This document shows, piece after piece, positions 1 through 64,000 of a DNA stretch of 64,000 bases. The notes under the pieces were generated by a model, which did not search any database, had not been told where the DNA came from, and saw nothing but the letters and a program-made list of their open reading frames with translations. The position numbers and the translations under genes were made by a program. Location of the stretch: positions 1 to 64,000 of the forward strand of contig CAIOZY010000039.1 in NCBI GenBank assembly GCA_903862935.1. The letters are read 5' to 3'. The DNA comes from an uncultured Opitutaceae bacterium. Lineage in GTDB: Bacteria > Verrucomicrobiota > Verrucomicrobiia > Opitutales > Opitutaceae. How positions within the stretch are numbered: position 1 is the first letter of the stretch; each line of letters begins with the position of its first letter.

Positions 1-1
1 C

Positions 2-562
2 CTGCTCGTGGACGGCAAGAAGATGAGCAAGAGCCTCGGGAACCTCTACACCCTGGACGACCTGACCGGCCGGGGCTTCTCGCCGGCAGCCGTCCGCTAC
101 GCCCTGCTCTCGGGGCATCCCCGAAAGCAGTTGAATTTCACCCTCGAGTCCATCCACGCGGCCGAGAGCGCGCTGTCCACCCTGCGCGCCTTCCGCGCGG
201 CGCTCCCGGCCTCCGCCCCCCAAGGGGCGGAGTCGTTCGGGGCAGTCCTGTCGAAACTCGAGGACGACCTGAACATTCCGGCGGCCCTGGGGGAGCTCTT
301 CACGATCGTGAACCGGGGACCCGCGGGCTGCGACCCGGCGGGGTTTGCGAAGGTGCTCTTCGCCCTGGGGCTCGACCTGGATTGCACCGCGCCGAAGGCC
401 GAGGCGCCGCCCGAGATTGCGGAAGTTGCGAGGCGCCGCTGGGAGGCGAAAAAGTCGAAGGACTTCGCTGCCGCGGACAATCTGAGGAAGCAACTCGCCG
501 CCGCCGGCTGGTCCATGCTCGACGGCAAGGACGGCTACAAGTTGGAGCCCGTGAAGAGATGA
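2..562 (+). CDS. cysS: Cysteinyl-tRNA synthetase, C-terminal part (5' end outside window)
   Basis: The reading frame is open from the first bases of the window to TGA at 560-562, giving about 186 residues. It begins just before the class I signature KMSKSLGN, which closes over ATP during cysteine activation. After it come the helical anticodon-recognition (DALR-type) region and a C-terminal tail containing RRWEAKKSKDFAAADNLR, typical of the end of CysRS. The enzyme charges tRNA-Cys in the cytoplasm. The Rossmann catalytic domain and the zinc-binding residues lie upstream of the window. thrS follows 67 bp later on the same strand, so the two may be co-transcribed. Other class I synthetases share KMSKS, but the tail fits CysRS best. 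Confidence 0.93.
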   Translation: MLVDGKKMSKSLGNLYTLDDLTGRGFSPAAVRYALLSGHPRKQLNFTLESIHAAESALSTLRAFRAALPASAPQGAESFGAVLSKLEDDLNIPAALGELFTIVNRGPAGCDPAGFAKVLFALGLDLDCTAPKAEAPPEIAEVARRRWEAKKSKDFAAADNLRKQLAAAGWSMLDGKDGYKLEPVKR

Positions 563-629
563 GCTCCGGAGGCGCCGGATCGGTCTTGTTCCCTCCGCAA
601 CAATCGCAACGCTTGGCCCTGCCTTTCCC

Positions 630-2537
630 ATGCCCATGACTCCGCTCGAAGAACTCCGCCACTCGTGCTCGCACGTGCTGGCGACCGCCGTCCTGCGCCT
701 CTTTCCCGAGGCGAAGCTAGACATCGGGCCCCCGACGGAAACCGGGTTCTACTACGACATCGACATCGACCGGAAGTTGACGACCGAGGACCTCGCGCGG
801 ATCGAGGCCGAGATGAAGAAGGTGATCGACGAGAACCAGCCCTTCCTCCGTAAGGAGGTCTCCCGGGAGGAGGCCGCCGAGATCATCCGCAAGATCGGGC
901 AGGAGCGCTACAAGTTGGGGCGGCTCGCGGACATCCCCGCGGGCGAGGCGATCTCCTTCTACCAAAACGGCGAGTTCATCGACCTGTGCGCCGGCACCCA
1001 TGTGCGCTACACGAGCAAGATCAAGGCCTACAAGCTGCTCTCGATCGCCGGAGCCTACCACCGCGGGGACGAGCACAACAAGCAGCTCCAGAGGATCTAC
1101 GGGACGGCCTTTGCCACCCGCGAGGAGTTGGCCCAGCACCTCGAGCGCCTCGAGCAGGCCAAGCAGCGCGACCACCGCAAGCTCGGCAAGGACCTGAAGC
1201 TGTTCGTCATCGACGACGACGTCGGTCAGGGCCTGATCCTGTGGACCCCGGCCGGCTCGATCATCCGCCAGGAGCTCCAGAACTTCATCAGCGAGGAGCT
1301 TCGCAAGCAGGGCTACTCGCAGGTCTTCACCCCGCACATCGGGAAACTCGAGCTGTACAAGACCTCCGGGCACTTCCCCTACTACAAGGAGTCCCAGTTC
1401 TCCCCCGTGATCGAGAACGAGTCCCTGGCGCGGATTTTGAAGGAGGGCTGCTCTTGCGGCGAGATGATGGCCCGGCTGGAGGCGGTCTCCGGACGGCTCG
1501 CCGAGCAGGTGAACCAAAGAACCGGAAAGACCACGATCGGCCCGGAGCGGGTGAAGCCCGACGCGCAGCTCTTGGACGGCTTCCTCCTGAAGCCGATGAA
1601 CTGCCCCCACCACATCAAGATTTTCTCCTCGCAGCCGCGCTCCTACCGCGACCTGCCGGTGCGTCTGGCGGAGTTCGGCACCGTGTACCGCTGGGAGCAG
1701 TCCGGGGAGCTCAACGGGATGACCCGGGTCCGCGGGTTCACCCAGGACGACGCCCACCTGTTCTGCACCGAGGAGCAGGTCGGGCCCGAGATGATCGGCT
1801 GCCTGGCGCTCGTTAAGGTGATCCTCACGACCCTGGGCATGACCGACTACCGCGTGCGGGTCGGGCTGCGCGACCCCGATTCGGCGAAGTACACCGGCGA
1901 CCCGGAGAACTGGGACAAGGCCGAGGCGGCCTGCCGCGAGGCGGCGAAGACCCTCGGGGTCCCCTTCACGGAGGAGCCCGGGGAGGCCGCCTTCTACGGG
2001 CCCAAGATCGACTTTGTCGTCCGGGACGTGATCGGCCGCGAGTGGCAGCTGGGGACCGTTCAGGTCGACTACAACCTGCCGGCCCGCTTCGACCTCAGCT
2101 ACATCGGGGCCGACAACCAGCCCCACCGCCCGGTGATGATCCACAGGGCCCCGTTCGGCTCGATGGAGCGCTTCTGCGGGGTCCTAATCGAGCACTTCGG
2201 CGGGGACTTCCCCGCCTGGCTCGCCCCGGAGCAGGCGCGGCTGGTTCCGATCAGCGACAAGGTGAACGCCTACGCCGAAGAGCTGCTCGCTCTGGCCAAG
2301 GCCGCGGGGGTGCGCGTCACCCTCGACTCCCACAGCGACAAACTCGGGGCGAAGATCCGCCGGGCGGAATTGGAGAAAGTCCCCTACACCCTTGTCCTCG
2401 GGGGCAAGGAGGCCGAGACCCGCTCGGTCAGCGTGCGGTCCCGCTCCCGGGGCGACGAGGGGGCGATGCCGTTTGACGCGTTCCTCGAGCGACTGACGGC
2501 CGAGGCCAAGACCCGCGCCCTGCCAGCAAAGCGATGA
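630..2537 (+). CDS. thrS: Threonyl-tRNA synthetase lacking the TGS domain
   Basis: This 635-residue class II synthetase charges tRNA-Thr. It starts almost directly in the editing domain (HSCSHVLATA at about residue 10, carrying the HxxxH pair), so the roughly 60-residue N-terminal TGS domain of the E. coli enzyme is absent. Later blocks are the editing-domain segment DLCAGTHV, the catalytic LLKPMNCPHH with its zinc-ligand cysteine near residue 324, RVRGFTQDDAHLFC, the motif 3 region VMIHRAPFGSMERF, and a C-terminal anticodon-binding domain. Residues about 258-317 form an extra segment before LLKPMNC that includes CSCGEM and is absent from the E. coli enzyme. The ATG at 630 has no obvious Shine-Dalgarno, and a second in-frame ATG lies at 636. 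A strong hairpin follows the stop. Confidence 0.97.
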   Translation: MPMTPLEELRHSCSHVLATAVLRLFPEAKLDIGPPTETGFYYDIDIDRKLTTEDLARIEAEMKKVIDENQPFLRKEVSREEAAEIIRKIGQERYKLGRLADIPAGEAISFYQNGEFIDLCAGTHVRYTSKIKAYKLLSIAGAYHRGDEHNKQLQRIYGTAFATREELAQHLERLEQAKQRDHRKLGKDLKLFVIDDDVGQGLILWTPAGSIIRQELQNFISEELRKQGYSQVFTPHIGKLELYKTSGHFPYYKESQFSPVIENESLARILKEGCSCGEMMARLEAVSGRLAEQVNQRTGKTTIGPERVKPDAQLLDGFLLKPMNCPHHIKIFSSQPRSYRDLPVRLAEFGTVYRWEQSGELNGMTRVRGFTQDDAHLFCTEEQVGPEMIGCLALVKVILTTLGMTDYRVRVGLRDPDSAKYTGDPENWDKAEAACREAAKTLGVPFTEEPGEAAFYGPKIDFVVRDVIGREWQLGTVQVDYNLPARFDLSYIGADNQPHRPVMIHRAPFGSMERFCGVLIEHFGGDFPAWLAPEQARLVPISDKVNAYAEELLALAKAAGVRVTLDSHSDKLGAKIRRAELEKVPYTLVLGGKEAETRSVSVRSRSRGDEGAMPFDAFLERLTAEAKTRALPAKR

Positions 2538-2540
2538 CAC

Positions 2541-2578
2541 CTCCCGGCTCGAATGGCCAAGGCCATTCCTGCCGGGAG
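2541..2578 (+). terminator. Strong hairpin after thrS (no T-run)
   Basis: The outer stem is CTCCCGGC (2541-2548) with GCCGGGAG (2571-2578). The inner stem is AATGGCC (2552-2558) with GGCCATT (2561-2567). They are separated by a 3x3 internal loop and capped by AA. It begins 4 bp after the thrS stop, the usual place for a terminator or an RNA 3'-end stabiliser, but no T-tract follows on the plus strand. The assignment as a terminator is therefore inferred from position and symmetry. Confidence 0.6.
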
Positions 2579-2605
2579 CGCGCACCTGCGCTCGATCCAT
2601 CGCCC

Positions 2606-3114
2606 CTAGCTTGAGACCTTCCGGGCGGCGGCGCGCTCGGGACGCTCAATGGACTCGGCTACCTCTTCCAGGTCCCGCTCCGTCATCCCAAGCGCAAGCC
2701 CCGCGCTACGACACTTGCCAACGGCACGCTCCGCCTGACCCAGATTTGCTTCGCTTGGGTAAAAGGGATTCGGAAATCGGGGGACACCGACATCAAGGCC
2801 TCGATCGTGGCTTTCGGCCCGGTCTCCTGGGACATCCACGTTCTCAGCTCGCAGGGCCTGTCCGGGTACGGATTGAGGTCGAAGACGGAAGCCAGCCGCC
2901 AAAGCCCGCCATGGTCATGCAAGAACCCATGGTTCCTCAGGTGACCGTCCACATTGTTAATGAGGATCGTATAGGCCAGGCGACGCCAGAGTTCCGCAAG
3001 GTCGGCCTGCACCGCATCAAGGCCTGCAGTGCCTATCGCATTGCGGATCCGAAAGCCTAAGAACTGACCGACTTCAGTGTGCGCTAAAGGACCCGCCTGG
3101 CCCGCTCTATGGCA
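2606..3114 (-). pseudogene. hipA-like toxin kinase remnant (C-terminal, frameshifted)
   Basis: Minus-strand translation gives a recognisable HipA C-terminal kinase region: ADLAELWRRLAYTILINN, then VDGHLRNHGFLHD and VFDLNPYPD. These match the family catalytic loop (NxDxHLRNHGF) and the metal-binding DxNP segment. The frame opens only after a TAA at 3115-3117, so roughly the first two thirds of a normal HipA of about 430 residues are missing, along with its start. The frame stops at 2683-2685, while the expected continuation (GMTERDLEEVAESIE) runs in another frame to 2606, which indicates a one-base frameshift near 2690-2710. No hipB-like antitoxin is visible. This is a decayed type II toxin-antitoxin remnant next to another accessory gene. 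Confidence 0.8.
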
Positions 3115-3185
3115 TTAGAAATCTGCTGCGTCGGAGCAGAAACGATTTGCATAACGGACATAGTACCGCCATTTTGAGACTCGAA

Positions 3186-4337
3186 ATGGACTTCGTACCG
3201 CGAATCTTAGTTCCCGGAAAGGATCACTTCTTTCTCCTCGGCCCGCGCGGAACAGGCAAAACCCTGTGGGCCAAGCATCAGTATCCCAACGCCCTGCGCA
3301 TTGACCTACTCGATCCGGAAAACCTCCGCTCGTTTGCCGCCAAACCCGAGCGGCTGATCGAGGTTATCGAGGCCAATCCCAAGCGCGAGCAGGTGATCAT
3401 TGACGAAATCCAGAAGCTTCCTGTGCTGCTGGAGGTCGTTCACCTGCTTATTGAGCGCAAGCTGGGCGTGCAGTTCGTCCTCACCGGTTCGAGCACACGC
3501 AAGCTGCGCCGCCAAGGGGTTAATCTCCTGGGGGGGCGCGCCGTCCAGAAAACCCTGCACCCCTACATTGCCGCCGAACTCGGGAGCCGGTTCTCGCTCT
3601 CCAAGGCCCTCCGGCAGGGCATGCTGCCACTCATTTGGGCCGCCGATGATCCCGGGGCCACGCTGAAAGCCTACTGCGGACTCTATCTCCGCGAGGAGGT
3701 TCAGATGGAAGGTCTCGTGCGAAACGTGGGTTCTTTCGCCCGATTTATAGAGGCGATCAGCTTCTCGCACGCTTCGGTGCTGAACCTCAGCAATGTAGCC
3801 CGGGAATGCCAGGTGAATCGCAAGACAGTGGAAGGCTATTTGGAAATCCTCGAAGACCTGCTGCTGGGCTTCCGTATCGCTGTTTTCAGCAAGCGCGCCA
3901 AGCGCGAACTCGCAACCCATCCGAAGTTCTATTTCTTCGACGCCGGGGTATTCCGGGCCAACCGGCCGGCCGGCCCCCTGGACGCTCCCTCCGAACTCGA
4001 TGGACTCGCCTTCGAGGGACTTGTGGCTCAGCACCTGCGCGCCTGGTGCGACTATTCAGGCGGTAGCAATCAACTTCACTATTGGCAGACCCGTTCGCAG
4101 GTGGAGGTCGACTTCGTTGTCTATGGCGAGTCGGGTCTTCACGCGATTGAGGTGAAGAACACCAGCCGTGTCAGCGCGACGGACCTGCGGGGCCTCAAGA
4201 GCTTCGCGGAGGACTATCCCCAGAGCCGCCTCTACTACGTTTACCGAGGCAGGGAACGCCTGAAACAAGACGGCGTCCTCTGTCTCCCGGGCGACGAGTT
4301 TCTCGCCAATTTGAAACCCGACAAATTCCCGGACTGA
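3186..4337 (+). CDS. AAA-type ATPase with DUF4143 domain
   Basis: A protein of 383 residues from the ATG at 3186; a TTG at 3147 would add 13 residues. The N-terminal P-loop domain has Walker A GPRGTGKT near residue 19, Walker B VIIDEIQKL and a sensor-like VLTGSSTRK. A winged-helix-like middle follows, then the DUF4143 C-terminal region, in which VDFVV followed by AIEVKNT resembles a PD-(D/E)xK nuclease core. Families of this architecture are common in bacteria and archaea, vary sporadically between strains, and have no firm function. It stands alone between the hipA remnant and a hairpin-rich gap. Its codon use looks less GC-biased than its neighbours, which suggests an accessory gene. Confidence 0.88.
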   Translation: MDFVPRILVPGKDHFFLLGPRGTGKTLWAKHQYPNALRIDLLDPENLRSFAAKPERLIEVIEANPKREQVIIDEIQKLPVLLEVVHLLIERKLGVQFVLTGSSTRKLRRQGVNLLGGRAVQKTLHPYIAAELGSRFSLSKALRQGMLPLIWAADDPGATLKAYCGLYLREEVQMEGLVRNVGSFARFIEAISFSHASVLNLSNVARECQVNRKTVEGYLEILEDLLLGFRIAVFSKRAKRELATHPKFYFFDAGVFRANRPAGPLDAPSELDGLAFEGLVAQHLRAWCDYSGGSNQLHYWQTRSQVEVDFVVYGESGLHAIEVKNTSRVSATDLRGLKSFAEDYPQSRLYYVYRGRERLKQDGVLCLPGDEFLANLKPDKFPD

Positions 4338-4652
4338 GACGCGGCACCTTCCCCCGCAGAAAGCTCAGGGCGCCCTTACAGGGGCGGATCAGTCCGACCG
4401 CGCACACCAAAGTAGGTCAGTGCTTGAACGCCAACCGCGCCGCGGAAGCCTCTCTGCCGATGGTTCTCAGCGTCAACGGGCGACGGTGGCGACCCTGTCC
4501 TTCTTCTTGCGGATGATTCCTTCCGGAGTGAGCGGAAGGTCGGTGGAAAATCACCGACTAACACTCGCCGGAGCCGGCCCCCGCTCAAAACGAGCAAGGA
4601 CCGCGGGCTTTTGCCCCAAGGGGGACTGTCCTCCACCCCCAGAGACCTCGTT
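4338..4652. other. Gene-free interval with consecutive stem-loops
   Basis: No credible gene was seen on either strand between the DUF4143 ATPase and glnB, which converge here. The second half holds a run of inverted repeats: CCTTCCG/CGGAAGG (4519-4525 and 4533-4539), TCGGTG/CACCGA (4540-4545 and 4552-4557), GCTC/GAGC (4583-4586 and 4592-4595), GGGC/GCCC around TTTT (4605-4608 and 4613-4616) and GGGGG/CCCCC (4620-4624 and 4636-4640). The first two abut exactly. The later, shorter ones could be chance in GC-rich DNA. The interval may be a structured 3' UTR of glnB, a bidirectional terminator or a decayed repeat. Confidence 0.6.
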
Positions 4653-6867
<2,215 letters not shown>

Positions 6868-7005
6868 GGAAGGAAAGCGAACGGTGATGAAAGCGCCCCG
6901 ACCGGGCCGGGCGCAATGAGATTTTCAGGTCGCGCCGCCTGGGAGCGCCCGTTCAGCCGGGGCCAGGCAGGTGCGCGAGGGCATCATGGAAGATCGGGAC
7001 AAAGG

Positions 7006-7034
7006 GCCTTGCCCGGGGGGCAGCCCCCGAAGGC
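7006..7034 (-). terminator. Hairpin overlapping the gpmI stop
   Basis: On the minus strand, GCCTT and AAGGC (7006-7010 with 7030-7034) enclose a CGGGGG/CCCCCG stem with a small bulge. It begins at the gpmI stop codon and is followed on that strand by a short CCTTTGT stretch. The T-run is weak, so this is only a candidate terminator between gpmI and aspS. Confidence 0.4.
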
Positions 7035-8623
7035 TATTCCAAGAGGAGGGAGCGCCCCGTCATCTCGGCGGGCACAGGAAGGCCCATCAGGGAGAGCAGC
7101 GTCGGGGCGATGTCGGCAAGCCGGCCTGGGGACCTCAGCCGGGTCTTTCCCGCCTCAAACCCCCGGCCGACAACAAAGGCCTCGACCAGGTTCAGCGTGT
7201 GGGAGGTGTGCGGTCCGTTGTGCTCGGTGTCCCACATCTGCTCGCAGTTGCCGTGGTCGGCCGTCACCAAGGCGCAGCCGTCCATCTTTTCAACTGCGTC
7301 GAGCAGCTCCCCGACCCCCTGGTCGGTCGCCTCCACCGCCCGGACGGCCGCAGGCACGGAGCCGGTGTGTCCGACCATGTCGGGGTTCGCGAAATTGACG
7401 ACAATCAGCCCGTACCGGCCCGAGAGGATCGCCTCCTTCGCCTTATCCGCCACCGCCGAGGCCGACATCTCCGGCTGGAGGTCGTAGGTCGACACCTTGG
7501 GGCTGGGCGGGCAGAAGCGGTCCTCGCCGGGGAACGGCTCCGAGCGGTAGTTGTTGAAAAAGAAGGTCACGTGGGGGTTCTTCTCGGTCTCCGCGCAGCG
7601 GAACTGCGGGATTCCGGCGGCGCTGACGACCTCCCCGAGGATGTGCTTCAACTTCTCGGGCTTGGGGCAGATGACGTTTACCGGCAGCCCCTTCTCGTAC
7701 TCGGTCATGGTCGCGTAGTACAGGTCGAGCCGGGGTCCCCGGTCGAACTTGTCGAAGGATTCGAGGACAAAGGCCTTCGTGATCTCGCGGGGGCGGTCAC
7801 CCCGGTAGTTGTAGAAGACCACCGAGTCGCCGTTCCTGATCGGGCCGATCGGCCTGCCGTCCGCGCCGGCGATCCAGATCGGCGTGATGAACTCGTCGCC
7901 CTTCTGGGAAGGGCCCGAGGGGTTGTCGTAGTAGGCCTTCACGGCCGCGCTCGCGTCCGGGGCCGAGGCGTCCGCGCTCGAGCCCACCAGCATCCGGTAG
8001 GCCCGTGACACGCGCTCCCAGCGGTTGTCCCGGTCCATGCTCCAGAATCGCCCGCAGACCGAGGCGATGCGCCCGACCCCGATCTTGCGGCACTGCTCGT
8101 CGACCTGCGCGACGTAGCCCAGCCCGCTCGACGGCGGGGTGTCCCTCCCGTCGGTGAAGGCGTGGATGAAGATCCGGTCGGCCGGAAGCCCGTCGGCCTT
8201 GGCCTGGCGCAGCAGCCCGTAGAGGTGCTCCAGCATCCCGTGGACGCCGGCGTCGGAGACGATGCCCATCAGGTGGAGGGAACCCGCCCGGGCCTTGACC
8301 CGCTCCACCGCCGTCCGCCACACCGGGTTCGAGGCAAGCCGCCCCTCGGAGAAGAGCTTGTTGAGCCGCACGAGCTCCTGGTCGACGATCCGGCCGGCGC
8401 CGATGTTCTCGTGGCCGACCTCGCTGTTGCCCATGACCCCCTCGGGAAGCCCGACGTCGGGGCCGCAGGTCTTCAGAAGCGCCATCGGGTAGCGCTCGTG
8501 CAGCCGGTCATCGCAGGGCTTCTTGGCCAGGAAGATGGCGTTCGAGGCATTCTGCTCGGGATGGGGATTTTTTCCCCAACCGTCGCGGATCACGAGGAGG
8601 ACGGGCTTGCGCGTAGGATTCAT
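7034..8623 (-). CDS. gpmI: 2,3-bisphosphoglycerate-independent phosphoglycerate mutase
   Basis: A protein of 529 residues; it interconverts 3- and 2-phosphoglycerate in glycolysis using two metal ions and a phosphoserine intermediate. The metal-binding DGWG lies near residue 13. The catalytic serine sits in MGNSEVGHENIGAGR, a substrate-binding HAFTDGRDTPP follows, and the second metal cluster appears as NPDMVGHTG and TADHGNCEQMWD near the C-terminus. The ATG at 8623 (MNPTRKPVLLVIRDGWG) was chosen because the frame upstream has no family resemblance and runs into the divergent hemH. It is transcribed divergently from hemH across about 115 bp. Confidence 0.97.
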   Translation of the reverse strand: MNPTRKPVLLVIRDGWGKNPHPEQNASNAIFLAKKPCDDRLHERYPMALLKTCGPDVGLPEGVMGNSEVGHENIGAGRIVDQELVRLNKLFSEGRLASNPVWRTAVERVKARAGSLHLMGIVSDAGVHGMLEHLYGLLRQAKADGLPADRIFIHAFTDGRDTPPSSGLGYVAQVDEQCRKIGVGRIASVCGRFWSMDRDNRWERVSRAYRMLVGSSADASAPDASAAVKAYYDNPSGPSQKGDEFITPIWIAGADGRPIGPIRNGDSVVFYNYRGDRPREITKAFVLESFDKFDRGPRLDLYYATMTEYEKGLPVNVICPKPEKLKHILGEVVSAAGIPQFRCAETEKNPHVTFFFNNYRSEPFPGEDRFCPPSPKVSTYDLQPEMSASAVADKAKEAILSGRYGLIVVNFANPDMVGHTGSVPAAVRAVEATDQGVGELLDAVEKMDGCALVTADHGNCEQMWDTEHNGPHTSHTLNLVEAFVVGRGFEAGKTRLRSPGRLADIAPTLLSLMGLPVPAEMTGRSLLLE

Positions 8624-8738
8624 GGCGTACAGGGGCTTAAGCCTGCACGAGCACGCGCCAATATGCGCCAACAAAATGCTCCCACAGCGCCTCCACCGCT
8701 GATTTGACTTCCCGCCCGATTTGGCGGCAATTGGGCCC
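8624..8738. promoter_or_regulatory. Divergent gpmI/hemH intergenic region with GCGCCAA repeats
   Basis: This 115-bp spacer must carry both promoters. It contains two direct copies of GCGCCAA at 8655-8661 and 8665-8671, spaced exactly 10 bp (about one helical turn), and an inverted TTGGCG at 8721-8726 near hemH. These could be an operator, but I cannot name a regulator and clear -35/-10 boxes are not evident. Confidence 0.35.
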
Positions 8739-9773
8739 ATGCCTCAGAGAGCCGTCCTGCTTGTCAACCTCGGTTCCCCAGAGTCGCCCTCCGTGCCCGA
8801 CGTGAGGCGCTACCTGCGGGAGTTCCTCGGCGACGGGCGCGTGCTCGACCTGCCCGCCCCGCTGCGCTGGCTGCTCCTGGAGGGCATCATCCTGCGCACC
8901 CGGCCCAAGCGCTCCGCCCACGCCTACGCCTCGGTGTGGACCCCGGAGGGTTCCCCGCTGATCCGCACCTCGGAGGCCGTGCGGAAAAAACTCGCCGCGG
9001 CGCTCGGCCCCGATGTCCCCGTCCACCTGGCGATGCGCTACGGCCGCCCCTCGATCCCGGATGTCCTTTCCCAGATTGCGGCCTCGGGCGCCCGAGAGGT
9101 CCTGCTCTTCCCGCAGTACGCCCACTACGCCATGTCCTCCTGGGAGACGGTGGTCGTCAAGGCCCAGCAGGAGGCCTCGAGGATCGCTCCGCACGTGCGC
9201 CTGACGAGCGTCCAGCCGTTCTACTCGGACTCCGACTACATCGAGGCCCTGGTATCCGTGTCCGAACCCTGGCTCAAGCAGCCGCACGACCACGTGCTGT
9301 TCAGCTACCACGGGCTGCCGGTGCGCCACCTGCGCAAGGCCGACTCATCGCGGGCCCATTGCCAGGTCGTGGCCGACTGCTGCCAGACGTGCTCCCCGGC
9401 CCACGCCACCTGCTACAAGGCCCAGTGCCTGGCGACGACGCGGGCCTTCGCCAGGCGGGCCGGCCTCGCACCCACCCGGCACTCGGTTTCCTTCCAGTCC
9501 CGTCTGGCCGGGGAGCCGTGGCTTGAGCCCTTCACGGACCGCGAGTTGGAGCGGCTGCCCAAGGCCGGTGTGAAGCGACTGCTCATCCTGTGCCCGGCCT
9601 TCGTGACGGACTGCCTGGAGACCCTGGAGGAGATCGGTATGGCGGGCCGGGACACCTTCCTCAACGCCGGCGGCGAGACCTTCGAGCGGATCCCCTGTCT
9701 GAACGACCAACCGCCCTACATCGACTTCCTGGCCGGCCGGGTGAGGCGCTGGCTGGCGCCAGCCCAAGCGTGA
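8739..9773 (+). CDS. hemH: Ferrochelatase with internal cysteine cluster
   Basis: A protein of 344 residues that inserts ferrous iron into a porphyrin in late heme synthesis. MPQRAVLLVNLGSPESP is a typical start; a TTG at 8721 would only add six residues. The metal-site histidine is in LFSYHGLPVRH and the conserved C-terminal glutamate in DCLETLEEI. Between them is a cysteine-rich stretch, HCQVVADCCQTC followed by ATCYKAQC, where E. coli-type enzymes have few cysteines. Some bacterial ferrochelatases carry a [2Fe-2S] cluster, so this could be one; that is inference. Its stop overlaps the GTG of the next gene (GTGA), which implies translational coupling with a sensor-like protein. Confidence 0.95.
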   Translation: MPQRAVLLVNLGSPESPSVPDVRRYLREFLGDGRVLDLPAPLRWLLLEGIILRTRPKRSAHAYASVWTPEGSPLIRTSEAVRKKLAAALGPDVPVHLAMRYGRPSIPDVLSQIAASGAREVLLFPQYAHYAMSSWETVVVKAQQEASRIAPHVRLTSVQPFYSDSDYIEALVSVSEPWLKQPHDHVLFSYHGLPVRHLRKADSSRAHCQVVADCCQTCSPAHATCYKAQCLATTRAFARRAGLAPTRHSVSFQSRLAGEPWLEPFTDRELERLPKAGVKRLLILCPAFVTDCLETLEEIGMAGRDTFLNAGGETFERIPCLNDQPPYIDFLAGRVRRWLAPAQA

Positions 9774-10972
9774 GCAATCCCCTCCCCCCCGACTCCCACG
9801 GAGCGCAGCCGCAGGCCCAGCCCGGCGGCTCCGCCTCCGACGAGGCGCTCTACGCGGCCCTTGTCAGGGCGGACCGGTCCGAGTCGCTCGTGCCGCTCTC
9901 GGCGGGGCTTGCGCGGGAGCTGAACGAAACGCTGGCCCGGATCCTGGGCGGGGTGGTCCTCGCCCGTGCGCGCGGAGACCTCTCGGGGTTGGACCAGGCC
10001 GAGGCCGCCTGCGTGTCGGCCCGGGACGTCACTCGGCGCCTGCTCGCCCTGGGCGAAGGGGGCGACGGGGCGATGACCGCCGTGCCCATGGGCGAACTGC
10101 TGGCCGAGGCCGCTCAGGTCGCCGGCGCCGGCAGCGCGGCCGAGATCACGATCGAGTGCCCGGAGACGGTGTCGGCGGTCTGGGTGGACCGGCCCGCGAT
10201 GGTCCAGGCCTTGAGAAACCTCGTGCGCAATGCCGTGGAGGCGATGGTGCCCACCCCGCCACGCCCGCGGATCCAACTCGGGGCCGGGAATACGACGCTC
10301 TCCCCGGACCAAGTCTCGGGGCTCGCGGCCGGCGACTACGTGGAGGTGGAGGTCCGCGACAACGCCGGCGGCATCCCGCCCGAGAACCTCGAGCGGATCT
10401 GGGAGCCGTTCTTCACGACAAAAAAGCACGGGGCCGGGCTCGGGCTGCCGACAACCCTGGCGGTCGTGCGGCGGCACGGAGGCCAGATCGGGGTCGACTC
10501 GACGGTCGGAGTCGGGACGGTCTTCACGCTTTTCCTTCCGCCGGCCAAGCCGTTCCAGGCCGTGCGCACGCGCCCGGCCGAGGCGACGCGTTTCCGCACC
10601 GGCCGCATCCTGGTGCTCGACGACGACGAGCAGTACCTTCCGATCGCCGGCTCCCTGCTGGAGGTGCTCGGCTACAAGTGCGACCTGGTCCGCACCGCCG
10701 AGGAGGCCCTCGAACACTACCGCCGCTACCTGGACATCGGTCGGCCGTATGACGCGGTCGTCCTGGACCTCACGCTGCGCGGAGGACCCGGCGGCGAGGA
10801 GGCGTTCGCCCGGCTGAGGCTCCTCGATCCGGATGTCCGCGCGATCGCCTGCGGCGGCGGCGACGCGCAGTCCCTGTCGAAGTCCTGCCTCGAGGCGGGG
10901 TTCTGCGGCTGGCTCGCCAAGCCGTACCGACTATCCGAGCTTGGTGAGGTCATAAAAGACGTTCTGGGGTAG
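9770..10972 (+). CDS. Hybrid histidine-kinase-like protein with receiver domain, phospho-acceptor His apparently lost
   Basis: A protein of 400 residues from the GTG overlapping the hemH stop. Residues about 40-95 look like the dimerisation helices of hybrid kinases, but where relatives read roughly AHDFNN this reads LARELNETLARIL, with Arg where His is expected. The ATPase domain is complete: N-box NLVRNAVEAM, G1 DNAGGIPPENLERIWEPFFT and G2 GAGLGLPTTLAVV. A receiver domain follows from about residue 280, with the acidic pocket LVLDDDEQ, phospho-acceptor Asp in VVLDLTL and the conserved Lys in LAKPYRL. No sensor domain or membrane segment was seen. It may bind ATP without autophosphorylating, or act through another partner. 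The GTGA coupling to hemH suggests co-expression. Confidence 0.85.
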   Translation: MSNPLPPDSHGAQPQAQPGGSASDEALYAALVRADRSESLVPLSAGLARELNETLARILGGVVLARARGDLSGLDQAEAACVSARDVTRRLLALGEGGDGAMTAVPMGELLAEAAQVAGAGSAAEITIECPETVSAVWVDRPAMVQALRNLVRNAVEAMVPTPPRPRIQLGAGNTTLSPDQVSGLAAGDYVEVEVRDNAGGIPPENLERIWEPFFTTKKHGAGLGLPTTLAVVRRHGGQIGVDSTVGVGTVFTLFLPPAKPFQAVRTRPAEATRFRTGRILVLDDDEQYLPIAGSLLEVLGYKCDLVRTAEEALEHYRRYLDIGRPYDAVVLDLTLRGGPGGEEAFARLRLLDPDVRAIACGGGDAQSLSKSCLEAGFCGWLAKPYRLSELGEVIKDVLG

Positions 10973-11039
10973 ATTCTTAGGCCTTATTTCGGGGATTCGT
11001 ATTTCCCGCATCAAGATTGTTCTGGATTTGGTTTCTTTG

Positions 11040-11055
11040 CCCCCTAGTTTGGGGG
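11040..11055. terminator. CCCCC/GGGGG hairpin downstream of the kinase gene
   Basis: CCCCC (11040-11044) and GGGGG (11051-11055) flank TAGTTT, about 68 bp after the kinase-like gene stops and inside the 212-bp gap before the esterase operon. It could end the hemH transcript but has no T-run. The rest of the gap (10973-11184) contains no gene I can see and must hold the esterase promoter. Confidence 0.3.
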
Positions 11056-11184
11056 GATGATCCCTGTCTCATGCTGCAATCCGCACATCGGCCCTCGATG
11101 GAGCGAGGGAGTGGTATCACCGCTTCCCTCCGCGTGAGCTTGCGCAATTCCTAGCGAGATAGGCTCTTCGGCCTCCACCCGCAC

Positions 11185-12051
11185 ATGTCGCTCATTTTCT
11201 CATTGGACTTCAACACGCCGGCCGCGGCCCACGTTGACACCCATGACGACATTGTTCTGCCCGGCACGGGTGACCGGACGCTCATCCTCGTCCATGGGCT
11301 GACCGGGACCCCGAACGAGGTGCGCCACCTCGCGTTCCATTTCAACAAGCAGGGCTATCGCGTCGTCTGTCCGAAGCTCGCCAACCACGGCATGCCCCTG
11401 GGAATCCTCAAGAAGACCAGCTGGGAGCAGTTCTACCAGGAGCTGCGCTCGGTCGTCGTGAAGGAGATGGACAGTGGAAACAGGGTGTACGTCGCCGGGC
11501 TTTCGATGAGCGCCCTTTTCGTCCTGCTCCTGGCCGAGGAGTTTGAGGGGCGGATCGCGGCCGGGGTCTGCCTTGCCCCGACCCTGTTCTTCGACGGCTG
11601 GAACGTCCCCTGGTACAACAGGCTCCTGCCGCTCGCGGCCTACACTCCGCTCAAGTACGCCCTCTACTTCAAGGAGAGCCCGCCGTACGGGATCAAAAAT
11701 GAGCGCATCCGGGCGATGGTTCACCGCCACTACAGCCGGGCGAGCCTGCACGACGTCCAGGATATCGCGAAGTTCGGCTACGCTTTCTTCCCGGTCTCGC
11801 TCTTCCACGAGCTGCGCGAACTCGCCCGCACGGTGATCCCGAGGCTGGACAAGATCGCGTCCCCGATCCTGCTCATCCATCCGCAGGAGGACGACACGGC
11901 CAGTATCGCCAACGCCGAGCTCATCTACGGCCGCATCTCCTCGACGACCAAAAGACTCGTCGTCCTGAAAAATTCCTACCACGTGATCACGGCCGACCAG
12001 GAGCGCGACAAGGTCGCCCTGGCGATGGAGGAGTTCCTCGCCCCGCTATGA
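11185..12051 (+). CDS. Alpha/beta hydrolase (carboxylesterase/monoglyceride-lipase-like)
   Basis: A protein of 288 residues with the alpha/beta-hydrolase fold. An oxyanion-hole LVHGLTG sits near residue 35. The nucleophile is Ser107 in GLSMS, where the usual GxSxG ends in Ser instead of Gly. A likely acid lies in HPQEDDTAS and the catalytic His in NSYHVIT near the C-terminus. No signal peptide is visible, so it is probably cytoplasmic. The substrate is unknown; monoacylglycerol lipases and carboxylesterases of this type act on short to medium acyl esters. It is the first gene of a three-gene operon: its stop overlaps the HAD start by ATGA. That context suggests it releases or trims an acyl intermediate in the same pathway. 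Confidence 0.85.
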   Translation: MSLIFSLDFNTPAAAHVDTHDDIVLPGTGDRTLILVHGLTGTPNEVRHLAFHFNKQGYRVVCPKLANHGMPLGILKKTSWEQFYQELRSVVVKEMDSGNRVYVAGLSMSALFVLLLAEEFEGRIAAGVCLAPTLFFDGWNVPWYNRLLPLAAYTPLKYALYFKESPPYGIKNERIRAMVHRHYSRASLHDVQDIAKFGYAFFPVSLFHELRELARTVIPRLDKIASPILLIHPQEDDTASIANAELIYGRISSTTKRLVVLKNSYHVITADQERDKVALAMEEFLAPL

Positions 12052-12704
12052 CCCCTCCCCCGTTCGAGGCCTATTTCGACTTCGACAACACAATCGCCGA
12101 GTTCGACGTCCTCGACGAACTGATCCGGCGCTTCTCGATCGACGAGGAGTGGATGAACGTCGAGGACGCCTGGAGGCGGGGCGAGATCGGCTCCCGGGAG
12201 TGCCTGGAACTGCAGCTGGGAAAGGTGCGGGTGAGCGAGGCCCGCCTGCGGGACTTCCTGCTGACGGTGCCCGTGGACCCGGCCTTCGGACCGGTCGTGC
12301 AGCTGCTCCGGGACAAGAAGGTTGAGCCGGTGATCTTGAGCGACTGCTTCGTGCCGATTATCGAGGCCGTTCTGCAAAACCACGGGATCGAGGGGATCAA
12401 GATCATCGCCAACGACATGCGCCTGGACGGAGAGACCCCGGTCCTGTCTTTCCCGTATTTCGGGGCGATCTGCACGTGCTGCGGCAACTGCAAGACCTCC
12501 CACCTCATGCGCCGCGACCGCCCCCTGGGCACCCGGAAAATCTACGTCGGGGACGGCTCCTCGGACATCTGCCCGGCGGGGTTTTGCGAAATCCTCTTTG
12601 CGAAGGACTCCCTCCTGGAGCACTATAGGCCGCTGAGGCCCGACGTGATCCCCTTCGACAACCTGGAGACCGTTCGCCAGCACCTGGGCCAAATCCTCGC
12701 ATGA
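12048..12704 (+). CDS. HAD-superfamily (MtnX/PSP-like) phosphatase
   Basis: A protein of 218 residues with HAD motif I DFDNT (Asp11 nucleophile and Asp13), motif II in VILSDCF and motif IV as YVGDGSSDICP. The helical cap carrying VEDAWRRGEIGSREC resembles the MtnX/phosphoserine-phosphatase-type IB group, which dephosphorylates small metabolites. A cysteine patch, CTCCGNC, lies near residue 145; it could bind a metal, but its role is unknown. Overlaps with the upstream esterase and downstream aminotransferase (ATGA at both ends) argue that the three proteins act together. MtnX would suggest methionine salvage, but no other salvage gene is nearby, so the substrate stays open. Confidence 0.83.
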   Translation: MTPPPFEAYFDFDNTIAEFDVLDELIRRFSIDEEWMNVEDAWRRGEIGSRECLELQLGKVRVSEARLRDFLLTVPVDPAFGPVVQLLRDKKVEPVILSDCFVPIIEAVLQNHGIEGIKIIANDMRLDGETPVLSFPYFGAICTCCGNCKTSHLMRRDRPLGTRKIYVGDGSSDICPAGFCEILFAKDSLLEHYRPLRPDVIPFDNLETVRQHLGQILA

Positions 12705-14110
12705 AACCCTCCGCTCCCCTCCCCCCACCCGCAGCCCCCCGCGAGGAGACGCTCCTCGAGCTGGAGGCCAAGTACTGTTCCTGGGGCGACACCGTCCACT
12801 ACGCCAAGGAGCTCACCATGTTCGCCCGGGCAGAGGGGATCCGCCTCTACGACGACAAGGGGACTGCGTACCTGGACCTGCAGATGTGGTACTCGGCCGT
12901 CAACTTCGGCTACGGCAACCCCAGGCTCAACGCGGCCCTCAAGCACCAGATCGACACCCTGCCGCAGCTGGCCTGCCAGTATCTCCACAAGGAGAAGATC
13001 CTCCTGGCGACGAAACTCGCCCGGCGGGTCCAGAAAGCCTTCGGCGAGAAGGGCCGCATCCACTTTAACGTCGGGGGCGCGGCCGCGATCGAGGACGCCT
13101 GGAAGGTCGTGCGCACCCGCACCGGCAAGAACCTCGCCTTCGCCTTCATGGGCGGCTACCACGGCCGGACCCTGGGGGCCTCCTCGATCACCTCGAGCTA
13201 CCGCTACCGGGAGAAGTTCGGGCACTTCGGGGACCGGGCCAACTTCATCCCCTACCCCTACTGCTTCCGCTGCCCGTACGGCCTGAAGCGCGAGTCGTGC
13301 GGCCTGTACTGCGTCCAGCAGTTTGAGAGGCTCTTCGAGACCGAGTACTACGGGGTCGTCAACAAGACCGGAAAGGCCGAGTTCGGAGCGTTCTTCGCCG
13401 AGTCCATCCAGGGCACCGGCGGCTACGTGATCCCGCCCAAGGAGTACTTCCCGCGCCTGAAGAAGACCCTCGACCAGCACGGGATCCTGTTCGTCGACGA
13501 CGAGATCCAGATGGGATTCTACCGGACGGGAAAGTTCTTCGCGATGGAGCACTTCGGAGTGCAGCCCGATGTGATCGCCTTCGGCAAGGCGCTGACCAAC
13601 GGGATGAATCCCCTGTCGGCCATCTGGGCCCGCGAGGAGCTGATCAACCCGACGGTCTTCCCGCCGGGCTCGACCCACTCGACCTTCTCGTCGAACAGCC
13701 TCGGAACGGCGGTCGCCCTGGAGGCGGTGAAGATGATGGAGGAGGAGAACTTCGAGTCTCAGGTGAACCAAAGGGGCGCCTACTTCCTCGCACGGCTGAA
13801 GGACCTCGCCAAGAGGTACCCGCAGATGGGCGACGTCGACGGCCTGGGCCTGGCGCTTCGGGTGGAGATGTGCCAGAAGGACGGCATCACGCCGAACCGG
13901 GAGCTGACGGACGCGATGGTCAACATCGGCCTGGCCGGCAAGCTCACGGCCGCGGGCAAGCCCCAGGGCCTGATCCTCGACGTCGGCGGCTACTACAAGA
14001 ACGTCTTCACGATCGCCCCCTCGCTTTACATCACGGAGGCCGAGATCGACACGGCGATCGCGCTGTTCGAGGAGGCCCTAAAGCAGGGCCTAGCCCAGAC
14101 GGGCACCTGA
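12701..14110 (+). CDS. Class III PLP-dependent aminotransferase
   Basis: A protein of 469 residues of the ornithine/GABA/acetylornithine aminotransferase fold. Visible landmarks are the substrate-side MWYSAVNFGYGNP, the PLP-phosphate loop region HFNVGGAAAIEDAWK, the aromatic GGYHGRTLGA, VDDEIQMGFYRTG (PLP-pyridine Asp) and the Schiff-base Lys in VIAFGKALTNG. A cysteine-containing stretch, YCFRCPYGLKRESCG, lies near residue 190 and occurs in some GABA-type relatives. It is the third gene of the esterase/HAD/aminotransferase operon and converges, 9 bp away, on the fabF-acpP pair. It probably transfers an amino group to or from an aldehyde or keto intermediate; the substrate cannot be read from sequence. 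Confidence 0.88.
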   Translation: MKPSAPLPPPAAPREETLLELEAKYCSWGDTVHYAKELTMFARAEGIRLYDDKGTAYLDLQMWYSAVNFGYGNPRLNAALKHQIDTLPQLACQYLHKEKILLATKLARRVQKAFGEKGRIHFNVGGAAAIEDAWKVVRTRTGKNLAFAFMGGYHGRTLGASSITSSYRYREKFGHFGDRANFIPYPYCFRCPYGLKRESCGLYCVQQFERLFETEYYGVVNKTGKAEFGAFFAESIQGTGGYVIPPKEYFPRLKKTLDQHGILFVDDEIQMGFYRTGKFFAMEHFGVQPDVIAFGKALTNGMNPLSAIWAREELINPTVFPPGSTHSTFSSNSLGTAVALEAVKMMEEENFESQVNQRGAYFLARLKDLAKRYPQMGDVDGLGLALRVEMCQKDGITPNRELTDAMVNIGLAGKLTAAGKPQGLILDVGGYYKNVFTIAPSLYITEAEIDTAIALFEEALKQGLAQTGT

Positions 14111-14119
14111 AAAGCCCGG

Positions 14120-14377
14120 TCAGCCGGCCTGCTGCTTCGCAAGCCAGGTCGCCACGTACTCGGTGATGTCCTTCACGCGGCGGACGTGCTCGATCTCGCT
14201 GTCGGGAATCTTGAGCCCGAAGGCCTCCTCGATCTCGAACATGAGCTCAATCGCGCCGAAGGAGTCGACACCGAGATCCTCGGCCAGCCGGGATTCGGAG
14301 GTGATCTTGTCCTCGGCGACGCCCAGCTTCTTGGCGAGGATCCTCCTGATCTTGGCTTCGATTTCCTGGTTCGTCAT
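14120..14377 (-). CDS. acpP: Acyl carrier protein
   Basis: An 85-residue acidic four-helix protein. The phosphopantetheine attachment serine is Ser39 in LGVDSFGAIEL; the common ACP motif is DSLDxVEL, so SFGA is a variant and could mark a specialised carrier. It shuttles acyl chains between fatty-acid-type enzymes in the cytoplasm. fabF lies 6 bp upstream on the same strand, the classic pairing. It converges with the class III aminotransferase only 9 bp away. If the genome has another acpP with DSLD, this one would be the dedicated carrier of a side pathway. Confidence 0.93.
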   Translation of the reverse strand: MTNQEIEAKIRRILAKKLGVAEDKITSESRLAEDLGVDSFGAIELMFEIEEAFGLKIPDSEIEHVRRVKDITEYVATWLAKQQAG

Positions 14378-14383
14378 GTGGAT

Positions 14384-15619
14384 TCACCTCACTTCGGCAA
14401 AAACAAGGGCCGCATTGCAACTCCCAAATCCAAAAGAATTAGACAGGATGGCGGAGATTTTCGCGGCACGCCCCTTCAACGGCACGTAGTCCAGGTCGCA
14501 CTCCGGGTCGGGGCTGGTCAGGTTTATCGTCGGGGGAATGAACTGGGAGCGGATCGCCTGGACGCACACGACGGCCTCGATCGCCCCGGCGGCCCCCAGC
14601 GAGTGGCCGATCATCGACTTTGTGGCCGAGATGGGAATCTCGCGGGCCCTTGCCCCGAACACGGCCTTGATGGCCTTGGTCTCGGCGATGTCGTTGGCCC
14701 GGGTGGAGGTCGCGTGCGCGTTGATGTAGTCGACCCGCTCTAGCCCCGCGTCCTTCAGGGCGGCCACCATCACGCGGGCCGCGCCCCCCCCCTCGGGGTC
14801 GGGCATCACCATGTGGTGAGCTCCCGAGTTACTCGCGTAGCCGGCCACCTCGGCGAGGATCTCGGCTCCTCGGGAGCGGGCCCGCTCGTAGTCCTCCAAA
14901 ACGAGGATCGCCCCTCCCTCCCCCATGACAAATCCGTCCCTTGCGGCGTCGAATGGCCGCGAGGCGGCCGCCGGCTCGTCGTTTCGCTTGGAGAGCACGC
15001 GCATCGCGCTGTACGCCCCGAAGTTGAACCGCGTGAGCGGGGCCTCGACCCCGCCCGCCAGGCAGGCGTCGATCTCGCCGTACTGGATCTTGCGCAAAGC
15101 CTCGCCAATCGCGTTCGCCCCCGAGGCGCACGCGGTCGAAATCACCAGGTTCGGCCCGCGGCACCCGTACCGGATCGCGATCTGGGAGGAGACCGCGTTG
15201 GGGCTGATCCGGGGAACCGACACGGGGCTGATCCGGCCCGCCCCGCGCTCGAGCGCGGCGACGATCTGCTCCTCGTGGAACAACTGCCCGCCGACGCCGG
15301 AGCCGATGATGACCCCGACCCGGTCCGCCGCGGACCCGGCCAGGTCGAGCCCGCTCTGCTTGAGCGCCATCGCGGAGCAGGCGAGCCCGAAGTGGACAAA
15401 CCGGTCGATTTTGGGGACGAGTTCCTCAGGGATGAAGTCCTTCGGCTGGAAGCCTCTGACCTGGCCCCCGATCTGGGAGGTGAACTCGGCTGTGGGGAAG
15501 GCGTCGATCCGCGTGATCCCGGACCTGCCCTCGGCGTTGGCGCGCCAGAACTCGTCCGCGCCGACGCCGTTGCAGGCGACAACACCCAACCCCGTGACGA
15601 CAACGCGGCGTTTGTTCAT
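14384..15619 (-). CDS. fabF: 3-oxoacyl-[acyl-carrier-protein] synthase II
   Basis: A protein of 411 residues, the standard length. It condenses malonyl-ACP with a growing acyl chain. The Cys-His-His triad is intact: Cys164 in STACASGAN, His302 in NAHATST and His339 in TKSMIGHSLGAAGAIE. The C-terminal loop NSFGFGSCNAAL is canonical. It is followed 6 bp later by acpP. A 106-bp gap separates it from the Ehr-type operon upstream. FabF is the default reading; because the ACP is atypical and an aminotransferase/esterase operon faces it, a specialised condensing role is also possible. Confidence 0.94.
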   Translation of the reverse strand: MNKRRVVVTGLGVVACNGVGADEFWRANAEGRSGITRIDAFPTAEFTSQIGGQVRGFQPKDFIPEELVPKIDRFVHFGLACSAMALKQSGLDLAGSAADRVGVIIGSGVGGQLFHEEQIVAALERGAGRISPVSVPRISPNAVSSQIAIRYGCRGPNLVISTACASGANAIGEALRKIQYGEIDACLAGGVEAPLTRFNFGAYSAMRVLSKRNDEPAAASRPFDAARDGFVMGEGGAILVLEDYERARSRGAEILAEVAGYASNSGAHHMVMPDPEGGGAARVMVAALKDAGLERVDYINAHATSTRANDIAETKAIKAVFGARAREIPISATKSMIGHSLGAAGAIEAVVCVQAIRSQFIPPTINLTSPDPECDLDYVPLKGRAAKISAILSNSFGFGSCNAALVFAEVR

Positions 15620-15725
15620 GAGCAGCAGCTAGGTTTCGCAGAGGCTCTGCCTCCGAAAACCTGCCACCTTTGTAGCCGACGGGGCATCCCCACGGCAAAG
15701 CTAAAGTGGGCGGGCCTCCCTCCGG

Positions 15726-16532
15726 TCAGGGCCGCGCCGGGGGCCCTGAGGCGCCCTCGAGGCGCCCGAGCAGCCTTAAGAGCCCGTCGAGGATCGTGAG
15801 CGGATGGGGCGGGCAGCCGGGGATGAACAGGTCGACCGGCACAACCGAGGAGGCGCCCGTCCCCGCTTGGGGATTTTTCTCAAAGGGCCCTCCCGAAATC
15901 GCGCAGGCCCCGACCGCGATCACAATCTTGGGCTCGGGAACGGCGTCATAGGTGCGGCGCAGCGCCAGCTCCATGTTCCGGGTCACCGGCCCGGTGATCA
16001 GCAGCCCGTCGGCGTGCCGCGGGGAGGCGACAAACTGGATTCCGAACCGGCCCAGGTCCCAGCCGATCGTGCCCAGGACGTTCGTGTCGGCCTCGCAGGC
16101 GTTGCACCCGCCGGCGCTCACCTGGCGCAGCCGGAGCGAGCGGCCGAACATCTTCCTCAATTTCTCGTCCAGCTCGGCCGCGAGCCGGACCTGCTCCTGC
16201 CCCGCGGCCCCCAGAACCAGCTCGCCTCGGGCCCTGACCGCCATGCGGTGGTCCCCGGTGTGGGAGACCGCCCCGTGCGAGCAGGCCTCGACGCATGCCG
16301 AGCAGAAGATGCAGCGCCCCAGGTCGAGGGCGGTCGGCTGGCCGGCCGGGCGGGTGATCGCCTCGGTTGGGCACACCGGCAGGCACTCCCCGCAGCCCTC
16401 GGGGCAGCGGGCCGCGTCGAGCCTGAGGGCCCCCCCGTGGCGGTCCGGCAGCGCAGGCGCCGGGCCCTTCGGGTAGGCCATCGTCTGGCAGCCGCTGCGC
16501 AGCCGGTGGGCGATCGCGTCTAGGACAAACAT
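15726..16532 (-). CDS. Hyf/Hyc-type small subunit fused to ferredoxin (HyfH-HyfI/NuoI-NuoB-like)
   Basis: A protein of 268 residues. Residues about 38-100 form a two-cluster ferredoxin (CPEGCGECLPVCP and CIFCSACVEACS), like HycF/HyfH. Residues about 130-260 are the NuoB/HycG-like small subunit, keeping the N2-type [4Fe-4S] cysteines in GGCNACEAD, VGACAISGG and IPGCPPHP. In E. coli these are separate subunits, so this is a fusion. It would pass electrons from a donor through the ferredoxin clusters to the large subunit at the membrane surface. It is the last gene of the operon, 13 bp after the large subunit. Confidence 0.9.
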   Translation of the reverse strand: MFVLDAIAHRLRSGCQTMAYPKGPAPALPDRHGGALRLDAARCPEGCGECLPVCPTEAITRPAGQPTALDLGRCIFCSACVEACSHGAVSHTGDHRMAVRARGELVLGAAGQEQVRLAAELDEKLRKMFGRSLRLRQVSAGGCNACEADTNVLGTIGWDLGRFGIQFVASPRHADGLLITGPVTRNMELALRRTYDAVPEPKIVIAVGACAISGGPFEKNPQAGTGASSVVPVDLFIPGCPPHPLTILDGLLRLLGRLEGASGPPARP

Positions 16533-16545
16533 GGAGGGCGGCAGC

Positions 16546-18027
16546 TCACAAGTCGTGGCCGCAGTAGGACAGGTTGAAACTCTTGTTGCACAGCGGGAAG
16601 TCGGAGACCGCCTGGCTTCTCATCGCGATCGCCACCCCCGTCCAGTTGTGGAAGGACGGGTCGGTGATCTTGTAGCGGCGAAGGCGCCCCTCCCCGCCGG
16701 TCAGGGCCACGTGGCAGACCTCGCCTCGCCAGCCCTCCACAAGGCAGGCGGCCAGCGTGTCGGGCGCCGGCGCTTCCACCGGCTCGCGCACTGGCCCATC
16801 GGGGGCGTTCGAGAGTTCGTCGGCGACGAACCGCCCCGACCTCTGCAGCTCGAGCCAGCGCACCCGGGCGCGGGCGAAGACGTCGCCGCCAGGCCAGACC
16901 GCAACCGGGGCCTGGGCGAAGCGGTGCCACCCGCAGGGATGGTCGAACCGGACGTCGCGCACAAGCCCGCAGGCCCTTGCCGCCGGGCCCACGAGGCCCA
17001 CCTCGGTAGCCTGCCGGGTCGAAACGCTGCCCGTGTGCTCGAAGCGGGATCGGACCGAGGCGGCGTCCCAGAGCCAGGCGCAGGCCTCATCGGCCTCGGC
17101 GTTGGCGACAGCGAGGCGCTCGGCCAGGGTCTTGATCCGGGCCGGCTCCAGGTCGACCCGGCAGCCCCCGGGGCGAACCAGGCTGCGGCCGAATCGGTTG
17201 CCGCAGATCAGCGCCGTCAGGTTCAGGTAATCGCCGCGGATCTTCCCGCAGGCGGCCGACGTGGGAAGGAAGGCGACGTCCCCGGCCATGGCGCCGAGGT
17301 CGCCGGTGTGGTTGGCGAGCCTCTCGAGTTCGAGGGCGATCGCCCTCAGCCACTGGGCCTTCAGCGGAGGCTCGGCTCCCGCCAGGGCTTCCATCACGCC
17401 CGCATGCGCCGTCGTGTGCGCGATCGTGGTATCCCCGGCCGCGGTCTCAATCTGGGACAGGCTCGCCCGGTGCGGCCCCCCGACCAGGGCCTCCTCGATC
17501 CCGCGGTGCTGGTAGCCGAGCGCGATCTCCAAGTGCAGCACCTCTTCGCCCGCGCACTGGAAGCGGAAATGCCCCGGCTCGATGATGCCGGCGTGCACGG
17601 GGCCCACGGCCACCTCGTGGATCTCAGGGCCCTCGACACGGAAGAAATCGATGACCCCCGGGCCCGCCTCCCCGGCCCGGCGCACGGCCTTCAGCCACGG
17701 ATGGCCCTGGGGCATGACCCCGTGCTGCTCCCAGACTTCGCGCTCGAACAGGTGCGCCTGCGGGTGGGTCGCCGCCAGGGACGGGTACTTCCCGGAGAAC
17801 GGACGGCTGCGGCCGACTGCCAGGCTGTTGTCCGCGTCGTAGGCGATCAGGGCCACCAGCCGCACGGCCGGTCCCTCGGACAGGCCGAACCACGAGCACA
17901 GCCGCGCCCCCCGGTCCAGTTCCTTCCCCGTGGCCTGCACAAGCTCCTCGGGCGCAAACTCCGGCACCTCCGCCCAAGGCAGGGCGGTGGCGTTTGCGAG
18001 CAGGGCAAATGGGGAGTTCGCGCTCAT
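16546..18027 (-). CDS. Hydrogenase-4/complex-I-like large subunit without NiFe ligands (HyfG/NuoC-NuoD-like)
   Basis: A protein of 493 residues from the ATG at 18027, which overlaps the HyfF stop by ATGA. The N-terminal third resembles the NuoC 30-kDa domain (HLFEREVWEQHGVMPQGHPWL), and the rest the NuoD/HycE 49-kDa domain (LGYQHRGIEEAL). A true [NiFe] subunit has RxCGxC near the first match and DPCxxC at the end. Here the equivalents read QIETAAGDTTIAH and DFPLCNKSFNLSYCGHDL, with no CxxC pair in either place. NiFe cannot be bound in the usual way, so this is probably the large subunit of an energy-converting hydrogenase-related (Ehr) complex with an unknown redox partner. Confidence 0.9.
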   Translation of the reverse strand: MSANSPFALLANATALPWAEVPEFAPEELVQATGKELDRGARLCSWFGLSEGPAVRLVALIAYDADNSLAVGRSRPFSGKYPSLAATHPQAHLFEREVWEQHGVMPQGHPWLKAVRRAGEAGPGVIDFFRVEGPEIHEVAVGPVHAGIIEPGHFRFQCAGEEVLHLEIALGYQHRGIEEALVGGPHRASLSQIETAAGDTTIAHTTAHAGVMEALAGAEPPLKAQWLRAIALELERLANHTGDLGAMAGDVAFLPTSAACGKIRGDYLNLTALICGNRFGRSLVRPGGCRVDLEPARIKTLAERLAVANAEADEACAWLWDAASVRSRFEHTGSVSTRQATEVGLVGPAARACGLVRDVRFDHPCGWHRFAQAPVAVWPGGDVFARARVRWLELQRSGRFVADELSNAPDGPVREPVEAPAPDTLAACLVEGWRGEVCHVALTGGEGRLRRYKITDPSFHNWTGVAIAMRSQAVSDFPLCNKSFNLSYCGHDL

Positions 18028-19469
18028 TTGACCGGGGGCGTCAGCTGCGCGACTGCATCGGACCAAGCGGTGTGCAGTACGGAGGGCGTGGCCAGGCCGA
18101 GCCAGACCGAAAGCCCGAGCAGAATCAGGGGCGGCACGACAACCCCCGCCGTCTCGGGGAAGAGCTTGCCCGCGGTGCGGGCGGCCGTGCGGGGCCGGCC
18201 GTCAACGATCGCAAATACAAGCCTCGTCAGCCCGAAGAAGGGGAACAGCAGGCTCCCCAGGAACACGGCGGCCGCCATCCCGTGCCCGCCGCTGAGGGCC
18301 GCCTTGAGGACTAGCAGCTCGCTGAAGAACGGGCCAAACGGAGGGCAGGCCGTGACCGCGAACATGCCGGTGACAAACAGCGCCGCCGAGCGGGGCGTCA
18401 GGACCGACATCCCCCCCACCTCGTCCACGGTGCGGGCGCCCGCGGCCCGGCGGATGTTGCCCGCGCTCAGGAAGAGCGAACCCTTTGTCAGGGAATTGTT
18501 CCAGATGTGGAAGAGCGCCGCCCAGACGCCGGCCCCGCCGATCGAGGCGGCGAAGCTGAGGATGCCCATGTGCTCGACGCTCGAGTAGGCGAGCATCCGC
18601 TTGAAGTCGCGGGTTCCCAGCAGAAACAGGGCGGCCACCACCATCGAGAAAAGCCCGATCACCATCAGCGTTATGCCCGCTTCCCGGCCCGCTCCCGCCG
18701 CGTCGATGACGGCGCGCACCCTCAAGACCGCGGCGAAGGCCACCGTCGTCACGCCCCCGGCGAGCATCGCCCCAACCATCCCGGGGGCCTCCCCGTAGGC
18801 GTCGGGTTTCCAGGTGTGCATCGGGGCGAGCCCCATCTTGGTCCCGTAGCCGGCCAATAGGAGCACCCAGGCGATCAGCACCCACGGGCGCGACAGCGCC
18901 ACCCCCTGGGCGGACAGGGCGGCGAACGTCAGGTCCCCGGCCCCTCCCCCCTGGAGCGAGGCGTAGCCCAGGCAGAACGAACCCAGCAGCGAAAGGGCGA
19001 TCCCGGTGCCGCCGACCAGCAGGTACTTCCAGGTCGCCTCGAAGGCCCGCGGCGTCCCGTTGAAGTGGATCAGGGGGACCGACGCGAAGGTCACCGCCTC
19101 GGTCGCGATCCACAGCAACCCCAGATGGCGGGCCTGGTGGGCGAGGCTCATCAGCCCGAAGGCGGCCAACAGCCCCGCCACGAAGACCCGGTTGGAGCGC
19201 TCCGAGCGCGTGCGCAGATACGAGACTCCGTACAAAGAGCACGCCAGGAAAAGCAGCGAGACGGCGGGCAGGATCGCCCGGGCCAGCGGGTCGAATCCGA
19301 GCCAGGCCCCGGCCGGCACCTGCGGGGGGGATACGAGCAGCCAGAGCGACAGGGCCGTGTGGACGATCCCGGTGGCGGGCAGCAGCCACGGCCGGGTCCG
19401 GTTGTCGGGCCAGGCTGCGGCGGCCAGGGCGGCCGCCAGGGGGATTCCGATTAAGAAGTACTGCGTCAT
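18024..19469 (-). CDS. Antiporter-like membrane subunit (HyfF/NuoN-like)
   Basis: A protein of 481 residues made of about 14 hydrophobic segments. It belongs to the Mrp/NuoL-M-N antiporter-like family that moves ions in complex I and group-4 hydrogenases. The lysine-bearing segment YGTKMGLAPMHTWKPDAYGEAPG is the HyfF-type hallmark, and RDFKRMLAYSSVEHMG carries another conserved charged helix. The ATG at 19469 overlaps the HyfE stop, and its own stop overlaps the large-subunit start. It is the third antiporter-like subunit of this operon, after two HyfB-type ones. Confidence 0.9.
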   Translation of the reverse strand: MTQYFLIGIPLAAALAAAAWPDNRTRPWLLPATGIVHTALSLWLLVSPPQVPAGAWLGFDPLARAILPAVSLLFLACSLYGVSYLRTRSERSNRVFVAGLLAAFGLMSLAHQARHLGLLWIATEAVTFASVPLIHFNGTPRAFEATWKYLLVGGTGIALSLLGSFCLGYASLQGGGAGDLTFAALSAQGVALSRPWVLIAWVLLLAGYGTKMGLAPMHTWKPDAYGEAPGMVGAMLAGGVTTVAFAAVLRVRAVIDAAGAGREAGITLMVIGLFSMVVAALFLLGTRDFKRMLAYSSVEHMGILSFAASIGGAGVWAALFHIWNNSLTKGSLFLSAGNIRRAAGARTVDEVGGMSVLTPRSAALFVTGMFAVTACPPFGPFFSELLVLKAALSGGHGMAAAVFLGSLLFPFFGLTRLVFAIVDGRPRTAARTAGKLFPETAGVVVPPLILLGLSVWLGLATPSVLHTAWSDAVAQLTPPVK

Positions 19470-20107
19470 TCGTGGAGCGCCGTCAGCTTTCGGGTGTCGA
19501 GGGAGTCGAAGGCCCGCTGGATCCGGTCGACGATGATGCCGATCACGAACACGGCCACAGTCAGGTCGAGGAGGATCCCCGCCTCCACCAGAAGGGGCAT
19601 CGCGTGGATCAGCAGCAGTCCGAAGAGGTACACCCCGTTGTCCAGGATCAAGTAGCCGCACACCTGGGAGATGGCCTTCGACCGTGCGATCAGCAGGATA
19701 AAGCCGGTCAGGATCGCGGCGACCGAGCCCGGGACCAGGAGCAAGCCCCGGTGCTCGGGCAGGAGCGGCACCACGCGGACAAGCGCCACCGCGGCGATCG
19801 TGCCGGCGGCCCCGAGAAGCAGCGAGGGGATGAATCCGATCAGCGGATCCAGGTCGCGGTCGATGTTGGCGGCCCGCATCGCGTGCCTGAGGAGAGTCGG
19901 GATCACGACCCCTTTGACGACCGCCGTCGTCACGGCCGTCAGGGCGACGAGCCAGCTGAAGTGGTGCTCCATCAACAGAGGCATGAGCCCCAGGACGACG
20001 CCCTGCGCGGCGGCGACCCGGATCAGCGAGGGAAGCCGGCTGCTGCCCAGGGCGAGCAGGTTCAGGCCCATGGAGATTCCGATCAGCAGGTTCAGGCCCG
20101 AACTCAC
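19466..20107 (-). CDS. HyfE-like membrane subunit
   Basis: A small membrane protein of 213 residues with about six to seven hydrophobic segments, ending in a charged tail (VDRIQRAFDSLDTRKLTALHE). The position between HyfC and HyfF, the length and the segment pattern match HyfE, the counterpart of complex I NuoK with extra helices. The GTG at 20107 overlaps the HyfC stop (GTGA) and gives VSSGLNLLIGISMGLN; an upstream start would lie inside HyfC. It is expected to be embedded in the membrane arm and to couple redox to ion movement. Confidence 0.87.
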   Translation of the reverse strand: MSSGLNLLIGISMGLNLLALGSSRLPSLIRVAAAQGVVLGLMPLLMEHHFSWLVALTAVTTAVVKGVVIPTLLRHAMRAANIDRDLDPLIGFIPSLLLGAAGTIAAVALVRVVPLLPEHRGLLLVPGSVAAILTGFILLIARSKAISQVCGYLILDNGVYLFGLLLIHAMPLLVEAGILLDLTVAVFVIGIIVDRIQRAFDSLDTRKLTALHE

Positions 20108-21012
20108 GCGGCACCTCCGTTCCAGGCGACGAGAAGGGCAAACAGGCACAGCAGGAAGGCCGTCGTCAGCAATAACGGCACCCTGCGGAAGGCAAACCGC
20201 GCCAGGAGCGACTCCACGAGCCCGACCCCCACCGTGACGGCGAGGACGCCCCCGGCCAGGACCGCAACCGCCGCGGGGAAGGACAGTCCGCCCAGCGGCA
20301 CCACCGCCTGGACCAGCAGCAGGGCATACAGCAGCAGCTTCATCGAGGCCCCGTGCAGGATCACCGCCAGGGGCGGTCCGCTGTGGTCGAGGACCATCAC
20401 CTCGTGGATCATCGTGAGCTCAAGGTGGGTGGCGGGGTCGTCGAAGGGAACGCGGCAGTTCTCCGCCAAAAGAACCGTGAACAGCCCGGCGGCCAAAAGC
20501 ACCCCCCCGGAGCCGACGGCCGGCTCCATCATGCGCGCCAGGGAAACGCTGCCGCTTTGGACGCTCAGGGCGAGGACCGCGGTGATCACGGAGGCCTCGG
20601 CCAGCACGGCGTAGCTGACCTCGCGGGCCGCGCCCATCCCCTCAAAGGACGAACCGGTCTCCATCGCCGCCCAGGCGGTGCAGAACCGGGCCAGGGCGAG
20701 GAGATAGACCAGGAGAATCACATCCCCCCGGAAACTCAGCAGCGAACCCAGGGGGCCGAGCGGCAACAGCAGCGCCGCCCCGGCGACCGCCACCCAGGCG
20801 ACCGCAGGTCCGGCGATGAAGCCCGGCGAGGCCAGATCGCTTAGGACGACACCCTTCCTCCAGAGGCGGGCCAGGTCGTAGTAGAGCTGCAGGACGGGGG
20901 GGCCGCGGCGCCCGGCGACCCAGGCTTTGACGCGGTTTACGATCCCCGGCAAAAGCGGTGGCAGGAGAAACCACAGGCCGATCCGCACAATGAACTCAAC
21001 ACTCGCCATCAT
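20104..21012 (-). CDS. HyfC/NuoH-like membrane anchor subunit
   Basis: A protein of 302 residues with about eight hydrophobic segments, homologous to NuoH/HycD/HyfC, which links the soluble redox arm to the membrane arm. The typical N-terminal stretch PGIVNRVKAWVAGRRGPPVLQ is present. So is the charged loop ENCRVPFDDPATHLELTMIHE, the acidic signature of this subunit. The ATG at 21012 overlaps the stop of the downstream-numbered HyfB copy (ATGATGG). It completes the minimal membrane module HyfC-E-F plus HyfB. Confidence 0.93.
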   Translation of the reverse strand: MMASVEFIVRIGLWFLLPPLLPGIVNRVKAWVAGRRGPPVLQLYYDLARLWRKGVVLSDLASPGFIAGPAVAWVAVAGAALLLPLGPLGSLLSFRGDVILLVYLLALARFCTAWAAMETGSSFEGMGAAREVSYAVLAEASVITAVLALSVQSGSVSLARMMEPAVGSGGVLLAAGLFTVLLAENCRVPFDDPATHLELTMIHEVMVLDHSGPPLAVILHGASMKLLLYALLLVQAVVPLGGLSFPAAVAVLAGGVLAVTVGVGLVESLLARFAFRRVPLLLTTAFLLCLFALLVAWNGGAA

Positions 21013-22952
21013 GGGCGGGCCTCCATCGCCGTGAGAATCCCGAGGCCGGCGAGCCCGGCCACGATGTACAGGATGTAGAAGCGGAGGCGGCCGTGCTGCA
21101 ACCGTCGGACCAGCGTGGAGAGCTGGAGCACCCCCAGGGCGGCCGGCGCAACCGCATCCTCGAGCACCGTCTCCGGAATGCGTTCGAAGCGGTGGGCCCT
21201 CGCAGGGAACAGGCCCCTCGGACGCTGGGACCATCCCTGCGGCCGCAGGGCCCACGAGAACCATCCCGAGATGATGCCCGAAAACGATCCGACCGTGTAC
21301 TGCATGCGGGCCGTGGGCTCGGCGTAGCCACAGGACCAAGTCGGCGCCCGCTTGAGCCCGCCGTCCCGCACCCGCCTGCCCAGGAGCGCAGCGGCGACAA
21401 GCGCAAGGCCCGCCAGGACAAGGTTGCACAACCCCAGGGCGAGGACTGCCCAGGGCATTGGGCCGACGGGACCGCGCCAGGCCCCGGCCGCGCGGGCGAT
21501 CGACGGCCACAGGGGAGCGGGCGCCAGGCCGATGACCGCGCCCAGGGCGGCGAGCGCCGCCATGGGGCCGATCATGAGGTCCGGGCTCTCGTGGGCGTGA
21601 TCGGAGGTGCCCCCGCGGGAGGCCCCCAGGAACACGGCGGAACAGGCCTTCACGAAGGCGGCCAGCGCCAGCGCCCCGGAGATGCCCAGCAGGATCGCTG
21701 CCGGGATCGCCGCCCAGGCCGCAGGGCTGCGGCTCGAGGCCGCGCCGAGAAGCCCCAGGTAGATCATCCACTCACTCACAAATCCCCCCAGGGGCGGCAG
21801 GCCCGAGATCGCGACCGACCCGAAGGCAAATAGGGCCGCCGTCTTGGGCATGCGCTTCCACAGCCCGCCCAGGCGGCTCATGTCTCGGGTGCCGGTGGCG
21901 TGGACGACCGAACCCGCCCCGAAAAACAGCAGCGCCTTGGAAAGCCCGTGGCTCCACACGTGCAGGAGGGCGCCCGCCAGGGCGAGCCCCCCCCAGCTCG
22001 TGCCGCCCTGTTCCGAACCCAGGAGCGCGGCCCCCAGGCCCACCCCGATGATCCCGACATTCTCGACCGTGCAGTAGGCCAGAAGCCGCTTCAGGTCGGT
22101 CTGCGAGACGGCGAAGGCCATCCCCGCCAGGGCGCTCACCGCGCCCCCGAAGATCAGCACCCAGCCCGCCTCGTGCGGCACCGGCAGCCAGCCGGTGAAG
22201 CGGACCAGCCCGTAGACACCCATATTGATCATGACCCCGGAGAGGATCGCCGAGACGTGGCTGGGGGCGCTCGCATGCCCCGAGGGCAGCCAGACATGCA
22301 GGGGGAACAGTCCCGCCTTCAACCCGAACCCGACAAGCCCGAGCCAGAACAGGGGCGCAAGACCGGCGTTGTCCCGCATCGGCCCCAGGTCCCAGCTGCC
22401 GGTGCGCGAGGCGATCCCGCAAAAAAAGCCGAACAGGCACAGGGTTCCCGCGTGCGAGGCCGCCAGGTACAGCCATCCGGCCGGCCTCGCCCCGGCGCTG
22501 TCCGGGTCGAGGATGATCAGGAAGTACGCGGCCAGGACGAAGGCCTCCCAGGCCAGGAGGAAGTGCAGCCCGTTCGAGGCGAGGAGGACGCCCCCCATGC
22601 TGACGACCAGGGCGCTCCACAGGGCCCGTCCCCGCGGGGCCGACCTCGGATACTGGGCGTCGGACCAGTAGGAGCGCGAATAGACCGCCCCCGCCCCCCC
22701 CACGACCCCCAACAGCGCGAGAAAAAGGGCGCTCAAGCCGTCGAGCCGCAGATGGAGCTGCTCCCCGCCCACGCTGAACCCTCCCCGCCATTCCCACGGT
22801 TCGCCGCCCCCGAGGATGTGGGCGGAGGCCGCGATGAAGGCGGCCGCTCCGGCGAGGGTCAGGGCGATCCACAGCCTCGGAAACCGGGGCCCTAAAAGGC
22901 AGCCCAGGAGGAGGGCCGCCGCGGCAACGAACAGGATGGGCCCGTCCGTCAT
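21009..22952 (-). CDS. HyfB/NuoL-like antiporter subunit, copy 1
   Basis: A protein of 647 residues rich in membrane segments. The antiporter-like core contains FGLKAGLFPLHVWLPSGHAS, the conserved Lys/His helix of NuoL/HyfB, and QTDLKRLLAYCTVENVGI. The C-terminal part has SCGYAEPTARMQYTVGSFSG, typical of HyfB. It is closely similar along its whole length to the other HyfB-like gene at 23608-25584, from which it is separated only by the EIIA-HTH gene. The ATG at 22952 overlaps that gene's stop (ATGA), so the set is translated as a coupled unit. Confidence 0.92.
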   Translation of the reverse strand: MTDGPILFVAAAALLLGCLLGPRFPRLWIALTLAGAAAFIAASAHILGGGEPWEWRGGFSVGGEQLHLRLDGLSALFLALLGVVGGAGAVYSRSYWSDAQYPRSAPRGRALWSALVVSMGGVLLASNGLHFLLAWEAFVLAAYFLIILDPDSAGARPAGWLYLAASHAGTLCLFGFFCGIASRTGSWDLGPMRDNAGLAPLFWLGLVGFGLKAGLFPLHVWLPSGHASAPSHVSAILSGVMINMGVYGLVRFTGWLPVPHEAGWVLIFGGAVSALAGMAFAVSQTDLKRLLAYCTVENVGIIGVGLGAALLGSEQGGTSWGGLALAGALLHVWSHGLSKALLFFGAGSVVHATGTRDMSRLGGLWKRMPKTAALFAFGSVAISGLPPLGGFVSEWMIYLGLLGAASSRSPAAWAAIPAAILLGISGALALAAFVKACSAVFLGASRGGTSDHAHESPDLMIGPMAALAALGAVIGLAPAPLWPSIARAAGAWRGPVGPMPWAVLALGLCNLVLAGLALVAAALLGRRVRDGGLKRAPTWSCGYAEPTARMQYTVGSFSGIISGWFSWALRPQGWSQRPRGLFPARAHRFERIPETVLEDAVAPAALGVLQLSTLVRRLQHGRLRFYILYIVAGLAGLGILTAMEARP

Positions 22953-23623
22953 TTCCGGTCCCCCGACCCGGCCGCGGCAAAGATCTCGGCGTCGCTTGCG
23001 CCGCGCACCACCAGCTCCTTGAGCGGTCCGCGGGTCAGCGCCCGGCTCAGGCGCCCCAGCAACTCCAGGTGGATCCGCGGCGAGGGCGCCAGGAAGAACA
23101 GCAGCCGGGTCACCGGCACCCCGTCGGCCGGGGCCTCCGCAAGGGCCAGGCCCTCCCGGAGCATCAGGATCGCCACGGCGCCGTGGTCGCGGCCCATCGC
23201 GATCCGCGCCTTCAGGTGCGGAAGGGCGAATCCGCCGCCGACCGGGGCCCAGTTCACCCCGTCCTCGGAGCAGAGCTTCTTCGCCAGAAGGGTGCGCACC
23301 GGTGCGGCCACTCCCGGCAGCGCCTCGACCACCTTCGCCAGGCGGGCGGTCACCTCGGAAGCGGGCACGTCGCGCCAGATCCCCCCGGCCCGCAGGAGCG
23401 CCTCCAGGTCCAGGTCCGTCGAAAACGCCGAGCCCTCGGCCGCAAGGAAGCCCGCCTGGGCGGCCAACCCGCGCTCCGCGGCCCACGCCACGACCTGCGC
23501 CCGATCGAAGATCAGCCGGCCCCGGTCGGGGACATGCGGCAGCCCCTCGTTGCGGATCCAGTCGTCAACGACCTTCTCCGGAACCCCGAAGGATTCGGCG
23601 ATCTGGATCAGGTTAAGATACAT
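22949..23623 (-). CDS. PtsN-like PTS EIIA domain protein with N-terminal HTH
   Basis: A soluble protein of 224 residues. Residues 1-60 read as an excisionase/MerR-type helix-turn-helix (LIQIAESFGVPEKVVDDWIR, then LPHVPDRGRLIFDRAQVVAW). Residues about 75-210 resemble PTS EIIA of the nitrogen/fructose class, with the likely phospho-His in GGGFALPHLKAR. No EIIB or EIIC sugar-permease partner lies nearby. It is locked between two HyfB-type subunit genes, overlapping the first by 16 bp and the second by ATGA. It is therefore most likely a regulator or phosphorylation-sensing accessory of the Ehr-type complex rather than a sugar transporter part. That role is inference. Confidence 0.85.
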   Translation of the reverse strand: MYLNLIQIAESFGVPEKVVDDWIRNEGLPHVPDRGRLIFDRAQVVAWAAERGLAAQAGFLAAEGSAFSTDLDLEALLRAGGIWRDVPASEVTARLAKVVEALPGVAAPVRTLLAKKLCSEDGVNWAPVGGGFALPHLKARIAMGRDHGAVAILMLREGLALAEAPADGVPVTRLLFFLAPSPRIHLELLGRLSRALTRGPLKELVVRGASDAEIFAAAGSGDRK

Positions 23624-25584
23624 GCGAGGAAGATGATTGCGGCCAGTCCGGCCAGTCCGGCAAGCACATACAGCAGGTAGGCGGGCAGCCGGCCGTGCTG
23701 CAGGCTGCGGGCCCCGAGGGCAACCCTCATCACCACCCTGGCCGCCGGGCCCACCACCCGCTCAAGCACGGCCTCCGGTGTGTGGTCATCCAGGCTCGAG
23801 GGGACCCCCTCGTCCACGATGGGGGCCCGTCCCGGCCCTTGTCCCGCAGGGACTTGCGTCCGATGCGTCAGGAGCACCCCCTCAAACCATCCGGTGATGA
23901 TCCCCGCGAAGGACCCGGCGGTGTACTGCATGCGCGCCGTCGGCTCGGCGTAGCCGCAGCACCACGTGGAAGCCCGCCGCAGGCTCCCGGCAGCCGTCCG
24001 CCGCCACAGGAGGGCGGCCGCCGCCGCTCCGAGGATGGCCACCACCAGGCTGCAAAGCCCCAGCGTCCGAAGCTCGGCCGGGGCCGCCGCCGCCGGGCCC
24101 GCCCCGGTCCAGTCGGCAGCCGCCCGGGCAACCGCAGGCCACGCCAGCACCGGGAAAAGCCCGATTGCCGCGCAAAGGGCCGCAAGCGCCACCATCGGCC
24201 CCAGCATGGCCCATCCGCTCTCATGGGCCCGCCTGGCGGCCTCCGAGCGCGCAGCCCCTAGGAAGACGACCGCGGAGGCCTTCGTGAAGCAGGCGAGCGC
24301 CAGGGCCCCGGTCACGCCGAGCAGGATCGCGCTGACGACGGCTAGAAGCGATGACGCCCCCCGGGCGTGGACCGCGTCGAAGAGTCCGAGGTAGACCAGC
24401 CACTCGCTCACAAATCCGTTCAGGGGGGGCAGGCCCGAGATCGCCGCAGCGCCCAGAGCGAAGAGCGCGGCCGTCCACGGCATCCGCCTCCACAGGCCGC
24501 CGAGCCCGCTCATCCGCCGGCATCCGGTCGCGTGGAGGACCGAGCCCGCCCCGAGGAAGAGCAGCGCCTTGAAAAGCCCGTGGTTCCACACGTGCAGGAG
24601 CGCCCCGGCCATTGCGAGCAGGCCCCAGGCGGCGTGGCCCCGGCTGGCCGCCACCAGGGCGAACCCGAAGCCGATCAGAATGATGCCGATATTCTCCACG
24701 CTGTGGTAGGCGAGCAGCCGCTTCAGGTCGTGCTGGCCCAGCGCGAAGGCGACCCCTAGGACCGCGCTCACCAGGCCCAGGGCCGTGATCACCCAGCCCG
24801 CAGCTGCCGGGACCGGCAGCCAGCCGCCGAAGCGGATCAAGCCATAGATGCCCATCTTGATCACGACCCCCGATAGGAGCGCCGAGGCGTGGCTCGGCGC
24901 GCTCCCGTGGGCGGAGGGCAGCCAGATGTGCAGCGGGAAGGCTCCGGCCTTGATCCCAAAGCCGATCAGGGCGAGCCAGAACAGGGGGGCCAGTTCCGGG
25001 TGGCCCCGCACCGGGCCCAGCTCCCAGGTCCCCAAGCGCGCTGCCAGGACGCCGAAGAGCCCGAACAGGCACAGGGTCCCGACGTGGGAGGCGGCCAGGT
25101 AGAGCCATCCGGCCTGGCGCGCCTCACGCCGGCTCTGGTCGAGGGTGATCAGGAAAAACGACCCCAGGACGAACCCCTCCCAGGCGATGAGAAAGTGAAG
25201 CCCGTTTGTGGCGACGAGGATGAACCCCATCGCAAGCAAGATCTCGCTCCACCACAGCCTCCCCCGGGAGGCCGAGCGCGGGTGCGCGGCGTCCGTCCAG
25301 TAACCCATCGAGTAGACCGCCCCGGCCCCCCCGACGACGCAGACCAGGGCAAGAAACAGGGCGCTCAACCCGTCAAGCCTTAGGTGCACCGGCTGCCCGG
25401 CGACCTCGAACCCGCCCGGCCAGTCCCAGGCCGGCCCGCCCCACAGGACGAAGGCGCAGGCCCCAAGCCCCGCCGCCGTCCCCACAAGGACGAGCGCAAG
25501 CCACGCCCTGGGGAAGCGCAGGAAGGCCGCGGCGCCGAGCGCCGAGCCGAGGGCGATCACGAGAAGCGGGCCGGTCGGTGTCAT
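23608..25584 (-). CDS. HyfB/NuoL-like antiporter subunit, copy 2
   Basis: A protein of 658 residues, paralogous to the gene at 21009-22952. Shared landmarks are FGIKAGAFPLHIWLPSAHGS, QHDLKRLLAYHSVENIGI and the C-terminal CCGYAEPTARMQYTAGSFAG. Both copies keep the charged helices needed for proton or sodium movement. The ATG at 25584 gives MTPTGPLLVIALGSALGAAAF, a hydrophobic start; the frame upstream runs into ruvC and lacks family similarity. It is the first complex gene of the operon, 26 bp after ruvC. Two HyfB copies plus HyfF give three antiporter-like subunits, the number found in complex I. Confidence 0.92.
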   Translation of the reverse strand: MTPTGPLLVIALGSALGAAAFLRFPRAWLALVLVGTAAGLGACAFVLWGGPAWDWPGGFEVAGQPVHLRLDGLSALFLALVCVVGGAGAVYSMGYWTDAAHPRSASRGRLWWSEILLAMGFILVATNGLHFLIAWEGFVLGSFFLITLDQSRREARQAGWLYLAASHVGTLCLFGLFGVLAARLGTWELGPVRGHPELAPLFWLALIGFGIKAGAFPLHIWLPSAHGSAPSHASALLSGVVIKMGIYGLIRFGGWLPVPAAAGWVITALGLVSAVLGVAFALGQHDLKRLLAYHSVENIGIILIGFGFALVAASRGHAAWGLLAMAGALLHVWNHGLFKALLFLGAGSVLHATGCRRMSGLGGLWRRMPWTAALFALGAAAISGLPPLNGFVSEWLVYLGLFDAVHARGASSLLAVVSAILLGVTGALALACFTKASAVVFLGAARSEAARRAHESGWAMLGPMVALAALCAAIGLFPVLAWPAVARAAADWTGAGPAAAAPAELRTLGLCSLVVAILGAAAAALLWRRTAAGSLRRASTWCCGYAEPTARMQYTAGSFAGIITGWFEGVLLTHRTQVPAGQGPGRAPIVDEGVPSSLDDHTPEAVLERVVGPAARVVMRVALGARSLQHGRLPAYLLYVLAGLAGLAAIIFLACILT

Positions 25585-25610
25585 CGGGTTCGCGTTCGGG
25601 GTTCCCCGGT

Positions 25611-26192
25611 TCAGCCCCTCCAGGTGAAGGCGTGGCAGAGCGCCACCCCGGCCGCGTCCGCCTCGTCGTAGGCCAGGGCCCGCTGGTGGCCCAGAAGCGC
25701 CATCACGGTTCGCGCCACCTGCTCTTTGCTCGCCCGGCCGGCCCCGACGACGGCCTGCTTGACCCGAAGGGGCGCGTATTCGAAGACCGGAAGTTCCAGG
25801 AGCGCCGCCGCCGCGATCGCCGCCCCGCGAGCGGCCCCGAGAATCTGGGCGGTGCGGACGTTTTGAACGTAGATCGGCTGTTCGAGCGCCACGTGGCGGG
25901 CGCCGGCCCCCGCCAGGATCGCCGTGACCTCCCGGTGGATTTCGGCCAGGGCCGAGGACATCGGGCGGCTGCTCGGGACGCGGACCGTGCGGCTGCGAAG
26001 CAAAAGAGGCGTCTGCCCCGGCGTGAACTCCACCAGCGCAAGCCCGGTGCCGCGCAGCGACGGATCGATTCCCAGGACTCTGCCCGAGAACGGTTTGCGC
26101 CCCGCCGGCGAGCCGTCCGCCCAGACCGCGGTCCGGGCCGGGCCCGTCCCCCGCCCCTCCAGCTTGGCCTTCCACATCTGCCGGACGTTCAT
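25611..26192 (-). CDS. ruvC: Holliday junction resolvase RuvC
   Basis: A protein of 193 residues that cleaves Holliday junctions during recombination with RuvAB. Its acidic active site is visible: Asp in [11 protein letters not shown] near residue 41, Glu in [16 protein letters not shown], and the C-terminal pair in [14 protein letters not shown]. The [16 protein letters not shown] helix is also canonical. About 38 N-terminal residues precede the fold, more than in E. coli. The ATG at 26192 was chosen over a TTG at 26219. It lies just upstream of the Ehr-type operon on the same strand, probably by accident of layout. Confidence 0.92.
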
Positions 26193-26351
26193 GGTTGCGA
26201 CCCGTTTCGTGTACCTCAAAGGCTCCCCTAGCCGCGAGGCTAATCTTGGTCCGGCTTCCGATCCCCGGCTCGCCCAATCCCCCCATGTCCCCCCCCAAGA
26301 GGCGACCCTGAGCTTGGCTAACGGCCCCGCCCGTGCCTATCATGCGGCCCG

Positions 26352-26912
26352 ATGAACTTCGAATCATCCCTCGCCGAGACGACCCGGGCGCTTCAGGCCC
26401 TGCCGACGATCCGCCCCTCAATCGACCAGGCCGCCCGGCTGATCCTCGACACCCTCCGGCGCGGAGGAAAGCTCCTGATCGCGGGCAACGGCGGGAGCGC
26501 CGCCGAGGCCGCGCACTTCGCCACCGAGCTGGTGGGCCGCTACGCGAAGAGCCGCCGCTCGCTGCCGGCCGTGGCGCTGTCCTCGGACGGGTCGCTTCTG
26601 TCGTGCATCGGAAACGACTTCGGGTTTGACCAGGTCTTCGCCCGGCAGATCGCCGGCCTGGGCAAGCCGGGCGACCTGGTGGTCGTCCTCACCTCGAGCG
26701 GAAACTCCCCGAACGTGGTCGCGGCCCTGCAGCAGGCCAAGGCGTTGGGGCTCGAGTCGGTCGCCTTCCTCGGGCGCGGCGGCGGGAAGGCCAAGGGGCT
26801 CGCCACGTGCGAGCTGATCATTCCCGGCAACAGCGGCGCAGCCGCCCAGGAGGCGCACCTGTTCCTGATTCACCACTTCTGCGAACTGATCGACGAAGCG
26901 TTTCCCGGCTAG
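26352..26912 (+). CDS. gmhA: Phosphoheptose isomerase-like SIS protein
   Basis: A protein of 186 residues with the sugar-isomerase fold. Key blocks are IAGNGGSAAEAAHFATELVG near residue 43 and VVLTSSGNSPNVVAAL near residue 112, followed by QEAHLFLIHHFCELID near the end, which carries the GmhA histidine pair. GmhA converts sedoheptulose-7-phosphate to D-glycero-D-manno-heptose-7-phosphate for LPS core or S-layer glycans. No gmhB or hldE is adjacent. It is divergent from ruvC, and its stop abuts the stop of the convergent M48 peptidase gene with no spacer. Confidence 0.9.
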   Translation: MNFESSLAETTRALQALPTIRPSIDQAARLILDTLRRGGKLLIAGNGGSAAEAAHFATELVGRYAKSRRSLPAVALSSDGSLLSCIGNDFGFDQVFARQIAGLGKPGDLVVVLTSSGNSPNVVAALQQAKALGLESVAFLGRGGGKAKGLATCELIIPGNSGAAAQEAHLFLIHHFCELIDEAFPG

Positions 26913-28154
26913 TCAGCGGGCGGCCGTCAGCGCGCGCTCCCGCTCGAAGGGCGTGGGGTGCGAGTAGTGGAAGGCGCTGAACCAGGGATGGGGCGTGAGG
27001 TTCGTCAGGTTCTTCTCGGCAAGTTTTCGCAGGGCCCCGACCATGCCCTCAGGCCCGCCCAGGGCATCCCGGGCAAACGCGTCGGCCTCGTACTCGTGGC
27101 GCCGCGACAGGCCGTTGAAAAGCGGCGAGAGCCAGAAGGTGACCAGCCCGCCCAAAAGGCCGCACAGAAGGAGCGCCGGGGCGGCCGCCCCGGCGGGATA
27201 GCCGAAGGCGGGGTTGAACCAGGCCGAGCCGGCGAGGGCGGCAACGGCCGCAAGGCACGCGAAGAGCCCGGCCGTGGACAGGGCGAGCCTCTTGGGGATG
27301 TGGCCGCAGCGGTAATGCCCGATCTCGTGGGCGAGGACAGCCTCCAATTCAAGGGGGGAGAGCTGGGCAACCAGGGTGTCGAAAAGGACGATCCGCCGGA
27401 AGCGGCCGAACCCGGTGAAAAAGGCGTTCGAATGGCCCGACCTCTTGCTGCCGTCCATCACCTGGATCGAGGCCGCACGAAACCCTGTTTTCTCGCCGAG
27501 GGCCATCAGCCGGGCTCTCAGCTCCCCCTCGGGCAGGGGTTCGAGCCGGTTGAACAGCGGCAGGATCAGCATCGGGTAAAGGACGATCATCACGAGCTGG
27601 ACGGCCGTGACGAGCACCGCCCCCCACACCCACCACAGGGGCCCCACCCACCCCACAAGGGCCAGCAGAGCCCAGACAACCGGAAACCCCAGAGCAAGCC
27701 CCAGGCCGAGCCCCTTGGCCTTGTCGGCGGCCCACAGGCCGGGGCTGGTGCGGTTGAAGCCGAACCGGCTCTCGATCCGGAACTGCTCCCAGGCGTCGAA
27801 AGGAAGCGACAGAAGCGAGAGCAGGACCCCGCAGATCACGACAAAGAGGGCCCCGGCCCACGCCGAACCCGGGGATCCCCAGCCCGAAACCCCGCGGTAG
27901 AGGGCCGGCAAAGCCCCGGTGAGGACCGCGGCGGCGAGGACGACCGCGTCAAAGACCTCGGTCACGCCCCCGAAGAGCGACCGGGCCAGGGTGTAGGCCA
28001 CAGCCTTTGAATAGGTGGGCCCGTCCATAACCGCGGCGGCAGCCGGAGGGGGGGCGTCCGCGTGACGGCTGACCTCGGAGCGGTTCAGCGCCGAAAGCCA
28101 CAGGGAGCCGGCGAGCCGGCCCAGGATCAGGATAGCGACGAGGACCGCTATCAC
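26913..28154 (-). CDS. M48 family metallopeptidase (Ste24/CAAX-protease-like)
   Basis: An integral membrane zinc protease of 413 residues with about seven hydrophobic segments. The metal site is HEIGHY near residue 280, with the third ligand in RRHEYEADAFAR. The N-terminal half carries the AWEQFRIESRFGFNRTSP stretch typical of Ste24-type bacterial relatives. In bacteria, relatives take part in membrane protein quality control; a CAAX substrate is not expected. Its ATG at 28154 overlaps the stop of the YugP-like gene upstream, so the two peptidases are probably one unit. Confidence 0.92.
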   Translation of the reverse strand: MIAVLVAILILGRLAGSLWLSALNRSEVSRHADAPPPAAAAVMDGPTYSKAVAYTLARSLFGGVTEVFDAVVLAAAVLTGALPALYRGVSGWGSPGSAWAGALFVVICGVLLSLLSLPFDAWEQFRIESRFGFNRTSPGLWAADKAKGLGLGLALGFPVVWALLALVGWVGPLWWVWGAVLVTAVQLVMIVLYPMLILPLFNRLEPLPEGELRARLMALGEKTGFRAASIQVMDGSKRSGHSNAFFTGFGRFRRIVLFDTLVAQLSPLELEAVLAHEIGHYRCGHIPKRLALSTAGLFACLAAVAALAGSAWFNPAFGYPAGAAAPALLLCGLLGGLVTFWLSPLFNGLSRRHEYEADAFARDALGGPEGMVGALRKLAEKNLTNLTPHPWFSAFHYSHPTPFERERALTAAR

Positions 28155-28855
28155 CGACGGCGCGACACGAGGTAGAGCAGGTACAGAAGCGAACTGACGA
28201 AGGCCGCCAGGTACGTCAGGGCCGCGGCGTTCAGGGTCTCGTTGACCCCGGGCATCTCATCGGGCTCGAGGACCCCCAGGTTCACCAGCTGCACCTTCGC
28301 CCTCCGGCTCGCGTCAAACTCAACCGGGAGCGTCACCAGGTTGAACAGGGTCAGGACCGCATAGCAGACGATTGCAATGTCCAGGATCAGGCCCGTCAGG
28401 CCCTGGATCAGAAACCAGCTCGCCAGGATGACAAAGGGAAGCACCCCGGAGACGACCCGTGTTGCCGGGACAAGCGCCATGCGAAAGTTGAGCATCTGGT
28501 AGCCGACCTTGTGCTGGATCGCGTGGCCGGCCTCGTGGGCGGCGACCCCGACTGCCGCCAGGCTCGTCCCGCGGTAGTTCTCGCTGGACAGGACCAGCTT
28601 CTTGCCGATCGGGTCGTAGTGGTCGGTCAGGTGCCCCTCGGTCTCCTCGATTGTGACATCGGTGATCCCCGCCTGGGTCATGACCGCCTCGGCCGCCTCG
28701 CGCCCGCTTAAGCCCCCGCGGGACAGAATGCGGGAATTTTTGTCATAGGCGCTCGAGACGCGGATCTGCGCATAGATCGCGAAGATGAAGACCAGGATCA
28801 GCAACAGGTAAAAGACGCCTGTGGAGATGAAGATGAACGCAAGGGGAGCCATCAT
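28151..28855 (-). CDS. YugP-like membrane zinc metallopeptidase
   Basis: A protein of 234 residues with one N-terminal and several later hydrophobic segments. VAAHEAGHAIQHK carries the zinc-binding HEAGH near residue 112. The segments YDPIGKKLVLSSENYRG before it and LPVEFDASRRAK after it are characteristic of the YugP/DUF2268-unrelated zinc metallopeptidase family, whose physiological substrate is unknown. The start could be either of two adjacent ATGs at 28855. It follows the M3 oligopeptidase by 43 bp and overlaps the M48 gene by 4 bp, making a run of three metallopeptidases. Confidence 0.9.
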   Translation of the reverse strand: MMAPLAFIFISTGVFYLLLILVFIFAIYAQIRVSSAYDKNSRILSRGGLSGREAAEAVMTQAGITDVTIEETEGHLTDHYDPIGKKLVLSSENYRGTSLAAVGVAAHEAGHAIQHKVGYQMLNFRMALVPATRVVSGVLPFVILASWFLIQGLTGLILDIAIVCYAVLTLFNLVTLPVEFDASRRAKVQLVNLGVLEPDEMPGVNETLNAAALTYLAAFVSSLLYLLYLVSRRR

Positions 28856-28898
28856 GGAAAGGATTGACGCGAGAACTTAGCGGAGGTTGCAAAAGAGG

Positions 28899-30989
28899 TC
28901 AACTCCGCGGGGCCTCCGCGGAGGGCAGAAGCCCGCACCTGATGAGCAGGGCGCCCAGATCGGGGTCCCTCCCCATGAAGTCGCGGAAGAGCCGGGCCGG
29001 GTCGTCCGAGTTTCCCCGGCTGAGGATCTTGTCCACGAACTCAGACCCCACCCGTGAGCTGAAGATCCCTTCGGCTTTGAACCGGGTGAAGGCGTCGGCG
29101 TCGAGGACCTCGGCCCATTTGTAGGAATAGTATCCGGCCGCGTAGCCGACCGGGTCGGCGAAGATGTGGGTGAAGCGCTTGGCGGCCGTCGGGGCCGGCG
29201 GCTCGGTCGGCACCAGGCAGTCGGCGACCGCGGCGCGGAGCGCGGGTTCGGGGTCCGCCGGCCCCGAGAACTCCGCGGTTTGCGTATGCACGATCAGGTC
29301 CAGCTTCGCGAGCGAGACCTGCCGCATGACGGCGCAGGCCGACCTGAAGTTTTTCGCCTGGGTCATCCTGCGGAAGATCCCCTCGGGGATCGCTTCCCCG
29401 GTCTCGTGGTGCCGGGCGAACAGGTCCAGGCTCTCGCGCTCCCAGCACCAGTTTTCGAGGATCTGCGAGGGCAGTTCCACAAAGTCCCAAGCGACGTTGA
29501 TCCCGTTGAGCGACTTGAACTCGACCTCGCCCAGGAGCCCGTGGAGCAGGTGGCCGAACTCGTGGAAGAGGGTCTCGACCTCGCGGTGGCTGAGGAGGGC
29601 GGGCCGGCCCCCGGCCGGGGGGGTGAGGTTCCCGCAGATCAGCCCCAGGTGGGGCGCCCGGCTCCCGTCGGCCCGCGGCCCCCCGGTGATCAGGGTGTTC
29701 ATCCAGGCCCCTCCGCGCTTGGCCTCGCGCGGGTGCCAGTCGGCGTAGAAGCAGCCGACCCGCCGCCCCCGGCGGTCGTCGACGTCGTAGAAGCGCACGT
29801 CGGGGTGCCAGGTTTCGACCTGCCCCTGCGGCCGCTCGGTCACGCGAACGCCGAACACCCGGCGGGCGATCTCGAACAACCCGGCGACCACCCGGTCCAT
29901 GGGAAAGTACGGCCTCAAGGCCTCCTCGTCGAAGTCGTACCGGGCCCTTCGCAGTCGCTCTGACCAGAAGGCGATCTCCCACGGGGCGAGCCGGCCGGCA
30001 GGCCCGCCCGGCTCCCCGGCCGTCCTCGCCTCCTCCAGTTCGCGGCACTCCCGCTCGAAGGCCGGGGCGCAGCGGCTCCTCAGATCCTTAAGAAAGGCGA
30101 GCGCCCGGTCGGCCGACTTGGCCATCCGCCGCTCCAGGACCGAGTCGGCAAAATGCGCCTTTCCCAGAATCGACGCCTTCTCGGCCCTAAGGGCGAGGAT
30201 CCGGCCGACGAGGCCCGTGTTGTCGTGGGGGGCCCTCGCGCCGACCGCGGCAGCGGCCTCCCACATCTGGCGCCTGAGCTCCGGATCCTCAAGGTACGTG
30301 AGGAAAGGCTCGGTCGAGGGTGCCTGGAGAGTGAAGCGCCAGGCGGGCGCGCCCTCGGCGCCCAGACCCCGCTCCGCCGCGCTCTGCCGGGCAGCCGCCT
30401 TGGCCCGTTCCGGAAGCCCCGCCAGGCGCCGCTCCTCCCGGACGACCAGGTCCCACCCGTTCGTCGCGTCGAGGACGTTGTCGGAGAATTTCTGCGTCAC
30501 TTCCGCCAGCTCGCCCTGCAGGGCCTCAAGCCTCTGCTTTCGCGCCGGGTCCAGGTCGGCCCCCGCCTCGCGGAAGTCGGCGAGGGTCTCCTCGAGGAGC
30601 CTGCGGCGAACTCCCGTCAGGGACGCGGCCGACGGCGAACCCGCGAAGGCCCTGACCCGCTCCCAAAGTGCGCCGTTCAGCCGGATCCTCGCAAAGAAGG
30701 CCGAGACCCGGGGAAGCGCCGCGTTGTGCGCCGCCCTCAAAGCCGGCGTGTCCGCCACCGACTGCAGGTGGGCCACCTTCCCCCAGGCGACCGAGAGATC
30801 CTCGGTAGCCTCCTCGAGCGCCGCAATCGTGTTCTCGAACGTGAGCGAGGCCGGGTCCTTCGCCGCGATCGCGTCGAGCGCAGCCTGGGCGCGACCGAGT
30901 CCCTCGTCCACGGCGGGCCCGACCTGCTCCGGAGACAGGCGCGACCAGCGGATCTCGAAGGAGGGGTCGAGGAACGGATTGTCGGACAT
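28899..30989 (-). CDS. prlC: M3 family oligopeptidase (oligopeptidase A-like)
   Basis: A protein of 696 residues, close to E. coli PrlC/OpdA (680). It degrades short peptides, including cleaved signal peptides, in the cytoplasm. The zinc site HEFGHLLHGLL lies near residue 473 with a downstream glutamate in SQILENWCWE. The usual N-terminal MSDNPFLDP and the conserved VGCFYADWHPREAKRGGAWM region are present. No signal peptide was seen. bioC ends 34 bp upstream on the same strand, so it may be transcribed as the tail of the biotin operon. Other M3 relatives such as Dcp are possible but less similar. Confidence 0.93.
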   Translation of the reverse strand: MSDNPFLDPSFEIRWSRLSPEQVGPAVDEGLGRAQAALDAIAAKDPASLTFENTIAALEEATEDLSVAWGKVAHLQSVADTPALRAAHNAALPRVSAFFARIRLNGALWERVRAFAGSPSAASLTGVRRRLLEETLADFREAGADLDPARKQRLEALQGELAEVTQKFSDNVLDATNGWDLVVREERRLAGLPERAKAAARQSAAERGLGAEGAPAWRFTLQAPSTEPFLTYLEDPELRRQMWEAAAAVGARAPHDNTGLVGRILALRAEKASILGKAHFADSVLERRMAKSADRALAFLKDLRSRCAPAFERECRELEEARTAGEPGGPAGRLAPWEIAFWSERLRRARYDFDEEALRPYFPMDRVVAGLFEIARRVFGVRVTERPQGQVETWHPDVRFYDVDDRRGRRVGCFYADWHPREAKRGGAWMNTLITGGPRADGSRAPHLGLICGNLTPPAGGRPALLSHREVETLFHEFGHLLHGLLGEVEFKSLNGINVAWDFVELPSQILENWCWERESLDLFARHHETGEAIPEGIFRRMTQAKNFRSACAVMRQVSLAKLDLIVHTQTAEFSGPADPEPALRAAVADCLVPTEPPAPTAAKRFTHIFADPVGYAAGYYSYKWAEVLDADAFTRFKAEGIFSSRVGSEFVDKILSRGNSDDPARLFRDFMGRDPDLGALLIRCGLLPSAEAPRS

Positions 30990-31023
30990 CGGCCCTGAGA
31001 TGACCGGGGCGCACGGCCGCTTG

Positions 31024-31794
31024 TCAAGCGCCGCGCCGGACCGCCTCGAACCGGTAGAAGCTCCAGCTCGCCCAGACGCCCCCGGGCCCGCCGTGGCGGG
31101 CCTCGTACTGGCCGATCAGGCGCCGGAGGGAACCCGGGCCGTGGCGGCGCCCAGGCGCCCCGCCGATCCCGTGAATGGACCGCATAAAATCCAGGCCCGA
31201 GCGGTAGCAAAAGACCCGCTTCACGGAATCCTCCCTCAGGAGCCTAAGACCCGCGCCCTCGAGCGCCTGGCGCCACTCTTCAGGGGTCCTCCAGGTGACG
31301 GGGGGACTCTCCCCGGAAAGGGCCGCCCATTCGGACAGGCTCTCGGCGGCAAATAGGCCCGCCACGACCCGGCCCCCCGGGGCGAGGCAGGCCTCCCACG
31401 CGGCGAGGGTCGAGGCCGGATCGGCGGCCCACTGGAGCATGCTGCTGGAGAAGATCCAGTCCCACGGCCCGCCCGAAGGGGCCTCAGCGGCCATGACCCG
31501 CCATTCGGCCTGGGGAACCCGGAGTTGTCCCGCAGCGCACATCGCATCCGAAAGGTCCGTCGCCAGGAGCCGCCCCTCCCAGGGGATGAGCCGCTCCGTG
31601 AAGATCCCCGGGCCGGCGCCAATCTCCAGGGCCGCCCCCCGGCGCCCCGGCGGAAGCCACTGCGAAAGCCAGCGGGCCATTTCCACCTGGACCTGGGCGT
31701 ACTTCAGATAGGTCCGGGCCGCGCGGCTGAAGCTGTCGACGACCGCCTCGCTTCGGAGCAATCCCGCCTCGGAGGGGCTCATGGCCGTGCTCAT
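31024..31794 (-). CDS. bioC: Malonyl-ACP O-methyltransferase BioC
   Basis: A SAM methyltransferase of 256 residues with motif I LEIGAGPGIFTERL near residue 50, an acidic ribose-binding residue in LLATDLSD and SMLQWA as post-motif. BioC methylates malonyl-ACP to disguise it as a fatty-acid primer for pimelate synthesis. The assignment rests on its place in a bioA-bioB-bioDF-hydrolase-bioC operon and on the N-terminal VVDSFSRAARTYLKYAQVQ, like the BioC start. The ATG at 31794 overlaps the upstream hydrolase stop (ATGA). A second ATG lies at 31782. Confidence 0.88.
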   Translation of the reverse strand: MSTAMSPSEAGLLRSEAVVDSFSRAARTYLKYAQVQVEMARWLSQWLPPGRRGAALEIGAGPGIFTERLIPWEGRLLATDLSDAMCAAGQLRVPQAEWRVMAAEAPSGGPWDWIFSSSMLQWAADPASTLAAWEACLAPGGRVVAGLFAAESLSEWAALSGESPPVTWRTPEEWRQALEGAGLRLLREDSVKRVFCYRSGLDFMRSIHGIGGAPGRRHGPGSLRRLIGQYEARHGGPGGVWASWSFYRFEAVRRGA

Positions 31795-32417
31795 GGTTCC
31801 TGCGCCCCATCCGGTCCGGCCTGGGCCGCCAGGGCCCTCATCAGGGCGAGCGGGTGATGGCCGGCTCCCGCAACGACCGAGATCCGCGGCTCGATCTCGC
31901 GCAGTCTCTGCGCGTCGAGCAATCGGTCCTCGCTTCCGCACCAGGCTCTCCATCCCTCGGGCAAACGCGGGGGGACGGCGAGCGCTTCGAGGCGCTCGAG
32001 CCCCCATCGCAAGTCCGCTTCCTCCCCCGCCCCGTCGGCTGGGGCATCCAGCCCCGAAAGCGAGTAGAAGCCGCGGAGGGCCGCGGCCCGGTCGGCGCCG
32101 AGCCTCCGGGATAAAAGCCGGATCTCGGCCCGGCTGATCCGCCCTCCGTCGAGGGCCTCCTTGGGGAAGGCGAAGATGGGGGAAAGAAGCGCGACCCTGC
32201 GGCCCGCGCGGGCCGCAAGCTCCGGCTCGGAGAGCAAAAGGAGCGACCCCAGGGAATATCCCGCCACCCAGTCGAAGGGCCCCTGTTCGGCAAGCCGGCC
32301 CACCGCGCCCGGGCGGGCGCCCTCAAAGGAGTGCCCGGCGAGCGGAAACGCCTCGGCCGCGAGCCCGGAAAACCAGGCCTGGGGCACGGCCCAGCCCAAA
32401 AGCCAGCCGATCCTCAC
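31791..32417 (-). CDS. BioH/BioG-like alpha/beta hydrolase of the biotin operon
   Basis: A short hydrolase of 208 residues. The nucleophile is Ser55 in VAGYSLGSLLLL, and a His occurs in GAGHHPLALMR near the C-terminus; LLGWAVPQAWFSGL occupies the place of the BioH/BioG start. BioH-type enzymes cleave the methyl ester of pimeloyl-ACP to end the BioC cycle. This gene sits between bioDF and bioC with GTGA and ATGA overlaps, exactly where such an esterase is needed. It is smaller than BioH (256), closer to BioG. The GTG at 32417 was preferred to a GTG at 32444 because of the coupling overlap. Confidence 0.8.
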   Translation of the reverse strand: MRIGWLLGWAVPQAWFSGLAAEAFPLAGHSFEGARPGAVGRLAEQGPFDWVAGYSLGSLLLLSEPELAARAGRRVALLSPIFAFPKEALDGGRISRAEIRLLSRRLGADRAAALRGFYSLSGLDAPADGAGEEADLRWGLERLEALAVPPRLPEGWRAWCGSEDRLLDAQRLREIEPRISVVAGAGHHPLALMRALAAQAGPDGAQEP

Positions 32418-34243
32418 CGGCCCACCCCCCGGCCCGGGCTCCACGCCCTGAGGGCGGAGCGCACCCGGGCGAAGTCGGCGGGCCCCAGGGTGCGCTTGAG
32501 GGAAATCCTAAGCCGGCTTGTCCCCGCCGGCACCGTCGGGGGGCGGACCGCGGCGACCAGGATCCCCTGGGCGCGCAGGCCCTCGGCGACACCGAGGGCC
32601 CGGTCCTCGTCGTCCAGCCGGACGGGAACGATCGGGGAGTCTCCGTCGGGGACCTCCCAGCCGTCCGAACGCAGGGCGCCTCTGAAGCAGCGCGAGGCCT
32701 CCTGCCACCGGCCCTGGTCCGCGGACAGGTCCCGGACCCTCCCGATCGCCGCCAGGGCGCACGCGGCGTTGACCGGGGAGAGCGCCGTCGAATACACGAA
32801 CTCCCCGGCCACGTTGACCAGGGCGTCCCGGACCGCCTCGTCGCGAAAGAGCGAATACGCCCCGCCCGAGGCGAGGGTCTTTCCCAGGGTTCCCACAAGG
32901 ACGTCCACCTCCCCGGAGGCCCCCGAGGCAAGCGCGAGCCCGGCGCCCCCGGGGCCGTACCAGCCGAGGGCGTGCGCCTCGTCCAGGACCCAGAAGAACC
33001 GGTGCTTGCGCTTGAGTTCGGCCAGGCGCCCCAGGTCGGGAAAGTCCCCGTCCATGCTAAAGACGCTCTCGGTGACGACCAGGGCCGGCGCGGCCTGCCG
33101 GGCGTCCCGCTCAAGCCACCGCTCGAGCCGGTCCAAGTCCAAGTGGGGGTAGCGCTGGATCCTGGCCCCCCCCCGCAGGAGCCCGGCGATCATGCTGTGG
33201 TGGATCAGCCGGTCGGCGTAGACCCGGTCCCCGCGCTGGGCGAGGGTGCCCAATACCGCGCCGTTTGCGGCGTAGCCGCTCGTCCACAGAAGCCCGAAGT
33301 CAAATCCGTGCCAGGAGCACAGGGCCGCGACCAACCGCTCGTGGCCCTCGGTCCATCCGGTGATCAGCGGCGAGGCCGAGGCCGAGGTGCCCTCCCGGAC
33401 CGCGGCCTCGGCCGCGGCTGCGGCAAGGGCCGGGTCGCGCGCCAAGTCCAGGTAGTCGTTGTCGGCGAGGTTCAGGACCGACTCGCGGGGCGGGGCCACG
33501 CGCAGGCGCCGCCGCAGGTGCTTTTTTTCCCGCTCGGCAAGGATCGCGGCGCAGCGGCCCGCAAACGAATCGGCCGCCGGCCCGGCCGGATGGACTCCGG
33601 ACAGGCGCCGATGGACCGCGCCGGGGTCTGCGGGCAGGTCGGCGCCGTGGCCCTGCTCGGCCCAGACCGGAACGCCGGCCGACTGGAGCCCCGCGCGGTT
33701 TGATTCGGCCGTGGCGGCGTCGGGTATCTCCACCGTGTTGAGCCAGATTCCGGCTGCCAGCCCCGCCCCCTCGGCCCGGCCAAAAGCGAGTCGGGCCTGG
33801 TTGATGGCCCCGAGGCGGTCGGGGACCACGATCACAAGCCGGTCGACCCCGGCCTCCTCGGCAAAGTCGGCCCAGTCCCGGCCCCGGTCGTCGAGCGGGG
33901 TCGCAATGCCCCCGGCCCCCTCGAAGATCCTCCAGTCGCACTCGGGCAGCGCCCAGGCCTTCTCGACAAGCCCCTCGAAGGAGACGCGCCGGCCCTCCGC
34001 GGCCGCGGCGGCCGCCGGCGCAAGCGGCCGGGAGAACGACTCGAGGGTCAGGGCCAGGGCCTGGGTGCCCGACATCCGGAGAGCGCGCTCCGCGTCGCCG
34101 CCCGAGCCCGGGACGACGCCCGTTTCGACCACCTTGACGATCTGGACCCGGGAGCCGTCCTCCCCGAGAATCCGCGCCAAGGCGGCCACGACCCGGGTCT
34201 TCCCAACCCCGGTGTCCGATCCGGTGACGAGGAGCTGCTGCAT
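32414..34243 (-). CDS. BioD-BioF fusion: dethiobiotin synthetase and 8-amino-7-oxononanoate synthase
   Basis: A protein of 609 residues with two biotin-pathway enzymes in one chain. Residues 1-205 are BioD: P-loop GSDTGVGKT near residue 7, KVVETGVV and EGAGGIATPLDD. After a linker, residues about 230-609 are BioF: LADNDYLDLARDP, HHSMIAGL, FSMDGDFPDL, VLDEAHALGWYG and the PLP-binding Lys455 in GTLGKTLASGG. BioF makes KAPA from pimeloyl-ACP and alanine, and BioD closes the ureido ring of DAPA. The steps are not consecutive, because BioA acts between them. The ATG at 34243 begins the BioD fold directly. A fusion break from a sequencing error is unlikely because the frame is continuous. Confidence 0.93.
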   Translation of the reverse strand: MQQLLVTGSDTGVGKTRVVAALARILGEDGSRVQIVKVVETGVVPGSGGDAERALRMSGTQALALTLESFSRPLAPAAAAAAEGRRVSFEGLVEKAWALPECDWRIFEGAGGIATPLDDRGRDWADFAEEAGVDRLVIVVPDRLGAINQARLAFGRAEGAGLAAGIWLNTVEIPDAATAESNRAGLQSAGVPVWAEQGHGADLPADPGAVHRRLSGVHPAGPAADSFAGRCAAILAEREKKHLRRRLRVAPPRESVLNLADNDYLDLARDPALAAAAAEAAVREGTSASASPLITGWTEGHERLVAALCSWHGFDFGLLWTSGYAANGAVLGTLAQRGDRVYADRLIHHSMIAGLLRGGARIQRYPHLDLDRLERWLERDARQAAPALVVTESVFSMDGDFPDLGRLAELKRKHRFFWVLDEAHALGWYGPGGAGLALASGASGEVDVLVGTLGKTLASGGAYSLFRDEAVRDALVNVAGEFVYSTALSPVNAACALAAIGRVRDLSADQGRWQEASRCFRGALRSDGWEVPDGDSPIVPVRLDDEDRALGVAEGLRAQGILVAAVRPPTVPAGTSRLRISLKRTLGPADFARVRSALRAWSPGRGVGR

Positions 34244-34256
34244 GGGAGGCCCCGGG

Positions 34257-35228
34257 CTAGGCCCGGGACGAGGCCCCCTCCGGCTCTCCGGCGGCAAGGG
34301 GATGCATCCCGAGCCGGGCCAGGAGTTCCAGGTCCTCGGAACGCTCCGGGTTGGGGGTCGTCAGGAGCTTGTCGCCGAGGAAGATGCTGTTTGCCCCGGC
34401 CAGGAAGCACAGGGCCTGCGCCTCCTCGCTCATGGCCGTGCGGCCGGCCGACAGGCGGACCATCGCCTTGGGCATCAGGATCCGCGCGGTGGCGATCACG
34501 CGGACAAACTCGAAGATGTCGACCGGCTCCCTCTCTGCGAGCGGGGTGCCCTCAACGGGAACCAGGGCGTTGATCGGCACGGAGTCGGGCTGCGGCTCGA
34601 GGTTCGCCAGCTCGGCCAGGAGCTTCAATCGGTCCTCCACCGACTCGCCCATCCCGAGGATTCCGCCGGAGCACACCTGGAGACCGGCCTCCCGGACGGC
34701 CGCCAGGGTCGACAGCCGCTCGTCGTAGGTCCTAGTCGTGATGATCGACGGGTAGTACTCCCGGGAGGTGTCCAGATTGTGGTTGTAGACGGCGCACCCG
34801 GCCTGCCTCAGGCGGCCGGCCTGCTCGGCGGTCAGCATCCCCAGGGTGCAGCACACCTCGAGCCCGAGGGCGGCCACCCCGCTCACCGTCTCCAGGACCG
34901 AGTCGAACTGCGGACCGTCGCGCACCTCGCGCCAGGCGGCCCCCATGCAGAAGCGCGAGGCGCCGCCGGCGCGGGCCGCGCGGGCCGCAGCGACCACGGA
35001 AGAAGTGTCCATGAGCGGCTCCGGGTCGACCGCCGTGTCGTAGCGCGAGGCCTGCGGGCAGTACTTGCAGTCCTCCGGGCAGCGGCCGGTCTTGATCGAC
35101 TGCAGGGTGCACAGCTGCACGCCGGCCGGGTCGTGGTGGAGCCGGTGGGCCTGCTGGGCCTTGAACATCAGGTCGGGCAGCGGCAGCTTGTACAGGGCGC
35201 GGATCGTGGCGAGGTCTCGGGTGGGCAT
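34257..35228 (-). CDS. bioB: Biotin synthase
   Basis: A radical-SAM enzyme of 323 residues that inserts sulfur into dethiobiotin. The CxxxCxxC cluster motif is Cys50, Cys54 and Cys57 in [12 protein letters not shown]. [2Fe-2S] ligand regions are [18 protein letters not shown] and the arginine in [26 protein letters not shown] is a strong BioB signature. The ATG at 35228 gives [20 protein letters not shown], a usual start. It follows bioA by 23 bp and precedes bioDF by 13 bp. Confidence 0.97.
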
Positions 35229-35251
35229 GGGAGGGGAAAAGGGGAATGGCG

Positions 35252-36604
35252 CTAGGCGCGGGGGACGGCGGCGTCGAGGGCGGCGGCCGTCCGCCCGACC
35301 AGTTCGGACAATTCCTGCTCGCTTAAGCAGAACGGGGGGACCAAGGGCAGCGTGTCGCCAAGGGGCCTCAGGAGCAGCCCGCACTCGCGGGCCTTCAGGC
35401 AGACCCGGAGCCCCAGCCGCGGTTCCCTGGGTCCTAACGGGGCCAGGTCCAGTGCGGCGGCGAACCCGCGCTGGCGAACCTCAAGGATGCGGGGGTCTCC
35501 CGCGAACGCCTCGCCGAGGGCCCGGCCGAAGAAGGCGATCCGCTCGCGCAGGACCCCGGACTCAACCAAGGGGATGAGCTTGCGGATGTTCTCGAGGGCA
35601 ACCGCGGCCGCCAGGGGGTTCCCGGTGAATGTGTGGCCGTGGTAGAAGGCCCGGCCGCTGTCGTGGGAGCCGAGAAAGGCATCGAAGATCGCATCGGATG
35701 TCAGCGTCGCCGCGAGCGGCAGGTAGCCCGCCGTAAGGCCTTTCGCCAGGCACAGGAAGTCCGGGCGCACGCCCTCCTGCGTGCAGACCAGGATCGGCCC
35801 CACCCGTCCGAATCCGACAAAGACCTCGTCAAGGATCAGGTGGACGCCGTGCCGGCGGCAGAGTTCGGCCACCGCGCGGACAAATCCCGGGGGCTGCAGC
35901 CTCATGCCCGCCGCGCCCTGGACGGACGGCTCGATGATGACGCAGGCGGTCGTGCCCGCCTCGGCCTCGAGAAGGCCCCGCAGCGAGGCCAGGCTCGCCT
36001 CGGAGTCAGCCGAGAAGACTTGCCCCCCCCACTCCCGGCAATGCGGCGCGGTGAAGTGCTTGGCCGGCAGGCACCACGGCCGGAACCGCTCGTGAAAGGC
36101 TCCGCTGTCCCCCGCCCCCATCGCGCCGAAGGTGTCCCCGTGGTAGCCGCCTTGAAGCCCGATCACCCCGCGCTTCTCGGGCCGGCCCGAAAGCTGCCAG
36201 TACTGGAAGGACAGCTTCAGGGCCACCTCAACGGCGCCGGCCCCATTGTCGCTGAAGAAGACCCGGTCCAGGCCCGAGGGGGCGAGCCCGGACAGCTCGG
36301 AGGCAAGTTCGGAGCCCACCGGATGGGTGAGCCCGAGCATGGTCGAGTGGGCGACCTTCCTGAGCTGGCGCTCCAGGGCGGCGTTTAGGTCCGGGTCGTT
36401 GTGGCCGTGTACGTTCGTCCAGATCGAGGCCGTCCCGTCGAGATAGGTCCGGCCCTGCGTGTCGGTGAGCCACCCCCCCTGGCCCGAGGCGATCTCGATT
36501 GTCGGAAGGGAGGCGTACTCCCTCATCTGGGTAAACGGATGCCACACGTGCCGCAGGTCCGCGGCAGCGGCTGGTGTCGTCGTCCCTTGGGCTTGGGCTG
36601 GCAT
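35252..36604 (-). CDS. bioA: Adenosylmethionine-8-amino-7-oxononanoate aminotransferase
   Basis: A class III aminotransferase of 450 residues that converts KAPA to DAPA with SAM as amino donor. BioA landmarks are HVWHPFTQM near the N-terminus, [10 protein letters not shown], the PLP Asp in [12 protein letters not shown] and the Schiff-base Lys in [15 protein letters not shown]. The ATG at 36604 (MPAQAQG) was chosen because similarity starts about 18 residues later. It is the first gene of the biotin operon, and a BirA-type inverted repeat lies 49-78 bp upstream. Confidence 0.96.
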
Positions 36605-36652
36605 GCGCTGAAGCCGCAGCCAAGTCCGAACATGGCGGACCTGCAAGCCTTC

Positions 36653-36682
36653 TGTTAAGGCGTATGATTACTGAGCTTAACA
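36653..36682 (-). promoter_or_regulatory. BirA-type biotin operator upstream of bioA
   Basis: A perfect inverted repeat TGTTAAG (36653-36659) - N16 - CTTAACA (36676-36682) lies upstream of bioA. Known BirA operators have the form TTGTAAACC/GGTTTACAA or TTGTTAAC/GTTAACAA with a spacer of about 14-16 bp, so the arm sequence, spacing and position all fit. BirA bound to biotinyl-AMP would repress the operon. A TTGTTA that could act as a -35 box overlaps one arm on the minus strand. The identity of the regulator is inferred. Confidence 0.75.
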
Positions 36683-36704
36683 AGCCGGAATCCGGCCGTA
36701 AATC

Positions 36705-36938
36705 CTACTCCCCGTCGTTTCCGATAGCCTCGACCGGACAGCCCTCGAGAGCCTCCATGCACAGCGCAATCTCCTCTTCGGTGGTCGGCTGCTTGTGGAC
36801 GAAGGAAAAACCGCCCTCATCGCTGCGCGTAAAGGAAACCGGAGCCGTCTCGCGACACAGGTCGCAGTCAATGCACTGCTGGTCGACGTAAAACTTGCCC
36901 GCTGCGTTGTTGGGCCACTTCTCAGCTTTGTTTGCCAT
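36705..36938 (-). CDS. Small [4Fe-4S] ferredoxin
   Basis: A 77-residue single-cluster ferredoxin. Ligands are Cys22, Cys25 and Cys28 in CIDCDLCRETAP and Cys67 in GCPVEAIG; Cys60 is extra and may form a disulfide. It is a soluble one-electron carrier. It lies just upstream of the biotin operon on the same strand, separated by the BirA-type site. Biotin synthase needs an electron donor, but a specific link is not shown. The ATG at 36938 starts MANKAEKWPNN; longer starts have no similarity. Confidence 0.92.
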   Translation of the reverse strand: MANKAEKWPNNAAGKFYVDQQCIDCDLCRETAPVSFTRSDEGGFSFVHKQPTTEEEIALCMEALEGCPVEAIGNDGE

Positions 36939-37068
36939 GGGGTAGAAACAAAGCCCCCGGTCCCGGTTTCTGTCAAGCCCCCCAGACGGCGCCCTCAACC
37001 CGGGTGCCCGACGGCATGAGGTCTTGTATTTGCCGAGGCAGCGCTTAGCTTCCAAGGACCACCCGCAA

Positions 37069-37956
37069 ATGCTCTCCGACCGCCCCTACATGCAGGACAA
37101 CCGACCCGAGGAGCGCACAAGCGTCCTGGGCTGGCTGATCGCGGCGATCATCTCCGGATTCGTCCTGCAAACGGTGATGACCCGGCTCTTCCAGGCCGGA
37201 CCCGCGATGGAGTCGCTCTTTGCGGTGACGCCGGCGGCGCTGCGCTCGGGGCGGGTGTGGACCCTCTTCACCTACGCGTTCCTGCACGACCAGGACAACC
37301 TGCTGCACGTCCTCACGAACGTCCTGGCCGTCTACTTCCTGGGCAGGCCGCTCTTGCCGCTGCTCGGCCCGAAGCGCTTCGTCGGGCTTTTCGCCAGCGC
37401 GGTGGCGCTGGGCGGGGTGTGCTGGGCGGCGGCCAACTGGCAGGCTCCGGCGATGCTCCTGGGCGCCTCGGCCGGCGCCTCGGCCCTCCTGATTGTCTTC
37501 GCCTGCTTCTATCCGGACCGGGAGATGACGTTTCTGCTGTTTTTCATCATCCCGGTGAGCCTCAAGCCCAAGTACATGGCGCTCGCCTGCGTGGCGATCG
37601 ACCTGTTCGGCTGCGTCTTCTATGAGCTCCTCGGCACCCCCTCCCCCTTCGGGCTGGCGCACTCCGCGCACCTGGGCGGGATGGCCGCAGGGTGGCTCTA
37701 CTTCCAGTTTGCCCACAACGCCCGGTGGCGCCTGCCGCTGAGGCGCGCAAGCTCCGAGGCTCCGCGCTGGAGCAAGCGGGCCGCCCAGCAGGGCTCCCCC
37801 GCCCCCGCCTATCGCGTGAACCTCACCAACCGCGAGTCGCTGAAGGCCGAGGTGGACCGGATCCTGGACAAGATCAACAGCAAGGGCTTCGGGGCGCTGA
37901 CCCCGGAGGAGAAGCGCCTGCTCGACGATGCGCACGACCTGCTCAGCCGGCGCTAG
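37069..37956 (+). CDS. Rhomboid-family intramembrane protease
   Basis: A protein of 295 residues with six hydrophobic segments and a soluble C-terminal tail of about 85 residues that has a charged helical end (LTPEEKRLLDDAHDLL). The rhomboid dyad is Ser134 in LGASAGASALL and His201 in LAHSAHLGGMAAGW; HVLTNVLAVYFLG carries the helix-2 His/Asn. The canonical GxSG is GxSA here, a variant I would expect in some active relatives. It would cut membrane proteins within the bilayer. Its 3' end overlaps glnE by 29 bp on the same strand. The ATG at 37069 was chosen over a TTG at 37024. Confidence 0.88.
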   Translation: MLSDRPYMQDNRPEERTSVLGWLIAAIISGFVLQTVMTRLFQAGPAMESLFAVTPAALRSGRVWTLFTYAFLHDQDNLLHVLTNVLAVYFLGRPLLPLLGPKRFVGLFASAVALGGVCWAAANWQAPAMLLGASAGASALLIVFACFYPDREMTFLLFFIIPVSLKPKYMALACVAIDLFGCVFYELLGTPSPFGLAHSAHLGGMAAGWLYFQFAHNARWRLPLRRASSEAPRWSKRAAQQGSPAPAYRVNLTNRESLKAEVDRILDKINSKGFGALTPEEKRLLDDAHDLLSRR

Positions 37957-40744
37957 CTTCCGGGCGTCGATCCTCGCTGAGCACCCCAGTTTCCCGGCCG
38001 ACTCGGTAGGCCAGGCTGCCTGGGACCGCCTCGGGCTCTTGGCGCAGGCAAGCCCCCTGTACGGGCAGCTGATGACGCGTGAGCCAGAGATCTGCAGCTG
38101 GCTCCAGGAGGAGCGAAACCTCCGCCCCTCCTACGGCCACCGGCTCCTCATCGAGGAATGGAAGGGCTTCTCAGCCGACGCCGGCTCGGAAGGGGCAAGC
38201 GAGGAAGTCCACCTGCCGAGGCTTCGACGGTGGCGGCGCCGCATGTCGCTACTGATCGCCCACCGCAGCGTGAACGGGATCGCCGACGAGGCCGAAGCGG
38301 TTGCGGAGCTCAGCCAGCTCGCGGAGTTCTGCCTGAAGGACTGCTACCGGATCGCCCTGAAGCGGTGGACGGAGCGCCTGGGCCGGCCCTGGGACGAGCA
38401 CCAGGGCCGCCCGGCGCGGTTCTGCATTCTGGCGCTCGGGAAACTCGGAGGCGGGGAGCTCAACTTCTCCTCCGACATCGACCTGATCTACATCTACGAG
38501 GGCGAGGGCCACTGCCACCGCGACGGCGCGGCCGGGACCATGGTCAACGCCGAGTTCTTCACGAAGGTCGCCGAGACCCTGACCCGGCTCCTGACCGAGT
38601 CGACGGCCGACGGGTTCCTCTTCCGGGTCGACGTCAGGCTCCGCCCCGAGGGGGCCTGGGGCCCGCTCGTGTACGGGCTGGGGGCGATCGAAAACTACTA
38701 CTCGACCGCGGGCCAGACCTGGGAGCGCCTGGCCCTGCTGAAGGCCCGGCCCGTCGCCGGCGACCACGCGCTCGGAGCCGAGTTTCTCGAGGACATGCAC
38801 GCCTTCCGGTACCCCCGCAGGCCCCCGCTGGCGCTTCTGTCGGAGGTGGCCGCGATGAAGTCGCGCACCGAGCGCGAGATCATCCGCGGGGAGCTCGACC
38901 GGGACCTGAAGCGGGGCCCGGGCGGGATCCGGGAGATCGAGTTCATCGCGCAGTCGCTCCAATTGCTGCACGCCGGCCGCAACCCCTTCCTCCAGACGGG
39001 GGTCACCGCCGCCGCCCTGGAGCGGCTCGCCCGCTACGAGCTGATCGGGCGCGGGGAAGCCGACTTCTTGACGCAGGCCTACTGGCACCTGCGCAAGGTC
39101 GAGCACCGCCTGCAGATGCGCGACGAGCGCCAGACGCACGAACTGCCCACGGACGAGCAGGAGCTCGCCGCGGTCGCGGCCTCGCTGGGGTTCGACTCCG
39201 CGCAAGCCTTCCTGGGCGACTTGGACGGGCGGCGCAAGCGCGTGCAGGAGCTGTACGCGGCCCAGTTCGCCGACCGCAATGTCGACAGCGAGTTCGAGGA
39301 GTGGTGGGAGTTCTTCACGACCGACCAGGTCCCGGCCGCCGTCGCGTCCCGCCTCGAGCGCTGGTTCGACGGGGATTTGGGCGCGGCGGAGTCCCTGCGG
39401 GTCTTCGCCTGCGGCGACCACCGCCGGCAGATCACCCCGGAATTGGTGACCCGATTCCAGCACCTGGCCTCCCACCTGGACGGGCTGATCCCGGGCCTGG
39501 CCAGGCCCCTGCTGACCCTCGGCCGGCTCGCGCGGTGCGCGGAGCGCTACGGCACGCCCCAGCAGTTCCTCAACCAGTGCGCCGCCAACCCGCAGCTCTT
39601 GCGCGTCCTGGGGCTATTGTGCGACCGCAGCACCTACGGGTCCGAGCTCCTGTCGGCCCATCCGGAGATCCTCGAGGAGGTGCTGCGCCCGGAGATGCTG
39701 CGCCGCAGAAAGACCGGCAAGGCCCTCGCGGGCGAGCTGGAGGCCGGGCCGGCGCCGGACCAGCCGGAGTTTCCCGCGTGGCTTTGGCTGTACGTGCGGG
39801 CCGAGCAGGTGCGCTACCTGATCGGGGAGCTGCTGGGATTTGTCACCGCCCGCGACGTCGAGGAGGCCTTGAGCCGGCTCGCCGACGCGGTCATCCGGCA
39901 CCTGGTCCGGGGAACAAAGCTGTTGGTCGTCGCCCTGGGAAAATACGGCGGGCGCGAACTCGCGTTCGGCTCCGACCTGGACCTGCTGGTCCTCTGCGCG
40001 GAAAAGGCGGGCCCGGCGGCGATCGCCCAGATCGAGGAGGTGCGCCGGGTCCTGCGCCACGGCGGCCCCCTGGGAGCGACCTTCGCCGTGGACTTAAGGC
40101 TCAGGCCGCACGGAAACGACGGACCCCTGGTGGCGACCATGGGGGCCCTAGAGGCCTACCACCGGGGCGAGGCGCAGCCCTGGGAAAAGCAGCTGCTCGT
40201 CCGGGCCCGGGTGGTCGCCGGCCCGGCCCCGCTCGCCGCCCTGTTCAAGGTCTGGGTCGGAACCCTCCTTTACTCGGATCCTCTCTCCCCCGAGGAGGAG
40301 GCCTCGATGTGGGCGATGCGGATGCGGGTCGAGCGCGAGCGCGACGTCGTCTCGCCGCCTGAGCGCGCCTACAAGACCGGGGCCGGGGGGCTGATCGACG
40401 CCGAGTTCCTGGCCCAGATCCTCCAGCTGCGCCACGGCCATGCCCATCCCTCCCTGCGCGTGACCGGCACCCGCGATGCCCTGGCGGCCCTGGGCGAGGC
40501 GGGCCTGATCCCGGGGGGAGAGGCCGCCCGGCTCCGGGACAACTACGAGTTCCTGAAAAGGGTCGAGTTCGCGCTGAGGCGGGACGCAAACCAGGGGGTA
40601 AGCACCCTTCCGGCCCAGCCCGAGGACCGCGCCCCTTTGGCCCGCTGGCTTTCCTTTGCCGACGAGCCCTCCTTCTGGGCCGAGCATGTCGCCCGGCTCC
40701 GGGAGACCCGCAGGATTGTCGACCAGGTCCGGGGGACCGCCTAA
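37928..40744 (+). CDS. glnE: Bifunctional glutamine synthetase adenylyltransferase/deadenylase
   Basis: A protein of 938 residues, close to E. coli GlnE (946). Two nucleotidyltransferase domains are visible: LALGKLGGGELNFSSDIDLI near residue 175 (deadenylylation half) and ALGKYGGRELAFGSDLDLLVL near residue 665 (adenylylation half). Each is followed by a helical regulatory region (GGIREIEFIAQ and GGLIDAEFLAQ). It tunes glutamine synthetase in response to glutamine and P-II; a glnB gene lies in this window at 4653-4991. The ATG at 37928 falls inside the end of the rhomboid gene, giving a 29-bp overlap. No later ATG would keep the N-terminal helices. Confidence 0.95.
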   Translation: MRTTCSAGASFRASILAEHPSFPADSVGQAAWDRLGLLAQASPLYGQLMTREPEICSWLQEERNLRPSYGHRLLIEEWKGFSADAGSEGASEEVHLPRLRRWRRRMSLLIAHRSVNGIADEAEAVAELSQLAEFCLKDCYRIALKRWTERLGRPWDEHQGRPARFCILALGKLGGGELNFSSDIDLIYIYEGEGHCHRDGAAGTMVNAEFFTKVAETLTRLLTESTADGFLFRVDVRLRPEGAWGPLVYGLGAIENYYSTAGQTWERLALLKARPVAGDHALGAEFLEDMHAFRYPRRPPLALLSEVAAMKSRTEREIIRGELDRDLKRGPGGIREIEFIAQSLQLLHAGRNPFLQTGVTAAALERLARYELIGRGEADFLTQAYWHLRKVEHRLQMRDERQTHELPTDEQELAAVAASLGFDSAQAFLGDLDGRRKRVQELYAAQFADRNVDSEFEEWWEFFTTDQVPAAVASRLERWFDGDLGAAESLRVFACGDHRRQITPELVTRFQHLASHLDGLIPGLARPLLTLGRLARCAERYGTPQQFLNQCAANPQLLRVLGLLCDRSTYGSELLSAHPEILEEVLRPEMLRRRKTGKALAGELEAGPAPDQPEFPAWLWLYVRAEQVRYLIGELLGFVTARDVEEALSRLADAVIRHLVRGTKLLVVALGKYGGRELAFGSDLDLLVLCAEKAGPAAIAQIEEVRRVLRHGGPLGATFAVDLRLRPHGNDGPLVATMGALEAYHRGEAQPWEKQLLVRARVVAGPAPLAALFKVWVGTLLYSDPLSPEEEASMWAMRMRVERERDVVSPPERAYKTGAGGLIDAEFLAQILQLRHGHAHPSLRVTGTRDALAALGEAGLIPGGEAARLRDNYEFLKRVEFALRRDANQGVSTLPAQPEDRAPLARWLSFADEPSFWAEHVARLRETRRIVDQVRGTA

Positions 40745-40774
40745 GGCGCCCTCCCTAGGGAAAGGCCCCTTTTC
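40743..40774 (+). terminator. Imperfect hairpin with T-rich tail after glnE
   Basis: AAGG and CCTT ends enclose an imperfect GC stem around the palindrome TCCCTAGGGA, followed by TTTTCTTG. It starts at the glnE stop codon. This is the only gene-end hairpin noticed here with a real T-stretch after it. It probably separates glnE from prc. Confidence 0.4.
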
Positions 40775-40834
40775 TTGCATGACGGACAATTCCGTGAAAC
40801 ATTTCCGCGGCCTTTGCGTCCACATAGAGACTCC

Positions 40835-43063
40835 ATGATGTTCCGCCGCTCCCTCCTTAGCCGCCGGCTTGCTGTGATTCTCGCCGGCCTGATCCTGTGC
40901 GTCCGGGCGGCGGCCTCCGTTGAGGACACGTTCAAGACCCCCCAAAACCTCGCCACCGAGGCCACCTGGCTGGTGAAGCTATTGGAGGGGGCCCACTACA
41001 GCCGCTCGACCGTCCACCCCGGGGACTACGGGGCCGTGATCCCCGACTACATGACCGCACTCGACGGCCAGCACCTGTTCTTCCTCGACTCCGACCGGGC
41101 CCGGTTCACGAAGGCCTACAACGGGGACACCCTCTACTCCAACATCGCGTACCTGGGCAACATAGACCCCGCCTACGAGATCTACCGCATCTACGAGAAG
41201 CGCGTGCAGGCCCGGATCACCTGGATCCAGGAGGCCCTGAAGAAGCCGGTCGACCTGTCGACCAACGAGACCTACGCGGTCGACCGGACGAAGGCCGACT
41301 GGCCCGCGACCGCTGCCGACTCGGACGAGCTGTGGGGCAGGCGCCTGAAGTTCGAGCTCGTGGCCGAGATGCTGGGCAAGAAGACGCCCGACCAGGCCAA
41401 GGACACCGTCAAGAAGCACTACGAGCGGCTGCTCAAGAACCTGAGCGACGTGGAGACGAGCGACCTGGCGGAGATCTACCTGACGTGCATCGCCGCCCTC
41501 TACGACCCGCACTCCAGCTACTTTTCGGCCGAGACCTACGAGGACTTCGGAATCCAGATGAACCTGGAACTCGTCGGCATCGGCGCCATGCTCCGGCTTA
41601 AAGACGACTACTGCTCGATCGAGGAGCTCGTCCCCGGCGGACCCGCCGAGTTAAGCCACCTGCTTAAGCCCCACGACAAGATCCTGGCTGTCGCCCAGGA
41701 CAACGAGGAGCCGGTTGAGATCGTGGGGATGAAGCTGCGAAAAATCGTCAAGATGATCCGCGGCAAGCAGGGCTCAAAGGTCCACCTGATCATCCAGCCG
41801 GCCTCCGCGGCCGACACCTCGGCGCGCAAGGAGATCGTCATCACCCGGGACGTGGTGAAGCTCAACTCGGCCCGCGCCCACGCGGCGATCTTCCAGGTCC
41901 CCGGCGCCGACGGCCACCCGGTGCCGATGGGGGTCATTACGCTGCCCGAGTTCTACGGGCCCGCAGGGGACCGGTCCGCGGGCGAGAAGATCAGCGCCTC
42001 CCGGGACACGGCCGACCTGCTCGCCAAGCTGAAGAAGGCCGGTATCCAGGGCCTGGTGCTCGACCTGCGCCACAACGGCGGGGGCTTCTTGGGCGAGGCG
42101 ATCAACCTGGCGGGGCTCTTTGTCCCCCGCGGCCCCATCGTCCAGGTCCGCGAGAGCGACGGCCGGATCATCGTGGACAACGACGAACTGGTCGGCCCCG
42201 CTTACGACGGCCCCATGGCGGTCCTGACCGACCGCTTCAGCGCCTCGGCCTCGGAGATCGTCGCGGGGGCTCTGCAGAACTACGGCCGGGCGGTCGTGAT
42301 CGGCGACGACTCGACCCACGGCAAGGGTACCGTGCAAACCGTGGTCGAGATGAAGAACATCTCCCCGGAGCTGGCGATGTCCGCGGAAAAGTCCGGGGCG
42401 GCCAAGGTCACGATCCAGAAGTTCTACCTGCCGAGCGGCTCCTCAACCCAGCTTCGCGGGGTCGTCCCCGACATCTCGCTTCCCTCGATCGACGACTCCC
42501 TGCCGATCGGCGAGAGGAGTCTCCCCCACGCCCTCATCTGGGACCGGATCCCGAGCACCCCCTTTGACGGGCGCCCGCTCGACCCGAAGGTCGTGGCCTC
42601 CCTGCGCCAGTCGAGCCTGAGCCGCCAGTCCAAGTTGGAGGAGTTCTCCTTCCTCAAGCGGGACGTCGACTGGTTCAAGTCCCACCAGGAGCAGAAGCTC
42701 ATCTCCGTAAATCTCGAGCAGCGCCGCGCGGAGAAGTCTGCCGACGACGCCTTCCGCAAGGACATCAAGGCCGAGCAGGAGCGGCTCGCCAAGAGCGACT
42801 ACCCGCACCAGGAGTTCTGGCTGAGCGCTCCGCCGGCCAAGCCTGCCGCCGACACGAAGAAAGCGGACGACGCGGCCAGCGCGGATGACTCGGACGAGGC
42901 CGATGCGGTCCTCTCGACCGATCAGGACCCCTACCCAAAGATGGACGTGCACCTGCGGGAAACCTTCCGGATCCTCAATGATGCGATCGGCCTTGGAAGC
43001 GACCGTCAGTACTGGGCAAACGACCACGCTCCGCTTACGATAGCGAGCGCGGCGAAGAACTGA
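40835..43063 (+). CDS. prc: Tail-specific (C-terminal processing) protease, S41A
   Basis: A protein of 742 residues with an N-terminal signal peptide (hydrophobic LAVILAGLILCVRAAAS), so it acts in the periplasm. The order is an N-terminal helical domain, a PDZ domain near residues 245-320 (IEELVPGGPAELSHLLKPHD), and the S41 catalytic domain. The Ser-Lys dyad is Ser471 in DRFSASASEIVAG and Lys497 in THGKGTVQ. A long charged tail follows. Prc/Tsp trims the C-termini of envelope proteins and controls murein hydrolases. ATGs at 40835 and 40838 are equally possible. A degenerate copy of its last 50 codons lies at 43992-44147. Confidence 0.95.
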   Translation: MMFRRSLLSRRLAVILAGLILCVRAAASVEDTFKTPQNLATEATWLVKLLEGAHYSRSTVHPGDYGAVIPDYMTALDGQHLFFLDSDRARFTKAYNGDTLYSNIAYLGNIDPAYEIYRIYEKRVQARITWIQEALKKPVDLSTNETYAVDRTKADWPATAADSDELWGRRLKFELVAEMLGKKTPDQAKDTVKKHYERLLKNLSDVETSDLAEIYLTCIAALYDPHSSYFSAETYEDFGIQMNLELVGIGAMLRLKDDYCSIEELVPGGPAELSHLLKPHDKILAVAQDNEEPVEIVGMKLRKIVKMIRGKQGSKVHLIIQPASAADTSARKEIVITRDVVKLNSARAHAAIFQVPGADGHPVPMGVITLPEFYGPAGDRSAGEKISASRDTADLLAKLKKAGIQGLVLDLRHNGGGFLGEAINLAGLFVPRGPIVQVRESDGRIIVDNDELVGPAYDGPMAVLTDRFSASASEIVAGALQNYGRAVVIGDDSTHGKGTVQTVVEMKNISPELAMSAEKSGAAKVTIQKFYLPSGSSTQLRGVVPDISLPSIDDSLPIGERSLPHALIWDRIPSTPFDGRPLDPKVVASLRQSSLSRQSKLEEFSFLKRDVDWFKSHQEQKLISVNLEQRRAEKSADDAFRKDIKAEQERLAKSDYPHQEFWLSAPPAKPAADTKKADDAASADDSDEADAVLSTDQDPYPKMDVHLRETFRILNDAIGLGSDRQYWANDHAPLTIASAAKN

Positions 43064-43210
43064 AGCCCCCCCCGCCGCCGGACCTCAGGCGCGGGCCTGG
43101 CAAGACGGGAGACCCGGCAAGACCGGGGCGGGCTGCAGGGGACGCTTTTACCGGGGACAGTCGTTCGGGCCAGGCGAGTTAGGAACTCTGCAGACTGTGC
43201 CAGCGTCCGC

Positions 43211-43486
43211 TCATCCCAAGCGTCGCACCTGATCGTGATTCATCACGTCGAAAAGGACAACTTCCTTGGGGCCGATACGAAGGATAACTCGCCAGCGCAG
43301 ATCAAGCCGCGCCTCCCAAAAATCGCTGCCGTGCAGCCGGCGGAATCCATATCCGCGATGTTGATGCGGCTTTGCGACCAGATCCGGCAGAGCCAGAATC
43401 ACATCGATAACCTTTCCCTGCAACCGGGGATCCAGCGAGCGCCACGTCGTGACGAAGCGCTTGGCCGCATAGATGGGCCGATCCAT
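43211..43486 (-). CDS. RelE/ParE-like toxin
   Basis: A basic protein of 91 residues. The C-terminal beta-sheet region FRRLHGSDFWEARLDLRWRVILRIG resembles the RelE/ParE toxin family, with WRVIL and an ending VLFDVMNHDQV. RelE toxins cut mRNA on the ribosome and ParE toxins poison gyrase; I cannot tell which applies. It is the second gene of the pair: its ATG shares one base with the antitoxin stop (TGATG). Confidence 0.85.
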   Translation of the reverse strand: MDRPIYAAKRFVTTWRSLDPRLQGKVIDVILALPDLVAKPHQHRGYGFRRLHGSDFWEARLDLRWRVILRIGPKEVVLFDVMNHDQVRRLG

Positions 43487-43755
43487 CAGCGCTTCAACGC
43501 CTTCGCTGCTTCAGCGGGACTGGGCCCCAGGAGCTTTAAATCCCCAGCCCGGCGGTCGCGCTCGATCTCCGCATCGAAACCAGCCAGCGCCGACTCCGCC
43601 ACCGCCGGCCACAGGGCAAGGTCGGACTCCGTCACCGGCGTCAGCGTGACCGCCGGCTTGGAGCCGCGCATGATCAGCACATCCTCGCCCCTCTCGGCGG
43701 CCTCGACCAACGCGCTGAGCCTGGCCTTGGCTTCGGAAATCGTAACGGTCTTCAT
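43486..43755 (-). CDS. Phd/YefM-type antitoxin
   Basis: A protein of 89 residues whose N-terminal half (TVTISEAKARLSALVEAAER, then GEDVLIMRGSKPAVTL) is the Phd/YefM DNA-binding fold, with a charged C-terminal tail that would wrap and neutralise the toxin. Such antitoxins repress their own promoter together with the toxin. A phased GGTC-repeat promoter lies directly upstream. No stretch of Shine-Dalgarno sequence is obvious before the ATG at 43755. Confidence 0.88.
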   Translation of the reverse strand: MKTVTISEAKARLSALVEAAERGEDVLIMRGSKPAVTLTPVTESDLALWPAVAESALAGFDAEIERDRRAGDLKLLGPSPAEAAKALKR

Positions 43756-43756
43756 G

Positions 43757-43816
43757 GGTCTTAATTGGTCTTAATAAATGGTCCTTTTATCTGGTCCATA
43801 TATCTGGTCATGTCAA
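43757..43816 (-). promoter_or_regulatory. Toxin-antitoxin promoter with phased GGTC/GACC operator repeats
   Basis: In an AT-rich island upstream of the antitoxin, GGTC recurs at 43757, 43767, 43780, 43793 and 43806, spaced 10, 13, 13 and 13 bp. Three 13-bp units TGGTCCWTWTATC-like start at 43779, 43792 and 43805. On the minus strand, TTGACA (43816-43811) is followed about 17-18 bp later by AGATAA, a plausible -35/-10 pair that the repeats overlap. Autoregulation by the antitoxin is inferred. Confidence 0.6.
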
Positions 43817-43991
43817 GTACTCAAACAGGGGGGTTGTGTCGCACCCGACGGCTCGCGCCCGGTGCAAACCCTGGCGCTCCCGTCACTATGGCAAGCTCAC
43901 TTCCAGACGACGATGCACCGATCCCGTCCGGCAAGATCCCGGACTGGCTCAAAGCGCGCCCGGCCGCACTCCCTTGTTGCGCACCTCGAAT

Positions 43992-44147
43992 GAGGTGGCG
44001 GCCGTCTCGCCCGACCCGGAGCCCTATCCGAAGATGGATGTACATCGGCGCGAGGGTCTACGGATCTTTGATGGCGCGATCGACCTTGGCAGCGACCGCC
44101 AGCATTGGGCAGCCGACTCCGCGCCCCTTATGGTCGGGAGTGCATCG
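43992..44147 (+). pseudogene. Degenerate copy of the 3' end of prc
   Basis: Translation gives EVAAVSPDPEPYPKMDVHRR followed by LRIFDGAIDLGSDRQHWAAD and SAPLMVGSAS. This matches the prc C-terminus (EADAVLSTDQDPYPKMDVHL, LNDAIGLGSDRQYWANDHAP). There is no start codon or protease domain upstream, and the frame runs on into sequence opposite the TPR gene. It is a fragment of a paralog or an old duplication, left about 0.9 kb downstream of the intact prc with the toxin-antitoxin pair between. The remainder of 43817-44246 shows no gene. Confidence 0.75.
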
Positions 44148-44246
44148 CGGCGACTCCAAAGGTCCTCCGCCAGCACCGGGTATCACGATGCCCCTCCAAA
44201 TTGGAGCACCCCGGCTGCAGCAGGATTCGGGAACGAGCGGAAGGCT

Positions 44247-46397
44247 CTATTTGGCATCGCGCCGCATCTTGTCTTGTACGATGCCGAGGTTTCGCCTTGC
44301 CGAATCAAGCGCCGGGGACAGTTCAAGCGCCTTATTGTACTCGCCCTCCGCCTCATTCAGTCGCCCCATCTGATACAGAACATTTCCGAGATCGTTATGG
44401 GCGTCGGCGTTCGCCGGATCCGCACTGATCGCCAACCGGAAATGCTCCGCCGCCTCCGAAAGCTTTCCAGACTTCGCGAGCATGACACCGAGGCTGACGT
44501 GAGCCGGAGCAAACGCCGGGTCCAGGGCGAGTGCGGCCTGAAACTCACTCATCGCCTGGCCCGGATCTCCGGACTGCCTGAGCGCCTTGCCAAAGTCGAA
44601 GTGCACGGCGGCGTTCGTCCCGTCAAGGCGCAGCGCCTTCCTGTAGTGGGCGAGCGCGTCATTCAGCCGCCCGGGCTTCTTTGACAATGCGGTGGCGAGG
44701 TTGGTGTGGGCCGAGGCGAGCTCCGGGTTCAAGCGCAGCGCCTCCTCATGCTGCGCGATCGCCTCGTCCAGGCGCCCTGGGATCTCCTGCCAGATATTGC
44801 CCAGGTTGTCGTGCGCAACGGCGATGCTCGCATCTAAACGCAGGGCCTGCCGGTACTCCTCCTCGGCCTGCAGCATGTGCCCGGGCATCTTGAACCAGGC
44901 GGTGCCGAGGTTACTGTGCGCCGGTGCGTAATCCGGCTTCAAGCGGATCGCCTCCATCAACTCCGCAACGCTCTCATCGAGCCGGCCGGGAATGTCGAGA
45001 AGCACAGCTCCGAGATTATTGTGCGCCCGGGGATTGGCCGGGCAGTGCGCAACCGTGTCGCTCCAGAGCGACAGCGGGCTGCAGTAATCGACATTGCGGC
45101 GGGCGGTGAGGTAGCCCAGGCCCGCGGACAGGACGAAGAGTGCCGCAACGTAACACCGCCACGCAGCCGTCGAGACTTGGCCAGAGCCGGTCCCCAACCT
45201 CGAAAGGAGTGAATAGCCGCCACAAACCGCCAGCGCCACAACGGCGGCCAGGGGCAGGTACATCCTGTGCTCAGCGATTGTCTGCGTGACCAGAGGAACG
45301 ACGCTCGAACTCGGCGCCAGGATCAGGAAAAACCAGGCGCCCAGGAAGCCCAGTGCCGGTCGGCGCCAGAGAGCAACGCCCGCTCCTCCAAGCAGCAACA
45401 CCAGGCCAATCGCCTGAGGCAGCACGTCACCAATCCCCTTCACCACATCCATGCCATAATCGACCACCAGAGGATGGGGCCAGACCGCCAGCTTAAGATA
45501 GAGGATGATCGCCCGGCACTGCGTCAGGGCATAGTCCCACCCGCTGACCCCCACGCCGAAACCGGCTGTTCCAGCCCGATGCCCTCGCCCCTGAAAGACC
45601 AGGAAGAACAGCACCAGCCACGTAGCCGCGAGACTGAGGTAGTAGCGCCAGCGCCGAAGCCAGGCCGCCCGGAAGCTGCCGGCAACGAACGTGCGATCGT
45701 AGAGAAAAATCACCACGGGTGCCGTGACCGTCACCTCCTTGGTCGCCATCCCCAGGAGGGAGCCAACGACTGAGACAACGGCCCATCTGAGGCCGGAGGT
45801 CCCCGTTGCCTCGGAGAACCGGACGAAGCCGTAGAGCGTCAGAAGATAGAATAGCCCCATCAGCGATTCCGTGCGCTGCACGACACAGGTCACGGACTCC
45901 GTCAGCAGCGGATGCAGCGTCCAGAGCAGGGCCGTCGCCAAGGCGAGCAGATAGGAAATCTGCCTGGGGGCCCTCCCAGACCGCTGCCCTGTCGCATACA
46001 GGCACCCGCAATCCGGGGCGGCGTCGCCCCGCGTGAGGTCAAAGCGTTCGAGCGTGCGCCTGATGATCCCAAAAAGGGTAAAACCTGCCAGGATATGAAT
46101 GGCGAGGTTGACCACGTGATACCCCTCCACACTGAGTCCACCCCAGGCATAGTTGACCGCGAAGGACAGGTTCACAACCGGCCGGCCCATTGAACTGCTC
46201 GTCCCGCCCAAGGACGGTAGGAGAACCGCCGAAATCGACCCGAGATCGCGGATCGTCGGATTATCGACAATCGCTGGTTGGTCGTCGAAAGAGAACGGTA
46301 CGGAAAAGCTTTCCCGGTAGGCCCAGAGAGAGGCACCCGCCAAGACTACAAACGCCACGAGAGCTTTCCCCAAGGCCTGAGCTGATGCGGATTTCAT
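44247..46397 (-). CDS. Membrane protein with C-terminal TPR repeats (TMTC/PMT-like)
   Basis: A protein of 716 residues. The first ~430 residues have about ten to eleven hydrophobic segments, and the N-terminal loop FSFDDQPAIVDNPTIRD has the acidic pair typical of GT-C glycosyltransferases and TMTC-like proteins. The last ~260 residues are about seven TPR repeats of 34-36 residues (NPRAHNNLGAVL, APAHSNLGTAW, VAHDNLGNIW). The family may transfer mannose or other sugars from lipid carriers to proteins; the activity is unproven here. The ATG at 46397 precedes the first hydrophobic helix, and a GTG at 46457 is the alternative. A second gene of the same architecture lies at 55355-57598. Confidence 0.85.
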   Translation of the reverse strand: MKSASAQALGKALVAFVVLAGASLWAYRESFSVPFSFDDQPAIVDNPTIRDLGSISAVLLPSLGGTSSSMGRPVVNLSFAVNYAWGGLSVEGYHVVNLAIHILAGFTLFGIIRRTLERFDLTRGDAAPDCGCLYATGQRSGRAPRQISYLLALATALLWTLHPLLTESVTCVVQRTESLMGLFYLLTLYGFVRFSEATGTSGLRWAVVSVVGSLLGMATKEVTVTAPVVIFLYDRTFVAGSFRAAWLRRWRYYLSLAATWLVLFFLVFQGRGHRAGTAGFGVGVSGWDYALTQCRAIILYLKLAVWPHPLVVDYGMDVVKGIGDVLPQAIGLVLLLGGAGVALWRRPALGFLGAWFFLILAPSSSVVPLVTQTIAEHRMYLPLAAVVALAVCGGYSLLSRLGTGSGQVSTAAWRCYVAALFVLSAGLGYLTARRNVDYCSPLSLWSDTVAHCPANPRAHNNLGAVLLDIPGRLDESVAELMEAIRLKPDYAPAHSNLGTAWFKMPGHMLQAEEEYRQALRLDASIAVAHDNLGNIWQEIPGRLDEAIAQHEEALRLNPELASAHTNLATALSKKPGRLNDALAHYRKALRLDGTNAAVHFDFGKALRQSGDPGQAMSEFQAALALDPAFAPAHVSLGVMLAKSGKLSEAAEHFRLAISADPANADAHNDLGNVLYQMGRLNEAEGEYNKALELSPALDSARRNLGIVQDKMRRDAK

Positions 46398-46559
46398 CTT
46401 GGACCGGGAGTTCGAGATCGCTTCCGTTCGCCACTTTGTCGCAGATGGCCCGCCCACCTGCCCCGCAATCGCCCCGCAGACTGAGATCGCCTGAGTTGCA
46501 ATTCCTTCATAGGCGATCGAGGAAATTCCATGGGCTTGGATCTTTCAACGGGAATACGC

Positions 46560-46580
46560 TAGGCCTCCCTGGGAGGCCTA
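46560..46580 (-). terminator. Perfect palindrome downstream of prmC (no T-run)
   Basis: TAGGCCTCCC and GGGAGGCCTA meet around a single T, a perfect 10-bp inverted repeat about 80 bp beyond the prmC stop on the minus strand. It could terminate the prfA-prmC transcript or serve the TPR gene promoter region. No T-tract follows. The surrounding 46398-46659 gap shows no gene. Confidence 0.4.
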
Positions 46581-46659
46581 CCGCGGCGGTCTGCGCGAAC
46601 CCGCCCCCTCTCGACCGGTGGATGGCAGCATGGCGGCAATTCCACGCCGGTGGAGCCCG

Positions 46660-47535
46660 TCAGGCCCACGCCAGGACGCAGCGATCGCGGCCCGCCAGGT
46701 CCCGAAGCGACTCAAACCGCGTCCAGCCGTACTCCCCCGCGATCTGTCGTAGTTCCGCGTGTTGGCCCGGCCCGGTCTCAAGAGCGATCCAACCGCCGGG
46801 GTTTAGGTGACGCAGGGCCCCCTTTAGAATATGTCTCAGATCGGCGAGGCCGCCATCGCCGGCTGTGAGAGCTGCGGCAGGCTCGTGTTCACGCACTTCC
46901 GCGGGAGCTTTCTCCGTCTCCTCGGCCGACAGGTACGGGGGGTTCGCGACCACAAGGTCAAACCGCGCCTCCGCGGGGACCTGCGAGAACCAGTCCGACT
47001 GGACGAGGCTGACGCGGGTCCCGAGCCCAAGAGCCTGCGCGTTTTCCGTTGCCAGGGCCAGGGCCTCGCCGCTCAAGTCGACCGCCGTAACGCAGGCCCC
47101 GGGCCATGCCGTCGCCAGGGCGAGCGCGATGGCTCCCGTGCCAGTCCCAAGGTCCAGGACGGCCGCCGGGTGCGCCGTCCCGGCTCGCTCGACCACCGTG
47201 TGGACCATCCACTCCGTCTCCGGCCGGGGAATGAGGGCCCGCCGGTCCACCTTGAGCTTGAGCCCATGGAATTCCGCCTCGCCCAAGACGTACTGGAGGG
47301 GCTCCCCCAGGCCCCGGCGCCGGACAAGTTGCCGGATCTTCGCAAGCTCGGGCTCCGCGAGCACGCGCTCGAACTGGAGGTAAAGCTGCATCCGTTTGAG
47401 CCCCAATGACTGGCCGACCAGGAGCTCCGCGTTCAGGCGCGGCGACTCGATCCCCTTGGCCGCGAAGAAATCCGAGCTCTTCCGGATTACCTCAAGGACG
47501 GAGAGCGGCCGGCCCCCCTGGGCCGTCTCACTCAT
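46660..47535 (-). CDS. prmC: Release-factor glutamine methyltransferase
   Basis: A protein of 291 residues that methylates the GGQ glutamine of release factors. The N-terminal helical domain (LNAELLVGQSLGLKRMQLYL) binds the factor. The SAM domain has VLDLGTGTGAIALALA and the catalytic NPPY in LVVANPPYLS near residue 190. The upstream stretch IPRPETEWMV is the PrmC hallmark. It overlaps the end of prfA by 8 bp, the usual prfA-prmC arrangement, so enzyme and substrate are co-expressed. Confidence 0.95.
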   Translation of the reverse strand: MSETAQGGRPLSVLEVIRKSSDFFAAKGIESPRLNAELLVGQSLGLKRMQLYLQFERVLAEPELAKIRQLVRRRGLGEPLQYVLGEAEFHGLKLKVDRRALIPRPETEWMVHTVVERAGTAHPAAVLDLGTGTGAIALALATAWPGACVTAVDLSGEALALATENAQALGLGTRVSLVQSDWFSQVPAEARFDLVVANPPYLSAEETEKAPAEVREHEPAAALTAGDGGLADLRHILKGALRHLNPGGWIALETGPGQHAELRQIAGEYGWTRFESLRDLAGRDRCVLAWA

Positions 47536-48649
47536 CGTCGTCTCCGGCCGCCCGTGCCGGGGCATAAGCCCGCCCGGTCAGGGCGGCGAGCTTCTCCTCG
47601 TAGTCGGCCTTCTGCAGACCGGTGATGATCGGCGCAATCCCGCCCTCCATGACCTGCGGCAGGTTGTACAAGGTGAGCCCGATCCGGTGGTCGGTCAGGC
47701 GGTTCTGGGGAAAGTTGTAGGTGCGGATCCGCTCGCTGCGGTCGCCGGAGCCGATCTGGTTGCGGCGCTCCGCGGCATACCGGGCCTTCTCCTCGTCCTC
47801 CTTCAGCTTCAGCAGCCGCGACCTCAGGACCGTCATCGCGCGGGCCTTGTTCTTGATCTGGGACCTTTCGTCGGCGCACTGGACGATCAGCCCAGTCGGC
47901 TTGTGGAGGATCTGGACCGCCGAGTCGGTGGTGTTCACCCCCTGGCCCCCGGGACCGCTCGCCCGGCTGACGGTGATCTCGAGTTCCGAGGGGTCGATCT
48001 GCAGGTCGACCTCCTCGGCCTCGGCGAGGACGGCGACCGTCACCGTGGAGGTGTGGATACGGCCGTTTGCCTCGGTCACCGGAACCCGCTGCACGCGGTG
48101 CACGCCGCTCTCGAACTTGAGCTGCTTGTAGACGTCGGTCCCTGCGATCAGGAAGATCGCCTCGCGAAAGCCCCCGCGCTCGGAGACTGAGCTCGACATC
48201 GGCTGGACCTTCCAGCCCTGGGAGTCGGCGAACTTCTGGTACATCCTCACCAGCTCCGCCGCGAAGAGAGCGGCCTCCTCCCCCCCCGTCCCGGCCCGTA
48301 TCTCCATGACCGTGTTGCGCGAGTCGGTCGCCTCGGGCGGGATCATCGAAAGTAGGACGGCCTGCCTGAGGGCCGCCCGGCGCCGGTCCAATTCGGGCAG
48401 CTCGGCGGCGGCCAGTTCCCGCATCGCCGGCTCCGCCGCCGGGTCCCGGGCCAGGGTGTCGGCCTCGGCCATCTCCCGCTCCAGCCGCATGAACTCCCCG
48501 TAGTTTGCGACCAGGCTCTGCAGCTTCTGGTGCTCGCGCGTGACGTCCGCGGCCCGCCTGGGGTTCCCGTAGAAGGACGGCTCCGCCATCTGCGCGGCGA
48601 GTTCGTCCCGGCGCATCTGAAACGGCCCAATTGAGGGGAGTTCATCCAT
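47528..48649 (-). CDS. prfA: Peptide chain release factor 1
   Basis: A protein of 373 residues that recognises UAA and UAG stops. The codon-reading tripeptide is PVT in RVPVTEANGRIH, the RF1 rather than RF2 (SPF) signature. The catalytic GGQ lies in SGPGGQGVNTTDSAVQ near residue 242. The C-terminal DHRIGLTLYNLPQVMEG is also RF1-like. It precedes prmC with an 8-bp overlap. The 142-bp spacer to the divergent HAD gene must hold its promoter. Confidence 0.96.
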   Translation of the reverse strand: MDELPSIGPFQMRRDELAAQMAEPSFYGNPRRAADVTREHQKLQSLVANYGEFMRLEREMAEADTLARDPAAEPAMRELAAAELPELDRRRAALRQAVLLSMIPPEATDSRNTVMEIRAGTGGEEAALFAAELVRMYQKFADSQGWKVQPMSSSVSERGGFREAIFLIAGTDVYKQLKFESGVHRVQRVPVTEANGRIHTSTVTVAVLAEAEEVDLQIDPSELEITVSRASGPGGQGVNTTDSAVQILHKPTGLIVQCADERSQIKNKARAMTVLRSRLLKLKEDEEKARYAAERRNQIGSGDRSERIRTYNFPQNRLTDHRIGLTLYNLPQVMEGGIAPIITGLQKADYEEKLAALTGRAYAPARAAGDDDE

Positions 48650-48791
48650 TGGCTAAGGCAGGGAGGCCTGCCCCAAGCATAATAGGCCATCAAAACAACA
48701 GGGGATCAAGCAGGCAGGTGCCGCCCCCCACGCCCGGCGAAAACAGGCTGGCCTGCGGGCCGGCAACGGACTCTAATCGGGAGACGTTAGG

Positions 48792-49835
48792 ATGCCTGCC
48801 ACGCTTTTCACCCAAAACATCATCGCCTGCATCTGGGACTTCGACAAGACCCTGATCCCCGAGTACATGCAGGGCCCGATCTTCCGCCGCTTCCGGGTGG
48901 ATGAGAAGGCGTTTTGGGCGGAAACAAACGAGTTGGTCGAGCAGTACCGCAAGCGCGGCTACCGGCTCTCCTCCGAGATCGGCTACCTGAACCATCTGCT
49001 GACCTACGTCCTGGCCGGTCCCATGGCGGGGCTGAACAACAAGATCCTCAAGTCCTGCGGCGCCGAAATCCAGTTCTACCCCGGGCTCCCGGAGTTCTTC
49101 GACCGGTCCAAGTCCTGGGTCGCTGGCAAGCCCGAATTCGTCAAGCACGAGATCCAGCTCGAGCACTACATCGTGAGCACGGGCCTTGCGGAGATGATCC
49201 GCGGCAGCGCGGTCGCCGCGCACGTCGACGGGATCTGGGGGTGCGAGTTCATCGAGAACCCGCTCCAGCCGGGATTCCTCGAGCAGGAGGAGCTCGACAT
49301 CAGCGCCGAGGCGGAGATCGCCCAGATCGGCATGGTGATCGACAACACGACCAAGACCCGGGCCCTCTTTGAGATCAACAAGGGGACGAACAAGAACCCG
49401 GGGATCGACGTGAACGCCTACGTCAAGCCCGAGGACCGCAGGATCCCCTTCCAGAACATGATCTACATCGCCGACGGGCCGAGCGATGTGCCCAGCTTCT
49501 CAGTCGTCAAGGGCAACGGCGGCAAGGCCTACGCGGTCTACAACACGGCCCGCCAGGACGAGTTCGCCCAGAACGACATCCTGCGCCAGTCCGGCCGCAT
49601 CGACCACTACGGTCCCGCCGACTACAGGGACGGGAGCGCGACCGTCAACTGGCTGCAGCTGCAGGTCCAGTCGATGTGCGCCCGGATTGTCGCCGACCGC
49701 GAGCAGGCCGTCTCCCAGAGGGCCACCCGGCCGCCCCGGCACCTGAACGCAGGGCCCGCGGTAGCCCGCAAGAAGCGGGCAGCCGCCCCAATCGTCAAGC
49801 AGGAGTCCTTCCTCGAAGAGGGCGGAACGCCCTAG
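48792..49835 (+). CDS. HAD-superfamily hydrolase with basic C-terminal tail
   Basis: A protein of 347 residues. Motif I is WDFDKT (Asp16 and Asp18), and a motif IV-like IADGPSDVPSFSVVK lies near residue 225. Long inserts between them (residues about 40-150) replace the small cap of the shorter HAD protein at 12048-12704, so the two are not close paralogs. The last 50 residues are basic and low-complexity (VARKKRAAAP), possibly a nucleic-acid contact or a disordered tail. The substrate is unknown. It is divergent from prfA, and its stop abuts that of the convergent symporter. Confidence 0.83.
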   Translation: MPATLFTQNIIACIWDFDKTLIPEYMQGPIFRRFRVDEKAFWAETNELVEQYRKRGYRLSSEIGYLNHLLTYVLAGPMAGLNNKILKSCGAEIQFYPGLPEFFDRSKSWVAGKPEFVKHEIQLEHYIVSTGLAEMIRGSAVAAHVDGIWGCEFIENPLQPGFLEQEELDISAEAEIAQIGMVIDNTTKTRALFEINKGTNKNPGIDVNAYVKPEDRRIPFQNMIYIADGPSDVPSFSVVKGNGGKAYAVYNTARQDEFAQNDILRQSGRIDHYGPADYRDGSATVNWLQLQVQSMCARIVADREQAVSQRATRPPRHLNAGPAVARKKRAAAPIVKQESFLEEGGTP

Positions 49836-51662
49836 TCAGCGCGCGGGGACCACGTGGTCCTCGGCGGGTCCGGACCAGAGAGCCCGGACGACCGCGATCA
49901 GGACGGCCGAGCTGACGGCAAAGGTGATTCCCAGGCCCAGGGCGTACGGCCAGCGCCCGTAGATCACGTTTCCGACCGTGAACAGCCCCGACCAGATGGT
50001 CGAGCAGCCGGCGACCCAGCCCAGGAGAGCCATCGGGATATTGTCCCGCAGGTGCCCCCGGCCCTCCTCGGCCGGGATCCCCGCCTCCTCCCGGACACGC
50101 CGCCATCCCGGCCCAAAGGGCCGGGTCAGCCGGTAGAAGGACACGAGCGTCGTCCTGTCAGTGGCCGGCCCGAGGTAGGCCGTTGCGACCCAGCAGACGG
50201 TCGTGATGACAATCGTGATGATCAGGGCCTGGTCGGTTGAGAAGGCGACGCCCCGGTGGTGCAGGATAAGGAGCCCGAGCGACACCACGAAGGAACTGGC
50301 CATCGCCACCACCTCGCACCAGGCGTTCACCCGCCACCAAAACCAGCGGACCAGGTACAGCAGCCCCGTCCCCGCCCCCACCTGGAGGATGATGTCAAAG
50401 GTGTCCTTGGCGCTGTCCAACAGAAACGTCATCCCGGCCGAGCAGAAGAAGATGCCCACCGTGGCGACCCGCCCGGCGAGCACGTAGTGGCGCTCGCCCG
50501 CATCGGGCCGGATGAACTGCCGGTAGAAGTCGTGCACCAGGTACGAGGCGCCCCAGTTCAGGTGGGTCAGGATCGTCGAGGAGTTTGCCGCCAGGAGCCC
50601 GCCGACCATGAGGCCGACGAAGCCGACCGGCAGGAACTTGAGCATCGCCGGGTACGCGATGTCGTGGCCCAGCAGGTGGGGATCCAGGTTCGGGAAGGCC
50701 TTCTGGATGTCGGAGAGCTGGGGGTAGATGATGATCGAGCACAGCCCAACGAGGATCCAGGGCCAGGGCCGCAGGACATAGTGGGTTATATTGAAGAAAA
50801 GGACCGCCCCGAGGGAGTCCTTCTCGGACTTGGAGGCAAGCATCCGCTGGGCGATGAAGCTCCCCCCGCCCGGCTCTGAACCCGGGTACCACACCGCCCA
50901 CCATTGCACCGCCAGCGGCATCACGAACACCGCGACCGCCAGGTCCCAGTTGTTCGTGAAGTCCGGCAGGATGTCCAGGTAGTGGAGACCGTTCGGGCCG
51001 GGCCTCACCGAAAGCTCGTGGAGCAGGACCGGCATCCCGCCCACCGCCTTGACCGCATAGTAGGCGGCCGCGATGACCGCGGTCATCTTGATGAAGAACT
51101 GGATCATGTCGATGACCAGCACCCCCCAGAGCCCCGAGTAGGTCGCGAACGAAACATTAAGGACCCCGCAGACGAGCAGCGTCTGCCAGCGCTCCATCCC
51201 GAAGAGGATCCCGGCGATCTTGCAGGCCGCCAGGTTCACCGCGGCCATGATCATGCAGTTGAAGAAAAGCCCCATGTAGACGGAGCGGAAGGCGCGCACG
51301 AACCCGGCCGCCTTGCCGGAGTAGCGCACCGCGTAGAACTCCAGGTCGGTCATCACCCCCGACCGGCGCCATAGCCGGGCGTAGAAGAACACCGTGGCCA
51401 CCCCCGTCAGCGTGAAGGCCCACCAGCACCAGTTGCCCGCCACCCCCTGGCGCCGGACAATGTCGGTGACCAGGTTCGGGGTGTCGCTGCTGAAGGTGGT
51501 GGCGACCATGGACAGGCCCGCCAGCCACCACGGGACCGAGCGGCCCGAGGCGAAGAACTCCGAGGTGTTCTTCCCGGCCCGCTTGCCGAAGAAAAGCGCC
51601 GGTGCAAAGCAGACCAGCACGCTCGCAATCGCGATGATCCAGTCAATGGGGTGGAGGTGCAC
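49836..51662 (-). CDS. Sodium:solute symporter (SSS family)
   Basis: An inner-membrane protein of 608 residues with about 13-15 hydrophobic segments. The N-terminus HPIDWIIAIASVLVCFAPAL with FFASGRSVPWWLAGLSMVAT is the standard SSS start, and FSSDTPNLVTDIVRRQG and VGLMVGGLLAANSSTILTH are family blocks. It imports a sugar or related solute with sodium. The GTG at 51662 puts the first helix at the right distance; a TTG at 51719 would instead overlap the upstream glucosidase by 8 bp. The glucosidase immediately upstream suggests the pair handles a glucoside or its product. Confidence 0.87.
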   Translation of the reverse strand: MHLHPIDWIIAIASVLVCFAPALFFGKRAGKNTSEFFASGRSVPWWLAGLSMVATTFSSDTPNLVTDIVRRQGVAGNWCWWAFTLTGVATVFFYARLWRRSGVMTDLEFYAVRYSGKAAGFVRAFRSVYMGLFFNCMIMAAVNLAACKIAGILFGMERWQTLLVCGVLNVSFATYSGLWGVLVIDMIQFFIKMTAVIAAAYYAVKAVGGMPVLLHELSVRPGPNGLHYLDILPDFTNNWDLAVAVFVMPLAVQWWAVWYPGSEPGGGSFIAQRMLASKSEKDSLGAVLFFNITHYVLRPWPWILVGLCSIIIYPQLSDIQKAFPNLDPHLLGHDIAYPAMLKFLPVGFVGLMVGGLLAANSSTILTHLNWGASYLVHDFYRQFIRPDAGERHYVLAGRVATVGIFFCSAGMTFLLDSAKDTFDIILQVGAGTGLLYLVRWFWWRVNAWCEVVAMASSFVVSLGLLILHHRGVAFSTDQALIITIVITTVCWVATAYLGPATDRTTLVSFYRLTRPFGPGWRRVREEAGIPAEEGRGHLRDNIPMALLGWVAGCSTIWSGLFTVGNVIYGRWPYALGLGITFAVSSAVLIAVVRALWSGPAEDHVVPAR

Positions 51663-51711
51663 TCGCCGGCCGATAATTCCGAGCCCGCGCCCCGCGTCAA
51701 GACCAGGACCT

Positions 51712-54414
51712 TCAGACAAACTCCTCGATCAGCCGGGTCACCAGGGCGGTCCATCCCGTCTGGTGGCTCGCCCCGAGGCCCTGCCCCGTCTCCCCGTGGA
51801 AGTACTCGTGGAAGAGCAGCAGATCGCGCCAGTGCGGGTCGCTCACGTAGCGGGCCTCCATCCCCATCGCGGGCCGGCGCCCTCCCCCGTTGGGAAGAAA
51901 GAGCGAGGCGAGCCGCCGCGCCAGCTCGCGCGAAACCTGGCGCAGGTTGAGGCGGCGGCCGCTTCCGGTCGGAAACTCGACCGTGAAGGAGTCGCCGTAG
52001 AAGTGGTGGTAGCGCTCGAGCGCCTCGATCAGCAGGTAGTTGAGGGGAATCCACACCGGCCCCCTCCAGTTTGAGTTGCCCCCGAACAGGACCCCGAGGG
52101 ACTCGCCGGGCTCGTAGCCGACCCGGTGCTCCACTCCGCCGGCCTGGACGGTGAAGGGGCTCTCGCCATAGACCCGGGACAGCGAGCGGATCCCGTAAGG
52201 GGAGAGAAACTCCTTCTCGTCGAAAACGTACTTGAGGACGCGCTCCAGCCGCTCCCGGGACGGGATCGCCAGGAGCCTCCGGTCGGCCGTGCACCCGCCT
52301 CGCGTCAGGTAGGAGATCTTCTCGGTAAGGTCGGTGCGGTTCTCCAGAAACCAGCGGGTCCGCTTGGCGAAGCCCGGCAGGCGGGCGAGCCGGAGGTCGT
52401 CGATGAATTCGACGGCGAACAGGGGCACGATCCCGACGATCGAGCGCAGGCGAAGCGGAACCGCCCGGCCCTCCGAGAGGATCTGGTCGTAGTAAAATCC
52501 GTCCTGCTCGTCCCACAGGCCGGTGCCGCCGAGCGAGTTCATGGCGTCGGCGATCGCCACAAAGTGCTCGAAGAACTTCGAGGCGATGTCCTCGTAGATC
52601 GGCTCCTCCTCGGCCAGTTCCAGGGCGATCGCGAGCATCGTTCCGCAGTAGAACGCCATCCAGGCGGTCCCGTCCGCCTGGACGAGGCTCCCCCCCCCCG
52701 GCAGGGGCTTCGAGCGGTCGAAGACCCCGACATTGTCGAGCCCGAGGAACCCGCCGCTGAACAGGTGCCGGCCCTCGGGGTCCTTTCGGTTCACCCACCA
52801 CGTGAAGTTAAGGAGCAGCTTCTGGAACACGCGGGCGAGGAAGGCGCGGTCGCGCCAGCCCTTGGCGCCCGTCATCTTGTAGACCCGCCAGCAGGCCCAC
52901 GCATGGACCGGGGGGTTGACGTCGGAGAAATTCCACTCATAGGCCGGAATCTGGCCGTTGGGGTGCAGGTACCACTCGCGCAGAAGCAGGTTCAGCTGCG
53001 CCTTCGAGAAGTCCGGGTCGATCCGGGCGAACGGGAGCATGTGGAACGCAAGGTCCCAAGCCGCAAACCACGGGTACTCCCACTTGTCCGGAACGGAGAG
53101 GACGTCCCGGGCGTACAGGTGGGGCCAGTCCCGGTTGCGGGCCACGGCGGCCCGCTCGGGCGGGGGCGGAGGCTGGCCCGGGTCGCCCTCAAGCCAGTCC
53201 GGGACGACGTAGTGGTAGAACTGCTTCGACCACAGGAGCCCGGCGTAGGCCTGTCGGGCAACCCTGCGGGCCTCGGCGCAGTCGACCCCCGTCTCGGAGC
53301 TTTCGGGCGCAGCCACCGTGTCATCGGTGCCCCGGATCCCCGCGTAGAACCGGTCCGCCTCGGCCTCCCGCGCAGAGGCCACCCGCTCGAAGTCCCGCCC
53401 GAAGGCCGCAGCCGGCCGGGCCTGTTCCGAATAGAGCCGAAGCCTCCAAGTCCGCTCCTCACCCGGAGCCAGCTCCAGGATCCGGTGGACCGCGCACTTG
53501 GTCCCGGTCTGGGCTGGGTTCACGCGGCCCGGCAGGCCGCCTACGACCGCACCGTGGAAGGCGTCCTTCACATAGGCCGATGCGTTCTTCCCGTCGAAAA
53601 GGAGCGCGCTGTTGGTTTCGTTCTCCGTGAAGAGCCAGGATTCCGCCCTACTGGCCCCATCGGACTCGAGGAAGAATCGCCCCAGGGTCTCGTGATCGCA
53701 CTGCACCCGGCCGTCTTGCGCCAGGCCCAGGCGGGGTCGCAATCCCTGGCCCTCGTGCCGGCACCCCCACGACCAGGTATTTCGGAACCAGAGGGTCGGC
53801 AGGACGTGCAACCGGGCCGGATCCGGACCCCGATTCGCCACGCGGATCCGGATGCACAGGTCATCCGGACCGGCCTTGGCGTACTCGATTCCGACATCGA
53901 AGTAACGGCCGCCGTCGAAAGCTCCGGTCTCCAGAAGCTCGAACTCGGGCTCGATCCGCCCGCGCCTGCGGTTCTCCTCGCGCAGTCGCTGGTAGGGAAA
54001 CTCGCCCTGCGGATACTTGTACAGCGCCTTCAGCCAGGAGTGGGTCGGGGTTCCATCCAAGTAGAAGTAGCACTCCTTGACGTCCTCGCCGTGGTTCCCC
54101 TCGAAGCCGGTGAGCCCGAACAGGCGCTCCTTGAGGATCGGGTCGTTCCCGTTCCAAAGGGCCAGGGCGAAGCACAGCCGGCATTCCCGGTCGCAAATCC
54201 CGAGCAATCCGTCCTCCCCCCAGCGGTAGGCCCGCGAGATCGCCTGCTCGTAGGTGAAGTAGTTCCAGCTCTCCGCGTCCGCGGAGTAATCCTCCCGCAC
54301 CGTTCCCCACTGCCGCTCGGCCAGGTACGGCCCCCACCGCTTCCAGTTTCGCTCCCGGCGGGCGTCCTCAGCCAGACGGTCGAGTTCCGGGTTCGAGGCC
54401 ACGGTTGCCTTCAC
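51712..54414 (-). CDS. GH63/MGH1-like glucosidase
   Basis: A protein of 900 residues with no signal peptide, probably cytoplasmic. It resembles long bacterial glucosidase-like GH63 proteins: a start ERNWKRWGPYLAERQWGTV and YFTYEQAISRAYRWGEDG, then DPILKERLFGLTGFEGNHGE and HVLPTLWFRNTWSW. The (alpha/alpha)6-barrel part reads IPAYEWNFSDVNPPVHAW, with WRGPVWIPLNYLLIEALERY near the end. Relatives trim glucose from glycans or hydrolyse glucosylglycerate-type solutes; the substrate is not readable. It is directly upstream of an SSS symporter on the same strand and 3 bp after a methyltransferase gene. Confidence 0.85.
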   Translation of the reverse strand: MKATVASNPELDRLAEDARRERNWKRWGPYLAERQWGTVREDYSADAESWNYFTYEQAISRAYRWGEDGLLGICDRECRLCFALALWNGNDPILKERLFGLTGFEGNHGEDVKECYFYLDGTPTHSWLKALYKYPQGEFPYQRLREENRRRGRIEPEFELLETGAFDGGRYFDVGIEYAKAGPDDLCIRIRVANRGPDPARLHVLPTLWFRNTWSWGCRHEGQGLRPRLGLAQDGRVQCDHETLGRFFLESDGASRAESWLFTENETNSALLFDGKNASAYVKDAFHGAVVGGLPGRVNPAQTGTKCAVHRILELAPGEERTWRLRLYSEQARPAAAFGRDFERVASAREAEADRFYAGIRGTDDTVAAPESSETGVDCAEARRVARQAYAGLLWSKQFYHYVVPDWLEGDPGQPPPPPERAAVARNRDWPHLYARDVLSVPDKWEYPWFAAWDLAFHMLPFARIDPDFSKAQLNLLLREWYLHPNGQIPAYEWNFSDVNPPVHAWACWRVYKMTGAKGWRDRAFLARVFQKLLLNFTWWVNRKDPEGRHLFSGGFLGLDNVGVFDRSKPLPGGGSLVQADGTAWMAFYCGTMLAIALELAEEEPIYEDIASKFFEHFVAIADAMNSLGGTGLWDEQDGFYYDQILSEGRAVPLRLRSIVGIVPLFAVEFIDDLRLARLPGFAKRTRWFLENRTDLTEKISYLTRGGCTADRRLLAIPSRERLERVLKYVFDEKEFLSPYGIRSLSRVYGESPFTVQAGGVEHRVGYEPGESLGVLFGGNSNWRGPVWIPLNYLLIEALERYHHFYGDSFTVEFPTGSGRRLNLRQVSRELARRLASLFLPNGGGRRPAMGMEARYVSDPHWRDLLLFHEYFHGETGQGLGASHQTGWTALVTRLIEEFV

Positions 54415-54417
54415 GGG

Positions 54418-55302
54418 TCACACCGCGATGCCAATCGGCATCGCTCCCATGCGCACCTTCCGTTCGGCGACCCCCGTGAGCAAGCCCCAGGGGAGAAGCC
54501 TTTCGAAGGAATTGATCTTCTTGATCTTTAGATTCTTGAGGATCCGGCAGCGCAGGATGTCTCGCCATCCGGGTCCCCGGGCTAACTGCTGCGGCTCGAA
54601 GCCCGCCTGGCGCAGCGCCCGGGCCATCGCCTCCGGCGTGAAGAAGCTCACATGGATCTCGGGCTGCACGTACGACCAGCGCCTGAGATCCCGGGGCGCA
54701 GTCTCGGCATTCTGCGTGATGGGATAGAGACGCCCACCGGCCTTGAGGAGCCGCCGCAGTTGCTTCAGGACACTGACCGGATCCGGAACGTGCTCGAGGA
54801 CATCGATCGCCGTGACGACATCAAAATCGCCTGCGCGGGCGGACAACTCCGCCTCGGTTAGGATCGGGACACCGCTTGCCCGGGCCTTCTCGGCCCACAC
54901 GCCCGTGTCGAAGCCGAACACCTGGTCTTTTCCCAGGCCGTTTAGGTGGCGGACCAGGGTCCCGCATCCGCAGCCGAAGTCGAGCCAGGCGACGGGTCCG
55001 GGATGGTCACTGTGGACGAGCCGGTCCCAGCCCCGCCACTCGTACTGTCGGACGGTGGTCCGAGGGTTATCAAACTCGAACGCGTAGTCGATCAGCGGGT
55101 CGGATCCCCTGCCCTCGTAATACGCCTCGTCGTAGATCGCTGCGTAGTCGGTCCACGGATCCTCCACAAAATGGAGGCCGCAGCCGACGCAACGTCTCAG
55201 GGAGAACTCCCGAGGGCTTCTGACTCCGCGCTTGGAGCCCAGCGCCTGGGTCGCCGCGCCGCAGATGGGGCACTGGGGCTCAGCCGTTTTCGTCGCGACC
55301 AT
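54418..55302 (-). CDS. Class I SAM-dependent methyltransferase with N-terminal zinc ribbon
   Basis: A protein of 294 residues. Four cysteines in CPICG (near residue 11) and CVGCGLHF (near residue 38) form a zinc ribbon. The SAM domain has motif I WLDFGCGCGTLVRHL near residue 105 and AIDVLEHVPDPVSVL. This layout is common among C-methyltransferases and lipid or glycan-modifying enzymes of surface-polysaccharide loci, which fits the neighbouring TPR, GT2 and GT9 genes. The acceptor is unknown. The ATG at 55302 was chosen because the zinc ribbon begins ten residues later. Confidence 0.85.
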   Translation of the reverse strand: MVATKTAEPQCPICGAATQALGSKRGVRSPREFSLRRCVGCGLHFVEDPWTDYAAIYDEAYYEGRGSDPLIDYAFEFDNPRTTVRQYEWRGWDRLVHSDHPGPVAWLDFGCGCGTLVRHLNGLGKDQVFGFDTGVWAEKARASGVPILTEAELSARAGDFDVVTAIDVLEHVPDPVSVLKQLRRLLKAGGRLYPITQNAETAPRDLRRWSYVQPEIHVSFFTPEAMARALRQAGFEPQQLARGPGWRDILRCRILKNLKIKKINSFERLLPWGLLTGVAERKVRMGAMPIGIAV

Positions 55303-55354
55303 AGGCCGTTCAGGGAAACCCCGAGCCCACCGGAAGGCAAACCTGCAGATCCAC

Positions 55355-57598
55355 CTATTTGGGGCTCTGCAGCCGTTGCACGATCTCAAACTCCGCCCTG
55401 GCCTCGGCCTTGCGTCCCTGGGCCTCCAGGAGCACCCCGAGGTTCTTGTGGGCATCGGTGTAGCCGGGCTTCAGCCGGATAGCCTCCCTGAACTGGGGCC
55501 CAGCCTCCTCTCTCCTCCCCGCCATGTAGAGCACACCTCCGTAGTTATTGTGCGCCTCCGCATTGCGCGGGTCCAGGCGGGTTGCGTGCTCCAGGTCGCC
55601 AAGGGCCTCATCGAGCTTTCCCTGCTTCGCCAGCAGGGTTCCCGAGTCTAGAAAGCCGCTCGCGGCGTTCGGATTGAGCCTCTTTGCCGTGCGGAACTGC
55701 TCCATGGCCTCGTCTGTCCGGCCGGCCTTCGCGAGGGCATGCCCGAGGTTGTCATAGGCATTCCCGTAGTCTGGCTTGATCTCGATAATTTTCCGGTATT
55801 GCGCCATCGCTTCCTCGATCCGTCCCTCGTGCAACAGGACGTTGCCGAGATTGTTGCGCGCATCGGCGTGCCCCGGGTTGAGGCGAATGGCCTCCCCGTA
55901 TGCCCTGATCGAATCGGATTGGTTGCCTAGGGCATCGGAGACAACACCTAGGTTGAACCACCCCTCGACGTAATCGGGCTGGATCTGAAGCAGTTCCTTG
56001 AGAAGGGTCCGGGCTTCGTCCGCCCGCCCTGCGTGGAGGAGATCAACGGCGAGGTTATTGCGCACCTCGGGATCTCTCGGACTGATTCCCTTCGCCAGGT
56101 TGTATTCAGCGATCGCCTCGTCGAGCTTTCCTGACTCCGCAAGGGCCGCACCGAGATTGGTGTGCGCAACGACATAGCGGGGGAAGAGCCGGATCGCCTT
56201 CCGATAATGGGGGATAGCCTCGGAAACCCGGCCCCGGCGAGAGAGACAGGCCCCCAGATTGTTGTTCCCCTCGATGTAGTCCGGCCTGAGCCGGACGGCT
56301 TCCTCAAAGTGGACCAAGGCCTCGTCCCTCCGGGACGAATTCTCAAGAATCATGCCCAAGTTGTTGTGTGCCATCCAGCAGGCCGGATTTCTCGCAAGGA
56401 TCGTGCGGTAAAAGAGCTCTGCATCGTGATAGCTGCGGCATTCAGCCCAGGTAAGGATGCCAAGGGGGATGAGAAGCACCGCCGCGGCAGTCCATGCCCC
56501 TGCGCGGGATCGACCCGCCACCCTGCCCCAGGCAAGCGTGAGTCCCGCCGCAACGGCCGAGAAGACCCCAAGGCTTGCCAGGTACTGCCAATGGTCGGCG
56601 ACGAAGGAAAAGACAAAGGCGTAGACATTCAGGAACCCCAGGATGGGGAAGAGCGATCCGACGAAGAGAAGCCAAGCGGCAAGGGGCGCCCGAGAGCGCC
56701 CCCTGAGGCTCCAAAGCAGCGCGGTAAACGCCAAAACTCCGAGTGGGAATCCGTGCTGCCACCAGACTCCGGAATCGATCCTCCAGCGCGGGTAGATGAA
56801 GATCAAGTCCCTCGGCCACACGAGTTTTCCAAGATAGAACACGACCGACCGCCCCGCGATGAGGGTTCTCTCCAGAATGGAGTACGAGAAGTCGGACCCC
56901 TCCGCGCCGATGAACTTGCGCTCAACCCATCCCGTGAACAGCCCCCCGGCTGCGGCGAGGACAAACCACGGCAGGAGAGGGACGACGTCACCCCGCCAGG
57001 AGATTCGGCCCCGTTTCCACCACAGCACCACAAGCAATGCCGCGGGCAACGTCGCGGCCATGCTCTTGCTTAGGATCGCCAGGGTGAAAAACGCTGTCGC
57101 AAGCCAGTATGGCCTCCTCCGGGCCGTCGCTTCCGCTGTGTCCATCCCGCCCCCCCTCCACCGCAGATAGGTGAGGGCTGACATCAGGTAGAACACCGTC
57201 GAAAGGGTATTCTTTTGCTCCGAGATCCACGCCACCGACTCGACGCAGACCGGATGCAGAGCGAAGATGAATGCCGCGAGCCACGCCCCGGTTATCGAGA
57301 GCCGCCGCAGGACGAGCGCCAACAGGCATGCCGACGTCGCATGGAGCAGGATGTTGGCGATGTGGTAGCCCGAAGCCGCATCGCCCCAAAGCCGGTGCTC
57401 GACCCAGAAGACGCTGTGTAGCACCGGGTAATACTGTTCTGTCGCGCCAACCTGAAACCAGATCTGGCCCAGGCCGGCGAGCGAGCGGAGGGCCGGCTTG
57501 GTGACGTAGTCCGGATCGTTCCAGACATAGCCCGCCCCCACCGCGGGCCAGTACGCCGCGAAAGTCGCGACAAAAACCAGCAGGATCGCGGGCAGCAT
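55355..57598 (-). CDS. Membrane protein with long C-terminal TPR array (TMTC/PMT-like)
   Basis: A protein of 747 residues from the ATG at 57598; a TTG at 57685 would add 29 residues. The first ~370 residues have about ten hydrophobic segments, with the acidic loop YVWNDPDYVTKPALRSL after helix 1. The second half is about eleven TPR repeats (AHNNLGMIL, EGNNNLGACL, AHTNLGAAL, EVRNNLAVDL, AYDNLGHAL). The architecture matches the gene at 44247-46397 but the sequences have diverged. Its role is probably in protein or glycan decoration or an envelope scaffold. A GT2 transferase of the dolichol-phosphate-mannose type lies just upstream on the same strand, which could supply a lipid-linked sugar. Confidence 0.83.
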   Translation of the reverse strand: MLPAILLVFVATFAAYWPAVGAGYVWNDPDYVTKPALRSLAGLGQIWFQVGATEQYYPVLHSVFWVEHRLWGDAASGYHIANILLHATSACLLALVLRRLSITGAWLAAFIFALHPVCVESVAWISEQKNTLSTVFYLMSALTYLRWRGGGMDTAEATARRRPYWLATAFFTLAILSKSMAATLPAALLVVLWWKRGRISWRGDVVPLLPWFVLAAAGGLFTGWVERKFIGAEGSDFSYSILERTLIAGRSVVFYLGKLVWPRDLIFIYPRWRIDSGVWWQHGFPLGVLAFTALLWSLRGRSRAPLAAWLLFVGSLFPILGFLNVYAFVFSFVADHWQYLASLGVFSAVAAGLTLAWGRVAGRSRAGAWTAAAVLLIPLGILTWAECRSYHDAELFYRTILARNPACWMAHNNLGMILENSSRRDEALVHFEEAVRLRPDYIEGNNNLGACLSRRGRVSEAIPHYRKAIRLFPRYVVAHTNLGAALAESGKLDEAIAEYNLAKGISPRDPEVRNNLAVDLLHAGRADEARTLLKELLQIQPDYVEGWFNLGVVSDALGNQSDSIRAYGEAIRLNPGHADARNNLGNVLLHEGRIEEAMAQYRKIIEIKPDYGNAYDNLGHALAKAGRTDEAMEQFRTAKRLNPNAASGFLDSGTLLAKQGKLDEALGDLEHATRLDPRNAEAHNNYGGVLYMAGRREEAGPQFREAIRLKPGYTDAHKNLGVLLEAQGRKAEARAEFEIVQRLQSPK

Positions 57599-57741
57599 CC
57601 TGCGTAGCGGGCTGTCCTGCGGGGCTGGTAGTTTGGGCAGCACGGCCGCAATTAAAGAGGTCTGGGCCGCGCGAAGTGAATGCAAATTTCACCCCGGGCG
57701 GCTGGATGTTGGGCGGCCGTCACCAGTATGCGGACACCCGG

Positions 57742-58686
57742 TCAGGCTCTCGGTCCCGGGGAAAACCCCTCGAGTCGGTCGACGATGAACTTCGGGCGGG
57801 ACCTGACCTCCTCGTAGATCCGGCCGATATACTCGCCCAGGATCCCTATGCTGATCAGCTGGATACCCCCCAGGAACAGGATCATGATCACCATGGTGGG
57901 ATTTCCCATTGGGAAAGGGAAGCCCGCGAGCTTCATGGCCAGATAGACCAACGCCATCAGGAAGGAGAAGCCTGCGATCAGGAACCCGAACTGGGTGCTG
58001 AGCGTCAAGGCATAGGTCGAGAAGCCAAAGATCCCGTTGAAGCCAATCCGCAGGGAACCCAGGAACCGGTTGTAGTTGGTCTGCCCTGAGAATCGCGGCG
58101 GGCGGTCAAACGGGATCAGGCACTGCCGGAACCCCACGACCGCGACAAGGCCCCGCAGAAAACCGTGACTCTCCTTCAGTTTCAGCAACTCGTTCACAAC
58201 CCGGCGCGACAGAAGCCGGAAGTCCCCCGTGTTCTGCGGGATCTCCACATTGGCGATCCGGTTTATGACCCGGTAGCCGGCCGCAGCCACCAACCGCTTG
58301 ATGAGCGGCTCCCCGGTTCGCCTCCGGCGTTGGGGGATCACGACGTCGTAACCCTCGCGCCACTTGGCCACGAGCTCCGGCAGCAGCTCCGGAGGGTCCT
58401 GGAGGTCAACGTCCATTACGATGACCGCCTCGCCGCTCGCGTAGGACATTCCTCCCAAAGTCGCCATCGGCTGCCCAAATCTGCGCGAAAACCTCAGGAG
58501 CTTGATCCGGCTGTCGCGGGCGCGCTCCTCTAGGATCACCTCCTCGGTCCTGTCCGGAGACGGGTCCAGGGCGAAGATCACCTCGTAGTCCTCCGTGATC
58601 GTCGAGAGCAGAGGCCTGACACGCCGGAGGAACTCGGGGATGTTCTTCTCCTCCCGGTAGACGGGGACTACAAGGCTAAGAAGCAT
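57742..58686 (-). CDS. GT2 glycosyltransferase, polyprenyl-phosphate sugar transferase type
   Basis: A protein of 314 residues. The N-terminal GT-A domain has LSLVVPVYREEKNIPEFL, the metal-binding VIVMDVDLQDPPELLPEL and the acceptor-side GDFRLLSRRVVNELL. Two C-terminal hydrophobic segments (FGFLIAGFSFLMALVYLAM and the one after it) anchor it. This GtrB/DPM1-like group moves a sugar from a nucleotide donor to undecaprenyl phosphate, feeding membrane glycosyltransferases of the GT-C kind. The neighbouring TPR membrane protein on the same strand is a plausible user. Confidence 0.9.
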   Translation of the reverse strand: MLLSLVVPVYREEKNIPEFLRRVRPLLSTITEDYEVIFALDPSPDRTEEVILEERARDSRIKLLRFSRRFGQPMATLGGMSYASGEAVIVMDVDLQDPPELLPELVAKWREGYDVVIPQRRRRTGEPLIKRLVAAAGYRVINRIANVEIPQNTGDFRLLSRRVVNELLKLKESHGFLRGLVAVVGFRQCLIPFDRPPRFSGQTNYNRFLGSLRIGFNGIFGFSTYALTLSTQFGFLIAGFSFLMALVYLAMKLAGFPFPMGNPTMVIMILFLGGIQLISIGILGEYIGRIYEEVRSRPKFIVDRLEGFSPGPRA

Positions 58687-58793
58687 GGCTCCCCATTGGA
58701 GCCCGATCCGGCCCGAAGGCGCAACTCTTTTGGTTTGAAGCGGTCCAAGGTTGCCTCATTCGTTTCTGCAAACCACCCTCAGGCTTTCCCTTC

Positions 58794-61700
58794 ATGAGTC
58801 TGTTCCACGCCTCCCTCAAGACGCACGCGTCGCGCCTGTTCATTGCAGCCTCGCTTGTGCTCGTCGGCCCGCGCTCGGCACAGGGCACCACAGTCAACTA
58901 CACCTCCTACAGCGTCTCGACGCTCGCGGGTTCCGCCGGCAGCCCCGGTAACGTCAACGGTACCGGCCTCAACGCGCAGTTTGACAGCCCCTATGCCATC
59001 GCGGCCGACCCCTCGGGCAACGTCTACGTGGCGGAATCGGGCAACCACGATGTCCGGAAGATCACCGCCGCCGGGGTCGTCACCACCGTCTCCGGTCTGA
59101 CCGGGAACTTCCGAGGCATCGCGATCGACTCGACGGGGATCAACCTCTATCTGACGGATTACACAGCCGGAACGGTCATCAAGTACGTGATCGCCTCCGG
59201 CGTCGCGACCACCCTGACCCTGACGGGCGGAACGCTCAACAACCCGTACGGTCTCGCGGTCGACAGCTCCGGCAACCTCTACGTTGCCGACGCCGGTAAC
59301 TACGTCATCCGCAAGATCTCCCCAAGCGGGTCTGTTTCGACCCTGGCGGGTTCGATCGGCAGCTCGGGCGGCAACGACGGCACCGCCACCGCCGCACAGT
59401 TCAGCTACCCAACGAGCGTTGCCGTTGATGGCACGGGCACCGTTTTCGTCGCGGACTGGGGCGGGAACACGATCAGAAAGGTGACCGCCTCGGGCGTGGT
59501 CACGACCCTCGGGGGGCTTTTCGGTCTGCCCGACGCGGTGGACGGCGCCGCGGTCGGTTCCCAGTTCAGCCACCCCTGGGGCATCGCAATTGACGGGAGC
59601 GGCAACTTGTTCGTTACAGACAACGGCTCCTACATCATCCGCAAGATCTCCTCCTCCCTGATCGTCAGCACGCTCGCAGGAAAGTTTTCCAGTCCGGGAC
59701 AAACCGATGGCTCCGCGGACACGGCGCGTTTCTATGACCCCCGCGGGATCGCAGTGAATAGCTCCGGCGCCCTGTTCATCACCGACACCCAGAACCAGAC
59801 GATCCGCAAGGCCGTCGCGACCTCGGTCTCGATAGGGACCCAGCCCACATCCCAGACGGTGAATTCCGGGTCGACAGCCACCCTGACAGTCTCCGCGACC
59901 GGAACCGGTCCCTTCACCTACCAATGGCAGAAGGTTTACAGCGGGAGCCTGACCAACGGCACCCTGTCCGACGGCACGGTGATCGCAGGGGCGACCGCCT
60001 CGACGCTGACCCTCTCCAATGTCCAGACCGCGGAGGCAGGCAACTACTTCGTAACCGTCACCAACGGCTCAGGCTCCGTGCAGAGTTCGACGGTCACCCT
60101 CACCGTGAATGCGTCGGCCTCCCTCCCCGTCATCACAACCCACCCCGCCTCGCAGACGGTCACGGCCGGGGCGAACGTGAGCCTCTCGGTTGTCGCCACT
60201 GGCTCCGGCTTGACCTACCAGTGGCAGTTCAACGGCGTTGCCATCTCGGGACAGACGAGCTCCATACTCACCCTTTCCAGCATCACCACAGCCCAGGCGG
60301 GCTCCTATGCGGTCGCGGTGACGAATAGCGCCGGCTCGGCCACGTCGAACACTGCGACCCTCACGGTGAATCCGAGCGGAAGCCAGCCCGCGATCACGAC
60401 CCAGCCCACATCGCAGACGGTGAACACCGGAAGCACGGCAACCTTCACTGTCGCAGCGACGGGCTCGGGCCTGGGCTACCAGTGGCAGTTCAACGGATCG
60501 GCGATCTCCGGAGCGACCAACTCGACCTTGACCCTCACGGGGGTCACCGCGGCGCAGGCCGGCTCCTACACGGTTGTCGTCTCCAACGGAATAGGGTCGG
60601 CCACAAGCAACGGCGCCGTCCTTGCAGTCCAGTCCACAGGGGCCCCGCTGATCAGCAGCCAGCCCCAGGCCCAGACGATCGCGAGCGGCTCGACCGTCGT
60701 CCTGGCTGTGACCACCAGCGGGACAGTCACCATCACCTCGGCCAACGCAGACGGGCCCCGCCCGGCGGCAACCGGAGCCGCCTCGAGCTACCAGTGGTAT
60801 CGAAACGGCGTCGCAGTCAGCGGGGCGACGAGCGCGACCTTGGTCGTCTCGAACGCAACTTCTTCAAACGCAGGCGGCTACCGCTGCCTCGTGTCCAATT
60901 CCTCGGGCTCCACCCTGTCTAGCGAGGCCGTCGTCTCCATCATCAGCACGAGCAACCCAGGCCGGCTCATCAATCTGTCGGTCAACGCGAAGGTGAATCC
61001 GTCGATCGGGATTCCGGACTTGATCATGGGGTTTGTGACCGGGGGGTCTGGAACGACCGGGTCCCAGACCCTAATGATCCGCGCCGGTGGCCCGGCGCTC
61101 GTGCCCTACGGGGTCAGCGGGGTCCTGCCCGATCCGGAGCTGACGGTATTCAACGGCTCGACCTCCATCGCCTCGAACGCCGGATGGGAAACTCCGTCGA
61201 GCAATGTTGCCCTAGTAAATGCGGCCCAGGCGAACACAGGGGCAGGCCTGGTCTACGCAAACACCTCAAGTCTGGACTCCGCAGTTGTCCTGTCGCTTGG
61301 CGCCAGCCCCGGCTACACGGTGCAGGTCGACGGAAAAGCGGGCGACTCCGGCCAGACCCTGGCGGAGGTCTATGACGACACCCCCGCCAACACCTATTTC
61401 CTGACGACCCCGCGGCTGGTAAACCTGTCGTGCCGGATAACGGTGCCGGCCAATGGCAGCCTGACGGACGGGTTCTACATCGGTGGTGCGACCTCGAAGA
61501 CCGTGCTGATTCGGGCGATTGGTCCGGGGCTTGCTGCGTATGGCGTCTCGGGCGCCATGTCGGACCCGGTCCTCACCGTCAATGCCGGCAGCACAGTAAT
61601 CGCGACCAACTCGGGCTGGGGCAGCGACCCACAGCTGACGGCGGCCATGACGGCGGTATCCGCCCAACCGAACCCGCCGGCAATCGGCGACTCCGTGGTG

Positions 61701-61796
61701 CTGGTCACCCTGGCGCCGGGTTCGTACACGGCTGTGGCCACCAGTGCGGGCGGGTCAGCAGGCAACGTTCTTTTGGACATCTACGAGGTTCCCTGA
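58794..61796 (+). CDS. Secreted NHL-propeller / Ig-repeat protein with duplicated Opitutaceae-type C-terminal domain
   Basis: A protein of 1000 residues with a signal peptide (LFIAASLVLVGPRSAQG). Residues about 38-345 contain NHL-type repeats (SPYAIAADPSGNVYVAESG, NPYGLAVDSSGNLYVADAG) that would form a beta-propeller. Residues about 350-715 contain four Ig-like domains beginning PTSQTVNSGSTATLTV, PASQTVTAGANVSLSV, PTSQTVNTGSTATFTV and PQAQTIASGSTVVLAV. The last ~280 residues are two copies of a domain starting RLINLSVNAKV and RLVNLSCRITV, each with IRAxGPxLxxYGVSG. The C-terminal pair may be a sorting or surface-anchor domain. It is divergent from the GT2 gene. The function is probably extracellular binding. 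Confidence 0.88.
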   Translation: MSLFHASLKTHASRLFIAASLVLVGPRSAQGTTVNYTSYSVSTLAGSAGSPGNVNGTGLNAQFDSPYAIAADPSGNVYVAESGNHDVRKITAAGVVTTVSGLTGNFRGIAIDSTGINLYLTDYTAGTVIKYVIASGVATTLTLTGGTLNNPYGLAVDSSGNLYVADAGNYVIRKISPSGSVSTLAGSIGSSGGNDGTATAAQFSYPTSVAVDGTGTVFVADWGGNTIRKVTASGVVTTLGGLFGLPDAVDGAAVGSQFSHPWGIAIDGSGNLFVTDNGSYIIRKISSSLIVSTLAGKFSSPGQTDGSADTARFYDPRGIAVNSSGALFITDTQNQTIRKAVATSVSIGTQPTSQTVNSGSTATLTVSATGTGPFTYQWQKVYSGSLTNGTLSDGTVIAGATASTLTLSNVQTAEAGNYFVTVTNGSGSVQSSTVTLTVNASASLPVITTHPASQTVTAGANVSLSVVATGSGLTYQWQFNGVAISGQTSSILTLSSITTAQAGSYAVAVTNSAGSATSNTATLTVNPSGSQPAITTQPTSQTVNTGSTATFTVAATGSGLGYQWQFNGSAISGATNSTLTLTGVTAAQAGSYTVVVSNGIGSATSNGAVLAVQSTGAPLISSQPQAQTIASGSTVVLAVTTSGTVTITSANADGPRPAATGAASSYQWYRNGVAVSGATSATLVVSNATSSNAGGYRCLVSNSSGSTLSSEAVVSIISTSNPGRLINLSVNAKVNPSIGIPDLIMGFVTGGSGTTGSQTLMIRAGGPALVPYGVSGVLPDPELTVFNGSTSIASNAGWETPSSNVALVNAAQANTGAGLVYANTSSLDSAVVLSLGASPGYTVQVDGKAGDSGQTLAEVYDDTPANTYFLTTPRLVNLSCRITVPANGSLTDGFYIGGATSKTVLIRAIGPGLAAYGVSGAMSDPVLTVNAGSTVIATNSGWGSDPQLTAAMTAVSAQPNPPAIGDSVVLVTLAPGSYTAVATSAGGSAGNVLLDIYEVP

Positions 61797-61842
61797 GGGC
61801 TCATGGCCCGGCCATCTAGCGGACGATCGCGGGCCCAACGCA

Positions 61843-63483
61843 TCAGGGCTGCCCGCCCGGATTGTTCCTCGAAGGATCCCGAAGCTGGGCGTCCAGCCGG
61901 ATGATGAGCTGGAGCCTCTCGTCGCAGGCCCGGGTCAGCCCAGCAATTTCGGCCTCCTTCATCTTGAGCGAGGCGTCGCGCTCGTCGGCCGTCGCCTTGA
62001 TCGAGACAATCTCAGCGTCCTTTTGGTTCGCGGCAGCCTTAAGGGAGTCTATCTCCGCATCCTTCTCGTTAGAAGCGGCCTTCAGTGACCCGATTTCGGC
62101 GTCCTTCTCGTTAGCGGCGGCCTTCAGTGACCCGATTTCGGCGTCTTTCTCGTTAGCGGCGGCCTTCAGTGACCCGATTTCGGCGTCTTTCTCGTTAGCG
62201 GCCGCCTTAAGCATATCGATCTCCGCATCCTTCTCCCGGGCAAGATAGGCGGTCTCGACCAGCTTGTGTTCGCGCGCAAGGTGGGCAGCGGTGCGCTCCC
62301 GAGCCAGGGCCGCAGTCTTGCCCATGATTGCGGCGACTGCGTAGGGCACCGAGTGCAGCCGCCGGATCTCATTTCCGGGTCCGGTCAGACCCTCCAGCAC
62401 CTCAGACAGAGCCTTCTGGGCGTCAGAGACTGTGACGGCCTGGATACAGGGTGCATCACCAAACGGGCAGTCCCAGTCGCATCCGAAGCACGGGAGGGGA
62501 TTAACAAGCGAGATCGCGCGGGTGCACGCCGGCTGGAAACGGGGCCAGGTTCCGCCGCCAAAGATCGCGACGACCGGCCTGCCCAGGGCGGCCGCAAGGT
62601 GCATGGCGCCTGTGTCGTTGCCGAAGTAGAGCTCCGAGCGGGCCAGGAGAGCCGCAAGCAGGGGCAGTTCCCCCTCGCCTCCGAGCCAGACCTCCGCAGA
62701 CCCGGCGGACTGGGAACGCAGCGTCTCGAGATAAGCGCGCTCGCCCCGGTGTCCAACAAGGAGGGTTCGGCGGCCCTTCGTCTGGTGCAGCCACCCGGCG
62801 GTGGCGGCGAACCGGTCCGAAGGCCAGGTCTTGATCTGCACGTGAGCGAATCCAGCAGCGGCGCACGCAACAAAGCGGCCAGGTTTAAGCCCATACGCTT
62901 TAAGAATCTCGTCAGCCCGAGCAAAGAGTGCCGCTTCAACGGAAAGGGCGGGTGGCGAGTGCGGCAGCGGCTGGCCCAGCAGGTACTCGGCGAGGCCGTA
63001 GCCGCGCTCCCAGTCCTGTTCTCCGGACCCGGGCGGCGCAGTCTCCTTGAAGTTCAGCACGGCCTTCGGCCCCAGCAGCAGCCTGAGCTGGACTCCAAAA
63101 TAGGGATCGTCCTCGTTCGAGGCGAACGCGACGTGGCGGGCGCGGGGCACAGCGGCCGCCACAGCCAAATCGAGCCAGTTTCGGCGGGGGCAAGCGGCAA
63201 TCACCACGTCCGGCGAAAACCGCACCACCGCAGCCTTCAGGCGTTCGAGTTCCGCCCCACCCTCCGCCGGGGACCGGACGTAGGGGTCGATGTTGGTGGG
63301 AATCCAGTCGATCCCGGAAACCAGCATCCGGGCCAGCTCCTGATATGGCCGACGGATGATGACCGAAAGCGCAGCGCCTGGCCAGGCCTCCCGCAGGCGG
63401 TTCAAGACGGCGGAGAAAGCCACCAGATCGCCCAGCGTGTCCGGGCGGACGATCAGGGTTCTCTGGGGAGGGAGAGGGTTCAC
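61843..63483 (-). CDS. GT9 (heptosyltransferase-like) glycosyltransferase with repeat-encoded coiled coil
   Basis: A protein of 546 residues from a GTG that overlaps the preceding stop (GTGA). Residues 1-385 are a GT9 GT-B fold: VRPDTLGDLVAFSAVLNRLR, YFGNDTGAMHLAAALGRPVVAIFGG, and the cysteine-rich NPLPCFGCDWDCPF typical of heptosyltransferases. Residues about 416-500 are 14-residue units EKDAEIGSLKAAAN, each two heptads long, forming a predicted coiled coil. GT9 enzymes add heptose or related sugars to LPS core or other glycans; the tail could oligomerise or tether it. gmhA in this window would supply a heptose precursor. Confidence 0.9.
   Translation of the reverse strand: MNPLPPQRTLIVRPDTLGDLVAFSAVLNRLREAWPGAALSVIIRRPYQELARMLVSGIDWIPTNIDPYVRSPAEGGAELERLKAAVVRFSPDVVIAACPRRNWLDLAVAAAVPRARHVAFASNEDDPYFGVQLRLLLGPKAVLNFKETAPPGSGEQDWERGYGLAEYLLGQPLPHSPPALSVEAALFARADEILKAYGLKPGRFVACAAAGFAHVQIKTWPSDRFAATAGWLHQTKGRRTLLVGHRGERAYLETLRSQSAGSAEVWLGGEGELPLLAALLARSELYFGNDTGAMHLAAALGRPVVAIFGGGTWPRFQPACTRAISLVNPLPCFGCDWDCPFGDAPCIQAVTVSDAQKALSEVLEGLTGPGNEIRRLHSVPYAVAAIMGKTAALARERTAAHLAREHKLVETAYLAREKDAEIDMLKAAANEKDAEIGSLKAAANEKDAEIGSLKAAANEKDAEIGSLKAASNEKDAEIDSLKAAANQKDAEIVSIKATADERDASLKMKEAEIAGLTRACDERLQLIIRLDAQLRDPSRNNPGGQP
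61981..62238. repeat. 42-bp tandem repeats inside the GT9 gene
   Basis: The anchor CTCGTT (with variants) occurs at 61981, 62023, 62065, 62107, 62149, 62191 and 62233, always 42 bp apart. The units at 62107-62148 and 62149-62190 are identical over all 42 bases; outer units have diverged. Because 42 is a multiple of 3, copy number can change without frameshift, making this a likely in-frame variable-number repeat. Confidence 0.96.
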
Positions 63484-64000
63484 GGGGTAGGTCGATCCGC
63501 TGCCGCGGCCGACAGCATCCGGTAGGCCCGCTGCCTGCCGTCGGGCGCAGGAAGCAGAAAGGACTGGGAAGCTTCCAAATGCAGCCGCCGGACGCAGGCA
63601 CCGGGACTGACGGGTAGCATGAGGACGTTGCGCCCCGGCTTCAAGCTATGGACGGAGGGAGTCTCTCCGTCCACAGATATGGTTAACTCGTTTGTTTTCG
63701 CGATCTTGGGCCAACCCGGGAAATCAACGATGAGTTCAACCGCCGCCGAGGCCGGGGACATGGCAAGGTCAAGATCCGCCGACTGTTCGGTCCAGCCGTC
63801 CTGGTCTATCCCTGCAGCGGGAGGGCGGGCCGAGCCAATTGTCGAAAAATCGATCGGCTCGGCTGGCACGATTTCCAGGGACTCGAGGCGGGCTGACACC
63901 GGGCGCGCGTCGCCCGAGGGCAACCTCCCGCTGGCCGAGAACCGCAGGCGGATCCGTGTCGTAAGCCCGGGCTTGTCCACTGGCAGCACCCATTCCAGCC
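63480..64000 (-). CDS. Unknown protein, C-terminal part (5' end outside window)
   Basis: The frame is open on the minus strand from the window edge to TGA at 63480-63482, giving at least 173 residues. I do not recognise a family. The segments VELIVDFPGWPKIA, LTISVDGE and RNVLMLPV look like beta strands, and the region could be a beta-sandwich. No membrane segment or signal is visible in this part. Its stop overlaps the GTG of the GT9 gene, so the two are translationally coupled and it probably belongs to the same glycan locus. Confidence 0.75.
   Translation of the reverse strand, partial: LEWVLPVDKPGLTTRIRLRFSASGRLPSGDARPVSARLESLEIVPAEPIDFSTIGSARPPAAGIDQDGWTEQSADLDLAMSPASAAVELIVDFPGWPKIAKTNELTISVDGETPSVHSLKPGRNVLMLPVSPGACVRRLHLEASQSFLLPAPDGRQRAYRMLSAAAADRPTP

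Follow-up and report, generated by a model that had tools for sequence, protein, structure and literature searches.

A predicted winged helix-turn-helix/EIIA fusion protein encoded within the Ehr-type operon of an uncultured Opitutaceae bacterium

An operon for an Ehr complex, a relative of complex I and group 4 hydrogenases that should pump ions, contains in its interior a gene whose product, by its sequence and predicted model, is a winged helix-turn-helix (wHTH) fused to a PtsN-like EIIA domain. The operon lies in a stretch of 64,000 nucleotides (positions 1-64,000 of contig CAIOZY010000039.1, assembly GCA_903862935.1, uncultured Opitutaceae bacterium), called here the window. As far as sequence can tell, the protein (HTH-EIIA) retains intact EIIA histidines, is co-encoded with the Ehr genes, which its gene usually overlaps, and is accompanied in its genome by EI and HPr. 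We propose that proteins of this kind, called type 1 below, may be a phospho-switch or accessory subunit of the Ehr pump derived from a PTS-regulated transcription factor; in our judgement this falls just short of an even chance. Little is known of how Ehr complexes are controlled and of their partners, and HTH-EIIA is a conserved, putative PTS-type sensor. The co-encoding of sensor and pump suggests a direct link of the fuel status of the cell to the pump.

Results

The HTH-EIIA gene (22949..23623, minus strand) has an ATG start and encodes 224 amino acid residues; it is defined by its open reading frame, domain matches, relatives and model. The start is supported by the fragment MYLN, which opens all 15 relatives of the protein found in genome_contigs. 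The wHTH domain comprises residues 1-52 (23468..23623, minus strand), with a match of HTH_17 to residues 2-51 and wHTH secondary structure in the model. The EIIA domain comprises residues 70-224 (22952..23416, minus strand) and is indicated by Pfam, phmmer and structure matches. Both Pfam matches are slightly under the cut-off of 27 bits: HTH_17 scores 24.1 bits and PTS_EIIA_2 (PF00359, residues 129-215) 23.5 bits. The PTS_EIIA_2 cut-off is passed by the close orthologue in five of the nine genomes having one (30.6-42.6 bits). A weak match to Phage_Nu1 was the third family in the Pfam scan of the protein. The phmmer search matched PtsN structures and the wHTHs of terminase small subunits. The AlphaFold model, calculated from an 18-row alignment of the window's sequence and those from genome_contigs, has a mean pLDDT of 84 and a pTM of 0.69. 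Residues 70-223 of the model match the EIIANtr structure 4gqx (Z 13.3, rmsd 2.9, 142 residues), and its N-terminal fold matched the terminase small-subunit wHTH structure 7lwr.

The fragment GGGFALPH of the protein is presumably the EIIA active-site motif. Among 47 aligned sequences, including that of the window, only ten columns are invariant: M1, P29, W47, G129, G131, P135, H136, D167, H185 and L186. The active-site pattern G-x-G-x-A-x-P-H with a second histidine is thus present, G129, G131, P135, H136 and H185 being the same in 47/47. H136 (codon 23216..23218, minus strand) is the putative phosphorylated histidine and H185 (codon 23069..23071, minus strand) the second conserved EIIA histidine. 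That these few invariant columns include the two histidines as well as the glycines of the active site points to phosphotransfer having probably been kept.

The genes of the operon, all on the minus strand, are in the order HyfB-1, EIIA, HyfB-2, HyfC, HyfE, HyfF, HyfG and HyfI. HyfB-1 (23608..25584) and HyfB-2 (21009..22952) are antiporter-like subunits matched by PF00361, and the HTH-EIIA gene overlaps the former by 16 nt and the latter by 4 nt (ATGA). They are followed by a HyfC-like (NADHdh) subunit (20104..21012, PF00146), a HyfE-like reading frame of unsure start (19466..20149, PF00420, below the cut-off), a HyfF-like antiporter subunit (18024..19469, PF00361), a HyfG-like large subunit without NiFe cysteines, also of unsure start (16546..18066, PF00346), and a HyfI-like small subunit with an N-terminal 4Fe-4S region (15726..16532, PF01058 and Fer4 families). 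An earlier note on this DNA had described an HTH-EIIA gene between two HyfB genes and overlapping both, which agrees with the reading frame, the two overlaps, the fold and the histidines. The EIIA histidine and fold, for which it had proposed a profile search, held up under both profile and structure comparison.

All the HyfB-, HyfC-, HyfE-, HyfF-, HyfG- and HyfI-like subunits expected of an Ehr complex were matched, that of HyfE under the Pfam cut-off. In a pairwise comparison the HyfG of the window aligns with E. coli HyfG, yet without the NiFe-binding cysteine motifs. Neither NiFe cysteine motif occurs in any of the 52 HyfG-type reading frames of the fetched loci, at least three of which are cut at the C-terminus. 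Judged by its sequence, the operon is of Ehr type and is not a group 4 [NiFe] hydrogenase (Hyf/Hyc), because the NiFe cysteines are missing from HyfG. Ehr complexes, for example of Margulisbacteria and relatives, were described as group 4 hydrogenase-like, without NiFe ligands and with antiporter-like subunits (PMC6349859). The present operon is like these in its hydrogenase-like subunits without NiFe ligands and in its antiporter-like subunits. It differs in having a PTS EIIA-type gene as a conserved member; the main text of that paper contains none of the terms EIIA, PTS and phosphotransferase. In the literature searched, which covered few subscription journals, no report was found of a connection of EIIA or the PTS with Ehr complexes, or of HTH-EIIA fusions. 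A sigma-70 scan of positions 14000-28500 gave one promoter-like site on the plus strand and none on the minus strand, which is that of the operon.

The genome_contigs scan, made with a single-sequence query, gave 15 relatives with 59-68% identity in the best segment; 14 are titled as Verrucomicrobiota groups and one just as 'bacterium'. A profile search of 387 Verrucomicrobiota genomes gave matches in 97. Nine of these, including the genome of the window, matched at E < 1e-100, and a second tier of full-length relatives was present besides. The two types were divided by the score of profile A1, type 1 being above 300 bits (24 sequences, window included) and type 2 below (52 sequences). One type-2 copy without an ATG near the expected start (L100) is included in the gene order counts (52) and left out of the alignment and upstream counts (51). 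The full-length copy G288:C77 and several further copies from a broad EIIA search are outside the fetched set, and many genomes in the set look like fragmented MAGs. A quick tree built from the EIIA columns places type 1 on a long branch as one clade (SH-aLRT 99). A tblastn search of plasmids with the protein and an Rfam scan of the window at gathering thresholds gave no match.

The two types have different positions relative to HyfB. Besides the window, 22 of 23 type-1 genes adjoin a full or mostly full HyfB-type reading frame, and the remaining one (L007) adjoins a fragment; in L006 the upstream HyfB is truncated by the contig end. Type-2 genes are directly 5' of a HyfB reading frame in 38/52 cases and not beside HyfB in 14/52, one of which (L102) reaches a contig edge and may wrongly have been counted as unlinked; none of the 52 has HyfB directly upstream. 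Three loci (L003, L016 and L066) contain both types, with type 2 before the first HyfB and type 1 after it. A 4-nt overlap with the following reading frame (at least 100 aa) is found in 20/24 type-1 genes, compared with 15/51 of type 2.

HTH-EIIA strongly co-occurs with one Ehr subtype. Among the matches listed, it is carried by 47 of the 51 genomes with a close HyfG subtype and by 13 of the 336 others (387 Verrucomicrobiota genomes), the cut-offs (HyfG at least 680 bits, EIIA at least 190 bits) having both been chosen after the scores were seen. The HyfG profile was crossed here with the broader EIIA profile, the table holding HyfG matches from 383 bits and EIIA matches from 194 bits up, and profile A4 was built from EIIA-linked operons. 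The sequences are related, so that the p-values for co-occurrence, as well as those for the repeats below, overstate independence. At the locus level, HTH-EIIA lies within 20 kb of 41/55 close HyfG genes and elsewhere in the genome for ten more. Some of the ten are contig breaks, as in L054 and L055, where the contig with EIIA and HyfB stops before HyfG. Distant HyfG genes (450-640 bits) are linked to HTH-EIIA in 1/51 cases, the linked one (G347) being truncated by the end of its contig; the numbers are 0/4 for 640-680 bits and 1/2 under 450 bits.

The four genomes of the close subtype without a match were inspected. HTH-EIIA is split over two frames directly before HyfB in G110, and in G324 the match is limited to a piece covering the first 25 positions. 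The G379 contig starts at HyfE and is uninformative on HTH-EIIA. In G359 some 320 nt of the contig precede HyfB and contain no match, so that this is a real exception as far as visible. HyfB was without a neighbouring HTH-EIIA in nine distant Ehr loci (L104-L112), and likewise in three close-subtype operons whose genomes have the EIIA unlinked (L113, L114 and L119). Retention of the gene in the operons of relatives, which the earlier note had set as a test, is thus observed for this Ehr subtype, while nine more distant Ehr operons are without it.

The wHTH belongs by Pfam to the BldC/HTH_17/MerR-like domain family and was compared with BldC, which is HTH_17-like and has been solved in complex with DNA. 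The recognition-helix region of BldC contacts DNA by Lys26, Thr27, Thr29, Arg30, Trp31 and Lys33, and its wing by His46, Arg47 and Arg48; the R30A or H46E substitution essentially abolished binding (PMC5859096). The recognition helix region of the window's protein spans residues 16-24 (EKVVDDWIR, 23552..23578, minus strand) and, according to the alignment and the BldC comparison, carries D where the canonical arginine would be. The corresponding helix of type 2 is mostly E-K-T-V/I-Y-R-W. Position 21, equated with BldC Arg30 by the shared spacing K-T-x-x-R-W, is R in 14/14 HyfB-unlinked and R or K in 33/37 HyfB-linked type-2 proteins, four HyfB-linked copies having E, T or N. All 24 type-1 proteins lack the arginine; sixteen have D in its place, six G, one E and one S. 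In type 1 the residue at position 18 is V, I or M, and that at position 20 is E, D, K or Q. The Thr, Tyr and Arg of the recognition helix are all replaced in 24/24. Unlike BldC (PMC5859096), type 1 has no equivalents of Thr27 and Arg30 in any of the 24 proteins (equivalence by residue spacing) and no equivalent of Arg48 in 23/24, and an EIIA domain is added. Because type 1 is one clade on a long branch, the loss of the arginine there counts as a single event.

Some basic residues are retained in type 1, namely R24 and R36 in 24/24 and R34 in 23/24, so that binding of DNA through other contacts could be possible. The HTH is nevertheless the best conserved part of type 1, with a mean pairwise identity of 0.78 for the HTH and 0.62 for the EIIA domain, compared with 0.51 and 0.49 for type 2. 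The net charge of the HTH has a mean of -1.5 in type 1 and +2.0 in type 2. It was dropped as a criterion, since type 2 ranges from -5 to +6 and charge does not cleanly divide the types; the contact residues were used instead.

Direct repeats of (G/T)GACA, or TGTC(C/A) on the other strand, are frequent in the 160 nt before type-2 genes and in many cases overlie a TTGACA hexamer. A strict half-site pair at 10-bp spacing occurs before 17/51 type-2 genes, and four each have it at spacings of 20 and 30; 200 dinucleotide-shuffle sets gave a mean of 0.04 strict pairs and a maximum of 1. For GACA alone the numbers are 25/51 at spacing 10, seven at 20 and five at 30, with a background at spacing 10 of 58 in 19,773 windows from other parts of these loci (0.3%). 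A motif-free repeat count also peaks at spacing 10 (26/51, compared with a mean chance value of about 6). Repeat-positive type-2 genes come from 13 family codes and one genome_contigs record, and their repeats lie 37-116 nt before the start codon; 26/51 are without the pair. These repeats are comparable to the 9-bp direct repeats that BldC binds head to tail (PMC5859096). The 10-bp-phased (G/T)GACA repeats are accordingly put forward, on sequence grounds, as a candidate operator of type 2.

No strict half-site repeats were found in the 24 stretches directly before type-1 EIIA genes. The repeats are also missing from the 20 stretches before type-1 operons (two from the window; three genomes with an adjacent type-2 gene were excluded), and no other direct or inverted 5-mer repeat is clearly over-represented there. 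The lack of the type-2 repeats before type-1 operons may leave room for another operator. In 15 further loci the repeat pair is found in 2/16 HyfB upstream stretches, both from distant Ehr loci without a neighbouring EIIA (L106 and L108).

EI and HPr are present in 30/30 genomes tested, with one of each in the genome of the window, where the EI open frame has 632 aa. HPr kinase was found in 7/9 type-1 genomes, including that of the window. The EIIC family PF02378, the only one searched, was not found in 8/9 type-1 genomes, including that of the window (95.6% complete), and EIIB and EIIC families were unmatched in all eight scanned operon proteins, in line with the earlier note, which had seen neither. 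The genome of the window has two other EIIA_2 matches besides HTH-EIIA. One is an EIIA-DacZ_P-DAC protein, by its domains a diadenylate cyclase, and the gene of the other immediately follows that of a P-type cation ATPase. The association of three EIIA domains with the Ehr pump, a P-type cation ATPase and a diadenylate-cyclase-domain protein suggests that the PTS of this genome serves ion and energy homeostasis rather than sugar uptake. A broad EIIA profile matched at least 303/387 genomes at E <= 1e-12, many of which may lack the link or the HTH.

Discussion

The earlier note had proposed that a PTS-type sensor is tied to the Ehr complex and could control its expression or its activity. The tie is supported by the conserved gene, its histidines and fold, the strong co-occurrence, and the presence of EI, HPr and HPr kinase. 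For the window's gene, expression control by DNA binding is not supported, in view of the replaced recognition-helix residues and the lack of upstream repeats, and for the same reasons control of activity appears to be the better half for type 1. DNA binding would fit the sister type 2, whose genes mostly come immediately before the first HyfB and often have a promoter region with the repeats in front of them.

The most economical history would start from a PTS-controlled regulator of type 2, encoded before the Ehr genes and binding its own promoter. HPr~P would phosphorylate H136 according to the PEP/pyruvate ratio. In type 2, whether the wHTH binds the 10-bp-phased repeats before its own gene would depend on the phosphorylation state, and the protein would thereby autoregulate the Ehr operon. 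In type 1 the wHTH, having lost its DNA-reading residues, might now be a protein-protein module. The protein would be made together with HyfB and act on the assembled pump, tuning ion translocation to energy status, by analogy with the action of EIIANtr on the K+ transporter TrkA. Retention of the EIIA site and the wHTH scaffold, absence of the DNA-reading residues and operator, and the gene overlap favor such action on a protein complex. Against this reading stand the arginines kept in type 1, the origin of the arginine loss in a single event, the type-2 genes that have no repeat pair (26/51) or are away from HyfB (14/52), and the exception G359. That a transcription factor has become a resident phospho-switch beside HyfB, relaying the PEP/pyruvate signal straight to a complex I-like machine, is a tentative proposal, which we hold somewhat more probably wrong than right. 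If it is true, one phosphorelay would control the same complex at transcription through type 2 and at activity through type 1 in L003, L016 and L066.

Type 1 might still be a transcription factor, which would recognize another operator, be set by EIIA phosphorylation and control the Ehr operon from inside. The predicted and strongly conserved wHTH fold, the invariant R24 and R36, and the resemblance of the type-2 relatives to promoter-binding regulators would agree with this. However, replacement of the Thr, Tyr and Arg in every type-1 protein, the lack of either the type-2 or any other over-represented repeat in the 20 operon stretches, and the interior position, where the gene overlaps the following one by 4 nt in 20/24, make it rather unlikely. 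It is improbable, in view of the invariant histidines and active-site glycines with the phosphotransfer they point to, that the protein acts in the assembly or stability of HyfB-type subunits, with EIIA phosphorylation having little weight. Constant HyfB adjacency with overlaps could be explained in that way, as could the arrangement in L003, L016 and L066, where each HyfB is preceded by one HTH-EIIA, but nine distant Ehr operons manage without the gene.

We see very little likelihood that HTH-EIIA is an ordinary free PtsN-like regulator present in the operon by chance. The close subfamily is found together with the Ehr subtype, HyfB adjacency is kept in lineages with changed gene order, and the genome has other EIIAs; on the other side, EIIA-bearing proteins matched by the broad profile are widespread in Verrucomicrobiota and 14/52 type-2 copies are away from HyfB. 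Type 1 can be regarded as a natural experiment, being a single clade that lacks the DNA-reading residues as well as the operator. For the sister regulators of type 2, the predicted operator of 10-bp-phased repeats gives a testable handle.

Similarity with known proteins is partial. EIIANtr acts on TrkA and KdpD (cited in PMC4635465), and HTH-EIIA resembles PtsN/EIIANtr in its EIIA fold, active-site histidine and presumed PEP-HPr phosphorelay without sugar transport; its effect on ion transport is proposed by this analogy. Unlike PtsN/EIIANtr, it has an N-terminal wHTH fused to it, its gene lies inside an Ehr operon, and its genome has an EI frame of 632 aa and HPr kinase. MtlR and ManR are PRD-type activators with EIIA/EIIB-like domains (PMC3217849). 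HTH-EIIA differs from them in having an HTH_17-type wHTH, no PRD or EIIB domain and no sugar PTS operon, and is like them in that a DNA-binding-type domain and an EIIA domain are combined in one protein.

Two further genes with EIIA domains are found in the genome to which the window belongs. One of them (locus L120, positions 954-2300, minus strand, contig C28) encodes a fusion of EIIA, DacZ_P and DAC domains, and this protein, judged by its domains, would be a diadenylate cyclase under PTS control. EIIA-matching open frames of similar length, 449-458 amino acid residues, occur in six other genomes with type-1 HTH-EIIA, the clade of the window's gene. The other gene codes for an EIIA protein of 288 residues and has a P-type cation ATPase gene directly upstream (L121:1352-3967, minus strand, contig C13).

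The HTH-EIIA gene also occurs away from the Hyf genes. In loci L053, L071 and L074, whose three source genomes share a genus code, HTH-EIIA is placed outside the Ehr operon. No 10-bp repeats, the candidate operator of type-2 genes, were found upstream of these three copies. A protein that we take by eye to be LarC-like is encoded near HTH-EIIA in L053 and L071. The neighbours of the Hyf-unlinked copies in L098 and L099 include plain EIIA genes and genes of the Na+/H+ exchanger family.

TGTC repeats with 10-bp spacing precede HyfB in L106 and L108, two distant Ehr operons without adjoining HTH-EIIA; these repeats are possibly targets in trans.

A more distant second HyfB-like gene lies directly after the Ehr operon in L003, L008, L011 and L016, downstream of HyfI, and in L070, and is accompanied by a HyfC-like sequence wherever the locus extends far enough. 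This suggests tandem complexes. In the window, the region adjoining the operon end (12701-15619) holds minus-strand genes named by eye as ketoacyl-ACP synthase and acyl carrier protein, together with a presumed aminotransferase gene, likewise named by eye, on the plus strand.
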